Source: Rhodobium orientis (GTDB lineage: Bacteria > Pseudomonadota > Alphaproteobacteria > Rhizobiales > Rhodobiaceae). Taken from it: a stretch of 58,135 bases of DNA. The translations under genes were made by a program, and so were the position numbers. Of this stretch, positions 1 to 58,135 are shown piece by piece. The stretch is taken from NCBI RefSeq assembly GCF_003258835.1, contig NZ_NPEV01000016.1, positions 1-58,135 of the forward strand, given 5' to 3'. The notes beneath the pieces are model-generated. The model was not told the DNA's origin. It did no database searches and was given only the letters and a program-made list of their open reading frames with translations. Each line of letters opens with the position of its first letter. Position 1 is the stretch's first letter.

Positions 1-17
1 AATTCCGCCACCTGGGC
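1..17 (-). tRNA. tRNA-Leu, 5' end only (cut by window edge)
   Basis: Read on the minus strand, the last 17 bases of the window edge are GCCCAGGTGGCGGAATT, which is the usual start of bacterial leucine tRNAs (acceptor 5' strand, then GGTGGCGGAATT leading into the D arm). The rest of the gene, including the anticodon, lies outside the window. A promoter-like element sits at the right distance upstream (59-32). Seventeen bases are too few to prove the call or name the isoacceptor. Confidence 0.6.
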
Positions 18-31
18 CAACGGCGAAGGAG

Positions 32-59
32 CTTTAAGGGTCGCTTGCCGGCTTGTCAA
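32..59 (-). promoter_or_regulatory. Likely sigma-70 promoter for the tRNA-Leu gene
   Basis: On the minus strand a perfect TTGACA (59-54) is followed after 16 bases by TTAAAG (37-32). This places a start site about 8 bases ahead of the presumed tRNA 5' end at 17, which suits a tRNA promoter. The -10 match is weak, so the call depends on the tRNA call. Confidence 0.45.
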
Positions 60-336
60 TCGGTGTGTGCGGCCGCGCAGATCGGTCCGGGCGCCGGGGC
101 CGTGTTCCAGCCAGCTCTTGCGCACCGCCGGCCGCCGCACCCTCGTGCGGTTGAGCCCCGGGTCCAGTTGGTGCAGGCCGATGGAGGACGGGTCCGGATC
201 GCCCGCGACCGGCCGGATGGTCGGACCCTCCGCCGCGGACGGGTCCACTTCATAGACGCCCCAATGGGCTGCGGTATAGGTCGTCATCGGCCTGGCTTTC
301 TTATTGGGGGAACGGGATCGCGTGCCGGTCGGCGCC

Positions 337-1248
337 TCAGGACGCCGTCTCCTCGACCACCAGTTCCAGCGAAATCAGGATCGGGTTGTCGCCGCGGACC
401 GGCTTGCCGATATGGACGTCGCCGCTAGCATCGATCAGCGCGATCTCGACATCCGCCTTCGGATGCCCGTCGGGGCCGGTCGTGACTTTGCCGTTGAGGA
501 CGGCGAGTTCGGTCGGCGGCTCGTCATTGGCAAGGCCGTCCTCGAACCGGAGGCCGACGATGCTGCCGATGCCGCTGCGCACGATGGCGTCCTTGAAGCC
601 GTGGCGGGCGCACAGGGCCTCGATGGCCTCGATCATGTCCTCGTTCGGGCGCACCCGGGCGATGACTGCGCGCGGGCCGGCATCGCCGGCGGACGCGTCC
701 CCGGCCGAGGGCTGGAACAGCGTGAAATTGGTCTCCGGGTCATAGGTCGCGGCCATCCTCGCCCCGCTGACGCCGTAAAGGACGCCGGAGCCCGGCTCCG
801 CGATCCGCGTCATGTGCGGCCAGAGATGGCCGCCGCGAACCGTGCCGTCGTCCTCGCGCCACAGCGCATGGCAGTGCAGGAACGTCTCGCCCTCGCGCTC
901 GCCGACCGTGGCATAGGCGCGCTCGATCCGCACCACGCCCTCCGGCTTGTGGGTCTTGCTGTAATAGGCAACCCGCTCCGGCGTCTCGGAATAGGTCGGC
1001 ATGACATATTCCATGGGCGAGAAGGCGACGTTTTCGAATTCCAGGCCGCCGGCGGCGAGCCCGGCCGCGCCGAGCGCCTCCGTCACCGCCTCAAGCAGCG
1101 TCTGGCCCGGCCGGAACGCCACCTCGACGCGCCGCGCATGGCCCTCGCAGCTTGCGATGCGCATCGGGTCGACCGGCCCCGGATGGACGAGACGGCGATC
1201 CCCGGAGGACGCCGCAGGGCCGGCATCGGACATGTTGATCTGTGACAT
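337..1248 (-). CDS. PPC/DUF296 (PCC) domain protein with two modules
   Basis: 303 residues. The region around residues 105-150 contains LHCHALW (124-130) and GGHLWPH (139-145), the hallmark of the plant-and-prokaryote-conserved (PPC, DUF296) fold. A second, weaker copy spans about 194-300. Single-domain bacterial members are about 140 residues, so this protein looks like a tandem duplication. In plants the domain is linked to AT-hook DNA-binding proteins; the bacterial function is largely unknown, and no AT-hook is visible here. It lies 21 bases after the iclR gene and 49 before the oxidoreductase stub, all on the minus strand, so it is probably co-transcribed with the regulator. Start ATG 1248 is used; an in-frame ATG at 1233 is possible. 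Confidence 0.8.
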   Translation of the reverse strand: MSQINMSDAGPAASSGDRRLVHPGPVDPMRIASCEGHARRVEVAFRPGQTLLEAVTEALGAAGLAAGGLEFENVAFSPMEYVMPTYSETPERVAYYSKTHKPEGVVRIERAYATVGEREGETFLHCHALWREDDGTVRGGHLWPHMTRIAEPGSGVLYGVSGARMAATYDPETNFTLFQPSAGDASAGDAGPRAVIARVRPNEDMIEAIEALCARHGFKDAIVRSGIGSIVGLRFEDGLANDEPPTELAVLNGKVTTGPDGHPKADVEIALIDASGDVHIGKPVRGDNPILISLELVVEETAS

Positions 1249-1269
1249 GGGTTGCTGTCCTTTCGATAT

Positions 1270-2106
1270 CTATGCCTGTTTGACCAGTCGGGCCGATGGC
1301 GCGCGGCGCACCTTGCCGACCTGCCGGACCAGTTTCGCCTCGATGGTTTTTGCCTCCGCCAGAAGCAGATCGGCCAGTTCGCGCTGCCGCGCCCCCTGCA
1401 GCCTCTGCTCGATGGAGCCGATGGAAAGCCCCCCCACCGCGACCCCGTCGGCATTGCGCACGGCAACGCCGATGGCCCAGGACCCGGGGTGGAAGATCCC
1501 CGGATTGAGGGCGAAGCCGCGCTCCCGCGTCTCGGCGATGACCTGGCGCAAGAGCTCGTCCGTCAACATCGGATAGCGCTCGCGATAGACCGGCGTGTTG
1601 GCCTCGATCACCGCATTCATCTCATCGTCGGGCAGCGCCGCCAGGATGGCAATCCCGTGCGCGGCGACCCCGAGCGGATGGAACTGGCCGACATCCAGAA
1701 CGTGCGAGCGGATCGGATGCTTGCCGTCCTCGCGGATCAGGCAGGTGGTGTGATCGCCACGCCGGAGCGAGAAGAAGGCCGTGTCCTCCGATGCCCGCGC
1801 CAGGCGGATGACGCTGGCATGGGCAAGCGGGTGCAGGCCGAACCGGTCCGAGGCGATGACGCCGAGAATGTAGCAGCCGGCACCGAGGCGATACTGGCGC
1901 GTGTCCGCATCCTGCTCGACCAGGTCGGCCCGCATCAGGGCGACCAGCAACCGGCGGACCGTTGCACGGGTCAGCCCGCTGGCCGAAACGAGGGTTCCGA
2001 GCGAGGCGCCGGAGCGATGGTGCTCGGCGACGATGGCAAGAAGATTGGTGGCCCTCTCAATGCTTTGGCTTCCGGTTGCATCCTTTGTGGCAGGCATCGT
2101 TTCCAT
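1270..2106 (-). CDS. IclR-family transcriptional regulator
   Basis: 278 residues, the usual IclR length. The N-terminal winged helix-turn-helix lies at about residues 20-75, with the HTH near 38-62 (SASGLTRATVRRLLVALM). The rest is the GAF-like effector-binding domain, including the conserved stretch GFALNPGIFHPGSWAIGVAV near 205-225. It is divergent from the TRAP-transketolase operon at 2298, and the 191 bases between hold several perfect palindromes. The likely role is control of that operon and of its own, in response to the imported substrate or a pathway intermediate. The effector is unknown. Confidence 0.9.
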   Translation of the reverse strand: METMPATKDATGSQSIERATNLLAIVAEHHRSGASLGTLVSASGLTRATVRRLLVALMRADLVEQDADTRQYRLGAGCYILGVIASDRFGLHPLAHASVIRLARASEDTAFFSLRRGDHTTCLIREDGKHPIRSHVLDVGQFHPLGVAAHGIAILAALPDDEMNAVIEANTPVYRERYPMLTDELLRQVIAETRERGFALNPGIFHPGSWAIGVAVRNADGVAVGGLSIGSIEQRLQGARQRELADLLLAEAKTIEAKLVRQVGKVRRAPSARLVKQA

Positions 2107-2126
2107 TCCTGAGTAAATTCTTATAT

Positions 2127-2225
2127 GTCCATAATATGGACTTCTTGATCGTTGTAAACATCATAAAAACCTAGACATATATGTCAAACGGATATACTAT
2201 CAGATAGTCGTTCCACAATATGGAC
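2127..2225. promoter_or_regulatory. Cluster of four palindromes, probable IclR operator region
   Basis: Between iclR and the TRAP operon lie GTCCATA-A-TATGGAC (2127-2141, perfect), GACATATATGTC (2174-2185, perfect), ACTATC-A-GATAGT (2196-2208, perfect) and TCCACAATATGGAC (2212-2225, imperfect). The first and last share the core AATATGGAC. This is an AT-rich island in GC-rich DNA and fits multi-site binding by the adjacent IclR protein plus a divergent promoter. Which palindrome is the true operator cannot be told from one sequence. Confidence 0.6.
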
Positions 2226-2297
2226 TTTTATTGAGAACGAACGGCAACTCCGCGACGGCCGGCAAGCGGCCGCATAGACGTTTCCTGGGAGGAAAGA

Positions 2298-3317
2298 ATG
2301 GCTCTTAAGATCGATCGGCGACGCTTTGTTCTGGCTGGCGGCACCGCCGCCCTTGCGGCACCCTTTATCCTGTCCGGCAAGGCCCGGGCCGCCGAGTTCA
2401 ATTACAAATTCGCCAACAACCTGACCACCGACCACGCGCTCAACGTCCGCGTCAATGAGGCGATCGAGCGGATCCGCGAGGAGTCCGGCGGCCGGGTCGA
2501 CATCATGGTGTTCCCGAACAACCAGCTCGGCTCCGACACCGACACGCTCAGCCAGCTCCGCTCCGGCGCCGTCGAGTTCTTCACGCTCTCCGGCCTCATC
2601 CTGTCGACGCTGGTCCCGATCGCCTCGATCAACGGCATCGGCTTTGCCTTCCCGGATTACGCAACCGTCTGGAAGACCATGGACGGCGACCTTGGCGCCC
2701 ATGTGCGCGCCGGCATCGAGAAGTCCGGCCTCCACGCCATGGAGAAGATCTTCGACAACGGCTTCCGCCAGGTCACCACGTCGACCAAGCCGATCACCGG
2801 CCCCGACGACCTCGCCGGCCTCAAGATCCGCGTCCCGCCGAGCCCGCTGTGGACGTCGATGTTCCAGGCCCTCGGCAGCGCCCCGGTCTCCATCAACTGG
2901 AACGAGGTCTACACCTCGCTGCAGACCCACGTCGCCGACGCCCAGGAAAACCCGCTGTCGACGATCAAGATCGGCCGCCTCTACGAGGTGCAGAAATACG
3001 TCTCGCTGACCAACCACATGTGGGACGGTTTCTGGTTCCTGGCCAACAGCCGCGCCTGGGGCGCCCTGCCGGAGGACCTGCAGGAGATCGTCTCGCGCAA
3101 CATCAACCAGGCGGCCGTCGAAGAGCGGGCGGACTCCGAGAAGAACAACCACAGCCTCAGGGCGGAGCTGGAGGGGCTTGGCCTCACCTTCAACGCGCCC
3201 GACACGGGACCGATCCGCGAAAAGCTTCGCTCCGCCGGCTTCTACGACCAGTGGAAGAAGGAATACGGCGAGGAAGCCTGGGCCCTGCTGGAACAGACCA
3301 CCGGCAAGCTCGGCTGA
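2298..3317 (+). CDS. TRAP transporter substrate-binding protein (DctP family), Tat-exported
   Basis: 339 residues, periplasmic receptor of a tripartite TRAP importer. The N-terminus has a twin-arginine signal (RRRF at residues 7-10, a hydrophobic stretch, then a KARA-type cleavage site near 31). The body carries the DctP core, including LAGLKIRVPPSP and the EVYTSLQTHVADAQENPL ligand-site region. The start is set by GGGAGGAAAGA just upstream of ATG 2298. It is the first gene of the operon, followed by its membrane subunit at 3413 and enzymes of a transketolase pathway. The substrate is unknown; DctP proteins usually bind carboxylates or sulfonates. Tat export suggests folding in the cytoplasm first. 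Confidence 0.92.
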   Translation: MALKIDRRRFVLAGGTAALAAPFILSGKARAAEFNYKFANNLTTDHALNVRVNEAIERIREESGGRVDIMVFPNNQLGSDTDTLSQLRSGAVEFFTLSGLILSTLVPIASINGIGFAFPDYATVWKTMDGDLGAHVRAGIEKSGLHAMEKIFDNGFRQVTTSTKPITGPDDLAGLKIRVPPSPLWTSMFQALGSAPVSINWNEVYTSLQTHVADAQENPLSTIKIGRLYEVQKYVSLTNHMWDGFWFLANSRAWGALPEDLQEIVSRNINQAAVEERADSEKNNHSLRAELEGLGLTFNAPDTGPIREKLRSAGFYDQWKKEYGEEAWALLEQTTGKLG

Positions 3318-3412
3318 CTGACGTCTTTCGCAGCGCCGGGCTCCGAGCGGGCACGGCTGGCGTAACCGCCCGCGTGTGACCGCGCCGGGCGCAGCAACAC
3401 CGGTCCTTCAAC

Positions 3413-5287
3413 ATGCAAAGCACCACAATGGTTGCGGACGACGATACGTTGCCGCAAGTCAGCGAAAACCCGGAAGCCCGCAAGGGCTCCCGGTACCTTT
3501 GGCCGGTCGAGTTCGTCGCTGCGATCCTCATGGTCGGCATCGTGGCGTTGCTGTTCCTCGGCGTCGTCACCCGCTACTTCCTGAACCTGCCGCTGATCTG
3601 GGTCGAAGAGGCCGCGTCCCTCTGCTTCCTGTGGCTGGCCATGCTCGGCGCGGCGATCGCCATCGACCGCAACGAGCACCTCCGGCTCACCCTCATCGTG
3701 CACCTGCTGCCGGCAAGGCTGCAGGCCTTCGTCGAGGCCCTGGCGCTGGTCGTGGTCGCCACCTTCCTGATCGCCCTCTTCCCCTCGGCCTTCGAATACG
3801 CCGTGGCGGAATGGGCGATCACCACGCCGGCATTGCAGATCCCCGGCACGATCCGCGCCGCCGCCATTCCCTTCGGCATGGGGCTGATGCTGCTGCTGGT
3901 CGCCGTCTACGCGCTGCAGACCTACAAGCTCTGGCACCTCGTCGTGTCCGCCGTCTTCATCGGCGCCATCGGCGGGGTGTTGTGGCTCGCCTCGCCGACC
4001 CTCATCTCCATCGGCTCGTCGTCGCTGTTCCTGTTCCTGCTCGCCTTCGTCTCGCTGGCGCTGGCCGGCGGCGTGCCGATCGCCTTCTGCTTCGGCATCG
4101 GAACGCTGAGCTACCTCGCCTTCGGCACCCACGTCCCGGTCTTCGTCATGATCGGCCGCATCGACGAGGGCATGTCGGGCGTCGTCTTGATGGCGGTTCC
4201 AATCTTCGTGCTGCTCGGCTGCATCCTCGATGCCACCGGTATGGGCAAGGCCATCGTCGCCTTCCTGTCGGCGATCCTCGGCCATGTCCGTGGCGGCATG
4301 TCCTATGTCCTCCTCGGCTCGCTGTTCGTCGTCTCGGGCATCTCCGGCTCCAAGGTCTCCGACATGGCGACCGTCGCCCCCGCCCTCTTCCCGGAAATGA
4401 AGCGCCGTGGTAACAAGCCGCCGCAGATGGTGGCGCTCTTGGCAACCGGCGCGGCGATGGCCGATACGGTGCCGCCCAGCATCATCCTCATCGTCATGGG
4501 CTCGGTCGCCGGCATTTCGATTGCCGCCCTGTTCACGACCGGCATCGTCATCGCCCTGGTGCTCTTGATGGTGCTCGCCATCCTCGCCCGCTTCCTCGCG
4601 CGCACCGACGACATGTCCGGCATTTCCAAGGCCCCGCGCTCGGTCGTCAAGCAGACCCTGGTGGTGGCGATCCCGATCCTCATCCTGCCGTTCATGATCC
4701 GCTTTGCTGTCACCGACGGCATAGCTACGGCGACCGAGGTCTCCACGGTCGCCGTGCTCTACGCGCTGATCGTCGGTGCAACGCTCTATGGCGGCCTCAG
4801 CGGCAGGAAGCTCTACGATATTCTCGTGGAGACCAGCGCCCTGACCGGCGCCATCCTGCTCATCCTCGGCACCGCGCTGGCGATGGCCTGGGCGATCACC
4901 CAGGCCGGCGTCGCCCACCAGTTCGCCCGCATGATGTCGGACCTGCCCGGCGGCTGGATCTCCTTCATGGCGCTGTCGATCGTCATGTTCATCGTCCTCG
5001 GCTGCGTCCTTGAGGGCCTGCCGGCGATTGTGCTCGTCTCGCCGCTGGTGTTCCCGATCTCGCGCCAGCTCGGCATCAACGACGTCCACTACGCGATGGT
5101 CATGATCACGGCGATGAACATCGGCCTGATGACGCCGCCGGTCGGCATCGGCTTCTACCTGGCCTGCCGCATCGGCGACGGCCGGCCCGACGAGGCGATC
5201 AAGGCGATCTGGCCGTTCCTCGGCGCGCTGCTCGTCGGCTGCCTGATCATCGCCTTCCTGCCCTGGATTTCGACCTTCCTCCTGTGA
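3413..5287 (+). CDS. TRAP transporter fused small and large permease (DctQM)
   Basis: 624 residues, strongly hydrophobic. Residues ~25-165 form the four-helix DctQ domain, including LIWVEEAASLCFLWLAMLGA. From about 195 to the end is the DctM domain with the family segment GGVPIAFCFGIG and repeated GISGSKVSDMATVAPAL and MTPPVGIGFYLA elements. Fusion of the two membrane subunits is a known TRAP variant. It partners the binding protein at 2298 for sodium-driven uptake. The 95-base gap before it shows no clear stem-loop. The start at 3413 has a weak ribosome site; ATG 3428 is an alternative. Confidence 0.92.
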   Translation: MQSTTMVADDDTLPQVSENPEARKGSRYLWPVEFVAAILMVGIVALLFLGVVTRYFLNLPLIWVEEAASLCFLWLAMLGAAIAIDRNEHLRLTLIVHLLPARLQAFVEALALVVVATFLIALFPSAFEYAVAEWAITTPALQIPGTIRAAAIPFGMGLMLLLVAVYALQTYKLWHLVVSAVFIGAIGGVLWLASPTLISIGSSSLFLFLLAFVSLALAGGVPIAFCFGIGTLSYLAFGTHVPVFVMIGRIDEGMSGVVLMAVPIFVLLGCILDATGMGKAIVAFLSAILGHVRGGMSYVLLGSLFVVSGISGSKVSDMATVAPALFPEMKRRGNKPPQMVALLATGAAMADTVPPSIILIVMGSVAGISIAALFTTGIVIALVLLMVLAILARFLARTDDMSGISKAPRSVVKQTLVVAIPILILPFMIRFAVTDGIATATEVSTVAVLYALIVGATLYGGLSGRKLYDILVETSALTGAILLILGTALAMAWAITQAGVAHQFARMMSDLPGGWISFMALSIVMFIVLGCVLEGLPAIVLVSPLVFPISRQLGINDVHYAMVMITAMNIGLMTPPVGIGFYLACRIGDGRPDEAIKAIWPFLGALLVGCLIIAFLPWISTFLL

Positions 5288-5382
5288 GGACTACCGTTTT
5301 CGACCGACCCCGCCGGCCGCCAGCTCCGGCGGTCGCGGCGGGCCTCGGGCGCCGCACGCTAGAACCGAAAGGACCGCATCCG

Positions 5383-6237
5383 ATGGACGCACCAGCTCTT
5401 GGCGACAACAGCCAGCTCGCGGAACATTCCTACCGCGTTCGAAAAAATGCCATCCGCATGGCGGAGGTGCACAAGCAGGGCTACATCGCCCAGGCCCTCG
5501 GCGTCGCCGACGTCCTCACGGTGATGTATTTCCACGCCATGAATGTGCGCCCTGAGGAGCCGGACTGGGAAGGGCGCGACCGCTTCCTGCTCTCGGTCGG
5601 CCACTACGGCATCGCCCACTATTCCATCCTGACCGCGGCCGGCTACCTGCCGGAGGAAGAGCTCGTCACCTACGGCCTCGACGACAGCCGGCTGCCGATG
5701 TCGGGCATGACCCACTATACGCCGGGCGCGGAAATGTCCGGCGGCTCGATCGGCCTCGGCCTGCCGATGGCCGTCGGCATGGGCCTCGGCCTGAAGCGCA
5801 AGAAGTCCGATTCCTTCGTCTACACCCTGATGGGCGACGGCGAACTGGCCGAGGGCCCGACCTGGGAAGCGGCGATCTCCGCCGCCCACTACAAGCTCGA
5901 CAACATCATCGCCGTCGTCGACTTCAACGCCATCCAGGCCGACGGGCCGTCGCGCGAAGTGATGCGCACCGAGCCGCTGATCGAGAAGTTCGAGGCCTTC
6001 GGCTTCTTCGCCCAGCGCGTCGACGGCAACGACCTCGACGCCCTCGTCAAGGCGTTCGACGCCGCCCGCGAATATGACGAGCCGAAGCCCCGCATCATCA
6101 TCTGCGACACCCAGCTCGGCAACGGCGTGCACTTTCTGGAAAACCGCGAAAAAAGCCACTTCGTCCGCCTGACCCAGGAAGAATGGGACGACGCCTACGA
6201 AGCGCTTGACGCATGGAAGACGACGAGGACCCGATGA
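5383..6237 (+). CDS. Transketolase-like enzyme, N-terminal (TPP-binding) subunit
   Basis: 284 residues, matching the N-terminal half of transketolase. The thiamine-diphosphate motif runs from GDG (151-153) to Asn 182, and MTHYTPGAEMSGGSIG (about 109-124) carries the usual active-site histidine region. An AAAGGA 9 bases before ATG 5383 decides the start over the longer frame from 5284. The C-terminal half is the next gene, overlapping it. Split transketolases occur in several catabolic clusters (for example apulose 4-phosphate metabolism) as well as in central metabolism. With a TRAP importer, an SDR and an acyl-CoA synthetase nearby, I infer a dedicated two-carbon (ketol) transfer or cleavage step on the imported compound. 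Confidence 0.88.
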   Translation: MDAPALGDNSQLAEHSYRVRKNAIRMAEVHKQGYIAQALGVADVLTVMYFHAMNVRPEEPDWEGRDRFLLSVGHYGIAHYSILTAAGYLPEEELVTYGLDDSRLPMSGMTHYTPGAEMSGGSIGLGLPMAVGMGLGLKRKKSDSFVYTLMGDGELAEGPTWEAAISAAHYKLDNIIAVVDFNAIQADGPSREVMRTEPLIEKFEAFGFFAQRVDGNDLDALVKAFDAAREYDEPKPRIIICDTQLGNGVHFLENREKSHFVRLTQEEWDDAYEALDAWKTTRTR

Positions 6238-7238
6238 CCACGCCCCGGACCGAAACGGCCGCACCGGCCAAGAACGCACCCGCCATCATCGCCTCGTCCG
6301 TCGATGAGGGGCACCGCACCAAGCAGGCGCCCTTCGGCGAGACCCTGGTCAGCCTTGCGCGGACCATGCCGGAGATCGTCGGCATGAGCGCGGACCTTGC
6401 CAAATACACCGACATCCACATCTTCGCGGCGGCCTATCCCGACCGCTTCTACCAGATGGGCATGTCGGAGCAGCTTATGATGACGGCGGCCGGCGGGCTG
6501 GCCAAGGAAGGCTTCATTCCCTTCGCCACCACCTACGCCACCTTCGCCGCGCGGCGCTGCTACGACTTCATCTCGCAGGCGGTCGCCGAGCAGAACGCCA
6601 ACGTCAAGATCGTCGGCGGCCTGCCGGGCCTGACCACCGGCTACGGCCCGAGCCACCAGTCGACGGACGACCTGGCGATCTTCCGCGCCATGCCGAATCT
6701 CACCGTTATCGACCCGTGCGATGCCCACGAGATCGAGCAACTGGTGCCGGCGCTGGCCAAGCATGACGGACCGGTCTACACGCGCATCCTGCGCGGCGCC
6801 GTGCCCCTCATTCTCGACGAGTACGACTACCAGTTCGAACTCGGCAAGGCCAAGCTCCTGCGCGGCGGCCGCGACGTCCTCATCATCGGCACCGGCTTCA
6901 TGACCATGCGCGCCCTCGACGCCGCCAAGAGGCTGGCCGCCGACGGCGTCGACGTGGCGGTGCTCCATGTGCCGACGCTGAAGCCGCTCGACGAGGCGAC
7001 CATCATCCGCGAGGCGAGCCGCACGGGCCGCCTGGTGGTGACGGCAGAGAACCACTCCTGCATCGGCGGCCTCGGCGATGCGGTGGCGGGCCTGCTGTTC
7101 CGCTCCGGGGTGACGCCGGCCATGCGCCAGATCGCCCTGCCGGACGCCTTCCTCAAGGCCGGCTCGCTCGAGGTCCTGCAGCATCGCTACGGCATCTCGA
7201 CCGATGCGATGATCCACTCGATCAGGTGCTGGCTCTGA
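6234..7238 (+). CDS. Transketolase-like enzyme, C-terminal subunit
   Basis: 334 residues from ATG 6234, whose ATGA overlaps the stop of the N-terminal subunit; an in-frame ATG at 6213 would add seven residues. It holds the pyrimidine-binding domain, with the catalytic Glu in GMSEQ (Glu 79) that activates thiamine diphosphate, then FATTYATFAARRCYD and GGLPGLTTGYGPSHQ. The C-terminal transketolase domain (VLIIGTGFMTMRALDAAK) completes it. It acts as a heteromer with the 5383-6237 product. Tight overlap implies translational coupling. The ketose and aldehyde substrates are not predictable from sequence alone. Confidence 0.88.
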   Translation: MTTPRTETAAPAKNAPAIIASSVDEGHRTKQAPFGETLVSLARTMPEIVGMSADLAKYTDIHIFAAAYPDRFYQMGMSEQLMMTAAGGLAKEGFIPFATTYATFAARRCYDFISQAVAEQNANVKIVGGLPGLTTGYGPSHQSTDDLAIFRAMPNLTVIDPCDAHEIEQLVPALAKHDGPVYTRILRGAVPLILDEYDYQFELGKAKLLRGGRDVLIIGTGFMTMRALDAAKRLAADGVDVAVLHVPTLKPLDEATIIREASRTGRLVVTAENHSCIGGLGDAVAGLLFRSGVTPAMRQIALPDAFLKAGSLEVLQHRYGISTDAMIHSIRCWL

Positions 7239-7263
7239 CGGCTGCGAACGGAGACGACTAGCG

Positions 7264-8013
7264 ATGCCGGAAAAAACCATCGTCATCACGGGCGCCGGCT
7301 CCGGCATCGGACTGGCGACCGCCGAGCTTCACGCCGCCAGGGGCTGGCACATCGCCGCCGTCGACCGCGATGCCGCCGCGCTTGAGCGCATGAAGGAACG
7401 GCTCGGCGACGCGTCGGTCAGCCTCCACGCCGCCGACATCACCGACGAGGCGGCGGTCGAGACCCTCGCCGCGGAGTGCCGCGATAGCGCGCCGCCGGTC
7501 GCAGCGCTCGTCAACAGCGCCGGCATCGGCGCCGCCATGCCGATCACCGACACCACGTCGGAGATGATGCGGCGCATCTACGAGGTCAACGTCATCGGCG
7601 CCTTCCAGCTTTGCAAGGCGCTGACGCCGCTGATGACCGAGGCCGGCGGCGGCGGCATCGTCAATATCGTCTCGGTCTCCGGCATCAAGGGCAATTTCGG
7701 CCGCTCGGCCTACGGCGCCTCCAAGGGCGCGCTGATCACGCTGACCAAGATCATGGCGGTGGAACTGGCCGCGGCCGGCATCCGCGTCAACGCGGTGGCG
7801 CCTGGGCCGATCGAGACGGCGATGTCGCGCGACCATCATAGCGAGTCGACGCGCGAGGAATGGCACCGCACCATTCCGATGCGGCGCTACGGAACGCCGG
7901 AGGAAGTCGCCGAGGCGGTACTCTTCCTCGCCGATCCGCGCACCTCCTCCTACGTCACCGGACAGATCCTCAGCGTCGACGGCGGCTTCGTCAGCGCCGG
8001 ACTGATGGTCTGA
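7264..8013 (+). CDS. SDR-family NAD(P)-dependent oxidoreductase
   Basis: 249 residues, classical short-chain dehydrogenase. The cofactor loop GAGSGIG is at 10-16, Asp 34 after the second strand favours NAD(H), NSAG is near 84-87, and the catalytic set is Ser 137/Ser 139, Tyr 150 and Lys 154 (YGASK). The C-terminus has the usual SVDGGF. GGAGA upstream of ATG 7264 supports the start, 25 bases after the transketolase gene. It probably oxidises an alcohol or reduces a carbonyl in the same pathway as the transketolase. The substrate is unknown. Confidence 0.9.
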   Translation: MPEKTIVITGAGSGIGLATAELHAARGWHIAAVDRDAAALERMKERLGDASVSLHAADITDEAAVETLAAECRDSAPPVAALVNSAGIGAAMPITDTTSEMMRRIYEVNVIGAFQLCKALTPLMTEAGGGGIVNIVSVSGIKGNFGRSAYGASKGALITLTKIMAVELAAAGIRVNAVAPGPIETAMSRDHHSESTREEWHRTIPMRRYGTPEEVAEAVLFLADPRTSSYVTGQILSVDGGFVSAGLMV

Positions 8014-8129
8014 GGCGGCGCGCGGGAGCGCTCGGGCGACATGCGGCTCGACGGTGGGCGGAGTGCCGGTGTATGGAGGATCGGCGGCGGTCCCGTCGCC
8101 GACGATTTCCGCAGCCTGGAACGGGTGAC

Positions 8130-9746
8130 ATGAACGCTGATCCCGACAGCAACCGTCCGCCTTCGACGAAGGTCTCCAACCTCGCCCATTTCCTGACGCG
8201 GAACGCCGCCCGGCTCGGCGACCGGCCGGCCATCGTCTGGGGCGACACGGTCCTCACCTGGGCCGGCCTCGACGCCCGGGTCTCCGCGCTCGCCGCGGCG
8301 ATGCGCGACGACTACGGCATCGGGTTCGGCGACCGGGTGCTGCTGCATTCCCCCAATAGCAACCAGATCACCGAGACCATGCTCGCCTGCTGGCGGCTCG
8401 GCACCGTCTGGGTGCCGGCCAATTTCCGCCAGAGCGCCGACGAGGTCGCGTTCCTGGCTGAAAAGGCCGACGTCTCGTTGATGGTCTGCGAGGCCGGATT
8501 CCCCGACCACGCCGCCGCCTGCCTCGAAGGGACGCCACGGCTTCAGAAGGTGCTGCGCGTCGGGCCCGGCGATTTCGGCGACGACTATGAGGCCGCCGTC
8601 GCCCGGCACCTCGGCACCGACGTCGCCAATGCCGAGGTCGACCGCGACGATCCCTGCTGGCTGTTCTTCACCTCCGGCTCCACGGGCCGCCCCAAGGCCG
8701 TGGTGCTGACCCACGGCCAGCTCACCTTCACCGCCCTCAACCACCTCGCCGACCTGATGCCCGGGACCGCGCCGGAGACCGACGCCAGCCTCGTCGTCGC
8801 GCCGCTGTCGCACGGCGCCGGCATGCACCAGCTCACGCAGATCGTCGCCGGCGTCACCAGCATCCTGACGCCGAAGGGAAAGTTCGACCCGGCGAAAGCC
8901 TGGGACCTGATCGAGCGCTACCGGATCACCAACCTCTTCACCGTCCCAACCATCGTCAAGATGCTCACCGAGTCCCCCGCCGTCGACGCCTTCGACCATT
9001 CCAGCCTGCGCTACGTCATCTATGCCGGCGCGCCGATGTACCGGGAGGACCAGAAATTCGCCCTGAAGAAGCTCGGCAAGGTGCTGGTGCAGTATTTCGG
9101 GCTAGGCGAGGTCACCGGCGCGATCACCGTGCTGCCGCCGGGTGAGCATTACGAGGAGGACGTGCCGGAGGCCCGCATCGGCACCTGCGGCATCGAGCGC
9201 ACCGGTATCGAGGTCAGCATCCAGGACGATTTCGGCCGACCGCTCGGGTCGAACGAGACCGGCGAGATCTGCGTGACCGGCCCGGCCGTCTGCGCCGGCT
9301 ATTTCCGCGACGACCACGCCAACGCCGCGGCCTTCCGCAATGGCTGGTTCCGCACCGGCGACCTCGGCCATCTCGACCGCGAGCGCTTCCTCTACATCAC
9401 CGGCCGCGCCTCCGACATGTACATTTCCGGGGGATCGAACGTCTATCCGCGCGAGATCGAGGAGATCCTGCTCTCCCATCCGGCCTTGAGCGAGGTCGCG
9501 GTGCTCGGCGTGCCCGACCCGCAATGGGGCGAGTGCGGGTTGGCGGTCTGCGTGCCCGTATCGGGTGCCGCGCCTTCGGCGGAGGACCTCGCCGATTTCC
9601 TTTCCGCCAAGCTCGCCCGCTACAAGCTGCCGGCCCGCTACGTCTTCCTCGACGAAATGCCGAAGACCGGCTACGGCAAGATCACCAAAAAACTCGTCCG
9701 CGAGCACCTTGCCGCCGAGGGCCTGTTGGAAACCGCCCCGTCCTGA
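8130..9746 (+). CDS. AMP-dependent acyl-CoA synthetase/ligase
   Basis: 538 residues from ATG 8130 (MNADPDS). The frame is open further upstream, but that part is low-complexity Arg-rich sequence without similarity. Adenylation motifs are TSGSTGRPK (181-189), the YGA/QYFGLGE region, RTGDLG, and the C-terminal TGYGKITKK with catalytic Lys 517. The reaction is carboxylate + ATP + CoA to acyl-CoA. Its place at the end of the TRAP-transketolase-SDR operon suggests activation of a carboxylic acid product of the pathway. The 116-base gap before it leaves co-transcription likely but unproven. Chain-length specificity cannot be read off. Confidence 0.88.
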   Translation: MNADPDSNRPPSTKVSNLAHFLTRNAARLGDRPAIVWGDTVLTWAGLDARVSALAAAMRDDYGIGFGDRVLLHSPNSNQITETMLACWRLGTVWVPANFRQSADEVAFLAEKADVSLMVCEAGFPDHAAACLEGTPRLQKVLRVGPGDFGDDYEAAVARHLGTDVANAEVDRDDPCWLFFTSGSTGRPKAVVLTHGQLTFTALNHLADLMPGTAPETDASLVVAPLSHGAGMHQLTQIVAGVTSILTPKGKFDPAKAWDLIERYRITNLFTVPTIVKMLTESPAVDAFDHSSLRYVIYAGAPMYREDQKFALKKLGKVLVQYFGLGEVTGAITVLPPGEHYEEDVPEARIGTCGIERTGIEVSIQDDFGRPLGSNETGEICVTGPAVCAGYFRDDHANAAAFRNGWFRTGDLGHLDRERFLYITGRASDMYISGGSNVYPREIEEILLSHPALSEVAVLGVPDPQWGECGLAVCVPVSGAAPSAEDLADFLSAKLARYKLPARYVFLDEMPKTGYGKITKKLVREHLAAEGLLETAPS

Positions 9747-9768
9747 GCGGCGACGGGAGCCCGGCCGG

Positions 9769-10428
9769 CTATTCCTCCGACAAGTGATCGCGAATGAAGG
9801 ACGCCGTCGCCTCGTAATGGGCGGCGAGCAGCCCCTTCGCCTTGTCGGCATCGCGCGCAAGGGCGGCGTCGAGGATCGCCCGGTGTTCGGCCGCCACATC
9901 CCGCGAGCCCGTCTCCATCGACAGCGAAAACCGCCGATAGCGATCCGCGCGGCTGTAGAGAGTGCGGCAGAACTCCAAAAGGATCGGCGAGCCGCAGGCC
10001 GACACCAGCGTGTCGTGGAACTCCGAGTGCCGGGCCTCCCAGTGCTCGTCGTGCAGATTGGCGCCATTCTCGCGCCGGCGCGGCAGGTGCTCCAGGAGAT
10101 GCAGGCTGGAGATCAGCGCCGCCTCCCAGTGCTCGTCGCCGAGCCGGATGGATTCTTCCAGCGCCCAGCCCTCCACCCGGCTGCGCGTGCGAACGAGGTC
10201 GTCGAGTTCCGAGACGACAAGCTTGGTCACCCGGTAGCCGCGATTGTGTTCCACCTCGACGAGCCCGGCCGCCACCAGCCGCGTCAGCGCCTCGCGCACC
10301 GGCGAAACGCTCATGCCGCAGAACTCCTGCAGCTCCTGGAACCGGAGCTGCGCCCCGGGCGGGAACTCGCCGTTGATGATGGCGGACTGCAGGATCCGCC
10401 ATGCCGTTTCGCTTCGACTGCCTGTCAT
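9769..10428 (-). CDS. GntR-family regulator (FCD subfamily)
   Basis: 219 residues from ATG 10428. An open frame runs upstream for another 1.2 kb but only as the shadow of the next genes. The winged HTH is at about residues 10-70 (helix-turn-helix near 32-57, including GMSVSPVREALTRLVAAGLV). The C-terminal FCD effector domain includes the HxxFHDTLV metal/ligand histidine region and HRAILDAALARDADKA. It is divergent from the TRAP operon at 10666 and convergent with the acyl-CoA synthetase. It most likely controls the second TRAP operon through palindromes at 10441-10514. Confidence 0.9.
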   Translation of the reverse strand: MTGSRSETAWRILQSAIINGEFPPGAQLRFQELQEFCGMSVSPVREALTRLVAAGLVEVEHNRGYRVTKLVVSELDDLVRTRSRVEGWALEESIRLGDEHWEAALISSLHLLEHLPRRRENGANLHDEHWEARHSEFHDTLVSACGSPILLEFCRTLYSRADRYRRFSLSMETGSRDVAAEHRAILDAALARDADKAKGLLAAHYEATASFIRDHLSEE

Positions 10429-10440
10429 GCTCTCGTCACC

Positions 10441-10514
10441 GATTTTCGAAAATCTTGACCTTCTTTGAAAATCATGCTCCTTTTCAATAGTGCCTGGCGT
10501 CGGGATTGAAAAGG
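10441..10514. promoter_or_regulatory. Palindromes in gntR-TRAP intergenic region
   Basis: A perfect 14-base palindrome GATTTTCGAAAATC lies at 10441-10454, just 12 bases ahead of the gntR start. Further on, CCTTTTCAAT (10479-10488) is exactly inverted as ATTGAAAAGG (10505-10514), with 16 bases between. Both are AT-rich against the background and lie in the 237-base divergent region, so they are good candidates for autoregulatory and operon operators of the GntR protein. The second could also fold as a hairpin in RNA. Confidence 0.55.
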
Positions 10515-10665
10515 GAAATGTCTCCGGCAGCCCCGATTTGCCCCATCCGGCAGCGGCCAGACGACGGCCGTCGCGGGAAGGCTGACCCAGGCACAGGAAT
10601 TCCCACGGCGCCGGACGGTGCGTCCAAGGCAATAGAAGAGTTTTCGAAGAAGGGAGAAAGAAGCC

Positions 10666-11652
10666 GTGTTCAAACCCATTATTGGCGTGCTCGCGCTGGT
10701 TGCCGCATCCGCGATCAGTTTTACGGCACACGCCGCGGAAGTGACAATTCGCTTCCCCGTGGAGTACTCGCTGGAAATCACCCCCGGCAAGGCGAACGCC
10801 GAGTTCAAGCAGCTCGTCGAGGAACGCTCCAACGGCCGCATCGAGGTCAAGCTGTTCCCCAACGGCAGCCTCTACAAGGGCCTCGACCTGGTGCAGGCGG
10901 TCCTGCGCGGCGACGCGGAAATGACGACGCTGATCCAGGCCTACTGGAGCGCCCTGTCGCCGAAGACGGCCGTGTTCGAGCTGCCTTACGTGTTCCCGAC
11001 CAAGGAAGCGTTCTACCGCGCGGTGGACGACGGTTTCTTCCAGGTCGCCTATGGCGAGGTCGAGGAAAAGGGCGCCAAGCTGATCACGGTGCTGCCCTTC
11101 GACTACCTGGTCCCCGGCGCCCGCGATACCGCGATCGTCGAGCCGACCGACTTCAAGGGCCTGAAGTTCCGCGGCCTCGGCAAGGTCAACCTCGCCATGC
11201 TGGAGCTTCTCGGCGCCACGCCGGTCTCGCTCAACTTCGCCGAGGTCTCGCCGGCGATCCAGCAGGGCCTCATCGACGGTCTCAACGTTCCGACCGACAA
11301 CTACATGATCTACAAGTGGAACGAGACCATCAAGAACGTCACCTACGCGCCCTATTACATCGCCTACTACCCGTGGACGGTGAACGCGAAATGGTGGAAC
11401 GGCCTCGACCCGGAGCTGCGTGAGATCATCCAGCAGGCAGCGACCGACGTCGCCGTCAAATACCGGCCGATCGCCGCCGCCAATTCCGAAAAGGCCATCG
11501 AGGACATGCGCGCCGCCGGCGTCAACGTCCACGTCCAGACGCCGGAAGACATCGAGAAATGGATCGCGGCCACCCAGCCGGTCTGGGACCAGTTCAAGAG
11601 TCAGATCGGCGAGGACCTGATTGACCGCGTGCTGACCTACCGCGAGGAATGA
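10666..11652 (+). CDS. TRAP transporter substrate-binding protein (DctP family)
   Basis: 328 residues with a Sec signal (hydrophobic 5-20, cleavage after THA near 23). The core includes EERSNGRIEVKLFPNGSLY and FKGLKFRGLGKVNLAMLELLGATPVSLNFAEVSPAIQQGLIDG, the DctP ligand-binding region. Start GTG 10666 is supported by an AGGGAG about 14 bases upstream and by the signal peptide. It is the first gene of a three-part TRAP system (DctQ overlaps it, DctM follows). Its ligand site differs clearly from that of the DctP at 2298, so a different substrate is likely. The downstream lactonase and FAH genes suggest a sugar acid or related carboxylate. Confidence 0.9.
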   Translation: MFKPIIGVLALVAASAISFTAHAAEVTIRFPVEYSLEITPGKANAEFKQLVEERSNGRIEVKLFPNGSLYKGLDLVQAVLRGDAEMTTLIQAYWSALSPKTAVFELPYVFPTKEAFYRAVDDGFFQVAYGEVEEKGAKLITVLPFDYLVPGARDTAIVEPTDFKGLKFRGLGKVNLAMLELLGATPVSLNFAEVSPAIQQGLIDGLNVPTDNYMIYKWNETIKNVTYAPYYIAYYPWTVNAKWWNGLDPELREIIQQAATDVAVKYRPIAAANSEKAIEDMRAAGVNVHVQTPEDIEKWIAATQPVWDQFKSQIGEDLIDRVLTYREE

Positions 11653-12152
11653 TGCTGCATCGCTTCGAGCGCATCCTGGCACGCCTGGAGGACGCCCTTG
11701 CCGGCGTCCTCCTTGCCGCCGTGCTCTTCGTCATCACCTACGAAATGGTCCTGCGCGGGCTGTTCGGCCACTCCAACCTGTGGACCGACGAACTCTCGCG
11801 CGTCCTGCTGGTGACCATGGTCTATATCGGCGTCATCGGCGTCACCCGCGACGGCGGCAACATCAAGGTCGAGCTCATCGTCTCCGCCCTCGGCGAGAAG
11901 ACCCAGAAGGTGCTGGTCAAGATCGTCGACGTCCTCTGCCTCGTCTTTTCCCTGGCCGCGACCTGGCTCGGCATCGAATACGTCATCGAATCCATCGGTT
12001 TCGGCATTTCGTTCGCCCATTCCAACCTGCCCTTCCCGGTCTGGGTCTCGCAGCTTATCGTCCCCATCGCCTTCGGGATGATCAGCATCCGTCTCGTTCT
12101 GCGCATTGCCGGCATCGGCCCGAGCGAGCCCGCGCCAAGCGTCGAGGTCTGA
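11649..12152 (+). CDS. TRAP transporter small permease (DctQ)
   Basis: 167 residues, four predicted membrane helices. The conserved segment LFGHSNLWTDELSRVLLVTMVYIGVIG is typical of DctQ. ATG 11649 overlaps the stop of the binding-protein gene by four bases, and the large subunit starts 6 bases after its end, so the three are translationally linked. It supports assembly of the DctM channel for sodium-coupled import. Confidence 0.88.
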   Translation: MMLHRFERILARLEDALAGVLLAAVLFVITYEMVLRGLFGHSNLWTDELSRVLLVTMVYIGVIGVTRDGGNIKVELIVSALGEKTQKVLVKIVDVLCLVFSLAATWLGIEYVIESIGFGISFAHSNLPFPVWVSQLIVPIAFGMISIRLVLRIAGIGPSEPAPSVEV

Positions 12153-12157
12153 TCCCG

Positions 12158-13423
12158 GTGGCCGCAACCCTCATCATTCTCGTCCTCGGCTTTCTGGCCA
12201 TCGGCATGCCCGTCGCCTTCGCGCTGTGGCTGACCGGCCTGATCACCGTCGTCCTGTTTGGCGTGACCTCGTTCACCCAGATCGCCCAGTCGATCTATTC
12301 CGGGCTCGACAGCTTCATCCTGCTTGCCATCCCGTTCTTCATCCTCGCCGGCAACATCATGCTGCACTCGGGATTCGCGCGGTATCTGTTCGACTTCATG
12401 CAGAGTCTCGTCGGCGGCATTCCGGGCGGCGCCTCGGTCGGTGCCAGCGGCTCGGCCGCCGTCTTCGGCGCCATGACCGGATCGTCGGTGGCCTCCGCCG
12501 CGGCGCTCGGCCGGGTCATGATCCCGGTGATGGAGACCCTCGGCTACCCGCGCAAATACACGGCCGGCCTGATGGCCGCCGGCGGCACCCTCGGCCTCTT
12601 GATCCCGCCGAGCGTCACCCTCGTCATCTATGGCGAAATGGCCCAGCAGTCGGTCCGCGACCTGTTCATTGCCGGCGTCGTTCCCGGCATCTGCGCCGCC
12701 AGCGTCATATCGCTCGTCGGCTTCGCCATCGCCATCCGCAAGCGCTACGGCATCAGCTCCGAGGCCTTCTCGTTTCAGCGCGTGCGCAAGAGCTTTGTGA
12801 AGGCCGCCCCCGCCCTCGTCATGCCGGTGGTCGTCCTCGGCGGCATCTATTCCGGCGTCTTCACGCCCACGGAAGCCGCCGCCGCATCGGTCGTCTACGG
12901 CCTCGCCGTCGGCATGCTGGTCTACCGCAGCATCAAGGTCTCCGACCTGCCGCGCATATTCGTGGAAAGCGCCCGCGGCACCTCGTCCGTACTGTTCATC
13001 CTGTCCGGCGCCCTCTTCGTCGGCTTCCTGGCAACGCTCGCCGGCATTCCCCAGTCGATCGTCCATGCCATCGAGGTGCTGGACCTATCACCGCTCGCCT
13101 TCCTCGCCATCACCAGCATCGTCCTGATCATTCTCGGCTGCTTCCTCGACGGCTTCACGCTGCTGACGGTCGTCGCCCCGCTCCTCCTGCCGAGCGTCGT
13201 CAGCCTCGGCATCAACCCGATCCACTTCGCCATCGTTCTCGTGCTCAACATCGAGATCGCGGCGATCACTCCGCCGATCGGGCTCAACCTGTTCGTGATC
13301 GCCGGCATTTCCGGCACCACCATGCAGGAGGTCGTCGTCGGTTCGACGCCCTTCGTGCTGGCGCTGTTCGCCGTGCTCGTGATCGTCATGCTGTTCCCGA
13401 CCCTGTCGCTCATTCTAATCTAG
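12158..13423 (+). CDS. TRAP transporter large permease (DctM)
   Basis: 421 residues from GTG 12158; a longer open frame upstream overlaps dctQ and is not credible. About 12 membrane helices, with family features GMPVAFALWLTG at the N-terminus, the internal GASVGASGSAAVFGAMTGSSVASAAALG stretch, and AAITPPIGLNLFVIAGI near the end. It forms the transport channel of the system begun at 10666. The next gene starts 10 bases downstream. Confidence 0.9.
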   Translation: MAATLIILVLGFLAIGMPVAFALWLTGLITVVLFGVTSFTQIAQSIYSGLDSFILLAIPFFILAGNIMLHSGFARYLFDFMQSLVGGIPGGASVGASGSAAVFGAMTGSSVASAAALGRVMIPVMETLGYPRKYTAGLMAAGGTLGLLIPPSVTLVIYGEMAQQSVRDLFIAGVVPGICAASVISLVGFAIAIRKRYGISSEAFSFQRVRKSFVKAAPALVMPVVVLGGIYSGVFTPTEAAAASVVYGLAVGMLVYRSIKVSDLPRIFVESARGTSSVLFILSGALFVGFLATLAGIPQSIVHAIEVLDLSPLAFLAITSIVLIILGCFLDGFTLLTVVAPLLLPSVVSLGINPIHFAIVLVLNIEIAAITPPIGLNLFVIAGISGTTMQEVVVGSTPFVLALFAVLVIVMLFPTLSLILI

Positions 13424-13433
13424 AGGTTGACCG

Positions 13434-14333
13434 GTGACCCTTCCCATTGTCGATGCCCATCACCACGTCTGGCGGCTGGCGGACCAGCCCTGGCTCCAGG
13501 GCCCGTCCGTGCCGCGCATCTTCGGCGAATACGACCCCATCAAACGCGACTACCCGATGGCGGAGTATCTCGGCGACATCGAAGGATCGAACGTCGTCAA
13601 ATCGGTCTATGTGCAGACCAACTGGGCCAGGGAACGCGCGGTCGAAGAGGTCGAGTGGGTGCAGTCCATCGCCGATGAGACCGGCTGGCCGCACGGCATC
13701 GTCGGCTTCGTCGATTTCTTTGCCGACACTGCCTTCGAGACCCTGCAGCAGCACGCACGCGCGCCCTTGATGCGCGGCGTGCGCCAGCAGCTCCACTGGC
13801 ACGAGAACCCGCAATACCGCTTCGCCAGCGGCCCCAACGAGATGGCCTCCGAGACCTTCCGGGCCAACCTGGCGCGCCTTCCGGAGTTTGGCTGGCTGTT
13901 CGAATTGCAGGTCTTTGCCCCGCAGATGGCGGACGCGGCGGACCTCGTCAGAGCCTTCCCGCAGATCACCTTCGTGCTGGAACATGCCGGCATGCTGGAG
14001 GATACCTCCGACAAGGGCCGCGCGGACTGGCGCGAGGGCATGAAGCGGCTCGCGGAACACCCCAACGTCCACACCAAGCTCTCCGGCCTCGGCACCTTCG
14101 TCCATCAGAACGATCCCGAGCACATCGCCCGGATCTTTGCCGACACGGTGGAGATCTTCGGCGCGGAGCGCTGCGTCTGGGGCTCCAACTTTCCGATCGA
14201 AAAGCTCTGGACCGACTACGCCTCGCTCGCCGACGCCGCGAGGGCGGCCGTCGCCGGGCTGCCGGAAGCAAGCGCCCGGGCGATCCTCCACGACAATGCG
14301 GTGAAGCTTTACGGGCTCGATAGCGCGGGCTGA
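13434..14333 (+). CDS. Amidohydrolase-2 family, lactonase-like metal hydrolase
   Basis: 299 residues. The TIM-barrel amidohydrolase-2 pattern is clear: DAHHHVW (metal His 9 and His 11), QLHWHENPQYRF in mid-protein, VLEHAGM, and the CVWGSNFPIEKLW segment with the last acidic/metal region. Relatives include 2-pyrone-4,6-dicarboxylate lactonase and L-fucono/L-rhamnono-lactonases. It follows dctM by 10 bases and precedes an FAH-family hydrolase. Together they resemble the non-phosphorylated deoxy-sugar-acid routes in which a lactonase and a 2,4-diketo-acid hydrolase act. GTG start. Confidence 0.85.
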   Translation: MTLPIVDAHHHVWRLADQPWLQGPSVPRIFGEYDPIKRDYPMAEYLGDIEGSNVVKSVYVQTNWARERAVEEVEWVQSIADETGWPHGIVGFVDFFADTAFETLQQHARAPLMRGVRQQLHWHENPQYRFASGPNEMASETFRANLARLPEFGWLFELQVFAPQMADAADLVRAFPQITFVLEHAGMLEDTSDKGRADWREGMKRLAEHPNVHTKLSGLGTFVHQNDPEHIARIFADTVEIFGAERCVWGSNFPIEKLWTDYASLADAARAAVAGLPEASARAILHDNAVKLYGLDSAG

Positions 14334-14411
14334 TCCCGCGCATCGCATCCGGACGCTTCACTCCACGACTCTCCCAAGACACACGACGAAGAAATTAGAA
14401 AGGACATCAGC

Positions 14412-15251
14412 ATGCGGTTGATCCGCTATGGTGAGCCGGGACAAGAAAAGCCCGGCATTCTGGATACTGAAGGCCGGGTTCGCGATCTCTCCGCCACGCT
14501 CGACGACCTCGGCGCCGCGTCCCTCGGCCGCGACGCGCTCGAACGCCTCAAGGGCGTCGACGTCGCCGGCCTGCCGCTCGTGGCTGAGGGCACGCGGCTC
14601 GGGCCCTGCGTTGCCAATGTCGGCAATTTCGTCGCCGTCGGCCTCAACTATTCCGACCACGCGGCCGAGACCGGCGCGGCGATCCCGGCCGAGCCGATCC
14701 TCTTCAACAAGGCCCCCTCCTGCATCATCGGCCCGAATGACGATGTCGTCATTCCGCGCGGCTCCACCAAGCTCGACTGGGAGGTCGAACTGGCGCTCGT
14801 CATCGGCGAGACCTGCAGCTATGTGAGCGAGGAGGAGGCGCTGTCCTACGTCGCCGGCGCATGCCTTTGCAACGACGTCTCGGAACGCGCGTTTCAGAAC
14901 GAGCGCGGCGGCACCTGGACCAAGGGCAAGGGCTGCCCGACCTTCGGCCCGCTCGGCCCCTGGCTCGTCACCCTCGACGAGATCGACGACCTGCAGGACC
15001 TCGACATGTGGCTCGACGTCAACGGCAACCGCCGGCAGACGGGCAATACCTCGACCATGATCTTCAACTGCGCCTTCCTCGTCCACTACATCTCGCAGTT
15101 CATGATCCTCAGGCCGGGCGACGTCATCACCACCGGCACGCCCCCCGGCGTCGGCCTCGGCATGAAGCCGCAGACCTTCCTGAAGGAGGGCGACCGCATG
15201 AGCCTCGGCATCAAGGGCCTCGGGACCCAGGAACAAACGGTCCGCGCCTGA
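14412..15251 (+). CDS. Fumarylacetoacetate hydrolase (FAH)-family protein
   Basis: 279 residues. The FAH fold is shown by VGLNYSDHAAE, ILFNKAPSCIIGPND, the metal ligands Glu 124, Glu 126 and Asp 155 (DWEVELALV, CLCNDVSER), and GDVITTGTPPGVG. The subgroup includes ureidoglycolate lyase and 2,4-diketo-3-deoxy-L-fuconate hydrolase, so cleavage of a C-C bond in a diketo acid is the most likely reaction. AAAGGA before ATG 14412 supports the start. It ends the TRAP operon begun at 10666. No dehydratase or dehydrogenase needed for a full fuconate-type route is adjacent. Confidence 0.88.
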   Translation: MRLIRYGEPGQEKPGILDTEGRVRDLSATLDDLGAASLGRDALERLKGVDVAGLPLVAEGTRLGPCVANVGNFVAVGLNYSDHAAETGAAIPAEPILFNKAPSCIIGPNDDVVIPRGSTKLDWEVELALVIGETCSYVSEEEALSYVAGACLCNDVSERAFQNERGGTWTKGKGCPTFGPLGPWLVTLDEIDDLQDLDMWLDVNGNRRQTGNTSTMIFNCAFLVHYISQFMILRPGDVITTGTPPGVGLGMKPQTFLKEGDRMSLGIKGLGTQEQTVRA

Positions 15252-15290
15252 AAACAATCGTCGGGTCGGCTCCAAGTCCTCCAGCTTGCA

Positions 15291-16532
15291 TCAGCCGACA
15301 AGGCGCAAGAGGGCGTTCAGCATGAGCTGGGCGCCCTTTTCGATGTCGGCCCCGTCGCTCCATTCCGCCGGCGCATGGCTGATGCCGGCGCGGCTCGCAA
15401 TGAAGATCAGCCCGGAGGGTGCGAGCGACTGCATCGTCTGGGCGTCGTGGCCGGCGCCGGACGGCATGGAGAGAAAGTCGAGGCCAAGCTTGTCCGCCTC
15501 GCCCATCAGCATCTCTTGCAGGCCGGCATCGAGCGCGACCGGCGCGAGCCAGCTTTTTTCGACAATCTCATGCACCAGCCCGTGCGCCGTGGCGGCGGCT
15601 TCGACGTCAGCGACGACCGCATCGCGCAAGGCCCGCATCACCTCTCCCGACGTATCGCGGAGGATGACGGAGAACTCCGCGACACCGGGGATGGTGTGGG
15701 CGAAGTTCGGCTGAACGTCGACCTTGCCGATGGTGACGCGGCTCTCCTCCGTCCCGAACCGCTCGATGAGCGCGGGGATGCCGGCGGCCACAGAAGCAAG
15801 GCCGGCGAAGGCGTCGGCGCGCATCTCCATCGGCGTCGTGCCGGAGTGGTTGGCGACACCCGTAAACCGGACCTGCAAAAAGCAGACGCCGGATATGGCG
15901 GTGACGATCCCGAGCGGGATTTTTGAGCGCTCCAGCACCGGCCCCTGCTCAATATGGAGTTCCAGGAACGCCTCGATCGCGCCCGGCAGCCACGCGGCAT
16001 CGAGGGCCTTATGGGCATCGAGCCGCTGCGCCGCCATCGCATCGACGAGACGAATGCCGTCGGCGTCCGACGCCGTGTCGATCCAGTCGCGGGTCACCGT
16101 TCCGGCGATCGCCTGCGAGCCCAGCATGCCGCCGAACCGGCCCTCCTCCTCGGCGGTCGCGACAACCGTCACCGCCGTCTTCGGTGTGACGCCGGCATCC
16201 TTCATTGCCCGCACGCATTCCAGCGCCACGCACACCCCGAGGGAGCCGTCGAAGGCGCCGCCCTCCGGCACCGTGTCGAGATGGGAGCCGGCCATGACGC
16301 ACGGTCCCTCCGCCGGGCCGAAGCGACCGAAGAGATTGGCGACGCCGTCGCGGCTGACGGCGAGACCGTCGGCTTTCATTTCGCCGGCTAACCAGTCCCG
16401 CGCCGCCATGTCGGCGTCCGAATAGCCGATGCGGTTATGGCCGCCGGTTGTCTCGTTGATGCCGAAGGCGTTGACGCCGTCCAGGAGGCGGCGGAGGCGG
16501 TTCATATCGATGACAGGTGGCTGGGAGGACAT
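15291..16532 (-). CDS. M20-family Zn amidohydrolase (N-carbamoyl amino acid/allantoate hydrolase type)
   Basis: 413 residues from ATG 16532; a longer frame from 16601 is possible but starts inside the divergent control region. Metal-site motifs are GSHLDTVPEGG (His 84), the bridging Asp 95 in FDGSLG, TAEEEGRFGG (Glu 128-130), LHIEQGPVLE, and the C-terminal PSGAGHDAQ. This set marks the hydantoinase/carbamoylase group (HyuC, AllC, UAH). It removes a carbamoyl or ureido group in that family. It is divergent from a peptide-type ABC importer at 16670, suggesting that the imported compound is an amide, ureide or peptide-like molecule. Confidence 0.87.
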   Translation of the reverse strand: MSSQPPVIDMNRLRRLLDGVNAFGINETTGGHNRIGYSDADMAARDWLAGEMKADGLAVSRDGVANLFGRFGPAEGPCVMAGSHLDTVPEGGAFDGSLGVCVALECVRAMKDAGVTPKTAVTVVATAEEEGRFGGMLGSQAIAGTVTRDWIDTASDADGIRLVDAMAAQRLDAHKALDAAWLPGAIEAFLELHIEQGPVLERSKIPLGIVTAISGVCFLQVRFTGVANHSGTTPMEMRADAFAGLASVAAGIPALIERFGTEESRVTIGKVDVQPNFAHTIPGVAEFSVILRDTSGEVMRALRDAVVADVEAAATAHGLVHEIVEKSWLAPVALDAGLQEMLMGEADKLGLDFLSMPSGAGHDAQTMQSLAPSGLIFIASRAGISHAPAEWSDGADIEKGAQLMLNALLRLVG

Positions 16533-16591
16533 GGCGGGGACGAAAGGTCCTTTCGGGGACAACGGATCGAAGAACGTCAGGATTGCACAAA

Positions 16592-16609
16592 AATTTATCA
16601 TAATAAATT
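16592..16609. promoter_or_regulatory. Palindrome in divergent promoter region
   Basis: AATTTAT-CATA-ATAAATT has perfect 7-base arms. It lies in the AT-rich 137-base gap between the M20 hydrolase and the ABC binding-protein gene. Its place suits an operator for both, perhaps bound by the GntR protein at the end of the ABC operon (22146). Confidence 0.5.
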
Positions 16610-16669
16610 GTTGCGCATATTTTAATTTTCAGGATTAATTGACGCCAGTCCGAAACGATGGAGATCGCC

Positions 16670-18229
16670 ATGAAGACCCTTCTGGCTACCGCGATGACCA
16701 TTGCCGCGCTGGCATTTGCTTCGCCGTCCCTCGCCCAGACACCCCCGAACGTTCTGATCGTCGGCCAGATCGCCGAGCCGAAGTCCCTCGACCCCCATGC
16801 GGTGACGGCGGTCAACGACTTCCGCATCCTGATGAACGTCTATGACGGTCTGGTGCGCTACAAGGACGGCACACTCGAAGTCGAGTCGGCGCTGGCCGAG
16901 AGCTGGACGATCTCCGACGACGGCACGGTCTACACCTTCTCCTTACGCGACGGCATCACCTTCCATGACGGCACGCCGTTCAACGCCGAGGCGGTGAAGT
17001 TCAATTTCGAGCGCATGCTCGACGAGGACCACCCGTTCCACGACACCGGCCCGTTCCCCCTCGCCTTCTTCTTTTCCGCGGTCGACACGGTCACGGCCGA
17101 CGACGAGCTGACGGTGGAATTCAAGCTGAAGGAGCCCTATGCCCCATTCCTCTCCAACCTCGCCTATCCGACCGGGCTCATCGTCTCGCCCGAGGCGGTG
17201 AAGCAGTACGGCAAGGATTTCGGCCGCCATCCGACCGGCACCGGCGCCTACAAATTCGCCGAGTGGGACGCCAACGCCAAGGTCGTCGTCTCCCGCAACG
17301 AGGACTACTGGGACGGCGCGCCGTCGCTGGAAGCCGTCATCTACCGGCCGATCACCGACGCCAACACGCGCATCGCGGAAATGCTCTCCGGCGGGCTCGA
17401 CATCATGGTGGAAGTCCCGCCGGACAGCCTGCAGCAGTTCCGCTCCGACGATGCGTTCGTCGTCCACGAGCAGGCGGGCCCGCATCTCTGGTTCCTGATC
17501 CTGAATGCCAAGGAAGGCCCATTCGCCAAGAAGGAGATTCGCCAGGCCGCCAACTACGCCATCAACAAGAAAGCGTTGGTCGACAACATCCTGCAGGGCA
17601 CCGCCGAGGTCGCTGCGGGGCCGACGCCGCCGGCCTTCGCCTGGGCCTACAATGACGGGCTTTCGCCCTATCCCTACGATCCGGAAAAGGCCAAGGCCAT
17701 GCTCCAGGAGGCCGGCTATGACGGCGGCGAGGTCACCTTCTACGTCACGGAAGGCGGCTCCGGCATGCTCGATCCGGTCGCCATGGGCACCGCGATCCAG
17801 GCCGATCTGGAAGCCGTCGGCATGGACGTCAAGATCGAGACCTACGAGTGGAACACCTTCCTCGGCAAGGTCAATCCGGGCCTGGAAGGAAAGGCCGACC
17901 TTGCCGAAATGGCCTGGATGACCAACGATCCGGACACCCTGCCGTTCCTGGCGCTACGCACCGGGGCCTGGCCCGACAAGGGCGGCTTCAACTCCGGCTA
18001 CTACTCCAACCCCAAGGTCGACGAACTCCTGGAAAAGGCGCGCCGCGCCACCGACCAGGACGAGCGCGCGGGCCTCTATAAGGAGATGCAGGAGATCGTC
18101 CGCGAGGACGCCCCCTGGGTGTTCGTCGCCAACTGGAAGCAGAACGCCGTGACGAAGGCGAGCGTCGAGGACTTCAAGCTGCAGCCCTCCTTCTTCCTGA
18201 TGCTGCAAAAGGTCGCCAAGCCGCAGTAG
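16670..18229 (+). CDS. Peptide/nickel-type ABC transporter substrate-binding protein (SBP family 5)
   Basis: 519 residues with a Sec signal (MKTLL to a SLAQ cleavage near 20). Family-5 features: GQIAEPKSLDPHAVTAVNDF, VYDGLVRYKDG, and DGTVYTFSLRDGITFHDGTPFNAEAVKFNFERM. GGAGA five bases before ATG 16670 decides this start over ATG 16658. It delivers ligand to the permeases at 18291 and 19235. The family takes up di/oligopeptides, nickel, opines and other amides; the divergent M20 hydrolase hints at an N-substituted amino acid or ureide. A hairpin follows the gene. Confidence 0.92.
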   Translation: MKTLLATAMTIAALAFASPSLAQTPPNVLIVGQIAEPKSLDPHAVTAVNDFRILMNVYDGLVRYKDGTLEVESALAESWTISDDGTVYTFSLRDGITFHDGTPFNAEAVKFNFERMLDEDHPFHDTGPFPLAFFFSAVDTVTADDELTVEFKLKEPYAPFLSNLAYPTGLIVSPEAVKQYGKDFGRHPTGTGAYKFAEWDANAKVVVSRNEDYWDGAPSLEAVIYRPITDANTRIAEMLSGGLDIMVEVPPDSLQQFRSDDAFVVHEQAGPHLWFLILNAKEGPFAKKEIRQAANYAINKKALVDNILQGTAEVAAGPTPPAFAWAYNDGLSPYPYDPEKAKAMLQEAGYDGGEVTFYVTEGGSGMLDPVAMGTAIQADLEAVGMDVKIETYEWNTFLGKVNPGLEGKADLAEMAWMTNDPDTLPFLALRTGAWPDKGGFNSGYYSNPKVDELLEKARRATDQDERAGLYKEMQEIVREDAPWVFVANWKQNAVTKASVEDFKLQPSFFLMLQKVAKPQ

Positions 18230-18237
18230 CATACGAC

Positions 18238-18261
18238 GCCGCCGGCTTTTCGGTCGGCGGC
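18238..18261 (+). other. Intercistronic hairpin after binding-protein gene
   Basis: GCCGCCG (18238-18244) pairs with CGGCGGC (18255-18261) around a 10-base loop, nine bases after the binding-protein stop and 30 before the permease start. No U-run follows, so full termination is unlikely. Such elements often protect the upstream binding-protein message or reduce downstream expression. Confidence 0.5.
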
Positions 18262-18290
18262 CGTCCTTGCAGCCCGGGGGAGCAGCACCC

Positions 18291-19235
18291 GTGTCGGCCT
18301 ATATCGCGAAACGGCTTCTGGCGGCGATCCCGGTGCTTTTCGGGCTGACGGTCATCGTCTTCCTGATCATGGCGATGATCCCCGGCGACCCGGCGACCGC
18401 CATCCTCGGCTCCTACGCGACGCCGGAGAACGTGGCACGCCTCAACCGCCAGCTCGGCTTGGACAAGACCCTCGTCGAGCAATATGTCATCTGGCTCGGC
18501 AACATGCTCCAGGGCGATTTCGGCCGTTCCTACACCCTCAACCGGCCGGTGATCGACGAGGTCATGGAGCGGTTCTCCGCCACCCTCGTCCTTGCCGGCA
18601 CCTCGCTGCTGCTGTGCTCCGTCTTCGGCCTCATTGCGGGCGTCGTCTCCGCCGTGCGCCAGTTCTCCTTTACCGACAAGATCATCACCTTCGTCGTGCT
18701 CATCGGCATTTCGGTACCGTCCTTCTGGCTCGGCCTTCTCTTGATCCTCGTCTTTGCGGTGAACCTTCGATGGTTCCCGGCCTCGGGCATGTTCGCGATC
18801 TATGGCGGCGGCGACCTTCCCGACCTCCTCTACCACCTCGCCCTTCCCGCCGTGACGCTGGCGGTCGTCGCCACCGGCGTCATCGCCCGGCTGACCCGCA
18901 CGGCGATGCTGGAAGTGCTGCGCCAGGACTTCATCCGCACCGCCCGCGCCAAGGGCGTCACGGAGAACGCCGTCATCTACCGACACGCCTTCAAGGCGGC
19001 CCTCGTCACCGTCATTCCGGTGATCGGCATCCAGGCCGGCTTCGTGCTGGGCGGCGCGGTCTATATCGAGACCGTGTTCCAGTGGCCGGGCATCGGCTCC
19101 ATGCTGGTCAAGGCGATCTCCACCCGTGATCTCTTGCTCGTCCAGGGCGGGGTGCTGGTCGTTGCCGCCGCCTATGTGCTCTTCAACCTCGCCGCCGACG
19201 TCGTCCAGACCCTGCTCGACCCGAGGCTGCGCTGA
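18291..19235 (+). CDS. Peptide-type ABC transporter permease (DppB family)
   Basis: 314 residues from GTG 18291, preceded by GGGGGAG; an upstream TTG frame is not needed. Six helices with DppB features: N-terminal YIAKRLLAAIPVLFGLTVIVFL, GDPATAILG, and the EAA-type loop VLRQDFIRTARAKGVTENAVIYRHAFK. The stop overlaps the start of the next gene by one base (TGATG), so the two membrane subunits are coupled. Confidence 0.9.
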   Translation: MSAYIAKRLLAAIPVLFGLTVIVFLIMAMIPGDPATAILGSYATPENVARLNRQLGLDKTLVEQYVIWLGNMLQGDFGRSYTLNRPVIDEVMERFSATLVLAGTSLLLCSVFGLIAGVVSAVRQFSFTDKIITFVVLIGISVPSFWLGLLLILVFAVNLRWFPASGMFAIYGGGDLPDLLYHLALPAVTLAVVATGVIARLTRTAMLEVLRQDFIRTARAKGVTENAVIYRHAFKAALVTVIPVIGIQAGFVLGGAVYIETVFQWPGIGSMLVKAISTRDLLLVQGGVLVVAAAYVLFNLAADVVQTLLDPRLR

Positions 19236-21163
19236 TGACCGACGCGAGCGCCCCGGCAAGGAGAGCCGCCGCCCGGCCGGACACGCTCCGGCTTCTCCTC
19301 AACAACACGCTGGCAACGGCCGGCCTTGCGATCTTCGCCCTCATCGTCCTGATCGCACTCGCCGCCCCCCTCCTCTCCCTGCCCGACCCGGACGCCACCG
19401 CGCCCGTCGATCGCTTGCTGAGGCCCCTCGCCGACGGCCATCTCCTCGGCACCGATGCCCTCGGCCGCGACATCCTCTCGCGCCTTATCTGGGGCACGCG
19501 GGTCAGCCTTCTCGTCGGCATCTCGGCAACCCTGATCGCCGCCTTCTTCGGCTCTCTGATCGGCCTTGTCGCCGGCTACGCGGGCGGACGTGTCGACACG
19601 CTCTTGATGCGCGGCATCGACATGGTCATGGCCTTTCCCTACATCCTCCTGGCGCTCGCCATCGTCGCTGCGCTCGGACCGGGCCTCCTCAACGCGCTCT
19701 ATGCGATCGCCGTCGTCAACATCCCGTTCTTTGCCCGCAACATCCGCGGCATCGCGCTCGGCCTCTCGCGCCGGGAATTCGTCGACGCCGCCCGGCTCTC
19801 CGGCAAGTCGAACGCCCAGATCCTCTTCTTGGAGGTACTGCCCAACGTCCTGCCGGTGATCATCATCACCATGTCGACCACCATCGGCTGGATGATCCTG
19901 GAGACGGCGGGCCTCTCCTTCCTCGGCCTTGGCGCCCAACCGCCCCAGGCCGACCTAGGCTCCATGCTCGGCGAGGGCCGCAAGATCCTCTTCACCGCGC
20001 CGCACGTCTCGATCATCCCGGGGCTGATGATCTTCGCCCTCGTCATGAGCATCAACCTCCTCGGCGACGGGGTGCGCGACGTCCTCGACCCGCGCCTGAA
20101 ATCCGGCGCCCTGACCCGGCCGGTGGCTCGCACGGCGGTGGCAAAGGGGAACATGCCGGACGACGTCGCCCCTCGGCGCGACGCCATCCTCGACGTGCGC
20201 GACCTGAAGACGGAGTTCCGCTTCGGCGGCGAGGTGTTCAAGGCCGTCGGCGGCGTCGACCTGCATGTCGGGCGCGGCGAATGCCTCGGCATCGTCGGTG
20301 AATCCGGCTCCGGAAAGTCCGTCTCGGCGATGTCGATCATGGGGCTGGTGCCGACGCCGCCCGGCCGCATCGCCGGCGGCATCGCGCTGCTCGACGGCGA
20401 GAATCTTTTCACGGCAACGGACGAGCGCATCCGCCAGCTTCGCGGCTCGGCCGTCTCACATGTCTTCCAGGACCCGCTCTCGACCCTGCATCCGCTCTTC
20501 ACCGTCGGCGCCCAGCTCATCGAAGCCATCCAGGCCCACCGGCCGCTGACGAAGGCGCAAGCGCGCGCGAAGGCCGCGGACCTCTTGAAGCTGGTGCGCA
20601 TCCCGAACCCGGCCGAGCGCCTGAAGTCCTATCCGCACGAGCTCTCCGGCGGCATGCGCCAGCGCATCTGCATCGCCATGGCGCTCGCCAACGACACCAA
20701 GGTCATCATCGCCGACGAGCCAACTACGGCCCTCGACGTGACCGTGCAGGCGCAGGTGCTGGCGCTGTTGGACGCCTTGCGCCGCGAGAAGAACACCGGC
20801 GTTCTCTTCATCACCCACGATTTCGGCGTCGTCTCGGCGATCTGCGACCGCGTCGCGGTGATGTATGCCGGCAAGTTCGTGGAGACCGGAACCACCGAAG
20901 ACGTCCTCAAGGCCCCTGCCCATCCCTACACCGCCAAGCTGATCGACTGCGTGCCCGTCCTCGGCCAGCCGGAGCGCCGGTTGGACGCCATCGAGGGCCG
21001 CCCACCGGTCGTCAACAATCTGCCGGACGGCTGCGCCTTCGCGCCGCGCTGCCCGCGGGCAAAGGACGATTGCAGCGAAGCGCCGATCCCACTCACCGAA
21101 CTCGGCGAAAACCGCACCGTGCGCTGCCTCCACCCCTTGAGCGCGGAGGCCGCCAATGGATGA
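19235..21163 (+). CDS. Fused ABC permease (DppC) and ATPase (DppD)
   Basis: 642 residues. Residues 1-~295 are a DppC permease (hydrophobic start, LLGTDALGRDILSRLIWGTRVSLLVG, EAA loop REFVDAARLSGKSN, and the terminal INLLGDGVRDVLDPRLK). A linker of about 20 residues leads into an ATPase with Walker A GESGSGKS (about 355), signature LSGGMRQ (about 470) and Walker B VIIADEPTTALD (about 491-502), then the DppD tail with a Cys-containing CAFAPRCPRAKDDC. The two are separate proteins in the classical Dpp system; this fusion is a known but less common form. It pairs with the ATPase at 21156. No frameshift is needed. Confidence 0.92.
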   Translation: MTDASAPARRAAARPDTLRLLLNNTLATAGLAIFALIVLIALAAPLLSLPDPDATAPVDRLLRPLADGHLLGTDALGRDILSRLIWGTRVSLLVGISATLIAAFFGSLIGLVAGYAGGRVDTLLMRGIDMVMAFPYILLALAIVAALGPGLLNALYAIAVVNIPFFARNIRGIALGLSRREFVDAARLSGKSNAQILFLEVLPNVLPVIIITMSTTIGWMILETAGLSFLGLGAQPPQADLGSMLGEGRKILFTAPHVSIIPGLMIFALVMSINLLGDGVRDVLDPRLKSGALTRPVARTAVAKGNMPDDVAPRRDAILDVRDLKTEFRFGGEVFKAVGGVDLHVGRGECLGIVGESGSGKSVSAMSIMGLVPTPPGRIAGGIALLDGENLFTATDERIRQLRGSAVSHVFQDPLSTLHPLFTVGAQLIEAIQAHRPLTKAQARAKAADLLKLVRIPNPAERLKSYPHELSGGMRQRICIAMALANDTKVIIADEPTTALDVTVQAQVLALLDALRREKNTGVLFITHDFGVVSAICDRVAVMYAGKFVETGTTEDVLKAPAHPYTAKLIDCVPVLGQPERRLDAIEGRPPVVNNLPDGCAFAPRCPRAKDDCSEAPIPLTELGENRTVRCLHPLSAEAANG

Positions 21164-22139
21164 TGCCGCGCTCCTTCAGATCGACAACGCCGGGCGCGTC
21201 TTCGGCGGCGGACGCACGCTGTTCGGGAGCAAAAAGCCGGCCGTCCACGCCGTTCAGGACGTCAGCTTCAGCGTCAGGAAGGGAGAAACCCTCGGCGTCG
21301 TCGGCGAATCCGGCTGCGGCAAGTCCACGCTCGCGCGCATGATCGTCGGCCTCGATGCGCCGACCGGCGGGCGCATCGTCTTCGACGGCCGCGACCTCGT
21401 CGCCGAGGCCGGCCGCGACCTGAGGCGCCTGTCGCGCGAGGTGCAGTATGTCTTCCAGGACCCGGTCGCCTCGCTAAACCCGCGAAAGACGATCCGCACG
21501 ATCCTCGAAGCCCCGCTGATCCACCTTCTCGGCCTCGACCGGGCCGCGCGCGAAAAACGCCTCGGCGAGCTGATGGACGCCGTCAATCTCGCCCCGGAAT
21601 TCCTCGACCGCTATCCGCACGAATTCTCCGGCGGCCAGGCCCAGCGCATCGGCATTGCCCGCGCGCTCGCCGCCGACCCCAAGCTCATCATCCTCGACGA
21701 GCCGGTCTCCGCCCTCGACGTCTCGGTGCAGGCGCAGGTGCTCAACATCCTCGACGGTCTGAAGGACCGCTTCGGCCTCACCTACATCTTCATCAGCCAC
21801 GATTTATCGGTCGTTGAAAGCGTCAGCGACCGGGTCGCGGTGATGTATTTCGGCCGGCTCGTGGAGATCGGGCCGGGCCGCACCGTACTCAGCACACCCC
21901 GCCATCCCTACACACATCTGCTGCTGCAGTCGGCGCCGGCGCCCGGCCGCCGCGCGCTGATCTCCGAAGACGCCAACACCGAGCTTCCCGACCCCTACAA
22001 TCCGCCCCCCGGCTGCGCCTTTCATGCCCGCTGTCCGCGCGGCACCGACATCTGCATGACCAAGATCCCGCCGCTTGAGGCAATGTCCGGCGAGACGGAT
22101 CACCGGGCGGCCTGTTTCCATCCCCACGAGGCACGATAG
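21156..22139 (+). CDS. Peptide-type ABC transporter ATPase (DppF family)
   Basis: 327 residues. Walker A GESGCGKST (about 50), FSGGQAQRIG signature (about 157), Walker B LIILDEPVSALD (about 178), then the oligopeptide-specific C-terminal tail with CAFHARCPRGTDIC. It overlaps the fused permease-ATPase gene by eight bases, with GGAGG ahead of ATG 21156. It forms the second nucleotide-binding subunit of the importer. Confidence 0.92.
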   Translation: MDDAALLQIDNAGRVFGGGRTLFGSKKPAVHAVQDVSFSVRKGETLGVVGESGCGKSTLARMIVGLDAPTGGRIVFDGRDLVAEAGRDLRRLSREVQYVFQDPVASLNPRKTIRTILEAPLIHLLGLDRAAREKRLGELMDAVNLAPEFLDRYPHEFSGGQAQRIGIARALAADPKLIILDEPVSALDVSVQAQVLNILDGLKDRFGLTYIFISHDLSVVESVSDRVAVMYFGRLVEIGPGRTVLSTPRHPYTHLLLQSAPAPGRRALISEDANTELPDPYNPPPGCAFHARCPRGTDICMTKIPPLEAMSGETDHRAACFHPHEAR

Positions 22140-22145
22140 GCAGCA

Positions 22146-22931
22146 ATGAGCGATGCGAGCGACAGACCTGCGCCCGTGGTGCCGCCGCAGGGCGCCAGGA
22201 AGCGCAAACGACCCGACATCGTTGCCGAGGCGATCCGCGACCGCATCATGCAGTCCGGCCTTTCCCCCGGCGACCGCATCCCGGCCGACTGGCTCGACAC
22301 CGAGGCGCTGAAGGTCTCCCGCGGCACCTTGCGCGAGGCGCTGAAGGTGCTGGAATTCGAAGGCCTGATCGCGACCAAGACGGGCCCCGGCGGCGGCGCC
22401 TTCATCGCCGCCATCGTGCCGGAAAACGCGCTGCGGATGCTCGACAATCTGTTCCTGTTTTCCCCGCCCTCGATCGCCGACATCTATGCGATCCGCAAGC
22501 TGCTGGAGCCGGAACTCGCCGCCTCCGCCGCCGGCGGCGCCCTGTCGCCTGAGGCCTTCGCGGCCCTGGAGGCAACGATCCGGCTCTACGAGGCCGAGCC
22601 CTTGTCCGGCGAGGAGGAGTACCGCCAGCGCATGGCGGAGCTCGACTTCCATGCCGAGCTCGCCCGCAACAGCCCGAACCGGCTGCTCGGCTTCATCGCC
22701 GTCTTCCTGCTCAGCCTGCTGCGCGACATGACCGTCTGCCGCGAGATCTACCGCGAGCCCCATCCGGAGCTGCGCGAGACCGGCCTCAACTACCAGGTGC
22801 TCCTGTTACGGGCGATCAAGGCGGGCGACGGCCCCCGCGCCCGGCAGATCATGCGCGAGCACATGGTCGAGGCGGAAAAATACATGCTGGAGCGCGCCGT
22901 TTTGCGCGAGCGCCCGGCCTCAAGGCCGTGA
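22146..22931 (+). CDS. GntR-family regulator (FadR/FCD subfamily)
   Basis: 261 residues. Winged HTH at about residues 20-85 (KVSRGTLREALKVLEFEGLI), then an FCD domain with the helical ligand pocket (IRKLLEPELAASAAGG, ELDFHAELARNSPN). It starts six bases after the ATPase stop in the same direction, so it is probably part of the transporter operon and gives feedback control. Likely targets are the palindrome at 16592-16609 and its divergent promoters. Confidence 0.88.
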   Translation: MSDASDRPAPVVPPQGARKRKRPDIVAEAIRDRIMQSGLSPGDRIPADWLDTEALKVSRGTLREALKVLEFEGLIATKTGPGGGAFIAAIVPENALRMLDNLFLFSPPSIADIYAIRKLLEPELAASAAGGALSPEAFAALEATIRLYEAEPLSGEEEYRQRMAELDFHAELARNSPNRLLGFIAVFLLSLLRDMTVCREIYREPHPELRETGLNYQVLLLRAIKAGDGPRARQIMREHMVEAEKYMLERAVLRERPASRP

Positions 22932-22975
22932 GACCAGGGCCGGATCTGTAGAGTGTTTCGCGCGCGGATGCCGCC

Positions 22976-23926
22976 TCAGGCGACGAGCTCACGTTCGCGC
23001 GCGGAATTCATGAACGCTTCGGTCTCCTCGAAACTGACGATACCGGCGTCCGAGCCGAGGCCGGTCGCCACCAGCGCGCCGCAGGCGGAGGCAAAGCGGA
23101 CGGATTTCTCGATGTCCCAGTCGTGGGAAAGACCCGCGATGAGGCCCGCGGTGAAGGCATCGCCGCAGCCGGTGGTGTCCTTGACGTCCACATCGAAGGC
23201 CGGCAGCCGGATCACCGTGTCGGCGGTCATCGCCACGCAGCCCTCGCCGCCGCAGGTGATGAGGCAGTTCGCGGCGCCGAGATCGCGGAAGAACATGGCG
23301 GCGTCCTCCGGATCGCTGCACCCGCTCATCGCCGAAGCGTCCTCGATGCTCGGCACGAAATAGTCGACGTAAGGCAGCGACGGCCGCAGCACGTCGACGG
23401 TCTCCGGCGTTGCCGACAGAAGGTCGAAGGTGGTGGTGCAGCCGGCCTCCTTGGCCGCCTTCAGGAAGGCCGAGGTCGGCGCGCCGTCGAAGGCAGCCAG
23501 CAGCGGCATGCCACCGACATGAACGAACTTGGCATCGAGCACATCGCCGTAATCCGCCTCGCCGAGGGTGAAGGCGTCGGACGCGCCACGCCGATGCAGC
23601 GCCGGCCGGTCGCCGTTCGGGCGCACGTTGAGGATGGTGGCCGACGTCGGGATGCCGGCAAGCCGCCGCATCGCGCCGACATCGACGCCGAATGTCTGGA
23701 GCGTGTGGAGGACGAAATCGGCCTTCTCGTCCTCGCCGACCGCGCCGACCGCCCGCGTCTTCAGGCCGAGCTTGGCGCAGTCGACCGCCGTGCCGCCGGC
23801 GGTGCCGGCAACGGTCAGGCGGATCTCGTCGATGAAGCGCAGTTCGCCGCCGGGCGGAATGCCGTCGACCGGGCGGCCCAGAACGTCGAGAATATAAAGC
23901 CCGACAACGCTGACATCGAAAGCCAT
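22976..23926 (-). CDS. PfkB-family carbohydrate kinase
   Basis: 316 residues. The ribokinase fold is shown by GGTAVDCAKLG near 44-54 and the C-terminal signature DTTGCGDAFTAGLIAG with catalytic Asp 256. A strong GGAGGAAAAATT precedes ATG 23926. It is the last gene of the long leftward operon that starts with dhaK at 30595, after two permeases, a binding protein and an ATPase. It may phosphorylate the imported sugar, or a by-product, alongside the DhaK/DhaL kinase. The substrate is unknown. Confidence 0.88.
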   Translation of the reverse strand: MAFDVSVVGLYILDVLGRPVDGIPPGGELRFIDEIRLTVAGTAGGTAVDCAKLGLKTRAVGAVGEDEKADFVLHTLQTFGVDVGAMRRLAGIPTSATILNVRPNGDRPALHRRGASDAFTLGEADYGDVLDAKFVHVGGMPLLAAFDGAPTSAFLKAAKEAGCTTTFDLLSATPETVDVLRPSLPYVDYFVPSIEDASAMSGCSDPEDAAMFFRDLGAANCLITCGGEGCVAMTADTVIRLPAFDVDVKDTTGCGDAFTAGLIAGLSHDWDIEKSVRFASACGALVATGLGSDAGIVSFEETEAFMNSARERELVA

Positions 23927-24040
23927 AATTTTTCCTCCAAATCGGTCGCAGGCGTTCGCTGCTCCGCGACCCTTAACGTTCCGTCTTCCCGGTTTTTTTC
24001 TTGATTATCGGTGGTCTCAAATACCCGATTGTCTCCGGTC

Positions 24041-25069
24041 TCAGGCCGATTTGCGCGTTCCGAATACGGCACCGGCCAAGACGATGAAGCAGCCGACGAC
24101 GAAGGTCTGCCAGGTGCTCGGAATGCCGGCGAGGATCAGCACATTGTTGACCAGCGTGATCAGGACGACGCCGAGGATGGTGCCGAGGACGCTGCCGCCA
24201 CCGCCGGTGATGCGCGCCCCGCCGAGGACGACGGCGGCGATCACCGTGAGTTCGGTGCCGACGAGATCGAACGGATTGGCGATCCGGTTGGCGGAGACGT
24301 GCAGCATGCCGGCGATACCGGCAAGGAAGCCGGAAAAGGCAAAGACGAAGACCTGCACCTTGCGCGCGTCATAGCCGAGCCGCTCGGCGATCGACGTATT
24401 GCCGCCGATGGCAAAGATCGCCCGGCCCATCAGGGTCCGGTTGAGGATCCACCAGGTAACGACGGCGGCGGCCACCAGCATCAGCACATAGGCCGGCAGG
24501 ATGGCGATCGATCCGGTGTCGGTCTGCACCCGCCACAGCTCGAATTTGCCGAACTCCTCGATCGGCAGCGGGATGTTTACGAACAGCTCCGTGCCGATGA
24601 AGGTCAGCAGGAAGCCGCGGATGACGTAACTCGTACCGATGGTGACGATCAGCGCCGGCGCCCGGAGATAATGGACGAGAAGGCCGTTGCCGATACCGAT
24701 GATCGTACCGCCGAGCGCCGCGATAACGAGGATGACCGGCATTGGCATCCACGGCGCAGACGCCGCGACCGCCGTGGTGATCCAGTACATCATCAGGGCG
24801 GCGATCGCGGTGAACGACAGGTCGATGCCGCCGGCGGCCAGGATGACCAGGAAGCCGAGGCCGAAGAGACCGGTGACCACCGAGGCGCGGGCCATGTCGA
24901 AAATGTTGGAGACCTGCCAGAACTCCGGCGCGATGGCGCCGATGGTGACGCTGACGAGTACGATCAGGATGAGGGTGAAGACCGGCGGGTTGCGGATCAG
25001 CCAGCGGCCGATCCGCTTCATGGATGCCTGATCCTCGGAGGTGGAGTTGGTCCAGACGAAATCGCTCAT
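24041..25069 (-). CDS. Sugar ABC transporter permease (RbsC family)
   Basis: 342 residues. Typical RbsC-like membrane protein of about ten helices, with GIDLSFTAIAALMMYW, the conserved AFSGFLAGIAGMLHVSAN, and VAAVVLGGARITGGGGSVLGTILGV. The ATG overlaps the stop of the ATPase gene (25066-25069). A second permease of the same family lies at 27888, so the importer probably uses a permease heterodimer, as in AI-2 and rhamnose systems. Confidence 0.9.
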   Translation of the reverse strand: MSDFVWTNSTSEDQASMKRIGRWLIRNPPVFTLILIVLVSVTIGAIAPEFWQVSNIFDMARASVVTGLFGLGFLVILAAGGIDLSFTAIAALMMYWITTAVAASAPWMPMPVILVIAALGGTIIGIGNGLLVHYLRAPALIVTIGTSYVIRGFLLTFIGTELFVNIPLPIEEFGKFELWRVQTDTGSIAILPAYVLMLVAAAVVTWWILNRTLMGRAIFAIGGNTSIAERLGYDARKVQVFVFAFSGFLAGIAGMLHVSANRIANPFDLVGTELTVIAAVVLGGARITGGGGSVLGTILGVVLITLVNNVLILAGIPSTWQTFVVGCFIVLAGAVFGTRKSA

Positions 25070-26667
25070 GATCCTGCCTCCGCCACTCCGGCTTCCGACG
25101 GCTCTGCGCTGGCGAGCGCGTGATAGAGCATGTCCTCGTCGACCTCTTCGGCATCGAACGTCTCGGCAATCCTGCCCTTGCGCATCACCATGATGCGGTC
25201 GCAGTTCTGCAGGAGTTCCGGAAGGTCGTCGCTGACGATGATGACACCCATGCCCTCGCCCGCGAGCTTCTGGATGATGCGGAAGATGGTGTCCTTGGAG
25301 CCGACATCGACGCCGACGGTCGGGCCGTGCAGGACGAACAGCTTGGGCTGGGTCGCAAGGCCGCGCCCGATCAGCACCCGCTGCTGGTTGCCGCCGGACA
25401 GCGACTGCACAGGGTTCTTCAGGTCGGCGGCGACGATGTGCAACTGCTCGGCAATCGCCTCGGACAGCTTGCGGCTTTCGCCGACATTGATCATGCCGAG
25501 GCGGTTCCTGATGCGGTCGAGGATCTGGACGACGATGTTGGCGCTGATCGGTTTTTCCAGGAACAGCCCTTCCGACAGGCGGTCCTCCGGCACATAGCCG
25601 ATGCCGGCGTCGATGGCATCGACCGGCTGCCGCAGCGCGACGGCCTTGCCGTCGACCCGGATCTCGCCGCCGTCTGCGGGTGTTACCCCGGCAAGCGCGC
25701 GGGCAAGCTCGTTGCGGCCGGAGTCGAGCAGGCCGGCGATGCCGAGGATCTCGCCCTTGGCGAGCGAAAAGCTGACATCGGCGAAATCCCGTCGGCGCCG
25801 CAGATCCTTGACCTCAAGCAGACCGGGCGCGCCGATATCGGCGCGGCGATAGCGCGAGGCATCGAGATGCCTGCCGGTCATCCAGAAGCTGAGTTCGTCC
25901 TTCTCGTGATCCTGAATGTCGCCTTCCTTCACCAGTTCGCCGTCGCGCAGGATGATGAAGTGGCCGCCGATCGACTTGGACTCGTCGAGCTTATGGGTAA
26001 CGAACAGGACGGCGACACCGCTTTCGCGCAACTGGCCGACGACGTCGATGAGGTTGTCCACCTCGCGCTTGGTCAGGGCCGAGGTCGGCTCGTCCATGAT
26101 GACGAGCTTGGCCTTGACGGCGATGGCCCGCGCGATCGCGACGAGCTGGCGGGTGGCGATGGGAAGCTCTTCCACCAGCAGCGAGCGGAACCCCGGGTCG
26201 GTCGGCAGGTTGACCGCCTCCAGAGCCTTGACGGCGGTGGCGTCGAGGCGGCTGCGGTCGATCTGCGACGACAGCCGGCCCTTGGCCTCGACCAGTTGCT
26301 GGGAGAGCGAAATGTTTTCGGTGACGGTGAGGTTCGGCAGCAGCGACAGGTCCTGGTAAACGGTCTCGATGCCCGCCGACAGCGCGCCGAGCGGCGTCAG
26401 CGAGGTGACCTCCCTGCCGTCGATGAGGATGCTGCCCTCGTCGGCCGGCTGCGCCCCGGAGATGATCTTGATCAGCGTGCTCTTGCCGCTGCCGTTCTCA
26501 CCCATCAGGTGATAGATCTGGCCGGCCTCGATCGTGGTGCTGACACCGCGCAGGGCATGGACACCGGCAAAGCGCTTGTGGATGCCGGAAAGCTCCAGAA
26601 ACGGCGTGGCGCCGGCCGTCGATGCGCTGCCCTCGGGCATGAGTGGAGAAATTGCGCTGCTATCCAT
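25066..26667 (-). CDS. Sugar ABC transporter ATPase (RbsA family), altered Walker B in domain 2
   Basis: 533 residues from ATG 26667; GTG 26676 and ATG 26640 are alternatives and none has a strong ribosome site. Two ATPase domains: the first has Walker A GENGSGKST (about 56-64) and an intact IMDEPTSAL; the second has the degenerate GLLDSGRNEL usual in the family and a full LSGGNQQ signature. Its Walker B, however, reads LHGPT (about 446-450), where most members have LDEPT, so both acidic residues are gone. I recall similar NGPT/HGPT forms in some polyol/tetritol transporters, so this may be a subfamily trait. It powers the importer of this operon. Confidence 0.9.
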   Translation of the reverse strand: MDSSAISPLMPEGSASTAGATPFLELSGIHKRFAGVHALRGVSTTIEAGQIYHLMGENGSGKSTLIKIISGAQPADEGSILIDGREVTSLTPLGALSAGIETVYQDLSLLPNLTVTENISLSQQLVEAKGRLSSQIDRSRLDATAVKALEAVNLPTDPGFRSLLVEELPIATRQLVAIARAIAVKAKLVIMDEPTSALTKREVDNLIDVVGQLRESGVAVLFVTHKLDESKSIGGHFIILRDGELVKEGDIQDHEKDELSFWMTGRHLDASRYRRADIGAPGLLEVKDLRRRRDFADVSFSLAKGEILGIAGLLDSGRNELARALAGVTPADGGEIRVDGKAVALRQPVDAIDAGIGYVPEDRLSEGLFLEKPISANIVVQILDRIRNRLGMINVGESRKLSEAIAEQLHIVAADLKNPVQSLSGGNQQRVLIGRGLATQPKLFVLHGPTVGVDVGSKDTIFRIIQKLAGEGMGVIIVSDDLPELLQNCDRIMVMRKGRIAETFDAEEVDEDMLYHALASAEPSEAGVAEAGS

Positions 26668-26758
26668 TCCAGGCACCCGGGAAATCCGGCTTTCTTGAGG
26701 TTCGGTTCGGGTGGCGAACCGCCGGCTGTTGTCCGGCGACAGCTCCCGGCCCGAAGGG

Positions 26759-26782
26759 CCTGCGGGGCGATTGCCCCGCAGG
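26759..26782 (-). other. Strong intercistronic hairpin between binding-protein and ATPase genes
   Basis: CCTGCGGGGC and GCCCCGCAGG form a perfect 10-bp stem with a GATT loop, 26 bases past the binding-protein stop. Weaker hairpins follow in the same gap (around 26702-26742). No U-run is present. The likely role is protection of the binding-protein message or partial termination, giving more binding protein than ATPase. Confidence 0.6.
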
Positions 26783-26808
26783 AGTTTGGCAAGGCGACTT
26801 CGGGAGGA

Positions 26809-27813
26809 TCAGAAGTCGTACTTGTCGAGGTTGTCCTTGTTGACGTCGATCCAGGCCTGGCCGGTCACGATGATGCCCTTGCCCGGACCCTTCTTCAGCT
26901 TCATGTTGGTGTAGCCGGGAACGCCGAGGTCCATGCCGTCGGTGAACTCTTCGCCGTCGATAAGCATCTTGGCGATCTTGTTCATGACGAAACCGGCGTC
27001 CTTCGGATCCCACAGGCTGATGCCGGTGACCGCACCGCTCTTCAGGTAGCGGCTGGTGTCGTTCGGCATGCCGATGCCGTAGACGCAGATCTTGCCGACG
27101 AGGCCGGCTTCCTCAAGCGCGCGGCCGATGCCGATCGGATCCACCGCGGAACCGCCCTGGATACCCTTCAGGTCCGGGTACTTCTTCAGGAGTTCCTTGG
27201 TCTTGTTGTAGGCGGTGTTGGCGTCGTTGAAGGACTCGTTCTTCGGCGAGACGAGCTTCATGTCGGGGTATTTTTCCGCAGCATTGGCCGCCGAGGCGTC
27301 GGCCCACTGGACGTGGGTCAGGCTGCCGAGCGAGCCGACGAAGCTCGTCCAGGTGCCCTTCTTGCCCATGCAGTCGGCGAGCTGATCGTTGAAGTGCGCG
27401 CCGAAGGCGGCGTTGTCGAACGCCTCCATATCGACCTGGGTGTTCTTCAGGTTGTCGGCCTCGTGCGTCATCACCTTGATGCCGCGATCCATAGCGCGCT
27501 TCAGCACACCTTCCAGCATCGGCGGGTCGAACGGCACGACGGCGATGGCATCGACGTTCTTGGCGATCAGGTCTTCGATGAGGCGGACCTGCTGGGCGGC
27601 GTCCGCCTTGCCCGGGCCGATCTCGTTGGTGGTCACGCCGTCGGTCTCTTCGCCGTACTGGACGACGCCCTCGTCCATGCGGGTGAACCAGGTCTCACCG
27701 GCGAGCTTGACGACGGTGGTGATCTGCACGTCATCGGCCGCAGCAAGGCTGCTTGTGCCGACCATGGCGCCGAGCGCGACAGCGCTAAGAGCGAGTTTTT
27801 TCCATAAGGTCAT
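26809..27813 (-). CDS. Sugar ABC transporter substrate-binding protein (RbsB/LsrB-like)
   Basis: 334 residues with a Sec signal (cleavage near ALAA/D at about 26). Periplasmic-binding-protein type I fold; segments such as RLIEDLIAKNVDAIAVVPFDPPML and GSAVDPIGIGRALEEAGL resemble the autoinducer-2/rhamnose-binding group (LsrB/RhaS). It sits between two permease genes and after dhaK-dhaL. With the tetrulose-type enzymes of the module, a four- or five-carbon polyol or ketose is a reasonable ligand; this is inference. Confidence 0.88.
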   Translation of the reverse strand: MTLWKKLALSAVALGAMVGTSSLAAADDVQITTVVKLAGETWFTRMDEGVVQYGEETDGVTTNEIGPGKADAAQQVRLIEDLIAKNVDAIAVVPFDPPMLEGVLKRAMDRGIKVMTHEADNLKNTQVDMEAFDNAAFGAHFNDQLADCMGKKGTWTSFVGSLGSLTHVQWADASAANAAEKYPDMKLVSPKNESFNDANTAYNKTKELLKKYPDLKGIQGGSAVDPIGIGRALEEAGLVGKICVYGIGMPNDTSRYLKSGAVTGISLWDPKDAGFVMNKIAKMLIDGEEFTDGMDLGVPGYTNMKLKKGPGKGIIVTGQAWIDVNKDNLDKYDF

Positions 27814-27887
27814 CTGTTTTTCCTTCCTCTCCTATGAACCCTCTTTCTTCATTGGTGTGCACAAGAGGGCGAGTGCGCTGAGCCTTG

Positions 27888-28871
27888 CTATCCGCCGGGT
27901 TTGGTCTGCGGCGAAAGCAGGGTTCGAAAGTCGAATCTCGAAACCGCCAGGAAAATCAGCAGCAGCAGCCCCCAGGCGAAATCCCGGAAGAAGTTCGAGA
28001 TGTTGAGAAAGTTGAACATGCTGGAGAGCATCTGCAGGGCCGATGCCGACAGCACCACGCAGGTGATCTTGCCGTAGCCGCCGGTCGGCCGGACGCCGGC
28101 CATGACGGCGATCAGGATCGCGATCAGCACGTAGGAGGTGCCGTAGTCCCACTTCACGCTGGAAATCCGGGCGGCGATGATGAAGCCGGCGACCGATGCC
28201 AGAACGCTCGACAGCGTATAGGCCGTCATCAGCAGGCGCTTCTGGTTGAAGCCGGCAAAGCGCGCCGCCTTGGCATTGCTGCCGAGCATGTAGAGGCGCA
28301 TGCCGAAGGGGGCGAAGCGCAGGGACGCACCGATCGCGATGGCGATACCCAGGAACACGGCAAAGCAGATCGGCACGCCGAGGATCGGCGTATGGATGAA
28401 GTTGTCGAGCGGCTCGATATAGCCGAGGCGCACGCCGGAGCCGTTGGTCAGCACGACGCTGACGCCGGTGAAGGCGAGCGAGGTGCCGAGCGTGGCGATG
28501 ATCGGCGTCAGCCCGGCGCGCGAGATGAGAAGGCCGTTGACGAGGCCGCAGGCGAGCCCGACGACGAGGCAGACGCCGGCAAAGACGAAGGCATAGGCCA
28601 TCGGCAGTTCGTCCGGCGAGACCATCATCGGCACGAGAAGCGCGGAGACGATGCCGGCAAGGTTCGCCACCGCGATGCCCGACAGGTCGATGCCGCCATT
28701 GCCGGAGATCATCGCCAGCGTGACGCCGATGGCGAGGAGGCCCAGCTCCGGGATCTGCGTCGCCATCGACTGCAGATTGTAGATGTTGATGAAGTTCTGG
28801 CCGGCAATCGCCACGGCCGCGACCAGCACCAACGCGTTCAGCGCGACAAGAAAGTTCAGTTGGCGATCCAT
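27888..28871 (-). CDS. Sugar ABC transporter permease (RbsC family), second subunit
   Basis: 327 residues, RbsC-type, with GNGGIDLSGIAVANLAGIVSA, GSNAKAARFAGFN, and a C-terminal GGYGKITCVVLSASALQML. It is clearly different in sequence from the permease at 24041, which supports a heterodimeric channel. It lies 54 bases after dhaL and 74 before the binding-protein gene, all on the minus strand. Confidence 0.88.
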   Translation of the reverse strand: MDRQLNFLVALNALVLVAAVAIAGQNFINIYNLQSMATQIPELGLLAIGVTLAMISGNGGIDLSGIAVANLAGIVSALLVPMMVSPDELPMAYAFVFAGVCLVVGLACGLVNGLLISRAGLTPIIATLGTSLAFTGVSVVLTNGSGVRLGYIEPLDNFIHTPILGVPICFAVFLGIAIAIGASLRFAPFGMRLYMLGSNAKAARFAGFNQKRLLMTAYTLSSVLASVAGFIIAARISSVKWDYGTSYVLIAILIAVMAGVRPTGGYGKITCVVLSASALQMLSSMFNFLNISNFFRDFAWGLLLLIFLAVSRFDFRTLLSPQTKPGG

Positions 28872-28925
28872 CTCGTCCCTCGCTTGTCCTGCCCGTCGGC
28901 GTGGTCGCGTGTCGGCATCACCGGT

Positions 28926-29579
28926 TCAGCTCCCCGCCGCTGCGAGCTTTTCTTTGGCGTCGGTCGCCAGCACCTTGAGGATCAGCGCGCAGGAGGTCGC
29001 CCCGGCATCGAGGACGCCGATGGAGCGCTCGCCGAGGCGGCTTGCGCGCCCGACCCGGGCGGTCATTTCCTTGGTACTGTCGCGGCCCTTTTCCGCGGCG
29101 ACGACCAGAGCGTCGAGCGCTTCGCTAAAGGACTTGCCGTCGGCGAGCGCGCCGTTGAAGGCGGCGAGCGCCGGAACCAGCGCATCGAGCAGCGTCTTGT
29201 CGCCGACCTGGGCCGAGCCGATGGACTGGATGCCGTCGAGCCCGCTCGCCAGCATGGCGGCGAACAGCTTCGCGTCGATCTCGTCCTTGCCCTCGATGGT
29301 TTCCGCGCATTGCATGAACAAGACACCGTAGAGCGGGCCCATGGAGCCGCCGATTTCCGTCAACAGCACGGTGCCGAGCGTGTCCAGGGCCGCGGCGAGC
29401 GACATGTCGTTGCCGCGAATGCGCTCGGCCGCCATGGTGAAGCCCTTGGCCATGTTCACGCCATGGTCGCCGTCGCCGATCTTGCCGTCGATGTCGCTGA
29501 GATAGCCGCGGTTCTTGACGATCTCGTCGGCCATATCGAGGACGATGTCGCCGGCGGAAGCGTTCGCGAATGTCTGCAT
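28926..29579 (-). CDS. dhaL: Dihydroxyacetone-kinase-type subunit DhaL (nucleotide-binding)
   Basis: 217 residues from ATG 29579, chosen because GGAGGAGG lies five bases upstream. The Mg-nucleotide motif GDGDHG (Asp 36, Asp 38) and GGSMGPLYG, GDKTLLDAL and RSIGVLDAGATS are all present. It accepts or holds ATP and passes phosphate to the ketose bound by DhaK (29597). No DhaM-like PTS protein is encoded here, so direct ATP use, as in erythrulose kinases, is likely. It is 17 bases downstream of dhaK. Confidence 0.9.
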   Translation of the reverse strand: MQTFANASAGDIVLDMADEIVKNRGYLSDIDGKIGDGDHGVNMAKGFTMAAERIRGNDMSLAAALDTLGTVLLTEIGGSMGPLYGVLFMQCAETIEGKDEIDAKLFAAMLASGLDGIQSIGSAQVGDKTLLDALVPALAAFNGALADGKSFSEALDALVVAAEKGRDSTKEMTARVGRASRLGERSIGVLDAGATSCALILKVLATDAKEKLAAAGS

Positions 29580-29596
29580 GCCTGCCTCCTCCGCGC

Positions 29597-30595
29597 TCAC
29601 AGCAGCCGCGCCGGACATCTGACGTCGACGTCCAGCAGGCGCTTCATTTCATCGTCCAGCGCCATCACCGTCAGCGTCGCGCCGACCATGTCGAGCGAGG
29701 TGAAGTAGTTGCCGACATAGGTCTTGTGGATGGTGATGCCGCGCGCCGCGATTTCCTCTGAGATGGCGTCATTGAGGATGTAGAGCTCGTCGAGCGGCGT
29801 CGCGCCGAGGCCGGAGATCAGCACGGCAACTTCCGCGCCCTCCTCAAGGCCGTGGTCGTCGAGCACGATATTGGCCATCTCCTTGCCGACCTCGGCCGCG
29901 GTCTTCAGCGGCTCGACGCGCACGCCCGGCTCGCCGTGGTGGCCGATGCCGACTTCCATGGTGTCGGGCTCGATGGAGAAATTCGGATGTCCGACCGCCG
30001 GCAGCGTGCACGGCGCCAGGCCGACGCCGACGGAGCGGCAACTGTCGATCGCCTTCTGCGCGGTCTCGCGAACCTCTTCCAGGCTCGCCCCTTCGGCGGC
30101 CTTGGCCCCACCGCACTTCCACATGAAGATTTCGCCGGCAACGCCGCGGCGCTTCTCGCGCTCGTCGGGAGCGGCCGAGCAGACGTCGTCATTGGCAACG
30201 ACGGTGGCGATCTCGATGCCTTCCTTGGCGGCCAGCTTGATCGCCATTTTGACGTTCATGTTGTCGCCGGCGTAGTTGCCGTAGAGGCAGACGACACCCT
30301 TGCCGGAATTGCACGCCTTGGCGGCGTCGAGGAAGCTCTTGGCGGTCGGCGAGGAGAACAGTTCGCCGACGGCGACCGCGTCCAGGAGGTTCTGCCCGGT
30401 ATATCCCAGGAAGGCCGGCTCGTGCCCGGAACCGCCGCCGGTGATCACCCCGACCTTGCCGTCGACCGGCGCATCCTTTGCGACGATGACGCGCGAATTT
30501 TCCTCAGAGAGGCGGACGATATCGGCATGGGCCTTGACGAAGCCCTTGAGGGTATCCTCGACAACCTCATCCGGATCGTTGACGAAACGCTGCAT
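29597..30595 (-). CDS. dhaK: Dihydroxyacetone/erythrulose-kinase-type subunit DhaK
   Basis: 332 residues. All residues used by E. coli DhaK are in place: GGGSGHEP with His 58, YGNYAGD with Asp 111, and GIGHHGEPGV with His 220, which forms a hemiaminal with the keto group of the substrate. With DhaL (28926) it phosphorylates a short ketose. It is the first gene of a seven-gene leftward operon with a sugar ABC importer. Next to an EryI-type isomerase this favours a ketotetrose (D- or L-erythrulose) over dihydroxyacetone, but sequence alone does not settle it. Confidence 0.9.
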   Translation of the reverse strand: MQRFVNDPDEVVEDTLKGFVKAHADIVRLSEENSRVIVAKDAPVDGKVGVITGGGSGHEPAFLGYTGQNLLDAVAVGELFSSPTAKSFLDAAKACNSGKGVVCLYGNYAGDNMNVKMAIKLAAKEGIEIATVVANDDVCSAAPDEREKRRGVAGEIFMWKCGGAKAAEGASLEEVRETAQKAIDSCRSVGVGLAPCTLPAVGHPNFSIEPDTMEVGIGHHGEPGVRVEPLKTAAEVGKEMANIVLDDHGLEEGAEVAVLISGLGATPLDELYILNDAISEEIAARGITIHKTYVGNYFTSLDMVGATLTVMALDDEMKRLLDVDVRCPARLL

Positions 30596-30871
30596 TGCGC
30601 CTTCCCATTTCCTCGGATCAGTCGATCAGTCGGTTGTTGTGGAGATGAAGCCGGCCGGCACCGCCCCGGGAGCCATCCGCGCGGCGACGCGGCCCGCGCC
30701 GGCGCCCGCCATCGGACGGAACCATCGCCGACGGGCGGGAGACGATCCCGCCGCCGCGGGCCGCGGTCGGCCGCTCGGCTTTGAAAAGGGGTCCCATTCG
30801 ACTTCCTCCCATCCGCCCTGGCCTGTCGGCCCTGCGGATTCGTCTCGTCAGCCCGTTCTTGTTGTTCGCTG

Positions 30872-30909
30872 ACATTGACAATGTTCGTCTCATTGCTGAC
30901 ATTTGTCAA
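30872..30909 (-). promoter_or_regulatory. Promoter of dhaK operon overlapped by two palindromic operators
   Basis: On the minus strand TTGACA (30909-30904) and GAACAT (30886-30881) are 17 bases apart, a reasonable sigma-70 promoter for the leftward operon. A perfect palindrome ACATTG-A-CAATGT (30872-30884) covers the -10 and TGACA-TT-TGTCA (30897-30908) covers the -35. This layout fits repression by the DeoR or SorC-type regulator encoded to the right. Transcript start has not been seen, so the promoter call is inference. Confidence 0.55.
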
Positions 30910-31009
30910 CAGCGCGTTTTCACGGTCAAAACGCCGCAGCGCCTACGCCAACTGGCAAACGCGGCCGAATCCCCCGCTTTCAGCTATTTGAAGGCCGAAA
31001 TATCAATGA

Positions 31010-31027
31010 ATGTGAGGAAATTCACAT
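31010..31027 (+). promoter_or_regulatory. Crp-type site, perfect TGTGA-N6-TCACA
   Basis: ATGTGA-GGAAAT-TCACAT is fully symmetrical in its arms and matches the enterobacterial Crp consensus exactly. It lies 135 bases before eryI. Rhizobial Crp-like proteins often use other sequences, so this may instead be an operator of the local DeoR or SorC regulator. Confidence 0.45.
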
Positions 31028-31056
31028 CCTGATGTTGTTTTCGCGCGCCTGATGTT
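31028..31056. repeat. Direct repeat of CCTGATGTT, 20 bases apart
   Basis: CCTGATGTT occurs at 31028-31036 and 31048-31056. The 20-base period is close to two helical turns, so a protein could bind both on one face. It directly follows the Crp-type palindrome and lies about 105 bases before eryI. Confidence 0.4.
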
Positions 31057-31161
31057 ACATCTATGTTCTGTTGACGGCTCACGGCGGCCGGAGATCGCCG
31101 CGCGGCACGCAGGACGGCGCCGCCCGAACATCCGGCTCGATCTGCAAGGAAAGGACATCCC

Positions 31162-31635
31162 GTGAAGGTGGCAGTTGCAGGCGACAGCGCGGGCGAAGGC
31201 CTGGCGCACATTCTCGCCGAATACCTCAAGGCGAATAAGTCGAACCTGGAGGTTTTCGAGGTCTCACACACCGAGAACGGCCCCGATCCGTTCTACGCCA
31301 ATATGGCCGACCGCGTCGCATCGGCGGTCATGGACGGAACCTACGACCGGGCGATCCTCATCTGCGGCACCGGCATCGGCGTGTGCATCAGCGCCAACAA
31401 GGTGCCGGGCATCCGCGCCGCGCTGACCCACGACACCTATTCCGCCCAGCGCGCGGCCCTGTCGAACAACGCCCAGATCATCACCATGGGCGCCCGAGTC
31501 ATCGGCGTCGAGCACGCCAAGGTGATCGCCGATACCTATCTTGGACTTGCCGAAAGCTTCGACCCCAACGGGCCGTCCGCCAAGAACGTCGAGGCCATCG
31601 ACGGCATCGACGTCAAATACGAAAAGGCGTCCTAG
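31162..31635 (+). CDS. eryI: EryI/DerI-type D-erythrulose-4-phosphate isomerase (RpiB/LacAB family)
   Basis: 157 residues. RpiB fold with AGDSAGEG at the start, [13 protein letters not shown] (Cys 68) and [27 protein letters not shown]. In ribose-5-phosphate isomerase B a histidine (E. coli His 99) opens the sugar ring; the aligned position here is in SNNAQ and is Asn. Tetrulose phosphates cannot form that ring, so this fits the EryI/DerI group that converts D-erythrulose 4-phosphate to D-erythrose 4-phosphate. In Brucella the homologue lies with a DeoR gene, as here. GTG start with AAAGGA upstream. It heads the rightward operon. Confidence 0.78.
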
Positions 31636-31820
31636 GGCCCAATCGCGCCTGCAGAGCGGCGGAAACTCTACGCATTACCGGGCTGGACCCGTCGGATCCG
31701 ACCGGGACGCCAGTGCCGCACGCGATGGGGCGCAAGCGCGCATGTCGCATTTACCGTCGCGTGTGTTAGCGTCTGAGCGTGCAATCCGTGCCGTGCCTTT
31801 CGGCCGATGGACCCGACGCG

Positions 31821-32627
31821 ATGCAGGATGACAGCGACGCGACCGAAAGCGTGAAGCTGCCCGCCGGCCCCGGCGAGCGGCGCAAGGCGCTGCTGGATTA
31901 TCTGCTGCCGGCCGGCTCGGCCCAGGTCGACGAACTCGCCAGCCATTTCGGCGTCAGCCGGATGACCGTCCACCGGGATCTGAAAATCCTTGAGGATCAA
32001 GGCATCGTCCGCCGCGTCCATGGCGGCGTCACGGTCCACTCCTCGAACCTTGAAGACAGCACCTTCCTCTACCGCTCGCTGCTTGCGGACGCGGAAAAGG
32101 ACGCGCTGGCGCGCGCCGCCGTCCAGCTCGTGGAGCCGGGCCAGGCCGTCATCCTCGACGATTCCACCACCGTGCTGCACATGGCGTCCCACATCGTCGC
32201 CCGCAAACCGTTGACGGTGATCTCGAGCGGCCTGTCCGCAATCGAACGGCTGAAGGACGCCCACGGCATCGAGACGATCTGCCTCGGCGGCCACTACAAC
32301 GCCCGCTTCAACGCGTTTTTCGGCTATTTCTGCGAGCAGGCCATCGGCTCCCTGCGCGCCGACATCCTTTTCATGTCCACATCGACCGTCCTCGGCGCCA
32401 CCGCCTATCACCAGCAGGAGGAGATCGTCAAAACCAAGCGCGCGCTGATGAACGCCGCCGACAAGACGGTCCTGATGATCGACAGCTCCAAATTCGGCAA
32501 GACGGCGCTGATCAAGCTCGCCGGCCTCACCGAATTCGACCAGGTCATCACCGACAGCGGCATCGCGCCGGACGACGCGGAGGCCTTGCGACAGGCGGGC
32601 GTGCACCTGCGCGTGGTGGAGGTCTAG
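31821..32627 (+). CDS. DeoR-family transcriptional regulator
   Basis: 268 residues from ATG 31821; GTG 31779 is an alternative and neither has a clear ribosome site. The N-terminal HTH (VDELASHFGVSRMTVHRDLKILEDQGIVRRVHGG) is classic DeoR, followed by the sugar-phosphate-binding domain with ILDDSTTVLHMASHI and FMSTSTVLGATAYHQQE. DeoR proteins usually repress and are released by a sugar phosphate, here perhaps erythrulose 4-phosphate. Placed 185 bases after eryI, as in the Brucella deoR-eryH-eryI group, though no triosephosphate-isomerase-like eryH is present here. Confidence 0.87.
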   Translation: MQDDSDATESVKLPAGPGERRKALLDYLLPAGSAQVDELASHFGVSRMTVHRDLKILEDQGIVRRVHGGVTVHSSNLEDSTFLYRSLLADAEKDALARAAVQLVEPGQAVILDDSTTVLHMASHIVARKPLTVISSGLSAIERLKDAHGIETICLGGHYNARFNAFFGYFCEQAIGSLRADILFMSTSTVLGATAYHQQEEIVKTKRALMNAADKTVLMIDSSKFGKTALIKLAGLTEFDQVITDSGIAPDDAEALRQAGVHLRVVEV

Positions 32628-32684
32628 AACCGTGTTGGCAGGCTGCGGCACCGCCCGCGATATACAACTTCTACAAGAAAAACC

Positions 32685-32698
32685 TCGACACATGTCGA
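32685..32698. promoter_or_regulatory. Palindrome upstream of the sorC-dhaK fusion
   Basis: TCGACA-CA-TGTCGA has perfect six-base arms. It lies 148 bases before the chosen start of the fusion gene, in an AT-richer stretch of a 218-base gap. It is a likely operator for autoregulation by the SorC domain or for the DeoR protein. Confidence 0.45.
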
Positions 32699-32845
32699 AA
32701 AGTCGTTGAACTATGATGTCAAAGGCTGAGCCGCGCTGCTATCATCTGCCGGGTGGTCGAAACACAACGGACCCTGAAGCGAGATACCGGTGATATGTCG
32801 ACTCGTGTATCGTCACCGCTGCGCAAAGCGAGCGTAGGACGCCCG

Positions 32846-34870
32846 ATGGGAGACACCCCACAAAGCCCTCCCTTGCGGTTCGGGGACGATCCCTACGTCT
32901 GGGCCTGCTGGCTCTACTACCAGGATCGCCTGACCCAGAGCCAGATCGCCGAGGCCATGGGCGTCTCGCGGGCGACCGTGAACGCCTATCTGTCGGAAGC
33001 CCGCGACCGCGGCATCGTCAACATCTCGCTGGAGCCGGCACGCCTCGCCTCGCTGACCGTCGCCGACGAGATCAGGCGGCATTTCGGCCTGGAAAGCTGC
33101 CTCGTGGTGCCGAGCGAGGAAACCCACCCCCTGATCGACCGGCTCGGCCGCGCCGGCGCGCTCGCCCTGCAGAGCCTGCTCAAGTCCGGCGATACGCTCG
33201 GCGTCGTCTGGGGCCGCACCATCATGGCCGTGGCCGAGCACCTGAAGAGCCCGCCGCTGCAGGACATGACGGTGGTCCAGGCGACCGGCTCGACCCAGGC
33301 GACCTTTGCCTACACGCCGGACCTGTGCACCACGGCCTTTGCCGAGGCGCTCTCGGCCAAGTCCATCAAGATCAGCGCCCCCGCCATCGTCGGCTCGCCG
33401 GAGCTCGCCCGCGCCATGATGGGCGAGCCGCTGATCGCCGACGAACTCGCCGCGCTCGCCAAGGTCAATCGCATCATCTTCGGCATCTCCTCCTTGAGGC
33501 CGAATTCCACCATCCACGCCAGCGGCTTCTTCGAGCAGGTCTCGCTGCAGCATTACCTCGCCCGCGGCGCTGCCGGCGTCCTCGCCGGGCGCTTCATCGA
33601 CCAGAACGGCGCCCCGGTGGACGGCCCGCTCCATGCCCGCACCATCGGCATCCCGCTCGACGTGCTGACCGGCATCAAGACCCGCATCGCGGTCGCCGGC
33701 GGCTTCGACAAGGTGCCGGCCCTGTTGGCCATGCTGCGCGGCGGCTATGCCAACATCCTGATCACCGATGCCGCCACCGGGCGCGGCATCCTCAATGCCG
33801 AGGGCGTCGCCCCCGCCCGCCCGCAGGCAAAGACCCCGGCGCGCACGCCGGTGATCGTGCGCACCCAGATCAAGAAATTCCTCAACCGGCCCGACGATGC
33901 GGTCGACGAGATGCTGGAAGGCGCCATCAACGCCAACCGCCGCTATCTGAAGCCGGTCGCCGGCTCCAACCGGGCCCTCGTCGCGCGCCACGGGCCGCGC
34001 CCCGGCAAGGTCGGGCTGGTCATCGGCGGCGGCTCCGGCCACGAACCCTGCTTCCTCGGCTATGTCGGTCGCGGCCTTGCCGATGCCGTCGCCATCGGCA
34101 ACATCTTTTCCTCGCCGCCGCCCGATCCGATCGCGGCGTGCGCCCAGGCGGCCTCCGGTGACGCCGGCGTGCTGTTCGCCTATGGCAACTACAGCGGCGA
34201 CGTCATGAATTTCGAGATGGCCGCCGAACAGGTCGAGGAGCGCGGCATCAAGGTGCGCACCGTGCTGACCACGGACGACATCGCCTCCTCGCCGATCGAG
34301 GACCGGGACGGCCGCCGCGGCGTCGCCGGCAACGTCCTGATCTTCAAGGTCGCGGGCGCGGCCTGCGACCTCGGCCTGCCGCTGGAAGCCTGCGAGGCGG
34401 TGACGCGCAAGGCCAACGCCCGCACCTACACCATCGGCGTCGGGCTGGAGCCCTGTTCGCTTCCGCAGATCCGCCGGCCGACATTCGAACTCGGCCCCGA
34501 CGACATGGAGGTCGGCATCGGCATCCACGGCGAGCCGGGCGTTGCCCGGGAAAGCCTGAAGGCGGCCGATGCCATCGTCGACACCGCCATCGACGCCATC
34601 TTCAAGGAGATGGACGCCAGGCCGAACGAACGGGTTGCCGTCCTCGTCAATTCCTTCGGCGCGACGCCGATGATGGAACTCTACATCCTCTACCGAAGGG
34701 TGGAGCAGAGACTGTCGGCGCGCGGGATCGTCGTCGAAGCCAACTGGATCGGCCCCTATTGCACCTCGCTCGACATGGTCGGGGCGTCGATCACGATCAT
34801 GCACCTCGACAACGAGCTGTCGCGGCTGCTCAGCCGGCCGTGCGACACGGCCGCCTTCAAGGTCTTGTGA
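32846..34870 (+). CDS. SorC/EryD-type regulator fused to a complete DhaK kinase subunit
   Basis: 674 residues from ATG 32846, preceded by TAGGA; longer starts at 32753 and 32795 are less likely. Residues ~15-60 form a SorC-type HTH (TQSQIAEAMGVSRATVNAYLSEAR at 30-53) and ~62-320 the SorC sugar-binding domain (DTLGVVWGRTI, LPxxGP-equivalent and the terminal GGYANILITDAATGRGIL). After a Pro/Ala-rich linker (321-338), residues 341-674 are a full DhaK: GGGSGHEP with His 399, YGNYSGD with Asp 452, and GIGIHGEPGV with His 561, so all ketose-binding residues are kept. The reading frame is continuous. EryD, the Brucella erythritol regulator, is also SorC-type. The inference is a regulator that senses the ketose directly through its own kinase domain, or phosphorylates its own inducer with the DhaL at 35003. 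Automatic annotations of such fusions may exist; I know of no experimental study. Confidence 0.9.
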   Translation: MGDTPQSPPLRFGDDPYVWACWLYYQDRLTQSQIAEAMGVSRATVNAYLSEARDRGIVNISLEPARLASLTVADEIRRHFGLESCLVVPSEETHPLIDRLGRAGALALQSLLKSGDTLGVVWGRTIMAVAEHLKSPPLQDMTVVQATGSTQATFAYTPDLCTTAFAEALSAKSIKISAPAIVGSPELARAMMGEPLIADELAALAKVNRIIFGISSLRPNSTIHASGFFEQVSLQHYLARGAAGVLAGRFIDQNGAPVDGPLHARTIGIPLDVLTGIKTRIAVAGGFDKVPALLAMLRGGYANILITDAATGRGILNAEGVAPARPQAKTPARTPVIVRTQIKKFLNRPDDAVDEMLEGAINANRRYLKPVAGSNRALVARHGPRPGKVGLVIGGGSGHEPCFLGYVGRGLADAVAIGNIFSSPPPDPIAACAQAASGDAGVLFAYGNYSGDVMNFEMAAEQVEERGIKVRTVLTTDDIASSPIEDRDGRRGVAGNVLIFKVAGAACDLGLPLEACEAVTRKANARTYTIGVGLEPCSLPQIRRPTFELGPDDMEVGIGIHGEPGVARESLKAADAIVDTAIDAIFKEMDARPNERVAVLVNSFGATPMMELYILYRRVEQRLSARGIVVEANWIGPYCTSLDMVGASITIMHLDNELSRLLSRPCDTAAFKVL

Positions 34871-35002
34871 GGGAGCGCACCCATGTCCAACAAGCATCGG
34901 CCGTCGTCCCGTGGCATGGCAACCGGAGCAACAATCGCATCGCGGGTAACGTAACCAGCACGCTATCGAAGCCGGGTCGGAAATCCGGCACGATGGGAGA
35001 GA

Positions 35003-35656
35003 ATGATGACCACCAGTGTCGTTGAGCATCTGATTGCGATGTTCGGCAAGATTTCCACGGCGATCGACGACGCCGTGGACGAGCTTTCCGAACTGGACGG
35101 TGCCATCGGTGACGCCGATCACGGGATCACCATGGTCCTCGGCTTCCACGCCGTGACCGCCGCGCTGCAGAGCGCGCGCTCCGACCTTTCGAGCGCCTCT
35201 GCCGTGATGAACGCGGCGGCGACCGCCTTCCTCAATGCCGTCGGCGCCTCGACCGGCCCGCTTTATGCGACGGGCCTGCGCCGTGCCGCGCAGAGCCTCG
35301 ACGGGGTCGAAAAACTCGACCAGTCGGCGGCAACCGCCATGCTGACCGCGATCCCGGCCGGCATTCGCGAGCGCGGCAAGGCCCAGCGCGGCGACAAGAC
35401 GATGCTGGACGCCTGGCTGCCGGCCTCCGAGGCGGCGGCGCTCGCGCTCGCCAACGGCGCCGACAGGAAAACGTTCTGGAAGCAAGTGGTCGCGGCGGCC
35501 GAGCACGGCGCGGAAGCCACCCGCTCCATGGTCGCTGCCAAGGGCCGGGCCGCCCGGGTCGGCGGCCGCTCGCTCGGCCACATGGACCCCGGCGCCGCCT
35601 CCACCGTCATCATCATCAAGGCAATGGCCGAGGCCCTGTCCGGCGACGACGCCTAA
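35003..35656 (+). CDS. dhaL: Second DhaL-type nucleotide-binding subunit
   Basis: 217 residues. Motifs GDADHG (Asp 37, Asp 39), GASTGPLYA, QRGDKTMLDAWLP and RSLGHMDPGAAST match DhaL. GGGAGAGA precedes ATG 35003 (ATG 35006 is equivalent). It follows the SorC-DhaK fusion by 132 bases and is the natural partner of its kinase domain. It differs clearly from the DhaL at 28926, so the locus has two kinase pairs. The stop overlaps the stop of the convergent serine hydrolase gene by four bases. Confidence 0.9.
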   Translation: MMTTSVVEHLIAMFGKISTAIDDAVDELSELDGAIGDADHGITMVLGFHAVTAALQSARSDLSSASAVMNAAATAFLNAVGASTGPLYATGLRRAAQSLDGVEKLDQSAATAMLTAIPAGIRERGKAQRGDKTMLDAWLPASEAAALALANGADRKTFWKQVVAAAEHGAEATRSMVAAKGRAARVGGRSLGHMDPGAASTVIIIKAMAEALSGDDA

Positions 35657-36813
35657 AACGCCTGCGCAACAGCCCGGAAAGTGGCGATCAGCAGATCGTC
35701 CGTCTCTGCATCCTCCGGCAGCGGCTGGCAGGACTGCTTGGCGATAACGACGTCGCGCGAAAAGTCGATCCATATCCACTGGCCGTGAATGCCGATGGCG
35801 GCAAGTTCGTGCTCCGAAGGGCAATACCAGTAGCTCCGGTAGGCCCCGCCCGCGAAGAGCTTGGCCTGGTCGCCCGCTGCCCAGATCGCCTTGTCGCCGG
35901 CAGTCCGGATGTCATCGATCCAGCTCTTGGGAACGATCCCCCTGCCCCCGACCCGGACCAGGTCTCCGAGGCGAGCAAGATCGCGGGCCGTGACCGACAT
36001 GCCGCCGGCGGCGCGACCAACGCCGAGCCGGTCGACGGTGATCGCCGCATCGCCATGGGTGCCCATCGGCTGCCACAAAAGGGTCTCGACCATCTCGTGG
36101 AACCGCTGCCCCGCCGCCCGCTCCAGGACGAAGCCGGCCAGGTCGGTGTTCGGCGAGCGATAGGCGTGGAGGGTGCCGTGCTCGGCCGGCCCCTTGCCGA
36201 TGGTCGCCAGGAAGGTCAGCAGATCGCTCGGTCCCTCACCCGACTTTTCCGGGTTCCAGGCCGTCGCCCGGCGATAGCGGTCGTAGCCGCCGGTCTTGTC
36301 GAGATAGTCCTCCGAAAAATCCATGCTGATCTGCATGTCGAAGAGATTCCGGACGCTCGCATCGGCATAGGCGGAGCCGGCGATTTCCGGAACGTAGCGG
36401 ATGATGGGATCGTCCATCGACACCGCGCCGCGCGCCTCCAGGATGCCGGCCATCAGGCCGGTGACCGATTTGGAGACCGAGAAAATGAGGTGCGGCTTTT
36501 GCGGATCGCAGGTCGGCCCGTACCATTCGCCGACGATGCGTCCCTTGTGCATGACAACGAACGCGTCGGTGTATGTGCTCTCAAGGACATCCGGCACCGA
36601 GACGAGGGCGCCTTCCGCGTCTTTCCAGACAAGCGCGGCAAGGTCACCGAGATGATTGGGTGGGCTCTCCGCCTTACCTGTGCCCTTGATGATCGCCGAG
36701 GGCACCATTTCGCTGACGTTCTGGAACGACCAGGCCGAATAGGGGGCGGTCCGCCAGTTGCCGAGGTCGATGTCGCGGCGCTCAAATCTGAATACCGCTT
36801 CTGCCATTGTCAT
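35653..36813 (-). CDS. NylB-like serine hydrolase (beta-lactamase fold)
   Basis: 386 residues from ATG 36813. The nucleophile motif is SVSK (Ser 112, Lys 115), with Tyr 218 in AYRSPNTD and a C-terminal GIHGQWIWID. Stretches such as DAFVVMHKGRIVGEWY, DMQISMDFSEDYLD and DRLGVGRAAGGMSVTARDLARLGDL resemble 6-aminohexanoate-dimer hydrolase NylB, as I recall it. The NylB Asp needed for high dimer activity appears to be Arg here, so an esterase or other amidase activity is as likely. No signal peptide is seen, so it is cytoplasmic. It is the last gene of an operon with an amidase and a polyamine-type importer. Confidence 0.82.
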   Translation of the reverse strand: MTMAEAVFRFERRDIDLGNWRTAPYSAWSFQNVSEMVPSAIIKGTGKAESPPNHLGDLAALVWKDAEGALVSVPDVLESTYTDAFVVMHKGRIVGEWYGPTCDPQKPHLIFSVSKSVTGLMAGILEARGAVSMDDPIIRYVPEIAGSAYADASVRNLFDMQISMDFSEDYLDKTGGYDRYRRATAWNPEKSGEGPSDLLTFLATIGKGPAEHGTLHAYRSPNTDLAGFVLERAAGQRFHEMVETLLWQPMGTHGDAAITVDRLGVGRAAGGMSVTARDLARLGDLVRVGGRGIVPKSWIDDIRTAGDKAIWAAGDQAKLFAGGAYRSYWYCPSEHELAAIGIHGQWIWIDFSRDVVIAKQSCQPLPEDAETDDLLIATFRAVAQAF

Positions 36814-36832
36814 TGCGTTTTTCCGTGTTCTG

Positions 36833-38245
36833 TCATTTCTCCGGCCGCCGTTTCGGCCAGCGCGTTTCCGCATCATAGGCATGGCCGAGCTGCAAGATAC
36901 CGAGGTCATTGCCGCGCCGACCGAAGAGCTGGAAGCCCGTCGGCAGGCCGGTCTTGCCGAAGCCGGCAGGAAGGGCAAGCGCGGGAACGCCGGCGAGCGA
37001 GACCGGCACGACCACCTCCATCCAGCGGTGATAGGTGTCCATCTCATGGCCGGCGACCGATTTCGGCCAATGGGTTTCGGCATCGAAGGGGAACACGTGG
37101 GCGCTCGGAAGGGCAAGGGTGTCGAAATGCTCGAACAGACCGGCAAGAGAGGCGAACCATTCGGACCGGATGACGCTTGCCGCGTGTACGTCCGCTGCGC
37201 TCAGCGCAAGGCCGGCCTCGATCTCCCAAAGCGCCTCGGGCTTCAGGAGATCGCGGCTGGACGGATCGTCGAAATGGACGCGCAGGCCGGACGCGATCGC
37301 CCAGCTTCGAAGCACCGTCCAGGAGCGCCACAGCGCCGCCGGATCAAAATCCGGGACGACCGGTTCAACAGCACAGCCGAGTTCCGCGAAGGTCGCAAGC
37401 GCCCGTTCGCACAGCGGCAGGATGCCGGGCTCCGTCGGACAATAGCCGTTCCAGTCGCCGATCCAGCCGATACGCTTTCCGGCCACCGGCACGTCCAGCC
37501 TTTCGGAAAACAGCTCCTCGACCGGGATCGAATGGGGAAACCGCTCGTCCGGACCCGCGATGACATCCAAGAGCAGCGCCAGGTCGCGCACGCTGCGGGC
37601 CATCGGCCCATCGGTGGCGAGTTGGTGGAGGAAGGTGTCCCCTTCCGGCGTCGGCGGCACGCGGCCGTAGCTCGGGCGGAACCCGAAGACGTTGCAGAAC
37701 GCGGCCGGATTGCGCAGCGAGCCCATCATGTCGGAGCCGTCGGCGAGCGGCACCAGCCGGGCGGCAAGCGCGGCGGCCGCCCCGCCGCTCGACCCTCCCG
37801 CCGTTTTCGTCACCTCGTAAGGATTACGGGTGGTGCCGTGCACCGGATTGTAGCTCTGCGAGCCGATGCCGAATTCCGGCGTGTTGGTCTTGCCGATAAC
37901 GATCGCCCCGGCAGCCCGGATACGGGCGGCGAGGAGGTCGTCGACCGCGGGCACGTGGTCGGCGAACAGCGGCGATCCGTGGGTGGTCCGGATGCCGGCG
38001 GTCTCGACCAGATCCTTGATCGCGAACGGCACGCCGCGAAGGGGCAGATCGGAGGAATGTGCATCCGCGTCCCGCGCCTCGGCCAGCAACACGTCGCGCT
38101 CGCGCAGCGAGACGATCGCGGTCAGCGGCGGATTGACCTCCGCGATGCGATCCAGAAAGGCGGTCATGACGTCGACGCAGGAGACCTCGCGACGGGCAAT
38201 CGCCGCCGCGAGGTCGATGGCGTCCAGATCGGGAAGGTCGTCCAT
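36833..38245 (-). CDS. Amidase-signature family enzyme
   Basis: 470 residues from ATG 38245; an open frame extends further upstream over the binding-protein end. The Ser-cisSer-Lys triad is Lys 77 (FAIKDL), Ser 152 (GGSSGG) and Ser 176 (SDMMGSLRNP), with the family's usual 24-residue spacing between the serines. The nucleophile loop reads DMMGS rather than the common DTGGS. Members hydrolyse amides including indoleacetamide, allophanate and cyclic aminohexanoate dimers (NylA). It lies 19 bases upstream of the NylB-like gene and 40 downstream of the potD-like gene, so the imported compound is probably an amide that these two enzymes break down. Confidence 0.88.
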   Translation of the reverse strand: MDDLPDLDAIDLAAAIARREVSCVDVMTAFLDRIAEVNPPLTAIVSLRERDVLLAEARDADAHSSDLPLRGVPFAIKDLVETAGIRTTHGSPLFADHVPAVDDLLAARIRAAGAIVIGKTNTPEFGIGSQSYNPVHGTTRNPYEVTKTAGGSSGGAAAALAARLVPLADGSDMMGSLRNPAAFCNVFGFRPSYGRVPPTPEGDTFLHQLATDGPMARSVRDLALLLDVIAGPDERFPHSIPVEELFSERLDVPVAGKRIGWIGDWNGYCPTEPGILPLCERALATFAELGCAVEPVVPDFDPAALWRSWTVLRSWAIASGLRVHFDDPSSRDLLKPEALWEIEAGLALSAADVHAASVIRSEWFASLAGLFEHFDTLALPSAHVFPFDAETHWPKSVAGHEMDTYHRWMEVVVPVSLAGVPALALPAGFGKTGLPTGFQLFGRRGNDLGILQLGHAYDAETRWPKRRPEK

Positions 38246-38285
38246 AGGCTTCAGCGGGGCCGCGACCGGCCCCGCCGTTCGCACA

Positions 38286-39317
38286 TTACTTGGAGATATC
38301 GGTCCAGATGCGGGTGTAGAGCTCCATGACCTCGGGGCTGCACGGCTCGATGAAGGCGCCGGCCGCCTCAAACTCGGCCGGAACGTTCAGCTCCGGCGCG
38401 GTCTTCAGCGCCTCGTCCATGAACTCCCCGGAGCCCTTGATGCCATTGGAATATTTGGCGAAGTCCGAGATCAGCGCCGCGTTCTCCGGGTCCATGATGA
38501 AGTTCATGAACAGCTTGGCGTTTTCCGGGTTCTTGGCGTCCTTCAGGATGGCGACGGAGTCCATGAAGAAGGGGAAGCCTTCCTTCGGATAGCCGAAGGC
38601 GATGTCCGGGTTCTTCAGCCGCGAGCGCATGATGGCGCCGTTCCAGTAATAGACGGCCGAATAGTCGCCGGACGGCAGCTTCTCGGTCACGCTGTAGTCC
38701 ATCGCCAGCCACTTGGTCTTGGCCGCGACCAGCTTGTCGTAGACCTTCTTCAGAAGCACCTTGTCGTCGGTGCACCACTCACCGCCGAGATATTTGATTG
38801 CCGCATACATGACGTCGTTGCGTTCCGGCGCCACGTTGATCTTGCCGGCCAGCTCCTCCGGCGGATCGAGGAAGATCGCCGAGGTGTTGATGTCGCCCTT
38901 GTAGACCGAGGTGTTGACGCCGATGCCGGTCAGGCCCCACTGCCACGGCACCGTGTAGTGACGGCCCGGATCCCAGGCGACGCCGACCCAGCGCTCGTCA
39001 ACATTCTTGAAGTTTTCCATCTGGTCGGGCCGGGCTTCCAGCAAGAGGCCTTCCTTGATCCAGATCGGCACGTAGTTGGCCGAGGGCACGACGATATCGA
39101 AGCCATGTCCGCCGGCCCGCACCTTGGCGAGCGCCGTGGAATTGGAATCGTAGTCGGTGACGGTCACCTTGACGTCGTAGGCAGCCTCGAATTTCTTGAT
39201 CAGTTCGGGGTTGGTGTAGTCGCCCCAGTTGAAGATGTTGAGTTCGCCCTCCGCATGGGCTGCGCTCGCGACGAGCAGCGCGCCGGCGGCGGCAAGTGCC
39301 GTTTTCAGGGAATTCAT
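38286..39317 (-). CDS. Spermidine/putrescine-type ABC binding protein (PotD family)
   Basis: 343 residues from ATG 39317, chosen because GAGGAGAA lies just upstream; an ATG at 39332 would contain that site. Sec signal with cleavage after SAAHA near residue 22. PotD features are LNIFNWGDYTNPELIKKFE and KVTVTDYDSNSTALAKV at the N-terminus, VPSANYVPIWIKEGLLL, and VPWQWGLTGIGVN. It delivers polyamine-like or other cationic/amide ligands to the permeases at 39420 and 40216. The leader carries three 15-base repeats. Confidence 0.9.
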   Translation of the reverse strand: MNSLKTALAAAGALLVASAAHAEGELNIFNWGDYTNPELIKKFEAAYDVKVTVTDYDSNSTALAKVRAGGHGFDIVVPSANYVPIWIKEGLLLEARPDQMENFKNVDERWVGVAWDPGRHYTVPWQWGLTGIGVNTSVYKGDINTSAIFLDPPEELAGKINVAPERNDVMYAAIKYLGGEWCTDDKVLLKKVYDKLVAAKTKWLAMDYSVTEKLPSGDYSAVYYWNGAIMRSRLKNPDIAFGYPKEGFPFFMDSVAILKDAKNPENAKLFMNFIMDPENAALISDFAKYSNGIKGSGEFMDEALKTAPELNVPAEFEAAGAFIEPCSPEVMELYTRIWTDISK

Positions 39318-39342
39318 TGCGGTTCTCCTCATTTTGCCTGTC

Positions 39343-39387
39343 TTCTTGTTATGTGTGTTCTTGTTGTGTCGGTTCTTGTTGTCTGGC
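39343..39387 (-). repeat. Three tandem 15-base CA-rich repeats in the potD-like leader
   Basis: On the plus strand TTCTTGTT begins at 39343, 39358 and 39373, each followed by a variable seven-base tail; a fourth decayed copy starts at 39388. In the mRNA (minus strand) this gives repeated ACAACAAGAA-like blocks, 26 bases before the binding-protein start. Single-stranded CA/A-rich leaders of binding-protein genes are known small-RNA/Hfq targets or translation enhancers in other bacteria. Confidence 0.7.
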
Positions 39388-39419
39388 TTCTTTTTGCCGG
39401 ATCGAGGCAGAGAATGGCC

Positions 39420-40226
39420 TCAGGTCTTCTTTCGGGTCATCAGGAAAAAGGCTGTCACGATGACCACCGAGAAAGCAAGGAAGACGGTGGCGATGGCGTT
39501 GATTTCCGGCGTCACCACGCGCCGGAGCTGACCCAGCATATAGGTCGGCAGGGTGTCCTGGCCGCCGGACTTGACGAATTCGGTAATGACGACGTCGTCG
39601 AGCGAGATGACGAAGGCGAGCATGAAGCCGGCGATGATGCCGGGGCGCAGGAGCGGCAGGGTGATATAGCGGAACGCCTTCCAGGGCGTCGCGTAAAGGT
39701 CCGCCGCCGCCACTTCCAGCGACAGATCCATGCTCTCCAGCCGCGCCCGGATCGGCAGATAGGCAAACGGCACGCAGAACGCGGTGTGGGCGGCGATCAG
39801 GTAACCGAGGCCCGAATAGTCGGTCCACACCTTGATCCGCGAAAAGACGATCAGCAGGGCGACAGCCGTGACGATCTCCGGGATCATCAGCGGCTGGTTG
39901 ATCAGCGCATAGGTGAAGGTCTGGCCGCGATAGGGCCGCGTTCGCGTCGTCGCCAGCGCCGCCATGGTGGCCGCGCTGGTGGCGAGGACCGCGGCGCACA
40001 CGGCGATGATGACCGAGCGCAGCGTCGCGTCCTGGACGGTATCGTTCTGCCAGGCCGACACGAACCAACGGAACGAGAACCCCTCCCACAGGGCCAGCGA
40101 GTCGCCCGCATTGAAGGCATAGACGACGAGCAGCGCCATCGGCAGGTAGAGCGCAAAGAAGCTGAACATCGCCACGAAGGCGAACCCCGGCTGCCGCCGG
40201 ACGTCGAAATGCCGCTTACCTGCCAC
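39420..40226 (-). CDS. Polyamine-type ABC transporter permease (PotC family)
   Basis: 268 residues from GTG 40226, which has GGAGG eight bases upstream and overlaps the potB-like stop by 11 bases; a start at 40262 would overlap by 47. Six helices, with the EAA loop EVAAADLYATPWKAFRYITLPLLRPGIIAG and SLDDVVITEFVKSGG typical of PotC. It forms the channel with the PotB-like protein. Confidence 0.9.
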   Translation of the reverse strand: MAGKRHFDVRRQPGFAFVAMFSFFALYLPMALLVVYAFNAGDSLALWEGFSFRWFVSAWQNDTVQDATLRSVIIAVCAAVLATSAATMAALATTRTRPYRGQTFTYALINQPLMIPEIVTAVALLIVFSRIKVWTDYSGLGYLIAAHTAFCVPFAYLPIRARLESMDLSLEVAAADLYATPWKAFRYITLPLLRPGIIAGFMLAFVISLDDVVITEFVKSGGQDTLPTYMLGQLRRVVTPEINAIATVFLAFSVVIVTAFFLMTRKKT

Positions 40227-41142
40227 GGTCGTCGCCTCCCGCCCGCGCGGTGGCGCGCACATAGACCAGCAGCGCGACCATCACCACGACCATCAGCGTG
40301 ATCGAGATCGCCGCGCCGAGCGGCCAGTTGTTGCCCTTGCCGAACTGCAGGCCGATCAGGTTGCCGAGCATCATGTTCTTGCCGCCGCCGAGCACCCTGG
40401 GCGTCACATAGGCACCGAGCGAGGGAATGAAGACCAGGATCGACCCGGCGATGATGCCGGGCTTGGTCAGCGGCAGGATGATGCGTCTCAGCACCTTGAA
40501 CCGGTTCGCATAGAGGTCGTAGGCCGCCTCCACGAGCCGGAAGTCGAGCTTTTCCATGCTGGCATAGAGCGGCAGCACCATCAGCGGCAGATAGACATAG
40601 GTCATGCCGAACAGCACCGCCCAGTCCGTGTACATGATCTGGATCGGCTCGGAGATCATGCCGAGCCGCATCGCGACGGTGTTGATGACACCTTCGTTGC
40701 GGATCACCTCCTGCATGGCGAAGGTGCGGATGAGAAGGTTGGTCCAGAACGGGATCGTCACCAGGAAGACCCAGATCTCCCGGGTCTTGCGCGGCCGCGT
40801 GGCGATGAAATAGGCCGTCGGAAAGCCGAGCACGAGCGTCAGCGCAGTGGTGATGATGGACAGCCGGACCGAGCGCCAGAAGATCGACAGATGGGCGTCG
40901 GCGAAGCCGAGTTCGCCGGTGAAGATATCGTGCTGGAAGAAGACGTTGGCCCAGCCGTCGAAGGAGAAGGTCCACGGCTTGACGCCGCCATAGTCACCCT
41001 TTTCCAGGACGGAAAAGGCGAGCATGACGAAGAGCGGCCCGAACGAGGCCAGGAAGATGATGACGAGCGCCGGTGCCGACAGCAGCCAGCGCCGCATCGT
41101 TCCCCGGCGGATCGCTGCCTGTTCCACCTCATGCGGCTGCAT
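40216..41142 (-). CDS. Polyamine-type ABC transporter permease (PotB family)
   Basis: 308 residues, six helices, with FLVTIPFWTNLLIRTFA and the EAA loop RLVEAAYDLYANRFKVLRRIILPLTKPGIIAG, then PSLGAYVTPRVLGGGKNMMLGNLI, all characteristic of PotB. It begins three bases after the ATPase stop. Confidence 0.9.
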   Translation of the reverse strand: MQPHEVEQAAIRRGTMRRWLLSAPALVIIFLASFGPLFVMLAFSVLEKGDYGGVKPWTFSFDGWANVFFQHDIFTGELGFADAHLSIFWRSVRLSIITTALTLVLGFPTAYFIATRPRKTREIWVFLVTIPFWTNLLIRTFAMQEVIRNEGVINTVAMRLGMISEPIQIMYTDWAVLFGMTYVYLPLMVLPLYASMEKLDFRLVEAAYDLYANRFKVLRRIILPLTKPGIIAGSILVFIPSLGAYVTPRVLGGGKNMMLGNLIGLQFGKGNNWPLGAAISITLMVVVMVALLVYVRATARAGGDDRGR

Positions 41143-41145
41143 CGG

Positions 41146-42252
41146 TCAGTCCTTCAGGGCCTGGGCCGCATCGGCGTGGAGCCTTACGCCGACCTGTTCG
41201 CCGATTGAAAAGCCCGATCCCTCGCCCGGCGTGTTCTGCTGGCGGACGATGAACGGAACGCCGTTGTCGAGCGTCATGTGGAAATGCGTGTCGGTGCCGA
41301 AATAGACGATGTTCTTGAGGACGCCGGTCAGGTCGGCCGGCCCGTCGCCGGGCACCAGGTCGGCATGTTCCGGCCGCACGGCAACGGTCGTGCGGCCCGC
41401 ATGGAGGGCGGCATCGGGCGCCGTGGCCTTGACGGTGGCGCCGGCGTCGAGCCGGACTTCGAGAAGCCGGTCGCCCGCGACCTTCGCCTCGCCTTCCAGG
41501 AAATTGGTCTCGCCGATGAAATCGGCGACGAAACGCTCGGTCGGACGGTCGTAGATCTCGCGCGGGCTGCCGACCTGCAGGATGCGCCCCGCCGACATCA
41601 CGGCGATGCGGTCGGACATGGTCAGCGCCTCTTCCTGGTCGTGGGTGACGAACACGAAGGTGATGCCGGTCTCGCCCTGCAGACGTTTCAGCTCGATCTG
41701 CATTTCCTTGCGCAGCTTGAAGTCGAGCGCCGACAGCGGCTCGTCGAGCAGCAGCACCCGGGGGTTCGGCGCAAGGGCGCGGGCGAGCGCCACGCGCTGC
41801 TGCTGGCCGCCGGATATCTGGTCGGTCAGCCGGTCCGCCATCGGCTCCATCTTCACCAGCGCCAGCATGCGCTCGACCGTCGACGCGATCTTCGTGGCCG
41901 GCCAGCCGAGCATCTCCAGCCCGAAGCTGATGTTCTTGGCGACCGTCAGATGCGGAAACAGGGCGTAGCTCTGGAACACCGTGTTGACCGGCCGGCGGAA
42001 CGGCGGCAGCGCGGCGATGTCCTCACCGTCGAGCAGGATCCGCCCCTCGGTCGGAAACTCGAACCCGGCGATCAACCGCAGCAAGGTCGTCTTGCCGCAA
42101 CCCGACGGGCCGAGAAGGGTGAAAAACTCGTTCTGGCGGATGCTGGCCGAGACCTTGTCGAGGGCCCGAAAGCCGCTGTCCGCTGCACCAAATACCTTCG
42201 TTACGCCGAGGACATCGATCGCAACGTTGTTCCCCCGCGTATCGCCGGTCAC
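41146..42252 (-). CDS. Polyamine-type ABC transporter ATPase (PotA family)
   Basis: 368 residues from GTG 42252, with GAGGG ten bases upstream; the longer frame would need a TTG at 42315. Walker [24 protein letters not shown]-loop, signature [15 protein letters not shown], Walker [14 protein letters not shown]-loop THDQEEAL, then the TOBE regulatory domain (VRPEHADL). It is the first gene of the leftward importer-amidase operon. Confidence 0.92.
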
Positions 42253-42351
42253 TTTGTATACGCCCTCACAACGCGGCGCTGCCGGAAGCCCGTCGAACCG
42301 GTCCGGGAACGCCAATTGGCGAAAACTCTATTCAATGGAATCCTGCTTCAC

Positions 42352-42378
42352 AAGCCTGTATGCAAGGCAGGCTTGCAT
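42352..42378. promoter_or_regulatory. Two overlapping palindromes between divergent potA-like and amidohydrolase genes
   Basis: AAGCCTG (42352-42358) is inverted as CAGGCTT (42368-42374), and ATGCAAG (42360-42366) as CTTGCAT (42372-42378). The two inverted repeats share bases. They lie 23 bases ahead of the amidohydrolase start and 100 ahead of potA. An operator is the likeliest reading; the C-T6 run after the second repeat also gives it a terminator-like look on the plus strand, but no gene lies upstream to terminate. Confidence 0.5.
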
Positions 42379-42400
42379 CTTTTTTGAGCGGGATAACGCA

Positions 42401-44065
42401 GTGCAGAAAGCGGATATTATTATTGAAAATGCAACGGTGCGGACAATGGACCCGGCCCGCCCCGGTGCCCAATCCCTAGCCATTTCCGGCGACAGGATCC
42501 TCGCCGTCGGCGCCCGCGAAGACGTCGCCGCCTGCCGCGGTGAAGGGACCCGAACCGTCAATGCGGGCGGGGCGACGGTGCTGCCCGGCTTCATTGAAAG
42601 CCACATGCATATCTTCCCAGGAGGCGCCCAGCTCGACCGGCTGTCGCTTGCCGGATTGCCGGACCCCGAGGCGGTCGCCAAGGCCGTGCGCGAGCGCGCC
42701 GCCACCGAGCCCGGCGACGGCCTGATCCTTGCCGAACAGGCCCATTACGCCACGCTCGGCGACGGCGTCGCGATGACCCGCCAATTGCTCGACCAGATCC
42801 TGCCCGACCGCCCGCTCGCGCTCTATGCCGGCGACCACCACACCATGTGGGCGAACACCGCCGCGCTTGAGGCCGCCGGCCTGCTTGAGGGCGCCGAGGC
42901 GCCGGCCGGCTGCGAAGTGGTGATGGGCAACGACGGCCTTGCCGGCGGCGAGTTGCGCGAATTCGAGGCCTTCAGCCCGGTCCTGGCGATGACGGCCAAC
43001 GGCGGACGCGACGGCAACGGGCTAGCCAGCGGCCGCGCCCTGCCGAAAGACCCGACGGCCGAAGAGCGCGCCCGCGACCGGGAAACCATCGAGGCCGGCC
43101 TTGCCTATTGCGCCTCGCTCGGCATCACCTCGTTCCACAACATGGACGCCGACCCGCATCAGCTCGACATCCTCGGCGAGATCGACGGCGACGGCAAAAT
43201 GCCGTGCCGCGCCTATATGCCGCTCAGGATGCTGCCGGGCCATCCGCTGTCCGACTTCCAGAAGGCCGTCGCCGACCGGCAGCGCTACGCCAGCGCCCAC
43301 CTCAAATGCGGCTTCGTCAAGATGTTCATGGACGGCGTCATCGAGGCGACCACGGCTTTTATGCTGGACGACTATGGCGACAAGCCCGGCGTTCGAGGCG
43401 CACCGCTGTTCGAGGAGGAAGAGTTCCAGGCGTTCTGCGTCGAAGCCGACCGGCTCGGCCTGCAGATCGCCGTCCACGCCATCGGCGATGCCGCAGTGCG
43501 CCGCACCCTCGACGGCTATGCGGCCGCCCGCAAGGCAAACGGCGCCCGCGACAGCCGCCACCGCATCGAGCACATCGAAACGCTCGATCCCGCCGACCTG
43601 CCGCGGTTCCAGGAGCTCGGCGTCGTCGCCTCCATGCAGCCGACCCACGCGCCGGGCGCCTATTTCCCGTTCGAGCCGTCCGCCTCGCTGATCGGCAGGA
43701 AGCGCATGGCCCTAGCCTTTGCCTGGCAGCAACTGCGTGAGGCCGGCGCCCGGCTCTGTTTTGCCAGCGACTGGCCGGTGGCCCCGCTCGACCCGCTGAT
43801 GGGCATCAAGACCGCACTGACCCGCAAGCCCGCCTTCGACGGCGCGCCGGACGAACGCCAGAGCCTCGACGATACGCTGGCGGCGTTTACCCGCGACGGC
43901 GCCTGGGTGGAATTCGCCGAAAACGAAAAGGGCATGCTGTGCCCGGGAATGCTGGCCGACATCGTCGTTCTGACCGGCGATATCAACAAGACGCCGGCCG
44001 ACGAGGTCGACGGCCTCGCCGTCGCCATGACGCTCTGCGGGGGCAAGGTCACCTATGCGCGCTGA
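42401..44065 (+). CDS. Amidohydrolase-3 family (YtcJ-like) metal hydrolase
   Basis: 554 residues from GTG 42401 (MQKADIIIENATVRTMDPAR). An upstream open frame is only the shadow of potA. Motifs: GFIESHMHIFPGG (metal His pair in HMH), KMFMDGVIEATTAFM, AVHAIGDAA, HRIEHIET, and FASDWPVAPLDPLMGI with the final Asp. The group includes N-acyl and imidazolone-type hydrolases and LAF3-like proteins; most are uncharacterised. Divergent from the polyamine-type importer operon that encodes two more amide hydrolases, it probably acts on the same compound or its products. Confidence 0.87.
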   Translation: MQKADIIIENATVRTMDPARPGAQSLAISGDRILAVGAREDVAACRGEGTRTVNAGGATVLPGFIESHMHIFPGGAQLDRLSLAGLPDPEAVAKAVRERAATEPGDGLILAEQAHYATLGDGVAMTRQLLDQILPDRPLALYAGDHHTMWANTAALEAAGLLEGAEAPAGCEVVMGNDGLAGGELREFEAFSPVLAMTANGGRDGNGLASGRALPKDPTAEERARDRETIEAGLAYCASLGITSFHNMDADPHQLDILGEIDGDGKMPCRAYMPLRMLPGHPLSDFQKAVADRQRYASAHLKCGFVKMFMDGVIEATTAFMLDDYGDKPGVRGAPLFEEEEFQAFCVEADRLGLQIAVHAIGDAAVRRTLDGYAAARKANGARDSRHRIEHIETLDPADLPRFQELGVVASMQPTHAPGAYFPFEPSASLIGRKRMALAFAWQQLREAGARLCFASDWPVAPLDPLMGIKTALTRKPAFDGAPDERQSLDDTLAAFTRDGAWVEFAENEKGMLCPGMLADIVVLTGDINKTPADEVDGLAVAMTLCGGKVTYAR

Positions 44066-44088
44066 CCGGCGTGACCGGGCAGTTTCTC

Positions 44089-45138
44089 TTAAAGACAGGC
44101 GGTCTCGGAGGCCGCTTGGCCGCCCGTCTCTCCCGGTGCGCCGCAGCTCTCGCGGATGATCAGGTCTGCGTCCATGACCATGCGGACCGGAGGGCTGGCG
44201 CGGTCGCCGGCAATCCGGTTGAAGAGCAGGCGCACCGCCGCGCAGCCGATCTCGTAGCTCGGCTGTGAGACGACCGTGAGGTGCGGATGAAAGGCGGTCG
44301 TCCAGGGAAAGTCGTCGAAGCCCACGACGGCGACGTCGTCCGGGCAGTTCAGTCCCAGATCCGCAATCGCCTGCATGATCCCGAGGGTCATGAAGTTGTT
44401 GGTGCAGAAGACCGCATCGGGCCGCGGCGAGGCCGTCAGCAGCGACAGCCCCTCCCGGTGCGCGTCCTCGACGCTGGACCGGCTGGTGCGCACATGGGCC
44501 GGATCGAACGTCATCCCCGCTTCCCGGAGCGCATCCTTGTAGCCCTCCACGCGGTCGACGATGCTGTCGGCATCGAGCTTGGCATGGGCGAGCGCGACGC
44601 GTCGCCGGCCGTGGGAGATCACATGCGAGACGATGGCGTGGGCCGCCTCCCGATTGTTGACCCGGACCGAGTCGACCTCCACCCCCTCCAGCACCCGGTC
44701 GACAAAGACGATCGGCACGCCGAAATCGATGGTGTCGCGGAACGCCTGCTCATTGCCGCCGGCCGGCGCCACGATCATGCCCTCAACCCGCTTTTCCTGC
44801 AGCACGTCGAGATAGAGACGCTCCTTCTCCGGGTCCTCGTCGGTGTTGCAGAGGATGAAGTAGTGGCCGTCGTTCCTTGCGTAGATCGTATCCTCAATGC
44901 CGCGCACCAGATCGGAGAAGTAGGGGTTGGTGATGTCGGAGATCATCACCCCGATGGTGCCGGTCTTGTTGCGGCGCAGGCTGCGGGCGATGCCGTCGCG
45001 CCGGTAGTTGAGGTCGCGGATGGCGTTCAGGACGCGCTTGCGCGTGTCGTCGGCCACGAACCGCGATCCGTTGATAACGTGCGACACCGTCGCAACCGAC
45101 ACGCCGGCGGCCTTCGCAACATCGCGGATCGTAGCCAT
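44089..45138 (-). CDS. LacI-family transcriptional regulator
   Basis: 349 residues. HTH ATIRDVAKAAGVSVATVSHVINGSRFV at the N-terminus with the hinge helix near 50-58, then the periplasmic-binding-protein-like effector domain (TIGVMISDITNPYFSDLVRGIE, VVGFDDFPWTTAFHPHLTVV). It is the last gene on the left of the minus-strand sugar cluster, 435 bases downstream of the isomerase at 45574 and probably transcribed from its own promoter. Candidate operators with core AAACGATT are at 53069, 53194 and 54347, and AAACGAT occurs upstream of this gene (45192-45198). It convergently meets the YtcJ-like gene. Confidence 0.9.
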   Translation of the reverse strand: MATIRDVAKAAGVSVATVSHVINGSRFVADDTRKRVLNAIRDLNYRRDGIARSLRRNKTGTIGVMISDITNPYFSDLVRGIEDTIYARNDGHYFILCNTDEDPEKERLYLDVLQEKRVEGMIVAPAGGNEQAFRDTIDFGVPIVFVDRVLEGVEVDSVRVNNREAAHAIVSHVISHGRRRVALAHAKLDADSIVDRVEGYKDALREAGMTFDPAHVRTSRSSVEDAHREGLSLLTASPRPDAVFCTNNFMTLGIMQAIADLGLNCPDDVAVVGFDDFPWTTAFHPHLTVVSQPSYEIGCAAVRLLFNRIAGDRASPPVRMVMDADLIIRESCGAPGETGGQAASETACL

Positions 45139-45573
45139 CTACAAGCGGACCTTCTCAAAAAGCTTCCGGCCGGAAACCGTAACGCACCGGCAAACGATGC
45201 TGTTCAATACCTGCGCGCAGGAGGTCCGAAACGAACTGCACCGTTGCCGAGCCCATGCGGGGCGCGGCTTGCGATCCCGATCCGTGGCGGTGTTGCCATG
45301 CCGTCATGTTCGTTTCGTATCCTCGGTGTTGCGGAAAATCCGGGCCGACGCTCCCGCCGCCGGTCTTTCCTTATCATGCCGACGGCGCGTGGCCACCTTG
45401 CCGTGCCGGCGGCCCGTCCGCGGCACGGGGATTAGGGGGCAGAACGCCCGTCGAAACACCCAACATAGGCCGGGAAGCTCAAAAAGGCATATCGCCGGGG
45501 CCAAAAAGGCGACTTCTCAACAGGCAGGCGATCGAGGCATTCGCCGTACCGCCTGCCCGTCGCGTCACCGCCC
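45139..45573. other. 435-base gap upstream of lacI-type gene
   Basis: No credible gene. It holds a perfect palindrome TTCCGGCCGGAA (45164-45175), an AAACGAT half-core (45192-45198), a hairpin with arms CCGTGCCG (45401-45408) and CGGCACGG (45421-45428), and near the upstream gene's stop an inverted repeat GGCAGGCG/CGCCTGCC (45523-45530 and 45550-45557). The last may slow or end transcription of the isomerase-transporter operon, although no U-run follows. Confidence 0.6.
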
Positions 45574-46398
45574 TCAGCCGACCCGGGCGAACTGCTGCTC
45601 GACATAGGTAAGATTATGCTTGGCCAATCCGAGCAGATCGCCGGGAAGGTCGTTCGCCTCGACCGTCACCTGGAGCTGGTCGAGGCGCGGCGCCAGCACA
45701 TCGAAGAAGCCGTCGAAATCGACGTTGCCCTTGCCGAGGATCTGGAAGTCGTCGTCGTAGTCCTTGACGTGGACATAGGTCAGGCGGTCCAGATAGGTCT
45801 TGGCGACGCGCACCGGATCGCCGCCCGCGGCAATTATATGCGCCGTGTCGATGCACAGATTGATGCCGGTCAGCTTCATGATCCGCGCGATCTCTTCCTC
45901 GGTCTGGATCAGCGAATCCAGATGGTGATGGAAGCTGGCTACCAGCCCGTTGGACCGCGCCAGGGCGTCGAACCGGTCGAGGCCGCGCGCCAGCCGGTCG
46001 AAATCGCTGTCCCGGATGCCGTCATGCCTCAGCGCCCCGCCGCCGACATTGATGTACGGCGCCCCGAACATCTTGGCGAACTCGACCGCCAGGGTCATCT
46101 TGTAGAACTCTTCTTCGATGATTTCGTCGAAGATGAAGTTCGCGGCCGTATAGACGCCGATCAGCTTGAGGTCGTATTTCGCCAGCATGTCGCGGAAATT
46201 GTCCGGATCGTCGCGGTATTTGGACAGGTTGCCGTCGAACATCTCGATGCATTTGAACCCGGCGCCGGAAATGTCGCGCATCGCGTCCTCGTCGGACCCC
46301 GTCGAGATGTAGAAGAGGTCCTTAATCGACGGCACGCCGACGTGATATCCCGCGCACAGGCCCCAAGCATTCGTCATATATCCAACATCGGCCATCAT
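45574..46398 (-). CDS. Sugar phosphate isomerase/epimerase (xylose-isomerase-like TIM barrel)
   Basis: 274 residues. Metal-site elements of the IolE/IolI/AP-endonuclease-2 superfamily are visible: GAFKCIEMFDG-type Glu early, SFHHHLDSLIQTEEE, LCIDTAHIIAAGG, YVHVKDYD and the final TVEANDL Glu. Members isomerise, epimerise or dehydrate sugars and inositols. It is the last gene of the second sugar ABC operon, 72 bases after the permease. The ATG 46398 follows GGGAGCTG. Substrate unknown. Confidence 0.85.
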   Translation of the reverse strand: MMADVGYMTNAWGLCAGYHVGVPSIKDLFYISTGSDEDAMRDISGAGFKCIEMFDGNLSKYRDDPDNFRDMLAKYDLKLIGVYTAANFIFDEIIEEEFYKMTLAVEFAKMFGAPYINVGGGALRHDGIRDSDFDRLARGLDRFDALARSNGLVASFHHHLDSLIQTEEEIARIMKLTGINLCIDTAHIIAAGGDPVRVAKTYLDRLTYVHVKDYDDDFQILGKGNVDFDGFFDVLAPRLDQLQVTVEANDLPGDLLGLAKHNLTYVEQQFARVG

Positions 46399-46470
46399 CA
46401 GCTCCCTTAGAATTCGCTGCGCTGAAGGCGCGCCGCAGAGCCGCGACGCGCCCGCGCAACCCCATTGAAA

Positions 46471-47424
46471 TCAGCGCTTGCGCGCGCTCAGTCCGAGCGC
46501 GGCCGCCAGAATGACGATCATGCCGCGGACGATGATCTGCTGGCTGACGCTCAGCCCCAGGATGATCAGCCCGTTGTTGATCACCCCGATCAGCAGCGAG
46601 CCGACGACCGCGCCGACGACTCGCGCCGTGCCGCCGTAAAGATTGGTGCCGCCGAGCACGACCGCGGCGATGACCGTCAACTCGTCGCCCTCGCCGAAGG
46701 TGAAGCGCCCGGCCTGCATGCGGCCTGCATAGAGAATGCCGGCAAAGGCTGCGGCCGCGCCCGTCAGGCACATCGCCAGCATCTTCACCCGTTCCACGTT
46801 GATGCCGCTGTAGCGCGCGCCGGTCTCGTTGCCGCCGACCGCCAGGATCTTCTTGCCGAACGGCGTCTGGTGCATGACGAACACGCCGGCGATCAGCACC
46901 ACCGCCGTCCAGATCAACAGGATCGGAATGCCGGCGACCGTCCCCAGACCGAAGATGACGTTGTAGTCCTTGTCCATGATCGGGACGGCCATCGTGTTGG
47001 TGATCCACATCGCCAGTCCCTTGGCGATGCCCATCATGCCGAGTGTGACAAGGAAGGCCGGAACGCCGACCTTGGTCGCGAGCAGGCCGTTGGTGGCGCC
47101 GATCAGGGTGCCGACAAAAAGGCCGACGAGGACCGAAAGAACGAGACTGTCGGTTTCCCTGAGGCAGAGCGCGACCACGAGCGAACTGAGCGCCGCGATG
47201 GAGCCGACCGACAGGTCGATCTGCCCGCTGGCAATAACGAATGTCATCGCCACCGCCATGATCGAGATGATCGCCGTCTGGCGGGCGATATTCAGGATGT
47301 TGACGACCGACAGGAACCGGTCACCCAACGTGAAGATGAAGAATATGACGACGATGACAAAGGCAAAATAGACGATATTCTCCTGAATATTGATCTTGGA
47401 CGCGCCCCGGATCAGCCGTTCCAT
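46471..47424 (-). CDS. Sugar ABC transporter permease (RbsC family)
   Basis: 317 residues from ATG 47424, four bases after the ATPase stop, with AAGGG overlapping that stop; ATG 47445 would overlap the ATPase gene. RbsC features: AVAMTFVIASGQIDLSVGSIAALSS, AVGGNETGARYSGIN, GDELTVIAAVVLGGTNLYGGTARVVG. It is the only permease of this system here, so it probably forms a homodimer. Confidence 0.9.
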   Translation of the reverse strand: MERLIRGASKINIQENIVYFAFVIVVIFFIFTLGDRFLSVVNILNIARQTAIISIMAVAMTFVIASGQIDLSVGSIAALSSLVVALCLRETDSLVLSVLVGLFVGTLIGATNGLLATKVGVPAFLVTLGMMGIAKGLAMWITNTMAVPIMDKDYNVIFGLGTVAGIPILLIWTAVVLIAGVFVMHQTPFGKKILAVGGNETGARYSGINVERVKMLAMCLTGAAAAFAGILYAGRMQAGRFTFGEGDELTVIAAVVLGGTNLYGGTARVVGAVVGSLLIGVINNGLIILGLSVSQQIIVRGMIVILAAALGLSARKR

Positions 47425-47428
47425 GTGA

Positions 47429-48928
47429 TTACCCTTGTATGGCATGCTGGATTTCCTCCTCGGACTGAATGGCGTCTCTTTTCAGACTTCGGACCACCCT
47501 GCCGTCATTCAGCACAAGTATTCTGTCGCAGACGGCAAGGAGTTCCGCGATCTCCGAGGAGACGAGAATTGCGCTCGTGCCGCCCAGCGACAGTTTTCTG
47601 ACGAAGTTGATGATTTCCGCCTTCGAGGCGATGTCGACGCCGGCGGTCGGCTCATTCAAGAGCAGGATGTCGGGATGGGTATTCAGCCATTTCGACAACA
47701 GGACCTTCTGCTGATTGCCGCCGGACAGCATTCCCACGATCGTATCGATGGATCCGGTCTTGATGGAATGCTCAGAAACACTTTGCTCGACGATCTCGAC
47801 CGCCTTCTTGTTCTGAAGGAGCCCGTTCTTGGTCACCTTGTTGAGGCTGGCGATCAGGATGTTGTCCTTGACGCTGTGAATGAGGGCGAGGCCCTTGCGG
47901 CGCCGGTCTTCGGGCACGAGGGCAATGTTCTCCCCGATCGCATCCTTGATGCTGGCGATCTGGACGTCCTTGCCCTTGATCCTGAGGCGCCCGCCCGACG
48001 CCTTCCTGAGGCCGAAGAGAATTTCCAGGAGTTCGGTGCGCCCGCTGCCGATCAGGCCGGCAATGCCGAGCACTTCGCCCGCATTCAGCGAGAAGCTGAC
48101 GTCGGAGAGGATCTTGCCTGAAAGATTTTCGACCTCCAGCCTGACCTCGTCGCCGACCGGCACGTCGCGCGGCGTCCATTCGAAATTGCGTTCCGCCGCC
48201 TTGCCGATCATGGCGTCGATGACGGCGCCGATATCGAGGTCTTCCGTCTTCGCCGTCATGACTTTCCGGCCGTCCTTCAGGACGGTGATCCGGTCGGAGA
48301 TGTCGAATATCTCCTTCATGCGGTGGGAGATGTAGACGATCGACACGCCCCGCGATTTGAGCAGGCGAATGAGTTCGAAGAGCTTGTCCACTTCGCTCGA
48401 GGTGAGCGAGGCCGTCGGCTCGTCGAACACCAGGATCGAGGCCTGCGCCGACAGCGCCTTGGCGATCTCCACGAGCTGGCAGTATCCGACGCTGAGGTCG
48501 ACGATCTTCTGGTCCGGCGTCAGGTCGATGCCCAACTCGTCCAGCAGCGCCTTCGTCTTGGAGACGATCTGCGCCTTGTCGATCGTTCCCCGGCGCATCG
48601 GCTCGTAATTGAGGAAGATATTTTCCGCCACCGTCAGGTAGGGAATGAGGCTGAGCTCCTGGTAGACCATCCGGATGCCGTTCTTCATGGCATCGGTCGG
48701 ATTGCGGATCGCCCCCACCTTGTCGGCAACCTTGATGACCCCGGCATCGGCCTGGTAGACGCCGGTCAGGATCTTCATGAGAGTCGATTTTCCGGCGCCG
48801 TTACCGCCGACCAGGGCATGCACCTCGCCTTCGACGAGGTCGAAATCCACATCGTCCAGCGCCTTCACGCCGCCGAACGACTTGCTCATGCCCTCAAGCT
48901 CTAGCGTTTGATGTGTCACCGATACCAC
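47429..48928 (-). CDS. Sugar ABC transporter ATPase (RbsA family)
   Basis: 499 residues, two ATPase domains. Domain 1: Walker A GGNGAGKST (41-49), a degenerate signature LSVGYCQ, and FDEPTASL. Domain 2: degenerate Walker A GLIGSGRTEL, signature LSGGNQQ (401-407), and Walker B LLNEPT (423-428), where Asn replaces the usual Asp but Glu is kept. GTG start at 48928; an in-frame GTG three codons later is possible. It sits between the binding protein (49016) and permease (46471). Confidence 0.9.
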   Translation of the reverse strand: MVSVTHQTLELEGMSKSFGGVKALDDVDFDLVEGEVHALVGGNGAGKSTLMKILTGVYQADAGVIKVADKVGAIRNPTDAMKNGIRMVYQELSLIPYLTVAENIFLNYEPMRRGTIDKAQIVSKTKALLDELGIDLTPDQKIVDLSVGYCQLVEIAKALSAQASILVFDEPTASLTSSEVDKLFELIRLLKSRGVSIVYISHRMKEIFDISDRITVLKDGRKVMTAKTEDLDIGAVIDAMIGKAAERNFEWTPRDVPVGDEVRLEVENLSGKILSDVSFSLNAGEVLGIAGLIGSGRTELLEILFGLRKASGGRLRIKGKDVQIASIKDAIGENIALVPEDRRRKGLALIHSVKDNILIASLNKVTKNGLLQNKKAVEIVEQSVSEHSIKTGSIDTIVGMLSGGNQQKVLLSKWLNTHPDILLLNEPTAGVDIASKAEIINFVRKLSLGGTSAILVSSEIAELLAVCDRILVLNDGRVVRSLKRDAIQSEEEIQHAIQG

Positions 48929-48954
48929 CGCCTGAAATATGTTGGCTGTCCGGT

Positions 48955-48991
48955 CCGGGTGCGCGGGCGGTAAGAAGGCCCGCGCACCCGG
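48955..48991 (-). other. 14-bp perfect hairpin between binding-protein and ATPase genes
   Basis: CCGGGTGCGCGGGC (48955-48968) pairs fully with GCCCGCGCACCCGG (48978-48991) around a nine-base loop. It lies 24 bases past the binding-protein stop and 26 before the ATPase start. No U-run follows, so partial termination or message protection is more likely than full termination. The same layout is seen at 26759. Confidence 0.7.
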
Positions 48992-49015
48992 TATGCCGTT
49001 CGCTTGTGCCGGAGG

Positions 49016-50119
49016 TTATTTCATCAGCTCGGCGATATTGTCCGGCGCCGGCTCGTGATACGCCTCTTCCCAGGCCTTCAACAGGTTCGCCCGGACCACC
49101 GGCAGCGGCGGCACGGCGACGAACTCCGGCGCCTTCTTGTCGATCAGCGCATAGGCCGCCGTCGTGGCGATGGCGACGCCCTGGTCGTAGGGACGCTGGG
49201 CGCCGAGGCCCTTGATCATCCCGTCTTCGGCGATGATCCGGGCCGCATTGGCGCCGAGGTCGATCGTGGTGACGATGAGATCGCCGCGTCCGGCCGACTT
49301 TGCCGCCGCGATGGTGCCTTCGGCCGGGATGTCCCAGACCGCAAAGATCCCGTCGATCTGCGGATGATTGACCAGGATGCCGTCGACCACTTCCGTGACC
49401 CTGTTCTGGTCGGTGAAGCCGCCCTCGGCGACCACCTTGATGTTCGGATATTTCTCGGCGATCCGGTCCTTGAAGCCGTCGGCCCGCTGGTCGGTCACCC
49501 AGAAATTGGCGTCGAAGAAGACGACACCGACCTCGCCTTCACCGCCGATGGCCTCGGCCATGATGTCGGCGGCGGCAGCGCCGTTGCCGTAGTTGTCGGC
49601 GGCGATGCAGCTCACATAGTCCTTGCCGGCGACCATGCCGTGGGCGATGTTTTCAACGAAGACGAGCTTGGCGCCCTGCGCGGCGGCGGCGCGGTAGCTC
49701 GCGGCGGTGGAGATCGGATCGATCGGCGTGCTCAGCAGCAGATCGGGCTGCAGGGCCATCAGGCTTTCGATGTTGCTGACCTGGGTCTCGACCTTCATCT
49801 GCGCGTCGGTGACGCCGACCAGCTCGACCCCCAGTTCATTGAAGGTATCCTTGATCGCGGCCAGTTCGGTCGTGGTCATTTCGTTGGAGAGCATGTGGAA
49901 GGCGAAGGCGACCTTGAACTTGCCGTCCTTCAGCTTCTGCCGGTCCTCGGCGGTCAGCTCCAGCGAGTTCGCGGACGCCGCCGGCTCGCCGTTCGGACCC
50001 GTGCTCTTCAGGTCTTCGGTGGAATATTCCGGAACGGAGAGTTCCTTGGCGACAGGGCTCTGCATCGCCATCGCCGAAGCAAACAGAATGCCTGCTGTAA
50101 CTGCTAGATACTTTTTCAT
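49016..50119 (-). CDS. Sugar ABC transporter substrate-binding protein (RbsB family)
   Basis: 367 residues with a Sec signal (about 1-25). After it comes a Ser/Asn/Glu-rich extension (about 26-65) before the type I periplasmic-binding fold (FKVAFAFHMLSNEM, SNIESLMALQPDLLLSTPIDP, DGIFAVWDIPAEGTIAAAK). The extension makes it longer than typical RbsB (about 300). AAAGGAGGTG ahead of ATG 50119 is a near-perfect ribosome site, suiting a highly translated binding protein. It lies between an isomerase gene and the ATPase gene, with hairpins on both sides. Confidence 0.9.
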   Translation of the reverse strand: MKKYLAVTAGILFASAMAMQSPVAKELSVPEYSTEDLKSTGPNGEPAASANSLELTAEDRQKLKDGKFKVAFAFHMLSNEMTTTELAAIKDTFNELGVELVGVTDAQMKVETQVSNIESLMALQPDLLLSTPIDPISTAASYRAAAAQGAKLVFVENIAHGMVAGKDYVSCIAADNYGNGAAAADIMAEAIGGEGEVGVVFFDANFWVTDQRADGFKDRIAEKYPNIKVVAEGGFTDQNRVTEVVDGILVNHPQIDGIFAVWDIPAEGTIAAAKSAGRGDLIVTTIDLGANAARIIAEDGMIKGLGAQRPYDQGVAIATTAAYALIDKKAPEFVAVPPLPVVRANLLKAWEEAYHEPAPDNIAELMK

Positions 50120-50179
50120 CTTGGCACCTCCTTTGAATGTTGTTCCCCGCCTGGTTTTTGTTGCGACGGGATTTATTGT

Positions 50180-50200
50180 GGACCCGAAGGGTTCGGGTCC
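50180..50200 (-). other. Hairpin upstream of binding-protein gene
   Basis: GGACCCGAA (50180-50188) and TTCGGGTCC (50192-50200) form a perfect 9-bp stem with a three-base loop, in the 103-base gap between the isomerase stop (50223) and the binding-protein start (50119). No U-run follows on the minus strand. It may cap a processed, stabilised binding-protein message together with the hairpin at 48955. Confidence 0.55.
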
Positions 50201-50222
50201 TTCTTCGCCCCCTTTTTCATCG

Positions 50223-51053
50223 TCACCCCACGAGGGGCTTCAGATACTCGTAGGCGCTGCGCGCCACATAGTCGGGATCGACGTCCCGCCTGTTGAAGCC
50301 GATCTCCATTGTGACGTAGCCCTTGAAGTCGATTTCCTTCAGCGCAGCGACCAGCGCCTCGTAGTCGACCTTGCCGGATGCGCTCGGCGCGTTCCGGTTG
50401 GTGTCCGACAGGTGGATGTGGTGCAGGTCTGCGCCCATCCTGTAGGCGTAGTCGGTCGGCACCTCGCTGCGATAGAGCACGTGGATGGTGTCGAACATCA
50501 GCTTGACGTTCGGCGCTCCGACCTCGCGCATCATCCGGATCGCGTCGTCGCAGGACTCCACCAGATTGCTGTCCATGGAGGTCGGCTCGATGGCCACCGT
50601 CACGCCCATGTCCGCGGCCTTGGCCGCGATCGTCCTCAGCGCCTCACGGCTCCATTCCCAGGCCTGGTCGGTGGTCGTGCCGAACACCTGCCAGCCGGCG
50701 ACGTAAAGAAGGGTCTTGCCGCCAAGGTCGGCGCACAGCCGTGCCACCTTCACATACTGGTCGATGGCGTTCGCGCGTTCCGCTTCAAGCGGCGAGGAAA
50801 CGTTGAAGCCGGGCCCGCCGCCGGGCGCCGGCAGCATGCTGGAACAGGCAATCCCGTTGGCATCGAGCACCGCCTTGATCTCCTGGCGCCGGTCGGCGTC
50901 GATGTAATCCGGATAGGCGTGCGGCGCGGCGGCGCCGATTTCGATGCCGTCATAGCCGATCCTGGCGAGCCGCCGGATCGTCTCGTCGAGCGGATAGGAC
51001 GGCACCCAGACCGGAAAGCTGGAGTAGACCCAGGTATTGAACGACAGTTTCAT
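50223..51053 (-). CDS. Sugar phosphate isomerase/epimerase (ketose 3-epimerase-like)
   Basis: 276 residues. Metal-site pattern of the tagatose/psicose 3-epimerase group: VAIEPTSMDSNLV (Glu), KLMFDTIHVLYRSE (Asp, His), HHIHLSDTNRNAPSASGKVDYEAL, and YVTMEIGFNRR (final Glu). It starts 25 bases after the Fe-S reductase gene and precedes the binding protein. It shares little with the TIM-barrel protein at 45574, so two separate isomerisation or epimerisation steps are likely in this pathway. Confidence 0.86.
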   Translation of the reverse strand: MKLSFNTWVYSSFPVWVPSYPLDETIRRLARIGYDGIEIGAAAPHAYPDYIDADRRQEIKAVLDANGIACSSMLPAPGGGPGFNVSSPLEAERANAIDQYVKVARLCADLGGKTLLYVAGWQVFGTTTDQAWEWSREALRTIAAKAADMGVTVAIEPTSMDSNLVESCDDAIRMMREVGAPNVKLMFDTIHVLYRSEVPTDYAYRMGADLHHIHLSDTNRNAPSASGKVDYEALVAALKEIDFKGYVTMEIGFNRRDVDPDYVARSAYEYLKPLVG

Positions 51054-51078
51054 TGTTCTTTTCCTCCCATGCGGCGCC

Positions 51079-53148
51079 CTAGAGCGTTTCGGCCAGTTGG
51101 TAGGCTTCCAGGATGTTGCTCTGGATCAGCCGTGGCGCGACGCAGTCGCCGACTCTTTCTATGCGGACGGACTTGAACTCCTGATGTTTCTTCAGCGCGA
51201 CGTAGAGATCGTCGCGCGACCTGCGGCCGATCACCGGAACCACCCAGTCGACCTCTTCGATGGCGCCCTCGTTGCCGGGAATGAGGAGATACTGGCCCCA
51301 GCCGATCGCGTCCTCGGAGGAAAACACCTGCGCGGTGCGGACCCGGCCGGGCTCGATGGCGGTGACGACCGTCGAGGTGACGAGGGAAAGCCCCTTGATG
51401 GCCGCCCGCCGGAAGAACAGCGTGCGCGTCCCGTCTTCCAGTTCGGACCCGACGACCTCATAGGACGCCACCACGGTGACCCGGCAGCCGTTGTCGGCGA
51501 GGAACTCGGCAGTGCCGGCGGCCTCCCAGTGTCCGTTGCCGTCGATCACCACCACATGGCCGGAGGGCATCACGTCGCCGGCGAGCACCCTGTCGACGGA
51601 GACGACATGGTCGAGATCAAGGCCCGGCGTGTCCGGCAGGACCTGCCGTCCCTCCACTTCCGCGGCGAACGGCACGCCGTTGCGTCCGGGAAGGTTGGAG
51701 GCCGAGCCGGTGGCGACCACGATGGTGTCGCAGCCGAGTTCGGCAAGCGCCTCCGGCGTCGCCTCGACGCGCCGCCGCACATCGACGCCGAGGTCGCCGA
51801 GAACGGCTTCCAGATGGCTCGTCACCTCGCCGATATCCTCGTGCTCCGGCTGCTTCATGGCGAGGCGGATGAGGCCGCCGAGCGTGCCGTCGCGTTCCAG
51901 AAGCATCACCTGGTGCCCGCGCCGCGCCGCGATCTCAGCCACCTTCATGCCGGTCAGGCCGCCGCCGACGACGGCAATGCGGTGCTTTTGCTCGGCCGGC
52001 ACAAGGTCGCGGTCGTTCAGCGTTGCCTCGCGCCCGGCGCTCGGGTTCTGGATGCAGCGAATGCCCTTTTCCTGGCCGACCTGATGGATGCAGGCGTCGT
52101 TGCAGGCAATGCAGATGCGGATGAGATGGCCGCGTCCGGTCCTCAGCTTTTCCACGGTCTCCGGATCGGCCACCAGTTGCCGCGCCAGCCCGATCATGTC
52201 GGCATGGCCGTCGCGGATCATCGCTTCGCCGCGCGAGGGCGGCGTGATCCGCCCGAAGGCGACCACCGGCAGCTCCGTCGCCTGCTTCAGGGCGACGTTG
52301 AGCCGATCGAATTCCTCCGAGGCGACCGCCGCCGGCGGGATTTCCATCCAGTAGCTGGAAAACGAGCCGGCGTCGGCGTTGAAATAGTCGACGAGCCCCG
52401 TCGCCTCGAGCGCGGCAACCATCTTCAGGCCGTAGTCCAGATCGTAGCCGAACGGCGTGAACTCATCGAGGCAGATGCGCACACCGAGGGGCACCGACGG
52501 GCCGGTCGCGGCCTTGATCGCTTCCATGACCTCGATCGAAAGCCGCATCCGGTTCGCAAAGCTGCCGCCCCAGCGGTCCGTCCGGCGGTTGAAATAGGGC
52601 GAGGCGAAGGAGCGAAGGAGGCCGTCATGGGCGATCTTGATCTCGATACCGTCGTGGCCGGCCGCCATGACGTTGCGCGCCGCCGCCGCGAAGCCGGCGA
52701 TGACCGCGGCGATATCGTCCTCGTCCACCGCCTTGGTGTTGAAGTGGCTCGAAGGCTCCGGCATCTGCGTCGGCGCCCACATGATATGGGGCGGGCGCAT
52801 CAAGGAGGTGTGGCCGCCATGGGTGAGCTGGCTGAACAGCTTGGCACCGTGCGCGTGCACGGCCTCTGCGATGTCGCTGAGGCCGGGGATGACGGCGGGG
52901 TCCCAGGCATTGAGGAACCGGTCCGACATCTTGCCCGTGGGGTGGATCGCCTGGCTTTCCATGACGATCAGTCCTACTCCCCCACGGGCCCGCTCGCGGT
53001 GATACGCGGTGAGGGCCGGCGACGGCATGCCCTCCAGGGTTCCAAGCGCTGTGAAATGCGGCTGGAACACGAAACGATTTCGTATCTCGACCGCCCCTAA
53101 GCGGAACGGACTGAACAAGAGGGGGAAACGTGTTGCCGGATCAGACAT
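51079..53148 (-). CDS. NADH:flavin oxidoreductase with Fe-S cluster (2,4-dienoyl-CoA reductase/TMADH type)
   Basis: 689 residues. An old-yellow-enzyme TIM barrel (1-~340; RFVFQPHFTALG, FSQLTHGGHTS, PYFNRRTDRWGGSFANR) is followed by a 4Fe-4S motif C-x2-C-x3-C-x11-C (CIACNDACIHQ...RC, about 345-365), then FAD/NAD(P) Rossmann domains (VVGGGLTGMKVAEIAARRG, VVIDGNGHWEAAGTAEFL). Relatives reduce enoyl-CoAs, demethylate amines or act on odd C=C bonds. Its presence among sugar isomerases is unusual, so the substrate may be an unsaturated or N-methylated sugar-like compound. Predicted LacI-type sites lie upstream (53194) and within codons 22-27 (53069). Confidence 0.9.
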   Translation of the reverse strand: MSDPATRFPLLFSPFRLGAVEIRNRFVFQPHFTALGTLEGMPSPALTAYHRERARGGVGLIVMESQAIHPTGKMSDRFLNAWDPAVIPGLSDIAEAVHAHGAKLFSQLTHGGHTSLMRPPHIMWAPTQMPEPSSHFNTKAVDEDDIAAVIAGFAAAARNVMAAGHDGIEIKIAHDGLLRSFASPYFNRRTDRWGGSFANRMRLSIEVMEAIKAATGPSVPLGVRICLDEFTPFGYDLDYGLKMVAALEATGLVDYFNADAGSFSSYWMEIPPAAVASEEFDRLNVALKQATELPVVAFGRITPPSRGEAMIRDGHADMIGLARQLVADPETVEKLRTGRGHLIRICIACNDACIHQVGQEKGIRCIQNPSAGREATLNDRDLVPAEQKHRIAVVGGGLTGMKVAEIAARRGHQVMLLERDGTLGGLIRLAMKQPEHEDIGEVTSHLEAVLGDLGVDVRRRVEATPEALAELGCDTIVVATGSASNLPGRNGVPFAAEVEGRQVLPDTPGLDLDHVVSVDRVLAGDVMPSGHVVVIDGNGHWEAAGTAEFLADNGCRVTVVASYEVVGSELEDGTRTLFFRRAAIKGLSLVTSTVVTAIEPGRVRTAQVFSSEDAIGWGQYLLIPGNEGAIEEVDWVVPVIGRRSRDDLYVALKKHQEFKSVRIERVGDCVAPRLIQSNILEAYQLAETL
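53069..53083. promoter_or_regulatory. LacI-type palindrome inside the start of the Fe-S reductase gene
   Basis: ACGAAA-CGA-TTTCGT has perfect six-base arms and contains the core AAACGATT. It lies 66 bases inside the coding region. With the site at 53194 about 120 bases away it could support looping by the LacI protein. It could also be coding-sequence chance. Confidence 0.4.
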
Positions 53149-53193
53149 GTCGACCGGTGTCCGTTATCCTCTCGTAGCGGCCGAAAAGGCGCT

Positions 53194-53205
53194 ACGTAAT
53201 CGTTT
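53194..53205 (-). promoter_or_regulatory. LacI-type operator upstream of the Fe-S reductase gene
   Basis: On the minus strand the 12-mer AAACGATTACGT is identical to the one at 54352-54363. It lies 46-57 bases before the reductase start (53148), a usual place for a LacI operator, in the 120-base gap after the Gfo/Idh gene. Confidence 0.6.
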
Positions 53206-53268
53206 CAATCACCTGACAACCGAAGCCGCGCCTGTTTACGTGATTCAAGGGATGTCAGGATGCTGGCT

Positions 53269-54282
53269 TCAGGAGACGTCCGCACTCGTTCCGGAGTGGG
53301 CCGACCGGGCCATGGCGTCGAGGACGCGCATATTGGCGACGGAGTCCTCCAGCGGCAGCGGAGCCGGCTTGCCCTCGAGGATCGCCTCGGAGAAGGCCTG
53401 CACCATCAGGCTATACTGGTCGACCGCGGCAATGGTCTCCTCCTGGCGCCCGCCGTCGCCGTCGCACAGGATGACGAGGGTCTCCGACACCCGGGTGTCC
53501 AGACCCGGAATGATGCCGCGCGGCACCTCGATCGAGCCCTTGTTGCCGACCACCGTGTAGGAGCCCTGGGAATTGCCGGAGAACGAGCAACTGACGATGC
53601 CCTTGCGGCCCTCCGCGAACTCCAGGATCGCGGCCAGGTTGGTGTCGACACCGAAGCGCGGATCCACATGCCAGCGCACGGTCGCCGTCAACGGCTCCTC
53701 GCCGAACACCATCCGGCAGACGCTGACGACGTAGCAGCCCATGTCGAGAAGGGCGCCGCCGCCGAGCTCCGGAATGAAGCGGACGTTGGAGGCATCCGGC
53801 GGGCTCATCATGTCGACGCAGAGATGCGCGCGGACTTCCTGGATATCGCCGATGGCGTCCTCGGCAATGAGTTGCTTGACCCGGGCATGCTGGGGATGGA
53901 AGCGGTACATGAACCCTTCCATCATCGGCCGCCCCACCTTCTTGGACTGTTCCAGGAGCTGGATGGCCTCGTCGGCATTCATCGCCAGCGGCTTTTCGCA
54001 GAGCACCGCCTTGCCGGCGTCGAGCGCCTTGCCCGCCCATTCGGCATGCAGGCTGTTCGGCAGCGGAATGTAGACCGCATCAATATCGGGATCGTTGATC
54101 AGCGCGTCGTAGTCGAGCACGCGGATGCCCGGAAGACCCATGCTTTCCGGCTTCACCTCGGTAGGGCGGCGCGAGGCCACCGCGACGAGCGATGCGTTTT
54201 TTGCAGATTGAATGGCCGGTATCAGGGCCATCTTTGCGATGCCCGCAAATCCGAGCACACCCCAGCGTACTGAACGGTCCAT
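53269..54282 (-). CDS. Gfo/Idh/MocA-family NAD(P)-dependent oxidoreductase
   Basis: 337 residues from ATG 54282, chosen for GGGAGGGGG just upstream; a longer frame starts at 54342. N-terminal Rossmann fold (VRWGVLGFAGIAKMALIPAI), then AVYIPLPNSLHAEWAGKALDAGKAVLCEKPLA with the catalytic Lys of EKP, and GGALLDMGCYVVSV. Members oxidise or reduce sugars, inositols and related polyols. It is the first of the reductase-isomerase-importer group and has a strong LacI-type operator 65 bases upstream. Confidence 0.9.
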   Translation of the reverse strand: MDRSVRWGVLGFAGIAKMALIPAIQSAKNASLVAVASRRPTEVKPESMGLPGIRVLDYDALINDPDIDAVYIPLPNSLHAEWAGKALDAGKAVLCEKPLAMNADEAIQLLEQSKKVGRPMMEGFMYRFHPQHARVKQLIAEDAIGDIQEVRAHLCVDMMSPPDASNVRFIPELGGGALLDMGCYVVSVCRMVFGEEPLTATVRWHVDPRFGVDTNLAAILEFAEGRKGIVSCSFSGNSQGSYTVVGNKGSIEVPRGIIPGLDTRVSETLVILCDGDGGRQEETIAAVDQYSLMVQAFSEAILEGKPAPLPLEDSVANMRVLDAMARSAHSGTSADVS

Positions 54283-54346
54283 GATACCCCCTCCCGTGGG
54301 TTTCCGCATGCTGAGCGGAGGGTCCGTGAATATGTTCGTCATTAGT

Positions 54347-54364
54347 GACGTAAACGATTACGTC
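54347..54364. promoter_or_regulatory. LacI-type operator upstream of Gfo/Idh gene
   Basis: GACGTAAACGATTACGTC is symmetrical at 16 of 18 positions around a central CG, the form expected for LacI-family operators. It shares the 12-mer AAACGATTACGT with the site at 53194-53205 on the other strand. The LacI gene at 44089 is the obvious candidate binder. Confidence 0.7.
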
Positions 54365-54683
54365 GACAGTAGAGGCGTGCATTTATCGCGTCAACAGCAA
54401 AACTTTTTCGCCTCAGGAAGGGGCGGCGCGTACAGGAAACCGGGCGCGCAGCGGCGCCCGCACCGACCGGAATCGGCCCGGCGGCCCGTTCTGCGCGGAA
54501 ATACGGCGCGCATTGACGGACGCAGTCGCCGGCGCCTGGCCGAGCGACATGTTCTTCCGGTTGCCGAGGGTGTGAGGGACAGTCCGGCGCGACCTGCCAA
54601 TATGTCGCGGCCGACCGTTTCGGCGGCCCACCCCGTCGGGCAGGCGGCGTCGCGCCGACGCATTCGGTAGCAGCAGAGAAAAC

Positions 54684-54705
54684 GGGAGGCCGCGCACGGC
54701 CTCCC
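54684..54705 (-). terminator. Probable intrinsic terminator of the TRAP-enolase operon
   Basis: On the minus strand a perfect 9-bp GC-rich stem (arms 54705-54697 and 54692-54684, four-base loop) is followed at once by GTTTTCT. It lies 74 bases past the enolase-family stop. A second small hairpin (GGCAGG/CCTGCC, 54714-54732) lies just before it. Confidence 0.6.
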
Positions 54706-54778
54706 CGTCATGCGGCAGGCGGTGCTCCTGCCGGCATCGAGGGCTCGGGAACCGCGAACGGCCCCGAGCCGGTTCGCA

Positions 54779-55921
54779 TCAGGCGGCGAGATCGTACGCC
54801 AGGAAGGGCTTGATGCGATCCGTATCGACTTCCACGCCGAGGCCGGGCTCGCGCGGGACCTCGAGCACGCCGTTGCGGATTCGCTCCTCCGGCGGGTTTT
54901 TCAGCACCTGGACGTACTCGTTGACCTCCGGGAAGTAGGGATAGGTCTCCAGAGGCATCGGCGCCGCCGTCGCCAGCCAGGCCTGCATGGAGACCGCCGT
55001 GCACAGGGACGAGGCGCAGTTGTGCGGCGAGACGCGGGCATTGTAGGCCTCGGCCATCGCCGCGATCTGCACCAGTTCGAAGATGCCGCCGCAATTGCCG
55101 ACATCCGGCATGACGATGTCGACGCCACCGGTCTCCAAAAGGTTCCGGAACCCGCTGCGGGTGTAGATGCGCTCGCCCGCCGCGATCGGCACGCTCCAGC
55201 GCCCCTTCAGGTCCTTCAGGCCGCCGAAATTGTACGGATCGAGCGGTTCCTCGACCCAGGAAACGCCGATCTCCTCGCACACCGACATGAACCGGATCAA
55301 CTGGTCGTTGTTCATGCCGCCGCTGAGGTCCAGCAGGATCTCCGCGTCGTCGCCGACGACCTTCTTCAGCGTGCGGACGCGCTGGATGGCGACGTCGAAC
55401 GCCTCCGCGGAGAGCGCGCGCCGCGTGACATGGCGCAGCGTCCCGCTCGGCTGACGGTTGGCCAGCGGATAGGTCTTCAGGATCTTGTATCCCTCTTTCA
55501 AGGGACGTTCGGCCGCGCGCGCCCATTCCAGCACGTCGTCATGGCGGTAGTTCCAGCCATTGGCGTAGACCGGAATGTTGTCGTGAAAGGCACCGCCGAA
55601 CAGCTCCCAGACGGGAACGCCGAGCGCCTTCGCCTTGATGTCCCAGAGCGCCTGGTCGATGGCGCTGAGGGCGGCAAAGACGATCGCCCCGCCGCCCTTG
55701 GTCCAGAACGAGTGATCGTAGATCTCGTGGTAGACGTTGCGCGGAAACGACGGATCGGCGCCGATGACCTTGGGCGCGAAGTCGGCCAGCATGCCGGCAG
55801 CGCCCTTGGCGCCGATGCCGTAAGCGACCGCAGCCTCGCCCCAGCCGCTGATCCCCTCGTCGGTCACGAGTTCGACGAGGACCGGATGAAGCTCACCCTT
55901 GGTGATGCAATAGACTTTCAT
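54779..55921 (-). CDS. Enolase-superfamily dehydratase (mandelate racemase/muconate lactonizing group)
   Basis: 380 residues from ATG 55921; an open frame continues upstream over the TRAP gene's end. Superfamily elements: GWGEAAVAYGIG capping region, WDIKAKALGVPVWELFGG, ILKTYPL with the first catalytic Lys, LLDLSGG, SWVEEPLDP and GERIYTRSGF as metal ligands (Asp, Glu, Glu), MPDVGNCGG, and VSPHNCASSLC with the catalytic His. Relatives dehydrate sugar acids such as galactonate. It lies two bases after the TRAP permease stop, so the imported substrate is probably an acid sugar. Confidence 0.88.
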   Translation of the reverse strand: MKVYCITKGELHPVLVELVTDEGISGWGEAAVAYGIGAKGAAGMLADFAPKVIGADPSFPRNVYHEIYDHSFWTKGGGAIVFAALSAIDQALWDIKAKALGVPVWELFGGAFHDNIPVYANGWNYRHDDVLEWARAAERPLKEGYKILKTYPLANRQPSGTLRHVTRRALSAEAFDVAIQRVRTLKKVVGDDAEILLDLSGGMNNDQLIRFMSVCEEIGVSWVEEPLDPYNFGGLKDLKGRWSVPIAAGERIYTRSGFRNLLETGGVDIVMPDVGNCGGIFELVQIAAMAEAYNARVSPHNCASSLCTAVSMQAWLATAAPMPLETYPYFPEVNEYVQVLKNPPEERIRNGVLEVPREPGLGVEVDTDRIKPFLAYDLAA

Positions 55922-55923
55922 GT

Positions 55924-58080
55924 TCACGACACGCACGTCGAATTTACCCTTCTGTTTTTCTGGATGTAGAAATAGCCGGCGATCGGGATGAACAGCGCCA
56001 GGCCAACGACGTCGGAAGTGGTTCCGGGAGCGGTGATCGTAAGGCCGGTCAGGAAGACGATCGCGGCCTGCCAGGTCTTCAGCGTCCCGAACAGGTAGCG
56101 CGACAGGCCCGCCGACATGACGATGACGCCGATCGCACATGTGCTGCCGTCCTGGATGAGGCTCCGCCAGGTGAAGCCGTCGGTGACCAGCAGCAGCGAC
56201 GGGGCGTAGCAAAAGACCATCGGCACGACGATCTTGCCGATGCCGAGCTTGAAGGCCTCGACGCCGGTCCGGAACGGTGGCGATTGCGCGATGGCGGCAG
56301 CCGCGAACGCCGTGGTGCAGACGGGCGGAGTCAGCTCGGCGATGATGCCGTAGTAGAAGACGAACATGTGCGAGGCGATCGGCGGCACGCCGAGCTGGGA
56401 AAGCGTCGGCTGAGCAACGGTCGCCAGCAGGATGTAGAGGGCGGTCGTCGGCAGCCCCGCCCCCATCATGATGCAGACGATGGCGATCAGGACGAGCGAC
56501 AGGAACATCTGTATGTCGGGGACCGCCAGCGGCAGCAGCACGTGCAGGGAATCCGCCATTTGCGCCGCGCCGTTGGTCACCATGAAGCCGACGCGGAAGC
56601 CGACGCCGGTGGTGTTGATGACGCCGACGGTGATCCCCACCACCGCCGCTGCAACGCCGACGACGACCGAATATTTCGCACCGACCGCGAGCGCATCCGC
56701 CAGTTGGCCGATCGGCTGCGGATCGTCGCTGCGCCAGGCGGCGATGATCGATGCCGCGACGAGGAACAGGGTCACCGGCAGCCCGAAAGAGCCGTCGAGA
56801 CCCTTTGCGACGACGAAGGCAATGAACCCGGCATTGAGCAGGAGCGTCACGGGCCGCCGCCAGGAGGTGAACCCGAACAGCGCCGCAACGGAGATACCGA
56901 CGAAGGCCGACATGTAGGGCGTGTAGCCGGAGAACAGGATGATCAAGAGGGCCGCCAGCGGGAACACATGCCGCCAGCCGCGGCGCCAGACCCCAACGAC
57001 GTCCGAGAGCCGGCTCGTCGCATCGGGCGCAAGGCCAAGCCGGAGCGCCGTGAAATGCACCTGTGCATAGACGCCCGTGTAGTGCATCAGCGAGGGTACA
57101 ATCGCCGCAATGACGATGGTCGTGTAGGGGACCTCGAGGAACTCGGCCATGATGAAGGCGGCCGCCCCCATCAGCGGCGGCGTGATCTGCCCGCCGGCGC
57201 TGGCGGCGGCCTCGACGGCCGCGGCGAACATGCCCGGATAGCCGAGGCGTTTCATGTTCGGGATGGTCAGCGAGCCGGTCGAGACCGTGTTGGCGATGGC
57301 CGAACCGGAAATCGAGCCGAACAGCGCCGACGAGATCACGCTGACCTTGGCCGGGCCGCCGATCTGCCGGCCGGCGATGGCGTGCGCGGTGTCGATGAAG
57401 AACTCGCCGAGGCCCGTGCGCTGGGCGATCACGCCGAAGATGACGAACTGGATGACGATCGTCGAGACGACCCAGACCGGCAGTCCGAATATGCCCTCGG
57501 ACGGGAAATAGATGTTGTTGACGAACTGGCGCCAGTCGACGCCCGGATGCTTGAGGATGTCGATCGGAATGCTGGGGCCGAACAGGGCATAGCCGATGGC
57601 ACAGAAGGAAATGATCGGCAGCGCCCAGCCCAGCGCCCGACGCGACATCTCGATGGTGATGGCGATGAGGACGGTGCCGAAGAACAAATCGAAGGCGTTC
57701 GGATTGCCCTGCCTGAGCGTCTGCGGCGAGATCTGGTAGGAGAGCGCGCCGAAGCCGATGGTGCCGCCGCGCCAGAACATCGGCAGATAGAGAAGCGCGG
57801 CGATCGCCAGCGCCATCAGGACGATGTCATAGACGGGGATGCGGTTCGGCCCCTCGCCGGGCCGCTCCGGGCGGACCAGCGGATAGTAGGCGAACGCAAA
57901 GATAGCAATGCCGCAAAGGTGCAGGGCGATGTGAAGGCGTTGCACCGGAACGCCGAACCCGGCCCCCGCAATGTGGTAGACCGCGAAGACCAGCGCCAGG
58001 ACCCAGAGCACGTTCCGCACGCGCGGGCCCGGCCGCCGGATTTCCGAAAAGTCTTCTGTGTCCAGATGTTGACCGGGCAT
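55924..58080 (-). CDS. TRAP transporter fused permease (TAXI type)
   Basis: 718 residues, strongly hydrophobic after a polar N-terminus. Fused small and large subunit typical of TAXI-TRAP systems: PSEGIFGLPVWVVSTIVIQFVIFG, SALFGSISGSAIANTVSTGSLTIPNMKRLGYPG, SAGGQITPPLMGAAAFIMAEFL, and later AELTPPVCTTAFAAAAIA. Its TAXI binding protein is not in the window and may be beyond 58135, where the promoter side lies. It is followed by an enolase-superfamily gene. Confidence 0.9.
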   Translation of the reverse strand: MPGQHLDTEDFSEIRRPGPRVRNVLWVLALVFAVYHIAGAGFGVPVQRLHIALHLCGIAIFAFAYYPLVRPERPGEGPNRIPVYDIVLMALAIAALLYLPMFWRGGTIGFGALSYQISPQTLRQGNPNAFDLFFGTVLIAITIEMSRRALGWALPIISFCAIGYALFGPSIPIDILKHPGVDWRQFVNNIYFPSEGIFGLPVWVVSTIVIQFVIFGVIAQRTGLGEFFIDTAHAIAGRQIGGPAKVSVISSALFGSISGSAIANTVSTGSLTIPNMKRLGYPGMFAAAVEAAASAGGQITPPLMGAAAFIMAEFLEVPYTTIVIAAIVPSLMHYTGVYAQVHFTALRLGLAPDATSRLSDVVGVWRRGWRHVFPLAALLIILFSGYTPYMSAFVGISVAALFGFTSWRRPVTLLLNAGFIAFVVAKGLDGSFGLPVTLFLVAASIIAAWRSDDPQPIGQLADALAVGAKYSVVVGVAAAVVGITVGVINTTGVGFRVGFMVTNGAAQMADSLHVLLPLAVPDIQMFLSLVLIAIVCIMMGAGLPTTALYILLATVAQPTLSQLGVPPIASHMFVFYYGIIAELTPPVCTTAFAAAAIAQSPPFRTGVEAFKLGIGKIVVPMVFCYAPSLLLVTDGFTWRSLIQDGSTCAIGVIVMSAGLSRYLFGTLKTWQAAIVFLTGLTITAPGTTSDVVGLALFIPIAGYFYIQKNRRVNSTCVS

Positions 58081-58098
58081 GGAATGATCGCTCTAGGC

Positions 58099-58110
58099 CG
58101 TTTCGAAACG
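58099..58110. promoter_or_regulatory. Perfect palindrome upstream of the TAXI-TRAP gene
   Basis: CGTTTCGAAACG is a perfect 12-base palindrome 19 bases before ATG 58080. Its AAACG half resembles, but is not the same as, the LacI-type core in this cluster. It could be an operator or chance; too little upstream sequence is present to judge. Confidence 0.35.
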
Positions 58111-58135
58111 CGCGGCGGCGGAAAGGCGCCGCGCC

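Follow-up and report, generated by a model that had tools for sequence, protein, structure and literature searches.

A single gene of Rhodobium orientis encodes a SorC-type transcriptional regulator and a complete DhaK subunit as one chain of 674 residues. The gene and its relatives are accompanied by a candidate operator, which consists of half-sites of the type TTGACANNTGTCRA in pairs with a spacing of 21 bp; most of the pairs are located at promoters of the fusion operons. SorC repressors and DhaK/DhaL kinases are known kinds of protein; the paired operator is the main new result. On balance we favor, with somewhat better than even confidence, an explanation in which a SorC-family repressor that controls its own gene is tethered to a working DhaK, acts on the paired operator, and is induced by the C4-ketose phosphate that the kinase produces. 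A classic induction circuit has a kinase that makes the phosphorylated inducer and a repressor that senses it, and both would then be found in one polypeptide. Coordinates below refer to the window, which is the whole stretch of 58,135 nucleotides of R. orientis DNA that was analysed.

Domain structure of the fusion protein

The fusion gene occupies positions 32846..34870 (+ strand, stop codon included), and its frame, 32846-34867, translates without a stop. The HTH DNA-binding domain comprises residues of about 16-61 (32891..33028, +), as judged from HTH-type Pfam matches at about residues 23-58, from conservation among the 55 fusions described below, and from the helices in the structural model. 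The SorC effector-binding (sugar-phosphate) domain covers residues 70-317 (33053..33796, +; PF04198, E 1.9e-58). It is followed by a flexible linker, which is 24 residues long in R. orientis (33797..33868, +) and ranges from 24 to 35 residues, with no conservation of sequence, over the 55 fusions. The complete DhaK domain is formed by residues 342-674 (33869..34867, +), within which the Dak1 profile (PF02733) aligns along its entire length of 313 positions to residues 358-670 (E 4.3e-114). The stop-free frame and the Pfam matches for both halves bear out the in-frame regulator-DhaK fusion that had been reported in the initial annotation.

Sequence comparison with the PDB matched the N-terminal half to LsrR, DeoR, and SorC, and the C-terminal half to E. 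coli DhaK. The AlphaFold model of the fusion gave a similar result, with DhaK as the top PDB match, followed by SorC, DhaQ, DeoR, and LsrR. The model has a mean pLDDT of 75.5 and a pTM of 0.53, a low value that does not fix the placing of the two halves relative to each other. pLDDT falls below 50 in the linker (residues 323-345) and also in the DhaK loops 478-493, 536-548, and 560-562, the last of which contains H561. Because the linker is long, variable, and modelled with low confidence, a tether is favored over a rigid junction.

An N-terminal HTH with a C-terminal PF04198 effector domain is the arrangement of SorC family regulators. The SorC/DeoR subfamily (B. subtilis DeoR, E. coli LsrR, K. 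pneumoniae SorC) has in common with the fusion both this pair of domains and a two-part operator. The solved SorC-family members that were matched are regulators alone, whereas the fusion adds a C-terminal kinase subunit.

Distribution and conservation

The initial annotation had proposed a search for proteins that combine SorC and Dak1 domains, together with a map of their neighbors. An intact fusion was found in 55 of 60 candidate loci from Rhizobiales and Rhodobacterales relatives, the window's own included, and a DhaL gene lies no more than 900 bp away in all 55. The five candidates that were dropped are L065 and L134 (at contig edges), L135 (an unfused pair), and L010 and L012 (non-fusions). 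Some of the 55 fusions come from near-identical strains and do not count as independent, and L050 and L122 are seemingly one record. Within the genus, the fusion is present in two of the three genomes searched, and the third gave no match. The second genome has an unbroken frame with 95% identity, which, together with the 55 intact fusions, rules out a sequencing artefact or frame error.

We also examined wider sets of genomes. Among 397 genomes drawn from the order, 21 genomes, from 9 family codes, contain an intact fusion in a single row (E up to 1e-90, a row spanning more than 600 query residues, no stop). In two further genomes of this draw the fusion is broken at contig ends (G309) or the genes are unfused (G102). 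The class draw gave one match in 385 genomes, this being the window's own genome, and the phylum draw, at E up to 1e-145, gave five in 398, every one of them in the window's class. In a collection of named genomes, 34 full-length fusions were found among the best 80 of 578 loci, for example in Rhizobium, Ensifer, Shinella, Labrys, Mesorhizobium, Ochrobactrum/Brucella, Aureimonas, and the roseobacters Salipiger and Tropicimonas; outside the Alphaproteobacteria, these best 80 loci held DhaK-only matches and no fusion. Soil and root bacteria carry the fusion, among them S. meliloti, a model symbiont.

At a query coverage of at least 80%, PLSDB yielded 110 plasmid records. Among the best 40 of these 110 matches, seven of the eight annotated rows have names that begin “bifunctional sugar-binding transcriptional regulator/dihydroxyacetone”; the full public name, as on S. 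meliloti pSymB, is “bifunctional sugar-binding transcriptional regulator/dihydroxyacetone kinase subunit DhaK”. The fusion is therefore already familiar to annotation pipelines, as had been guessed from the sequence. The public annotation describes the same fusion under an automatic name, to which operator, partner, and effector are not attached. Among the open-licence papers listed in literature searches, no experimental study of the fusion was found.

Over the 55 fusions, mean pairwise identity is 0.79 in the HTH, 0.65 in the effector domain, and 0.71 in DhaK, and the identities of the effector domain and of DhaK are correlated at 0.95. By this measure both halves look constrained.

Gene neighborhood

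The gene dhaL1 (35003..35656, +) follows the fusion gene, confirming the separate DhaL that had been noted at this position. It matches PF02734 and scores 168.6 bits against TIGR02365 (cut-off 138.3), and its product is likely to be the nucleotide-binding partner of the fused DhaK. The Asp motif was detected in the DhaL of 54 of the 55 fused loci. Upstream of the fusion are a DeoR-type regulator of the DeoRC family (31779..32627, +; Pfam), which is a second local regulator, and an rpiB-type isomerase (31162..31635, +), identified as D-erythrulose-4-phosphate isomerase by NF051858 (242.1 bits, cut-off 240). On the opposite strand are dhaK2 (29597..30595, -), which profile matches and the tree identify as a separate DhaK of another clade; dhaL2 (28926..29618, -; profile matches); and a sugar ABC transporter (24041..28871, -) that consists of a permease (24041-25069), an ATPase (25066-26676), a binding protein (26809-27813), and a second permease (27888-28871).

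In relatives, the usual core is dhaK2-dhaL2-fusion-dhaL1, and in some loci dhaL1 is placed ahead of the fusion. The Rhizobium-type operon is longer and comprises an ABC ATPase, a permease, a binding protein, a dehydrogenase of the GolD/DthD family (NF005309), dhaK2, dhaL2, the fusion, and dhaL1. Among the gene clusters that recur in at least 8 of 35 loci, the fusion is the sole regulator. A gene which we take to be of the GntR type occurs in 7 of the 35.

A paired operator associated with the fusion

Two candidate operators were located in the window, neither assigned to a strand. The first (30874..30910) lies between dhaK2 (-) and rpiB (+), and its half-sites, 30874-30889 and 30895-30910, are 21 bp apart, with the core at 30897-30908. 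The second (32684..32720) lies upstream of the fusion gene and consists of a half-site at 32684-32699 (core 32686-32697) and a weak partner at 32705-32720. The partner half-sites are the weaker ones in the window, scoring 6.0 in the first pair and -7.3 in the second. Both cores fall within stretches that the initial annotation had suspected of being operators, 30860-31060 and 32685-32698. The weak partner overlaps a promoter-like match at 32716-32745, and this overlap with one such match suggests repression.

Two copies of the core GACANNTGTC are present in the window, starting from 30898 and 32687. The pattern YGACANNTGTCR occurs at 9 places in the 5.19 Mb genome, 2 of them in the two intergenic gaps of the cluster, compared with 4 places for the reversed control pattern. 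Two pattern sites were also reached in 4 of 100 shuffles of the window. This control is modest, and the case for the operator therefore rests on the comparison across loci.

Of the 35 loci taken from the collection of named genomes, 27 have a core site inside an operon-start window. These windows add up to 20.4 kb and contain 31 core sites, and the remaining 592.5 kb contains 5, counts that are inflated because many of the loci are related and share sites by descent. L035 and L059 were counted outside the operon-start windows, probably because the start of the ORF was called too far upstream. A second half-site is found at exactly +21 bp: the mean score at this offset is 1.15, compared with -18.4 at the next offset and a median of -33.9 (sd 5.5; 90 offsets, 36 sites).

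A pair model was trained on 19 loci, with the +21 partners included among the training sites, and applied to 21 other fused loci, all of them outside the training set and with close relatives such as L146-L150 left out. In 17 of the 21, the best 20-22-bp pair exceeded 10 of 10 shuffles, which preserve single-base composition only; at the level of sequence, the two-part operator of SorC family regulators is found in these 17 test loci, and in the window with weaker partner halves. According to the gene maps, 15 of the 17 pairs lie where a cluster gene or operon begins, and precede dhaK2, a transporter gene, the dehydrogenase gene, or the fusion gene. The pair in L158 has no tie to a known gene start, that in L047 precedes another sorC gene, and that in L154 is marginal. 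No pair above the shuffles was found in the other four fused loci (L145, L153, L054, and L179), of which L179 and L145 are short or cut stretches. The pair model recovered most of the several divergent fusions that a single-site model had placed below its training range. Exact counting of dyads had given the first hint of an operator, at low counts, and was superseded by the site and pair models.

At the level of sequence, the operator is linked to the SorC half of the chain. Among loci with stand-alone or split SorC relatives, 7 of 7 exceeded the shuffles, L166 doing so through one strong half-site only. In L162, L165, L166, L167, and L170 the site coincides with the sorC start or lies immediately upstream; in L164 it is about 340 bp upstream of that start, and in L169 it is at the start of an ABC ATPase gene. 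Seven loci in which a DhaK of the wider clade is unfused gave no convincing pair, L177 alone exceeding its shuffles, by a marginal 4.5 to 3.7. The presence of the operator near stand-alone relatives implies that the SorC half was probably once an independent regulator.

It could be argued that the SorC half is decaying and no longer regulatory, and that the DeoR protein encoded at 31779-32627 controls the cluster via the same sites, since its gene is located between the two operator sites of the window. We consider this very improbable: the HTH is the most conserved of the three parts measured, only 5 of the 55 fused loci have a relative of the DeoR protein within the stretch that was retrieved while the site is found in many more, and the pair recurs near the stand-alone SorC relatives. 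The conserved HTH, together with the conserved sites in the suspected stretches, instead argues that the N-terminal domain has kept its DNA binding, as had been supposed. With the operator in hand, one protein and a short piece of DNA are enough for a direct test of the fusion as a regulator.

The DhaK domain and its substrate

Counted along a phmmer alignment, H399, D452, and H561 of the fusion correspond to H56, D109, and H218 of E. coli DhaK, and all three are invariant in the 55 fusions. The claim that the catalytic His and Asp and the substrate-binding His are kept is thus upheld, and on these residues we can rule out a DhaK half that is dead through residue loss. We infer that the fused DhaK is a catalytically competent kinase subunit. 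A complete Dak1 domain with the catalytic His/Asp and the covalent substrate His, accompanied by a DhaL partner gene, is also what is found in E. coli DhaKLM and C. freundii DAK. The fusion differs from these in its regulator half, in the residue at the position of E. coli K104, and in its score of 361.1 bits against the NCBIfam DhaK equivalog TIGR02363, which is below the cut-off of 406.25 and places it outside that equivalog.

K104 has a role in substrate binding by DhaK. In all 55 fusions it is replaced by glycine (G447 in R. orientis), which implies that the pocket of the fused DhaK differs from that of a canonical dihydroxyacetone kinase. Within the R. orientis genome, glycine is present at this position in the fused DhaK, in dhaK2, and in the copy on C22, and the DhaK on C184, which is near a DhaM, retains the lysine. 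The Lys-to-Gly change, the separate lysine-bearing DhaK near DhaM, the DerI-type isomerase, and the GolD/DthD-family dehydrogenase in relatives together point to a C4 ketose (erythrulose-like) as substrate rather than dihydroxyacetone.

Origin of the fusion

Trees were calculated with 31 of the 55 fusions, and a topology test was carried out with 20. In the DhaK tree, 28 of the 31 fused rows form one supported clade, and the remaining three (L063, L131, and L133) are deeper, in an unresolved area that also contains unfused DhaKs. In the SorC tree all 31 fused rows group together, weakly (84/68). A single clade of the 20 fused DhaKs was not rejected (p-AU 0.58), and a single fusion event is likely on the basis of these trees.

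The adjacent pair in G102 was considered as a direct ancestor and rejected. Its split DhaK groups with unfused DhaKs, and a grouping with the fusions is weakly disfavored (p-AU 0.047); we therefore regard it as a case of adjacency.

In three loci sorC and dhaK are plain neighbors: L162, where they are about 100 bp apart, and L155 and L168, both with a distant SorC. These loci and the flexible linker would be expected if the fusion were a mere physical link, with independent halves that gain in co-expression or stability and do not signal to each other. We consider this unlikely, because intact fusions have been retained from Rhizobiales to Rhodobacterales, because one clade of fused DhaKs is compatible with the topology test, and because, of two adjacent DhaK/DhaL pairs, usually just one is fused.

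Proposed mechanism and relation to known systems

In a published account, SorC repressors are described as tetramers on two half-operators, and the two-part operators of B. subtilis DeoR and CggR as 39 and 45 bp long; CggR is released by FBP or DHAP, and the SorC-family effectors described there are sugar phosphates (PMC11229326). The sites of the fusion, of about 37 bp and with two palindrome-like halves, are similar in layout to those given there for the tetrameric SorC repressors DeoR and CggR (PMC11229326).

We therefore return to the explanation of the fusion as a repressor tethered to a working kinase. The fusion, probably in tetrameric form, would occupy a pair of half-operators with a spacing of 21 bp, both at its own promoter and at that of the linked transporter/kinase operon. 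The DhaK half, together with DhaL1, would phosphorylate an erythrulose-like C4 ketose, and the SorC domain would bind either the resulting tetrulose phosphate or one of its isomers in the pathway, so that the operator is released. The repressor and the enzyme that makes its inducer would be one chain, and hence present in fixed stoichiometry. By analogy with the SorC family, the inducer is probably the phosphorylated product: a SorC effector site is part of the chain and the effectors described for the family are sugar phosphates, which makes the kinase product the likelier signal, and as the fused enzyme should make a sugar phosphate, the simplest circuit is one in which the chain makes its own inducer. 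The effector could also be the free ketose, another sugar phosphate, or the product of DhaK2. The suggestion that the protein destroys its own inducer would be true if the inducer were the free ketose, but the SorC-family precedent is the opposite.

More tentatively, synthesis of the inducer by the same chain may have a further consequence. Sugar phosphate would be supplied to the SorC half at a fixed ratio within the same oligomer, and the switch would thus read flux rather than pool size, with the supply of DhaL1 as a second input. If the product is indeed the inducer, the fusion would be a flux sensor that occurs in nature, and could serve as a ready-made part in switches that respond to tetroses.

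The initial annotation had instead suggested a sensing role for the DhaK half, in which covalent ketose at H561, or the DhaL/ADP-ATP state, alters the affinity of the HTH in a manner similar to DhaR, within one chain. E. coli DhaR with DhaK/DhaL and L. lactis DhaS with DhaQ are separate proteins from other regulator families, and exert control by protein contact. Their PDB titles indicate that kinase or kinase-like subunits are tied to transcription of the dha operon, as may be the case for the fusion. The structural matches of the DhaK half do include chains of the DhaR-DhaK complex (4lrx, 4lry) and the L. lactis co-activator DhaQ (2iu4), and the catalytic and covalent-binding residues are invariant in all 55 fusions. 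A DhaK sensor nevertheless seems doubtful, given a long and variable linker that is modelled with low confidence, a SorC effector domain in the same chain, and an operator near stand-alone SorC relatives, from which the SorC half was probably a regulator by itself. Hence the fusion, its catalytic residues, its own DhaL, its probable DNA binding, and its automatic annotation stand from the earlier interpretation, and a switch by ketose or phosphorylation state falls outside the supported part. Regulator-enzyme fusions or trigger enzymes that place DNA binding and catalysis in one chain include NadR, BirA, and PutA, which have other domains and belong to other pathways.

The window carries two DhaK/DhaL pairs side by side, one at 28926-30595 (dhaK2/dhaL2, unfused) and the other at 32846-35656 (the SorC-DhaK fusion gene with dhaL1); both are complete, they are only distantly related to each other, and their adjacency is retained in most relatives. 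We infer that the two pairs are possibly kinases for the two enantiomers of erythrulose.

At two related loci, L047 (5837-7832) and L054 (5729-7387), dhaK2/dhaL2 is replaced by a second DhaK/DhaL pair that is nearer the fused kind. The paired-site search of these loci did not find the operator pair (two predicted half-sites 21 bp apart) at the fusion operon of either. In locus L162 (7419-9506), sorC and dhaK are unfused and adjoining, separated by about 100 bp, and the predicted operator is located at the start of sorC.

The pattern YGACANNTGTCR occurs at seven further genome sites beyond the cluster in the window (G000:C169:8494-8505, in the window's own genome, and six others), which are possible candidates for other targets.

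Genes resembling OiaX, OtnK, tpiA or rpiB lie close by in five of the seven wider-clade loci with an unfused DhaK. In the Tropicimonas locus L066, the fusion gene belongs to an island (958-16173). One of its neighbours there matches NF042437 (OiaX) and another NF043036 (D-erythronate dehydrogenase), and we take other genes of the island to be of the tpiA, rpiB, transaldolase and OtnK types.
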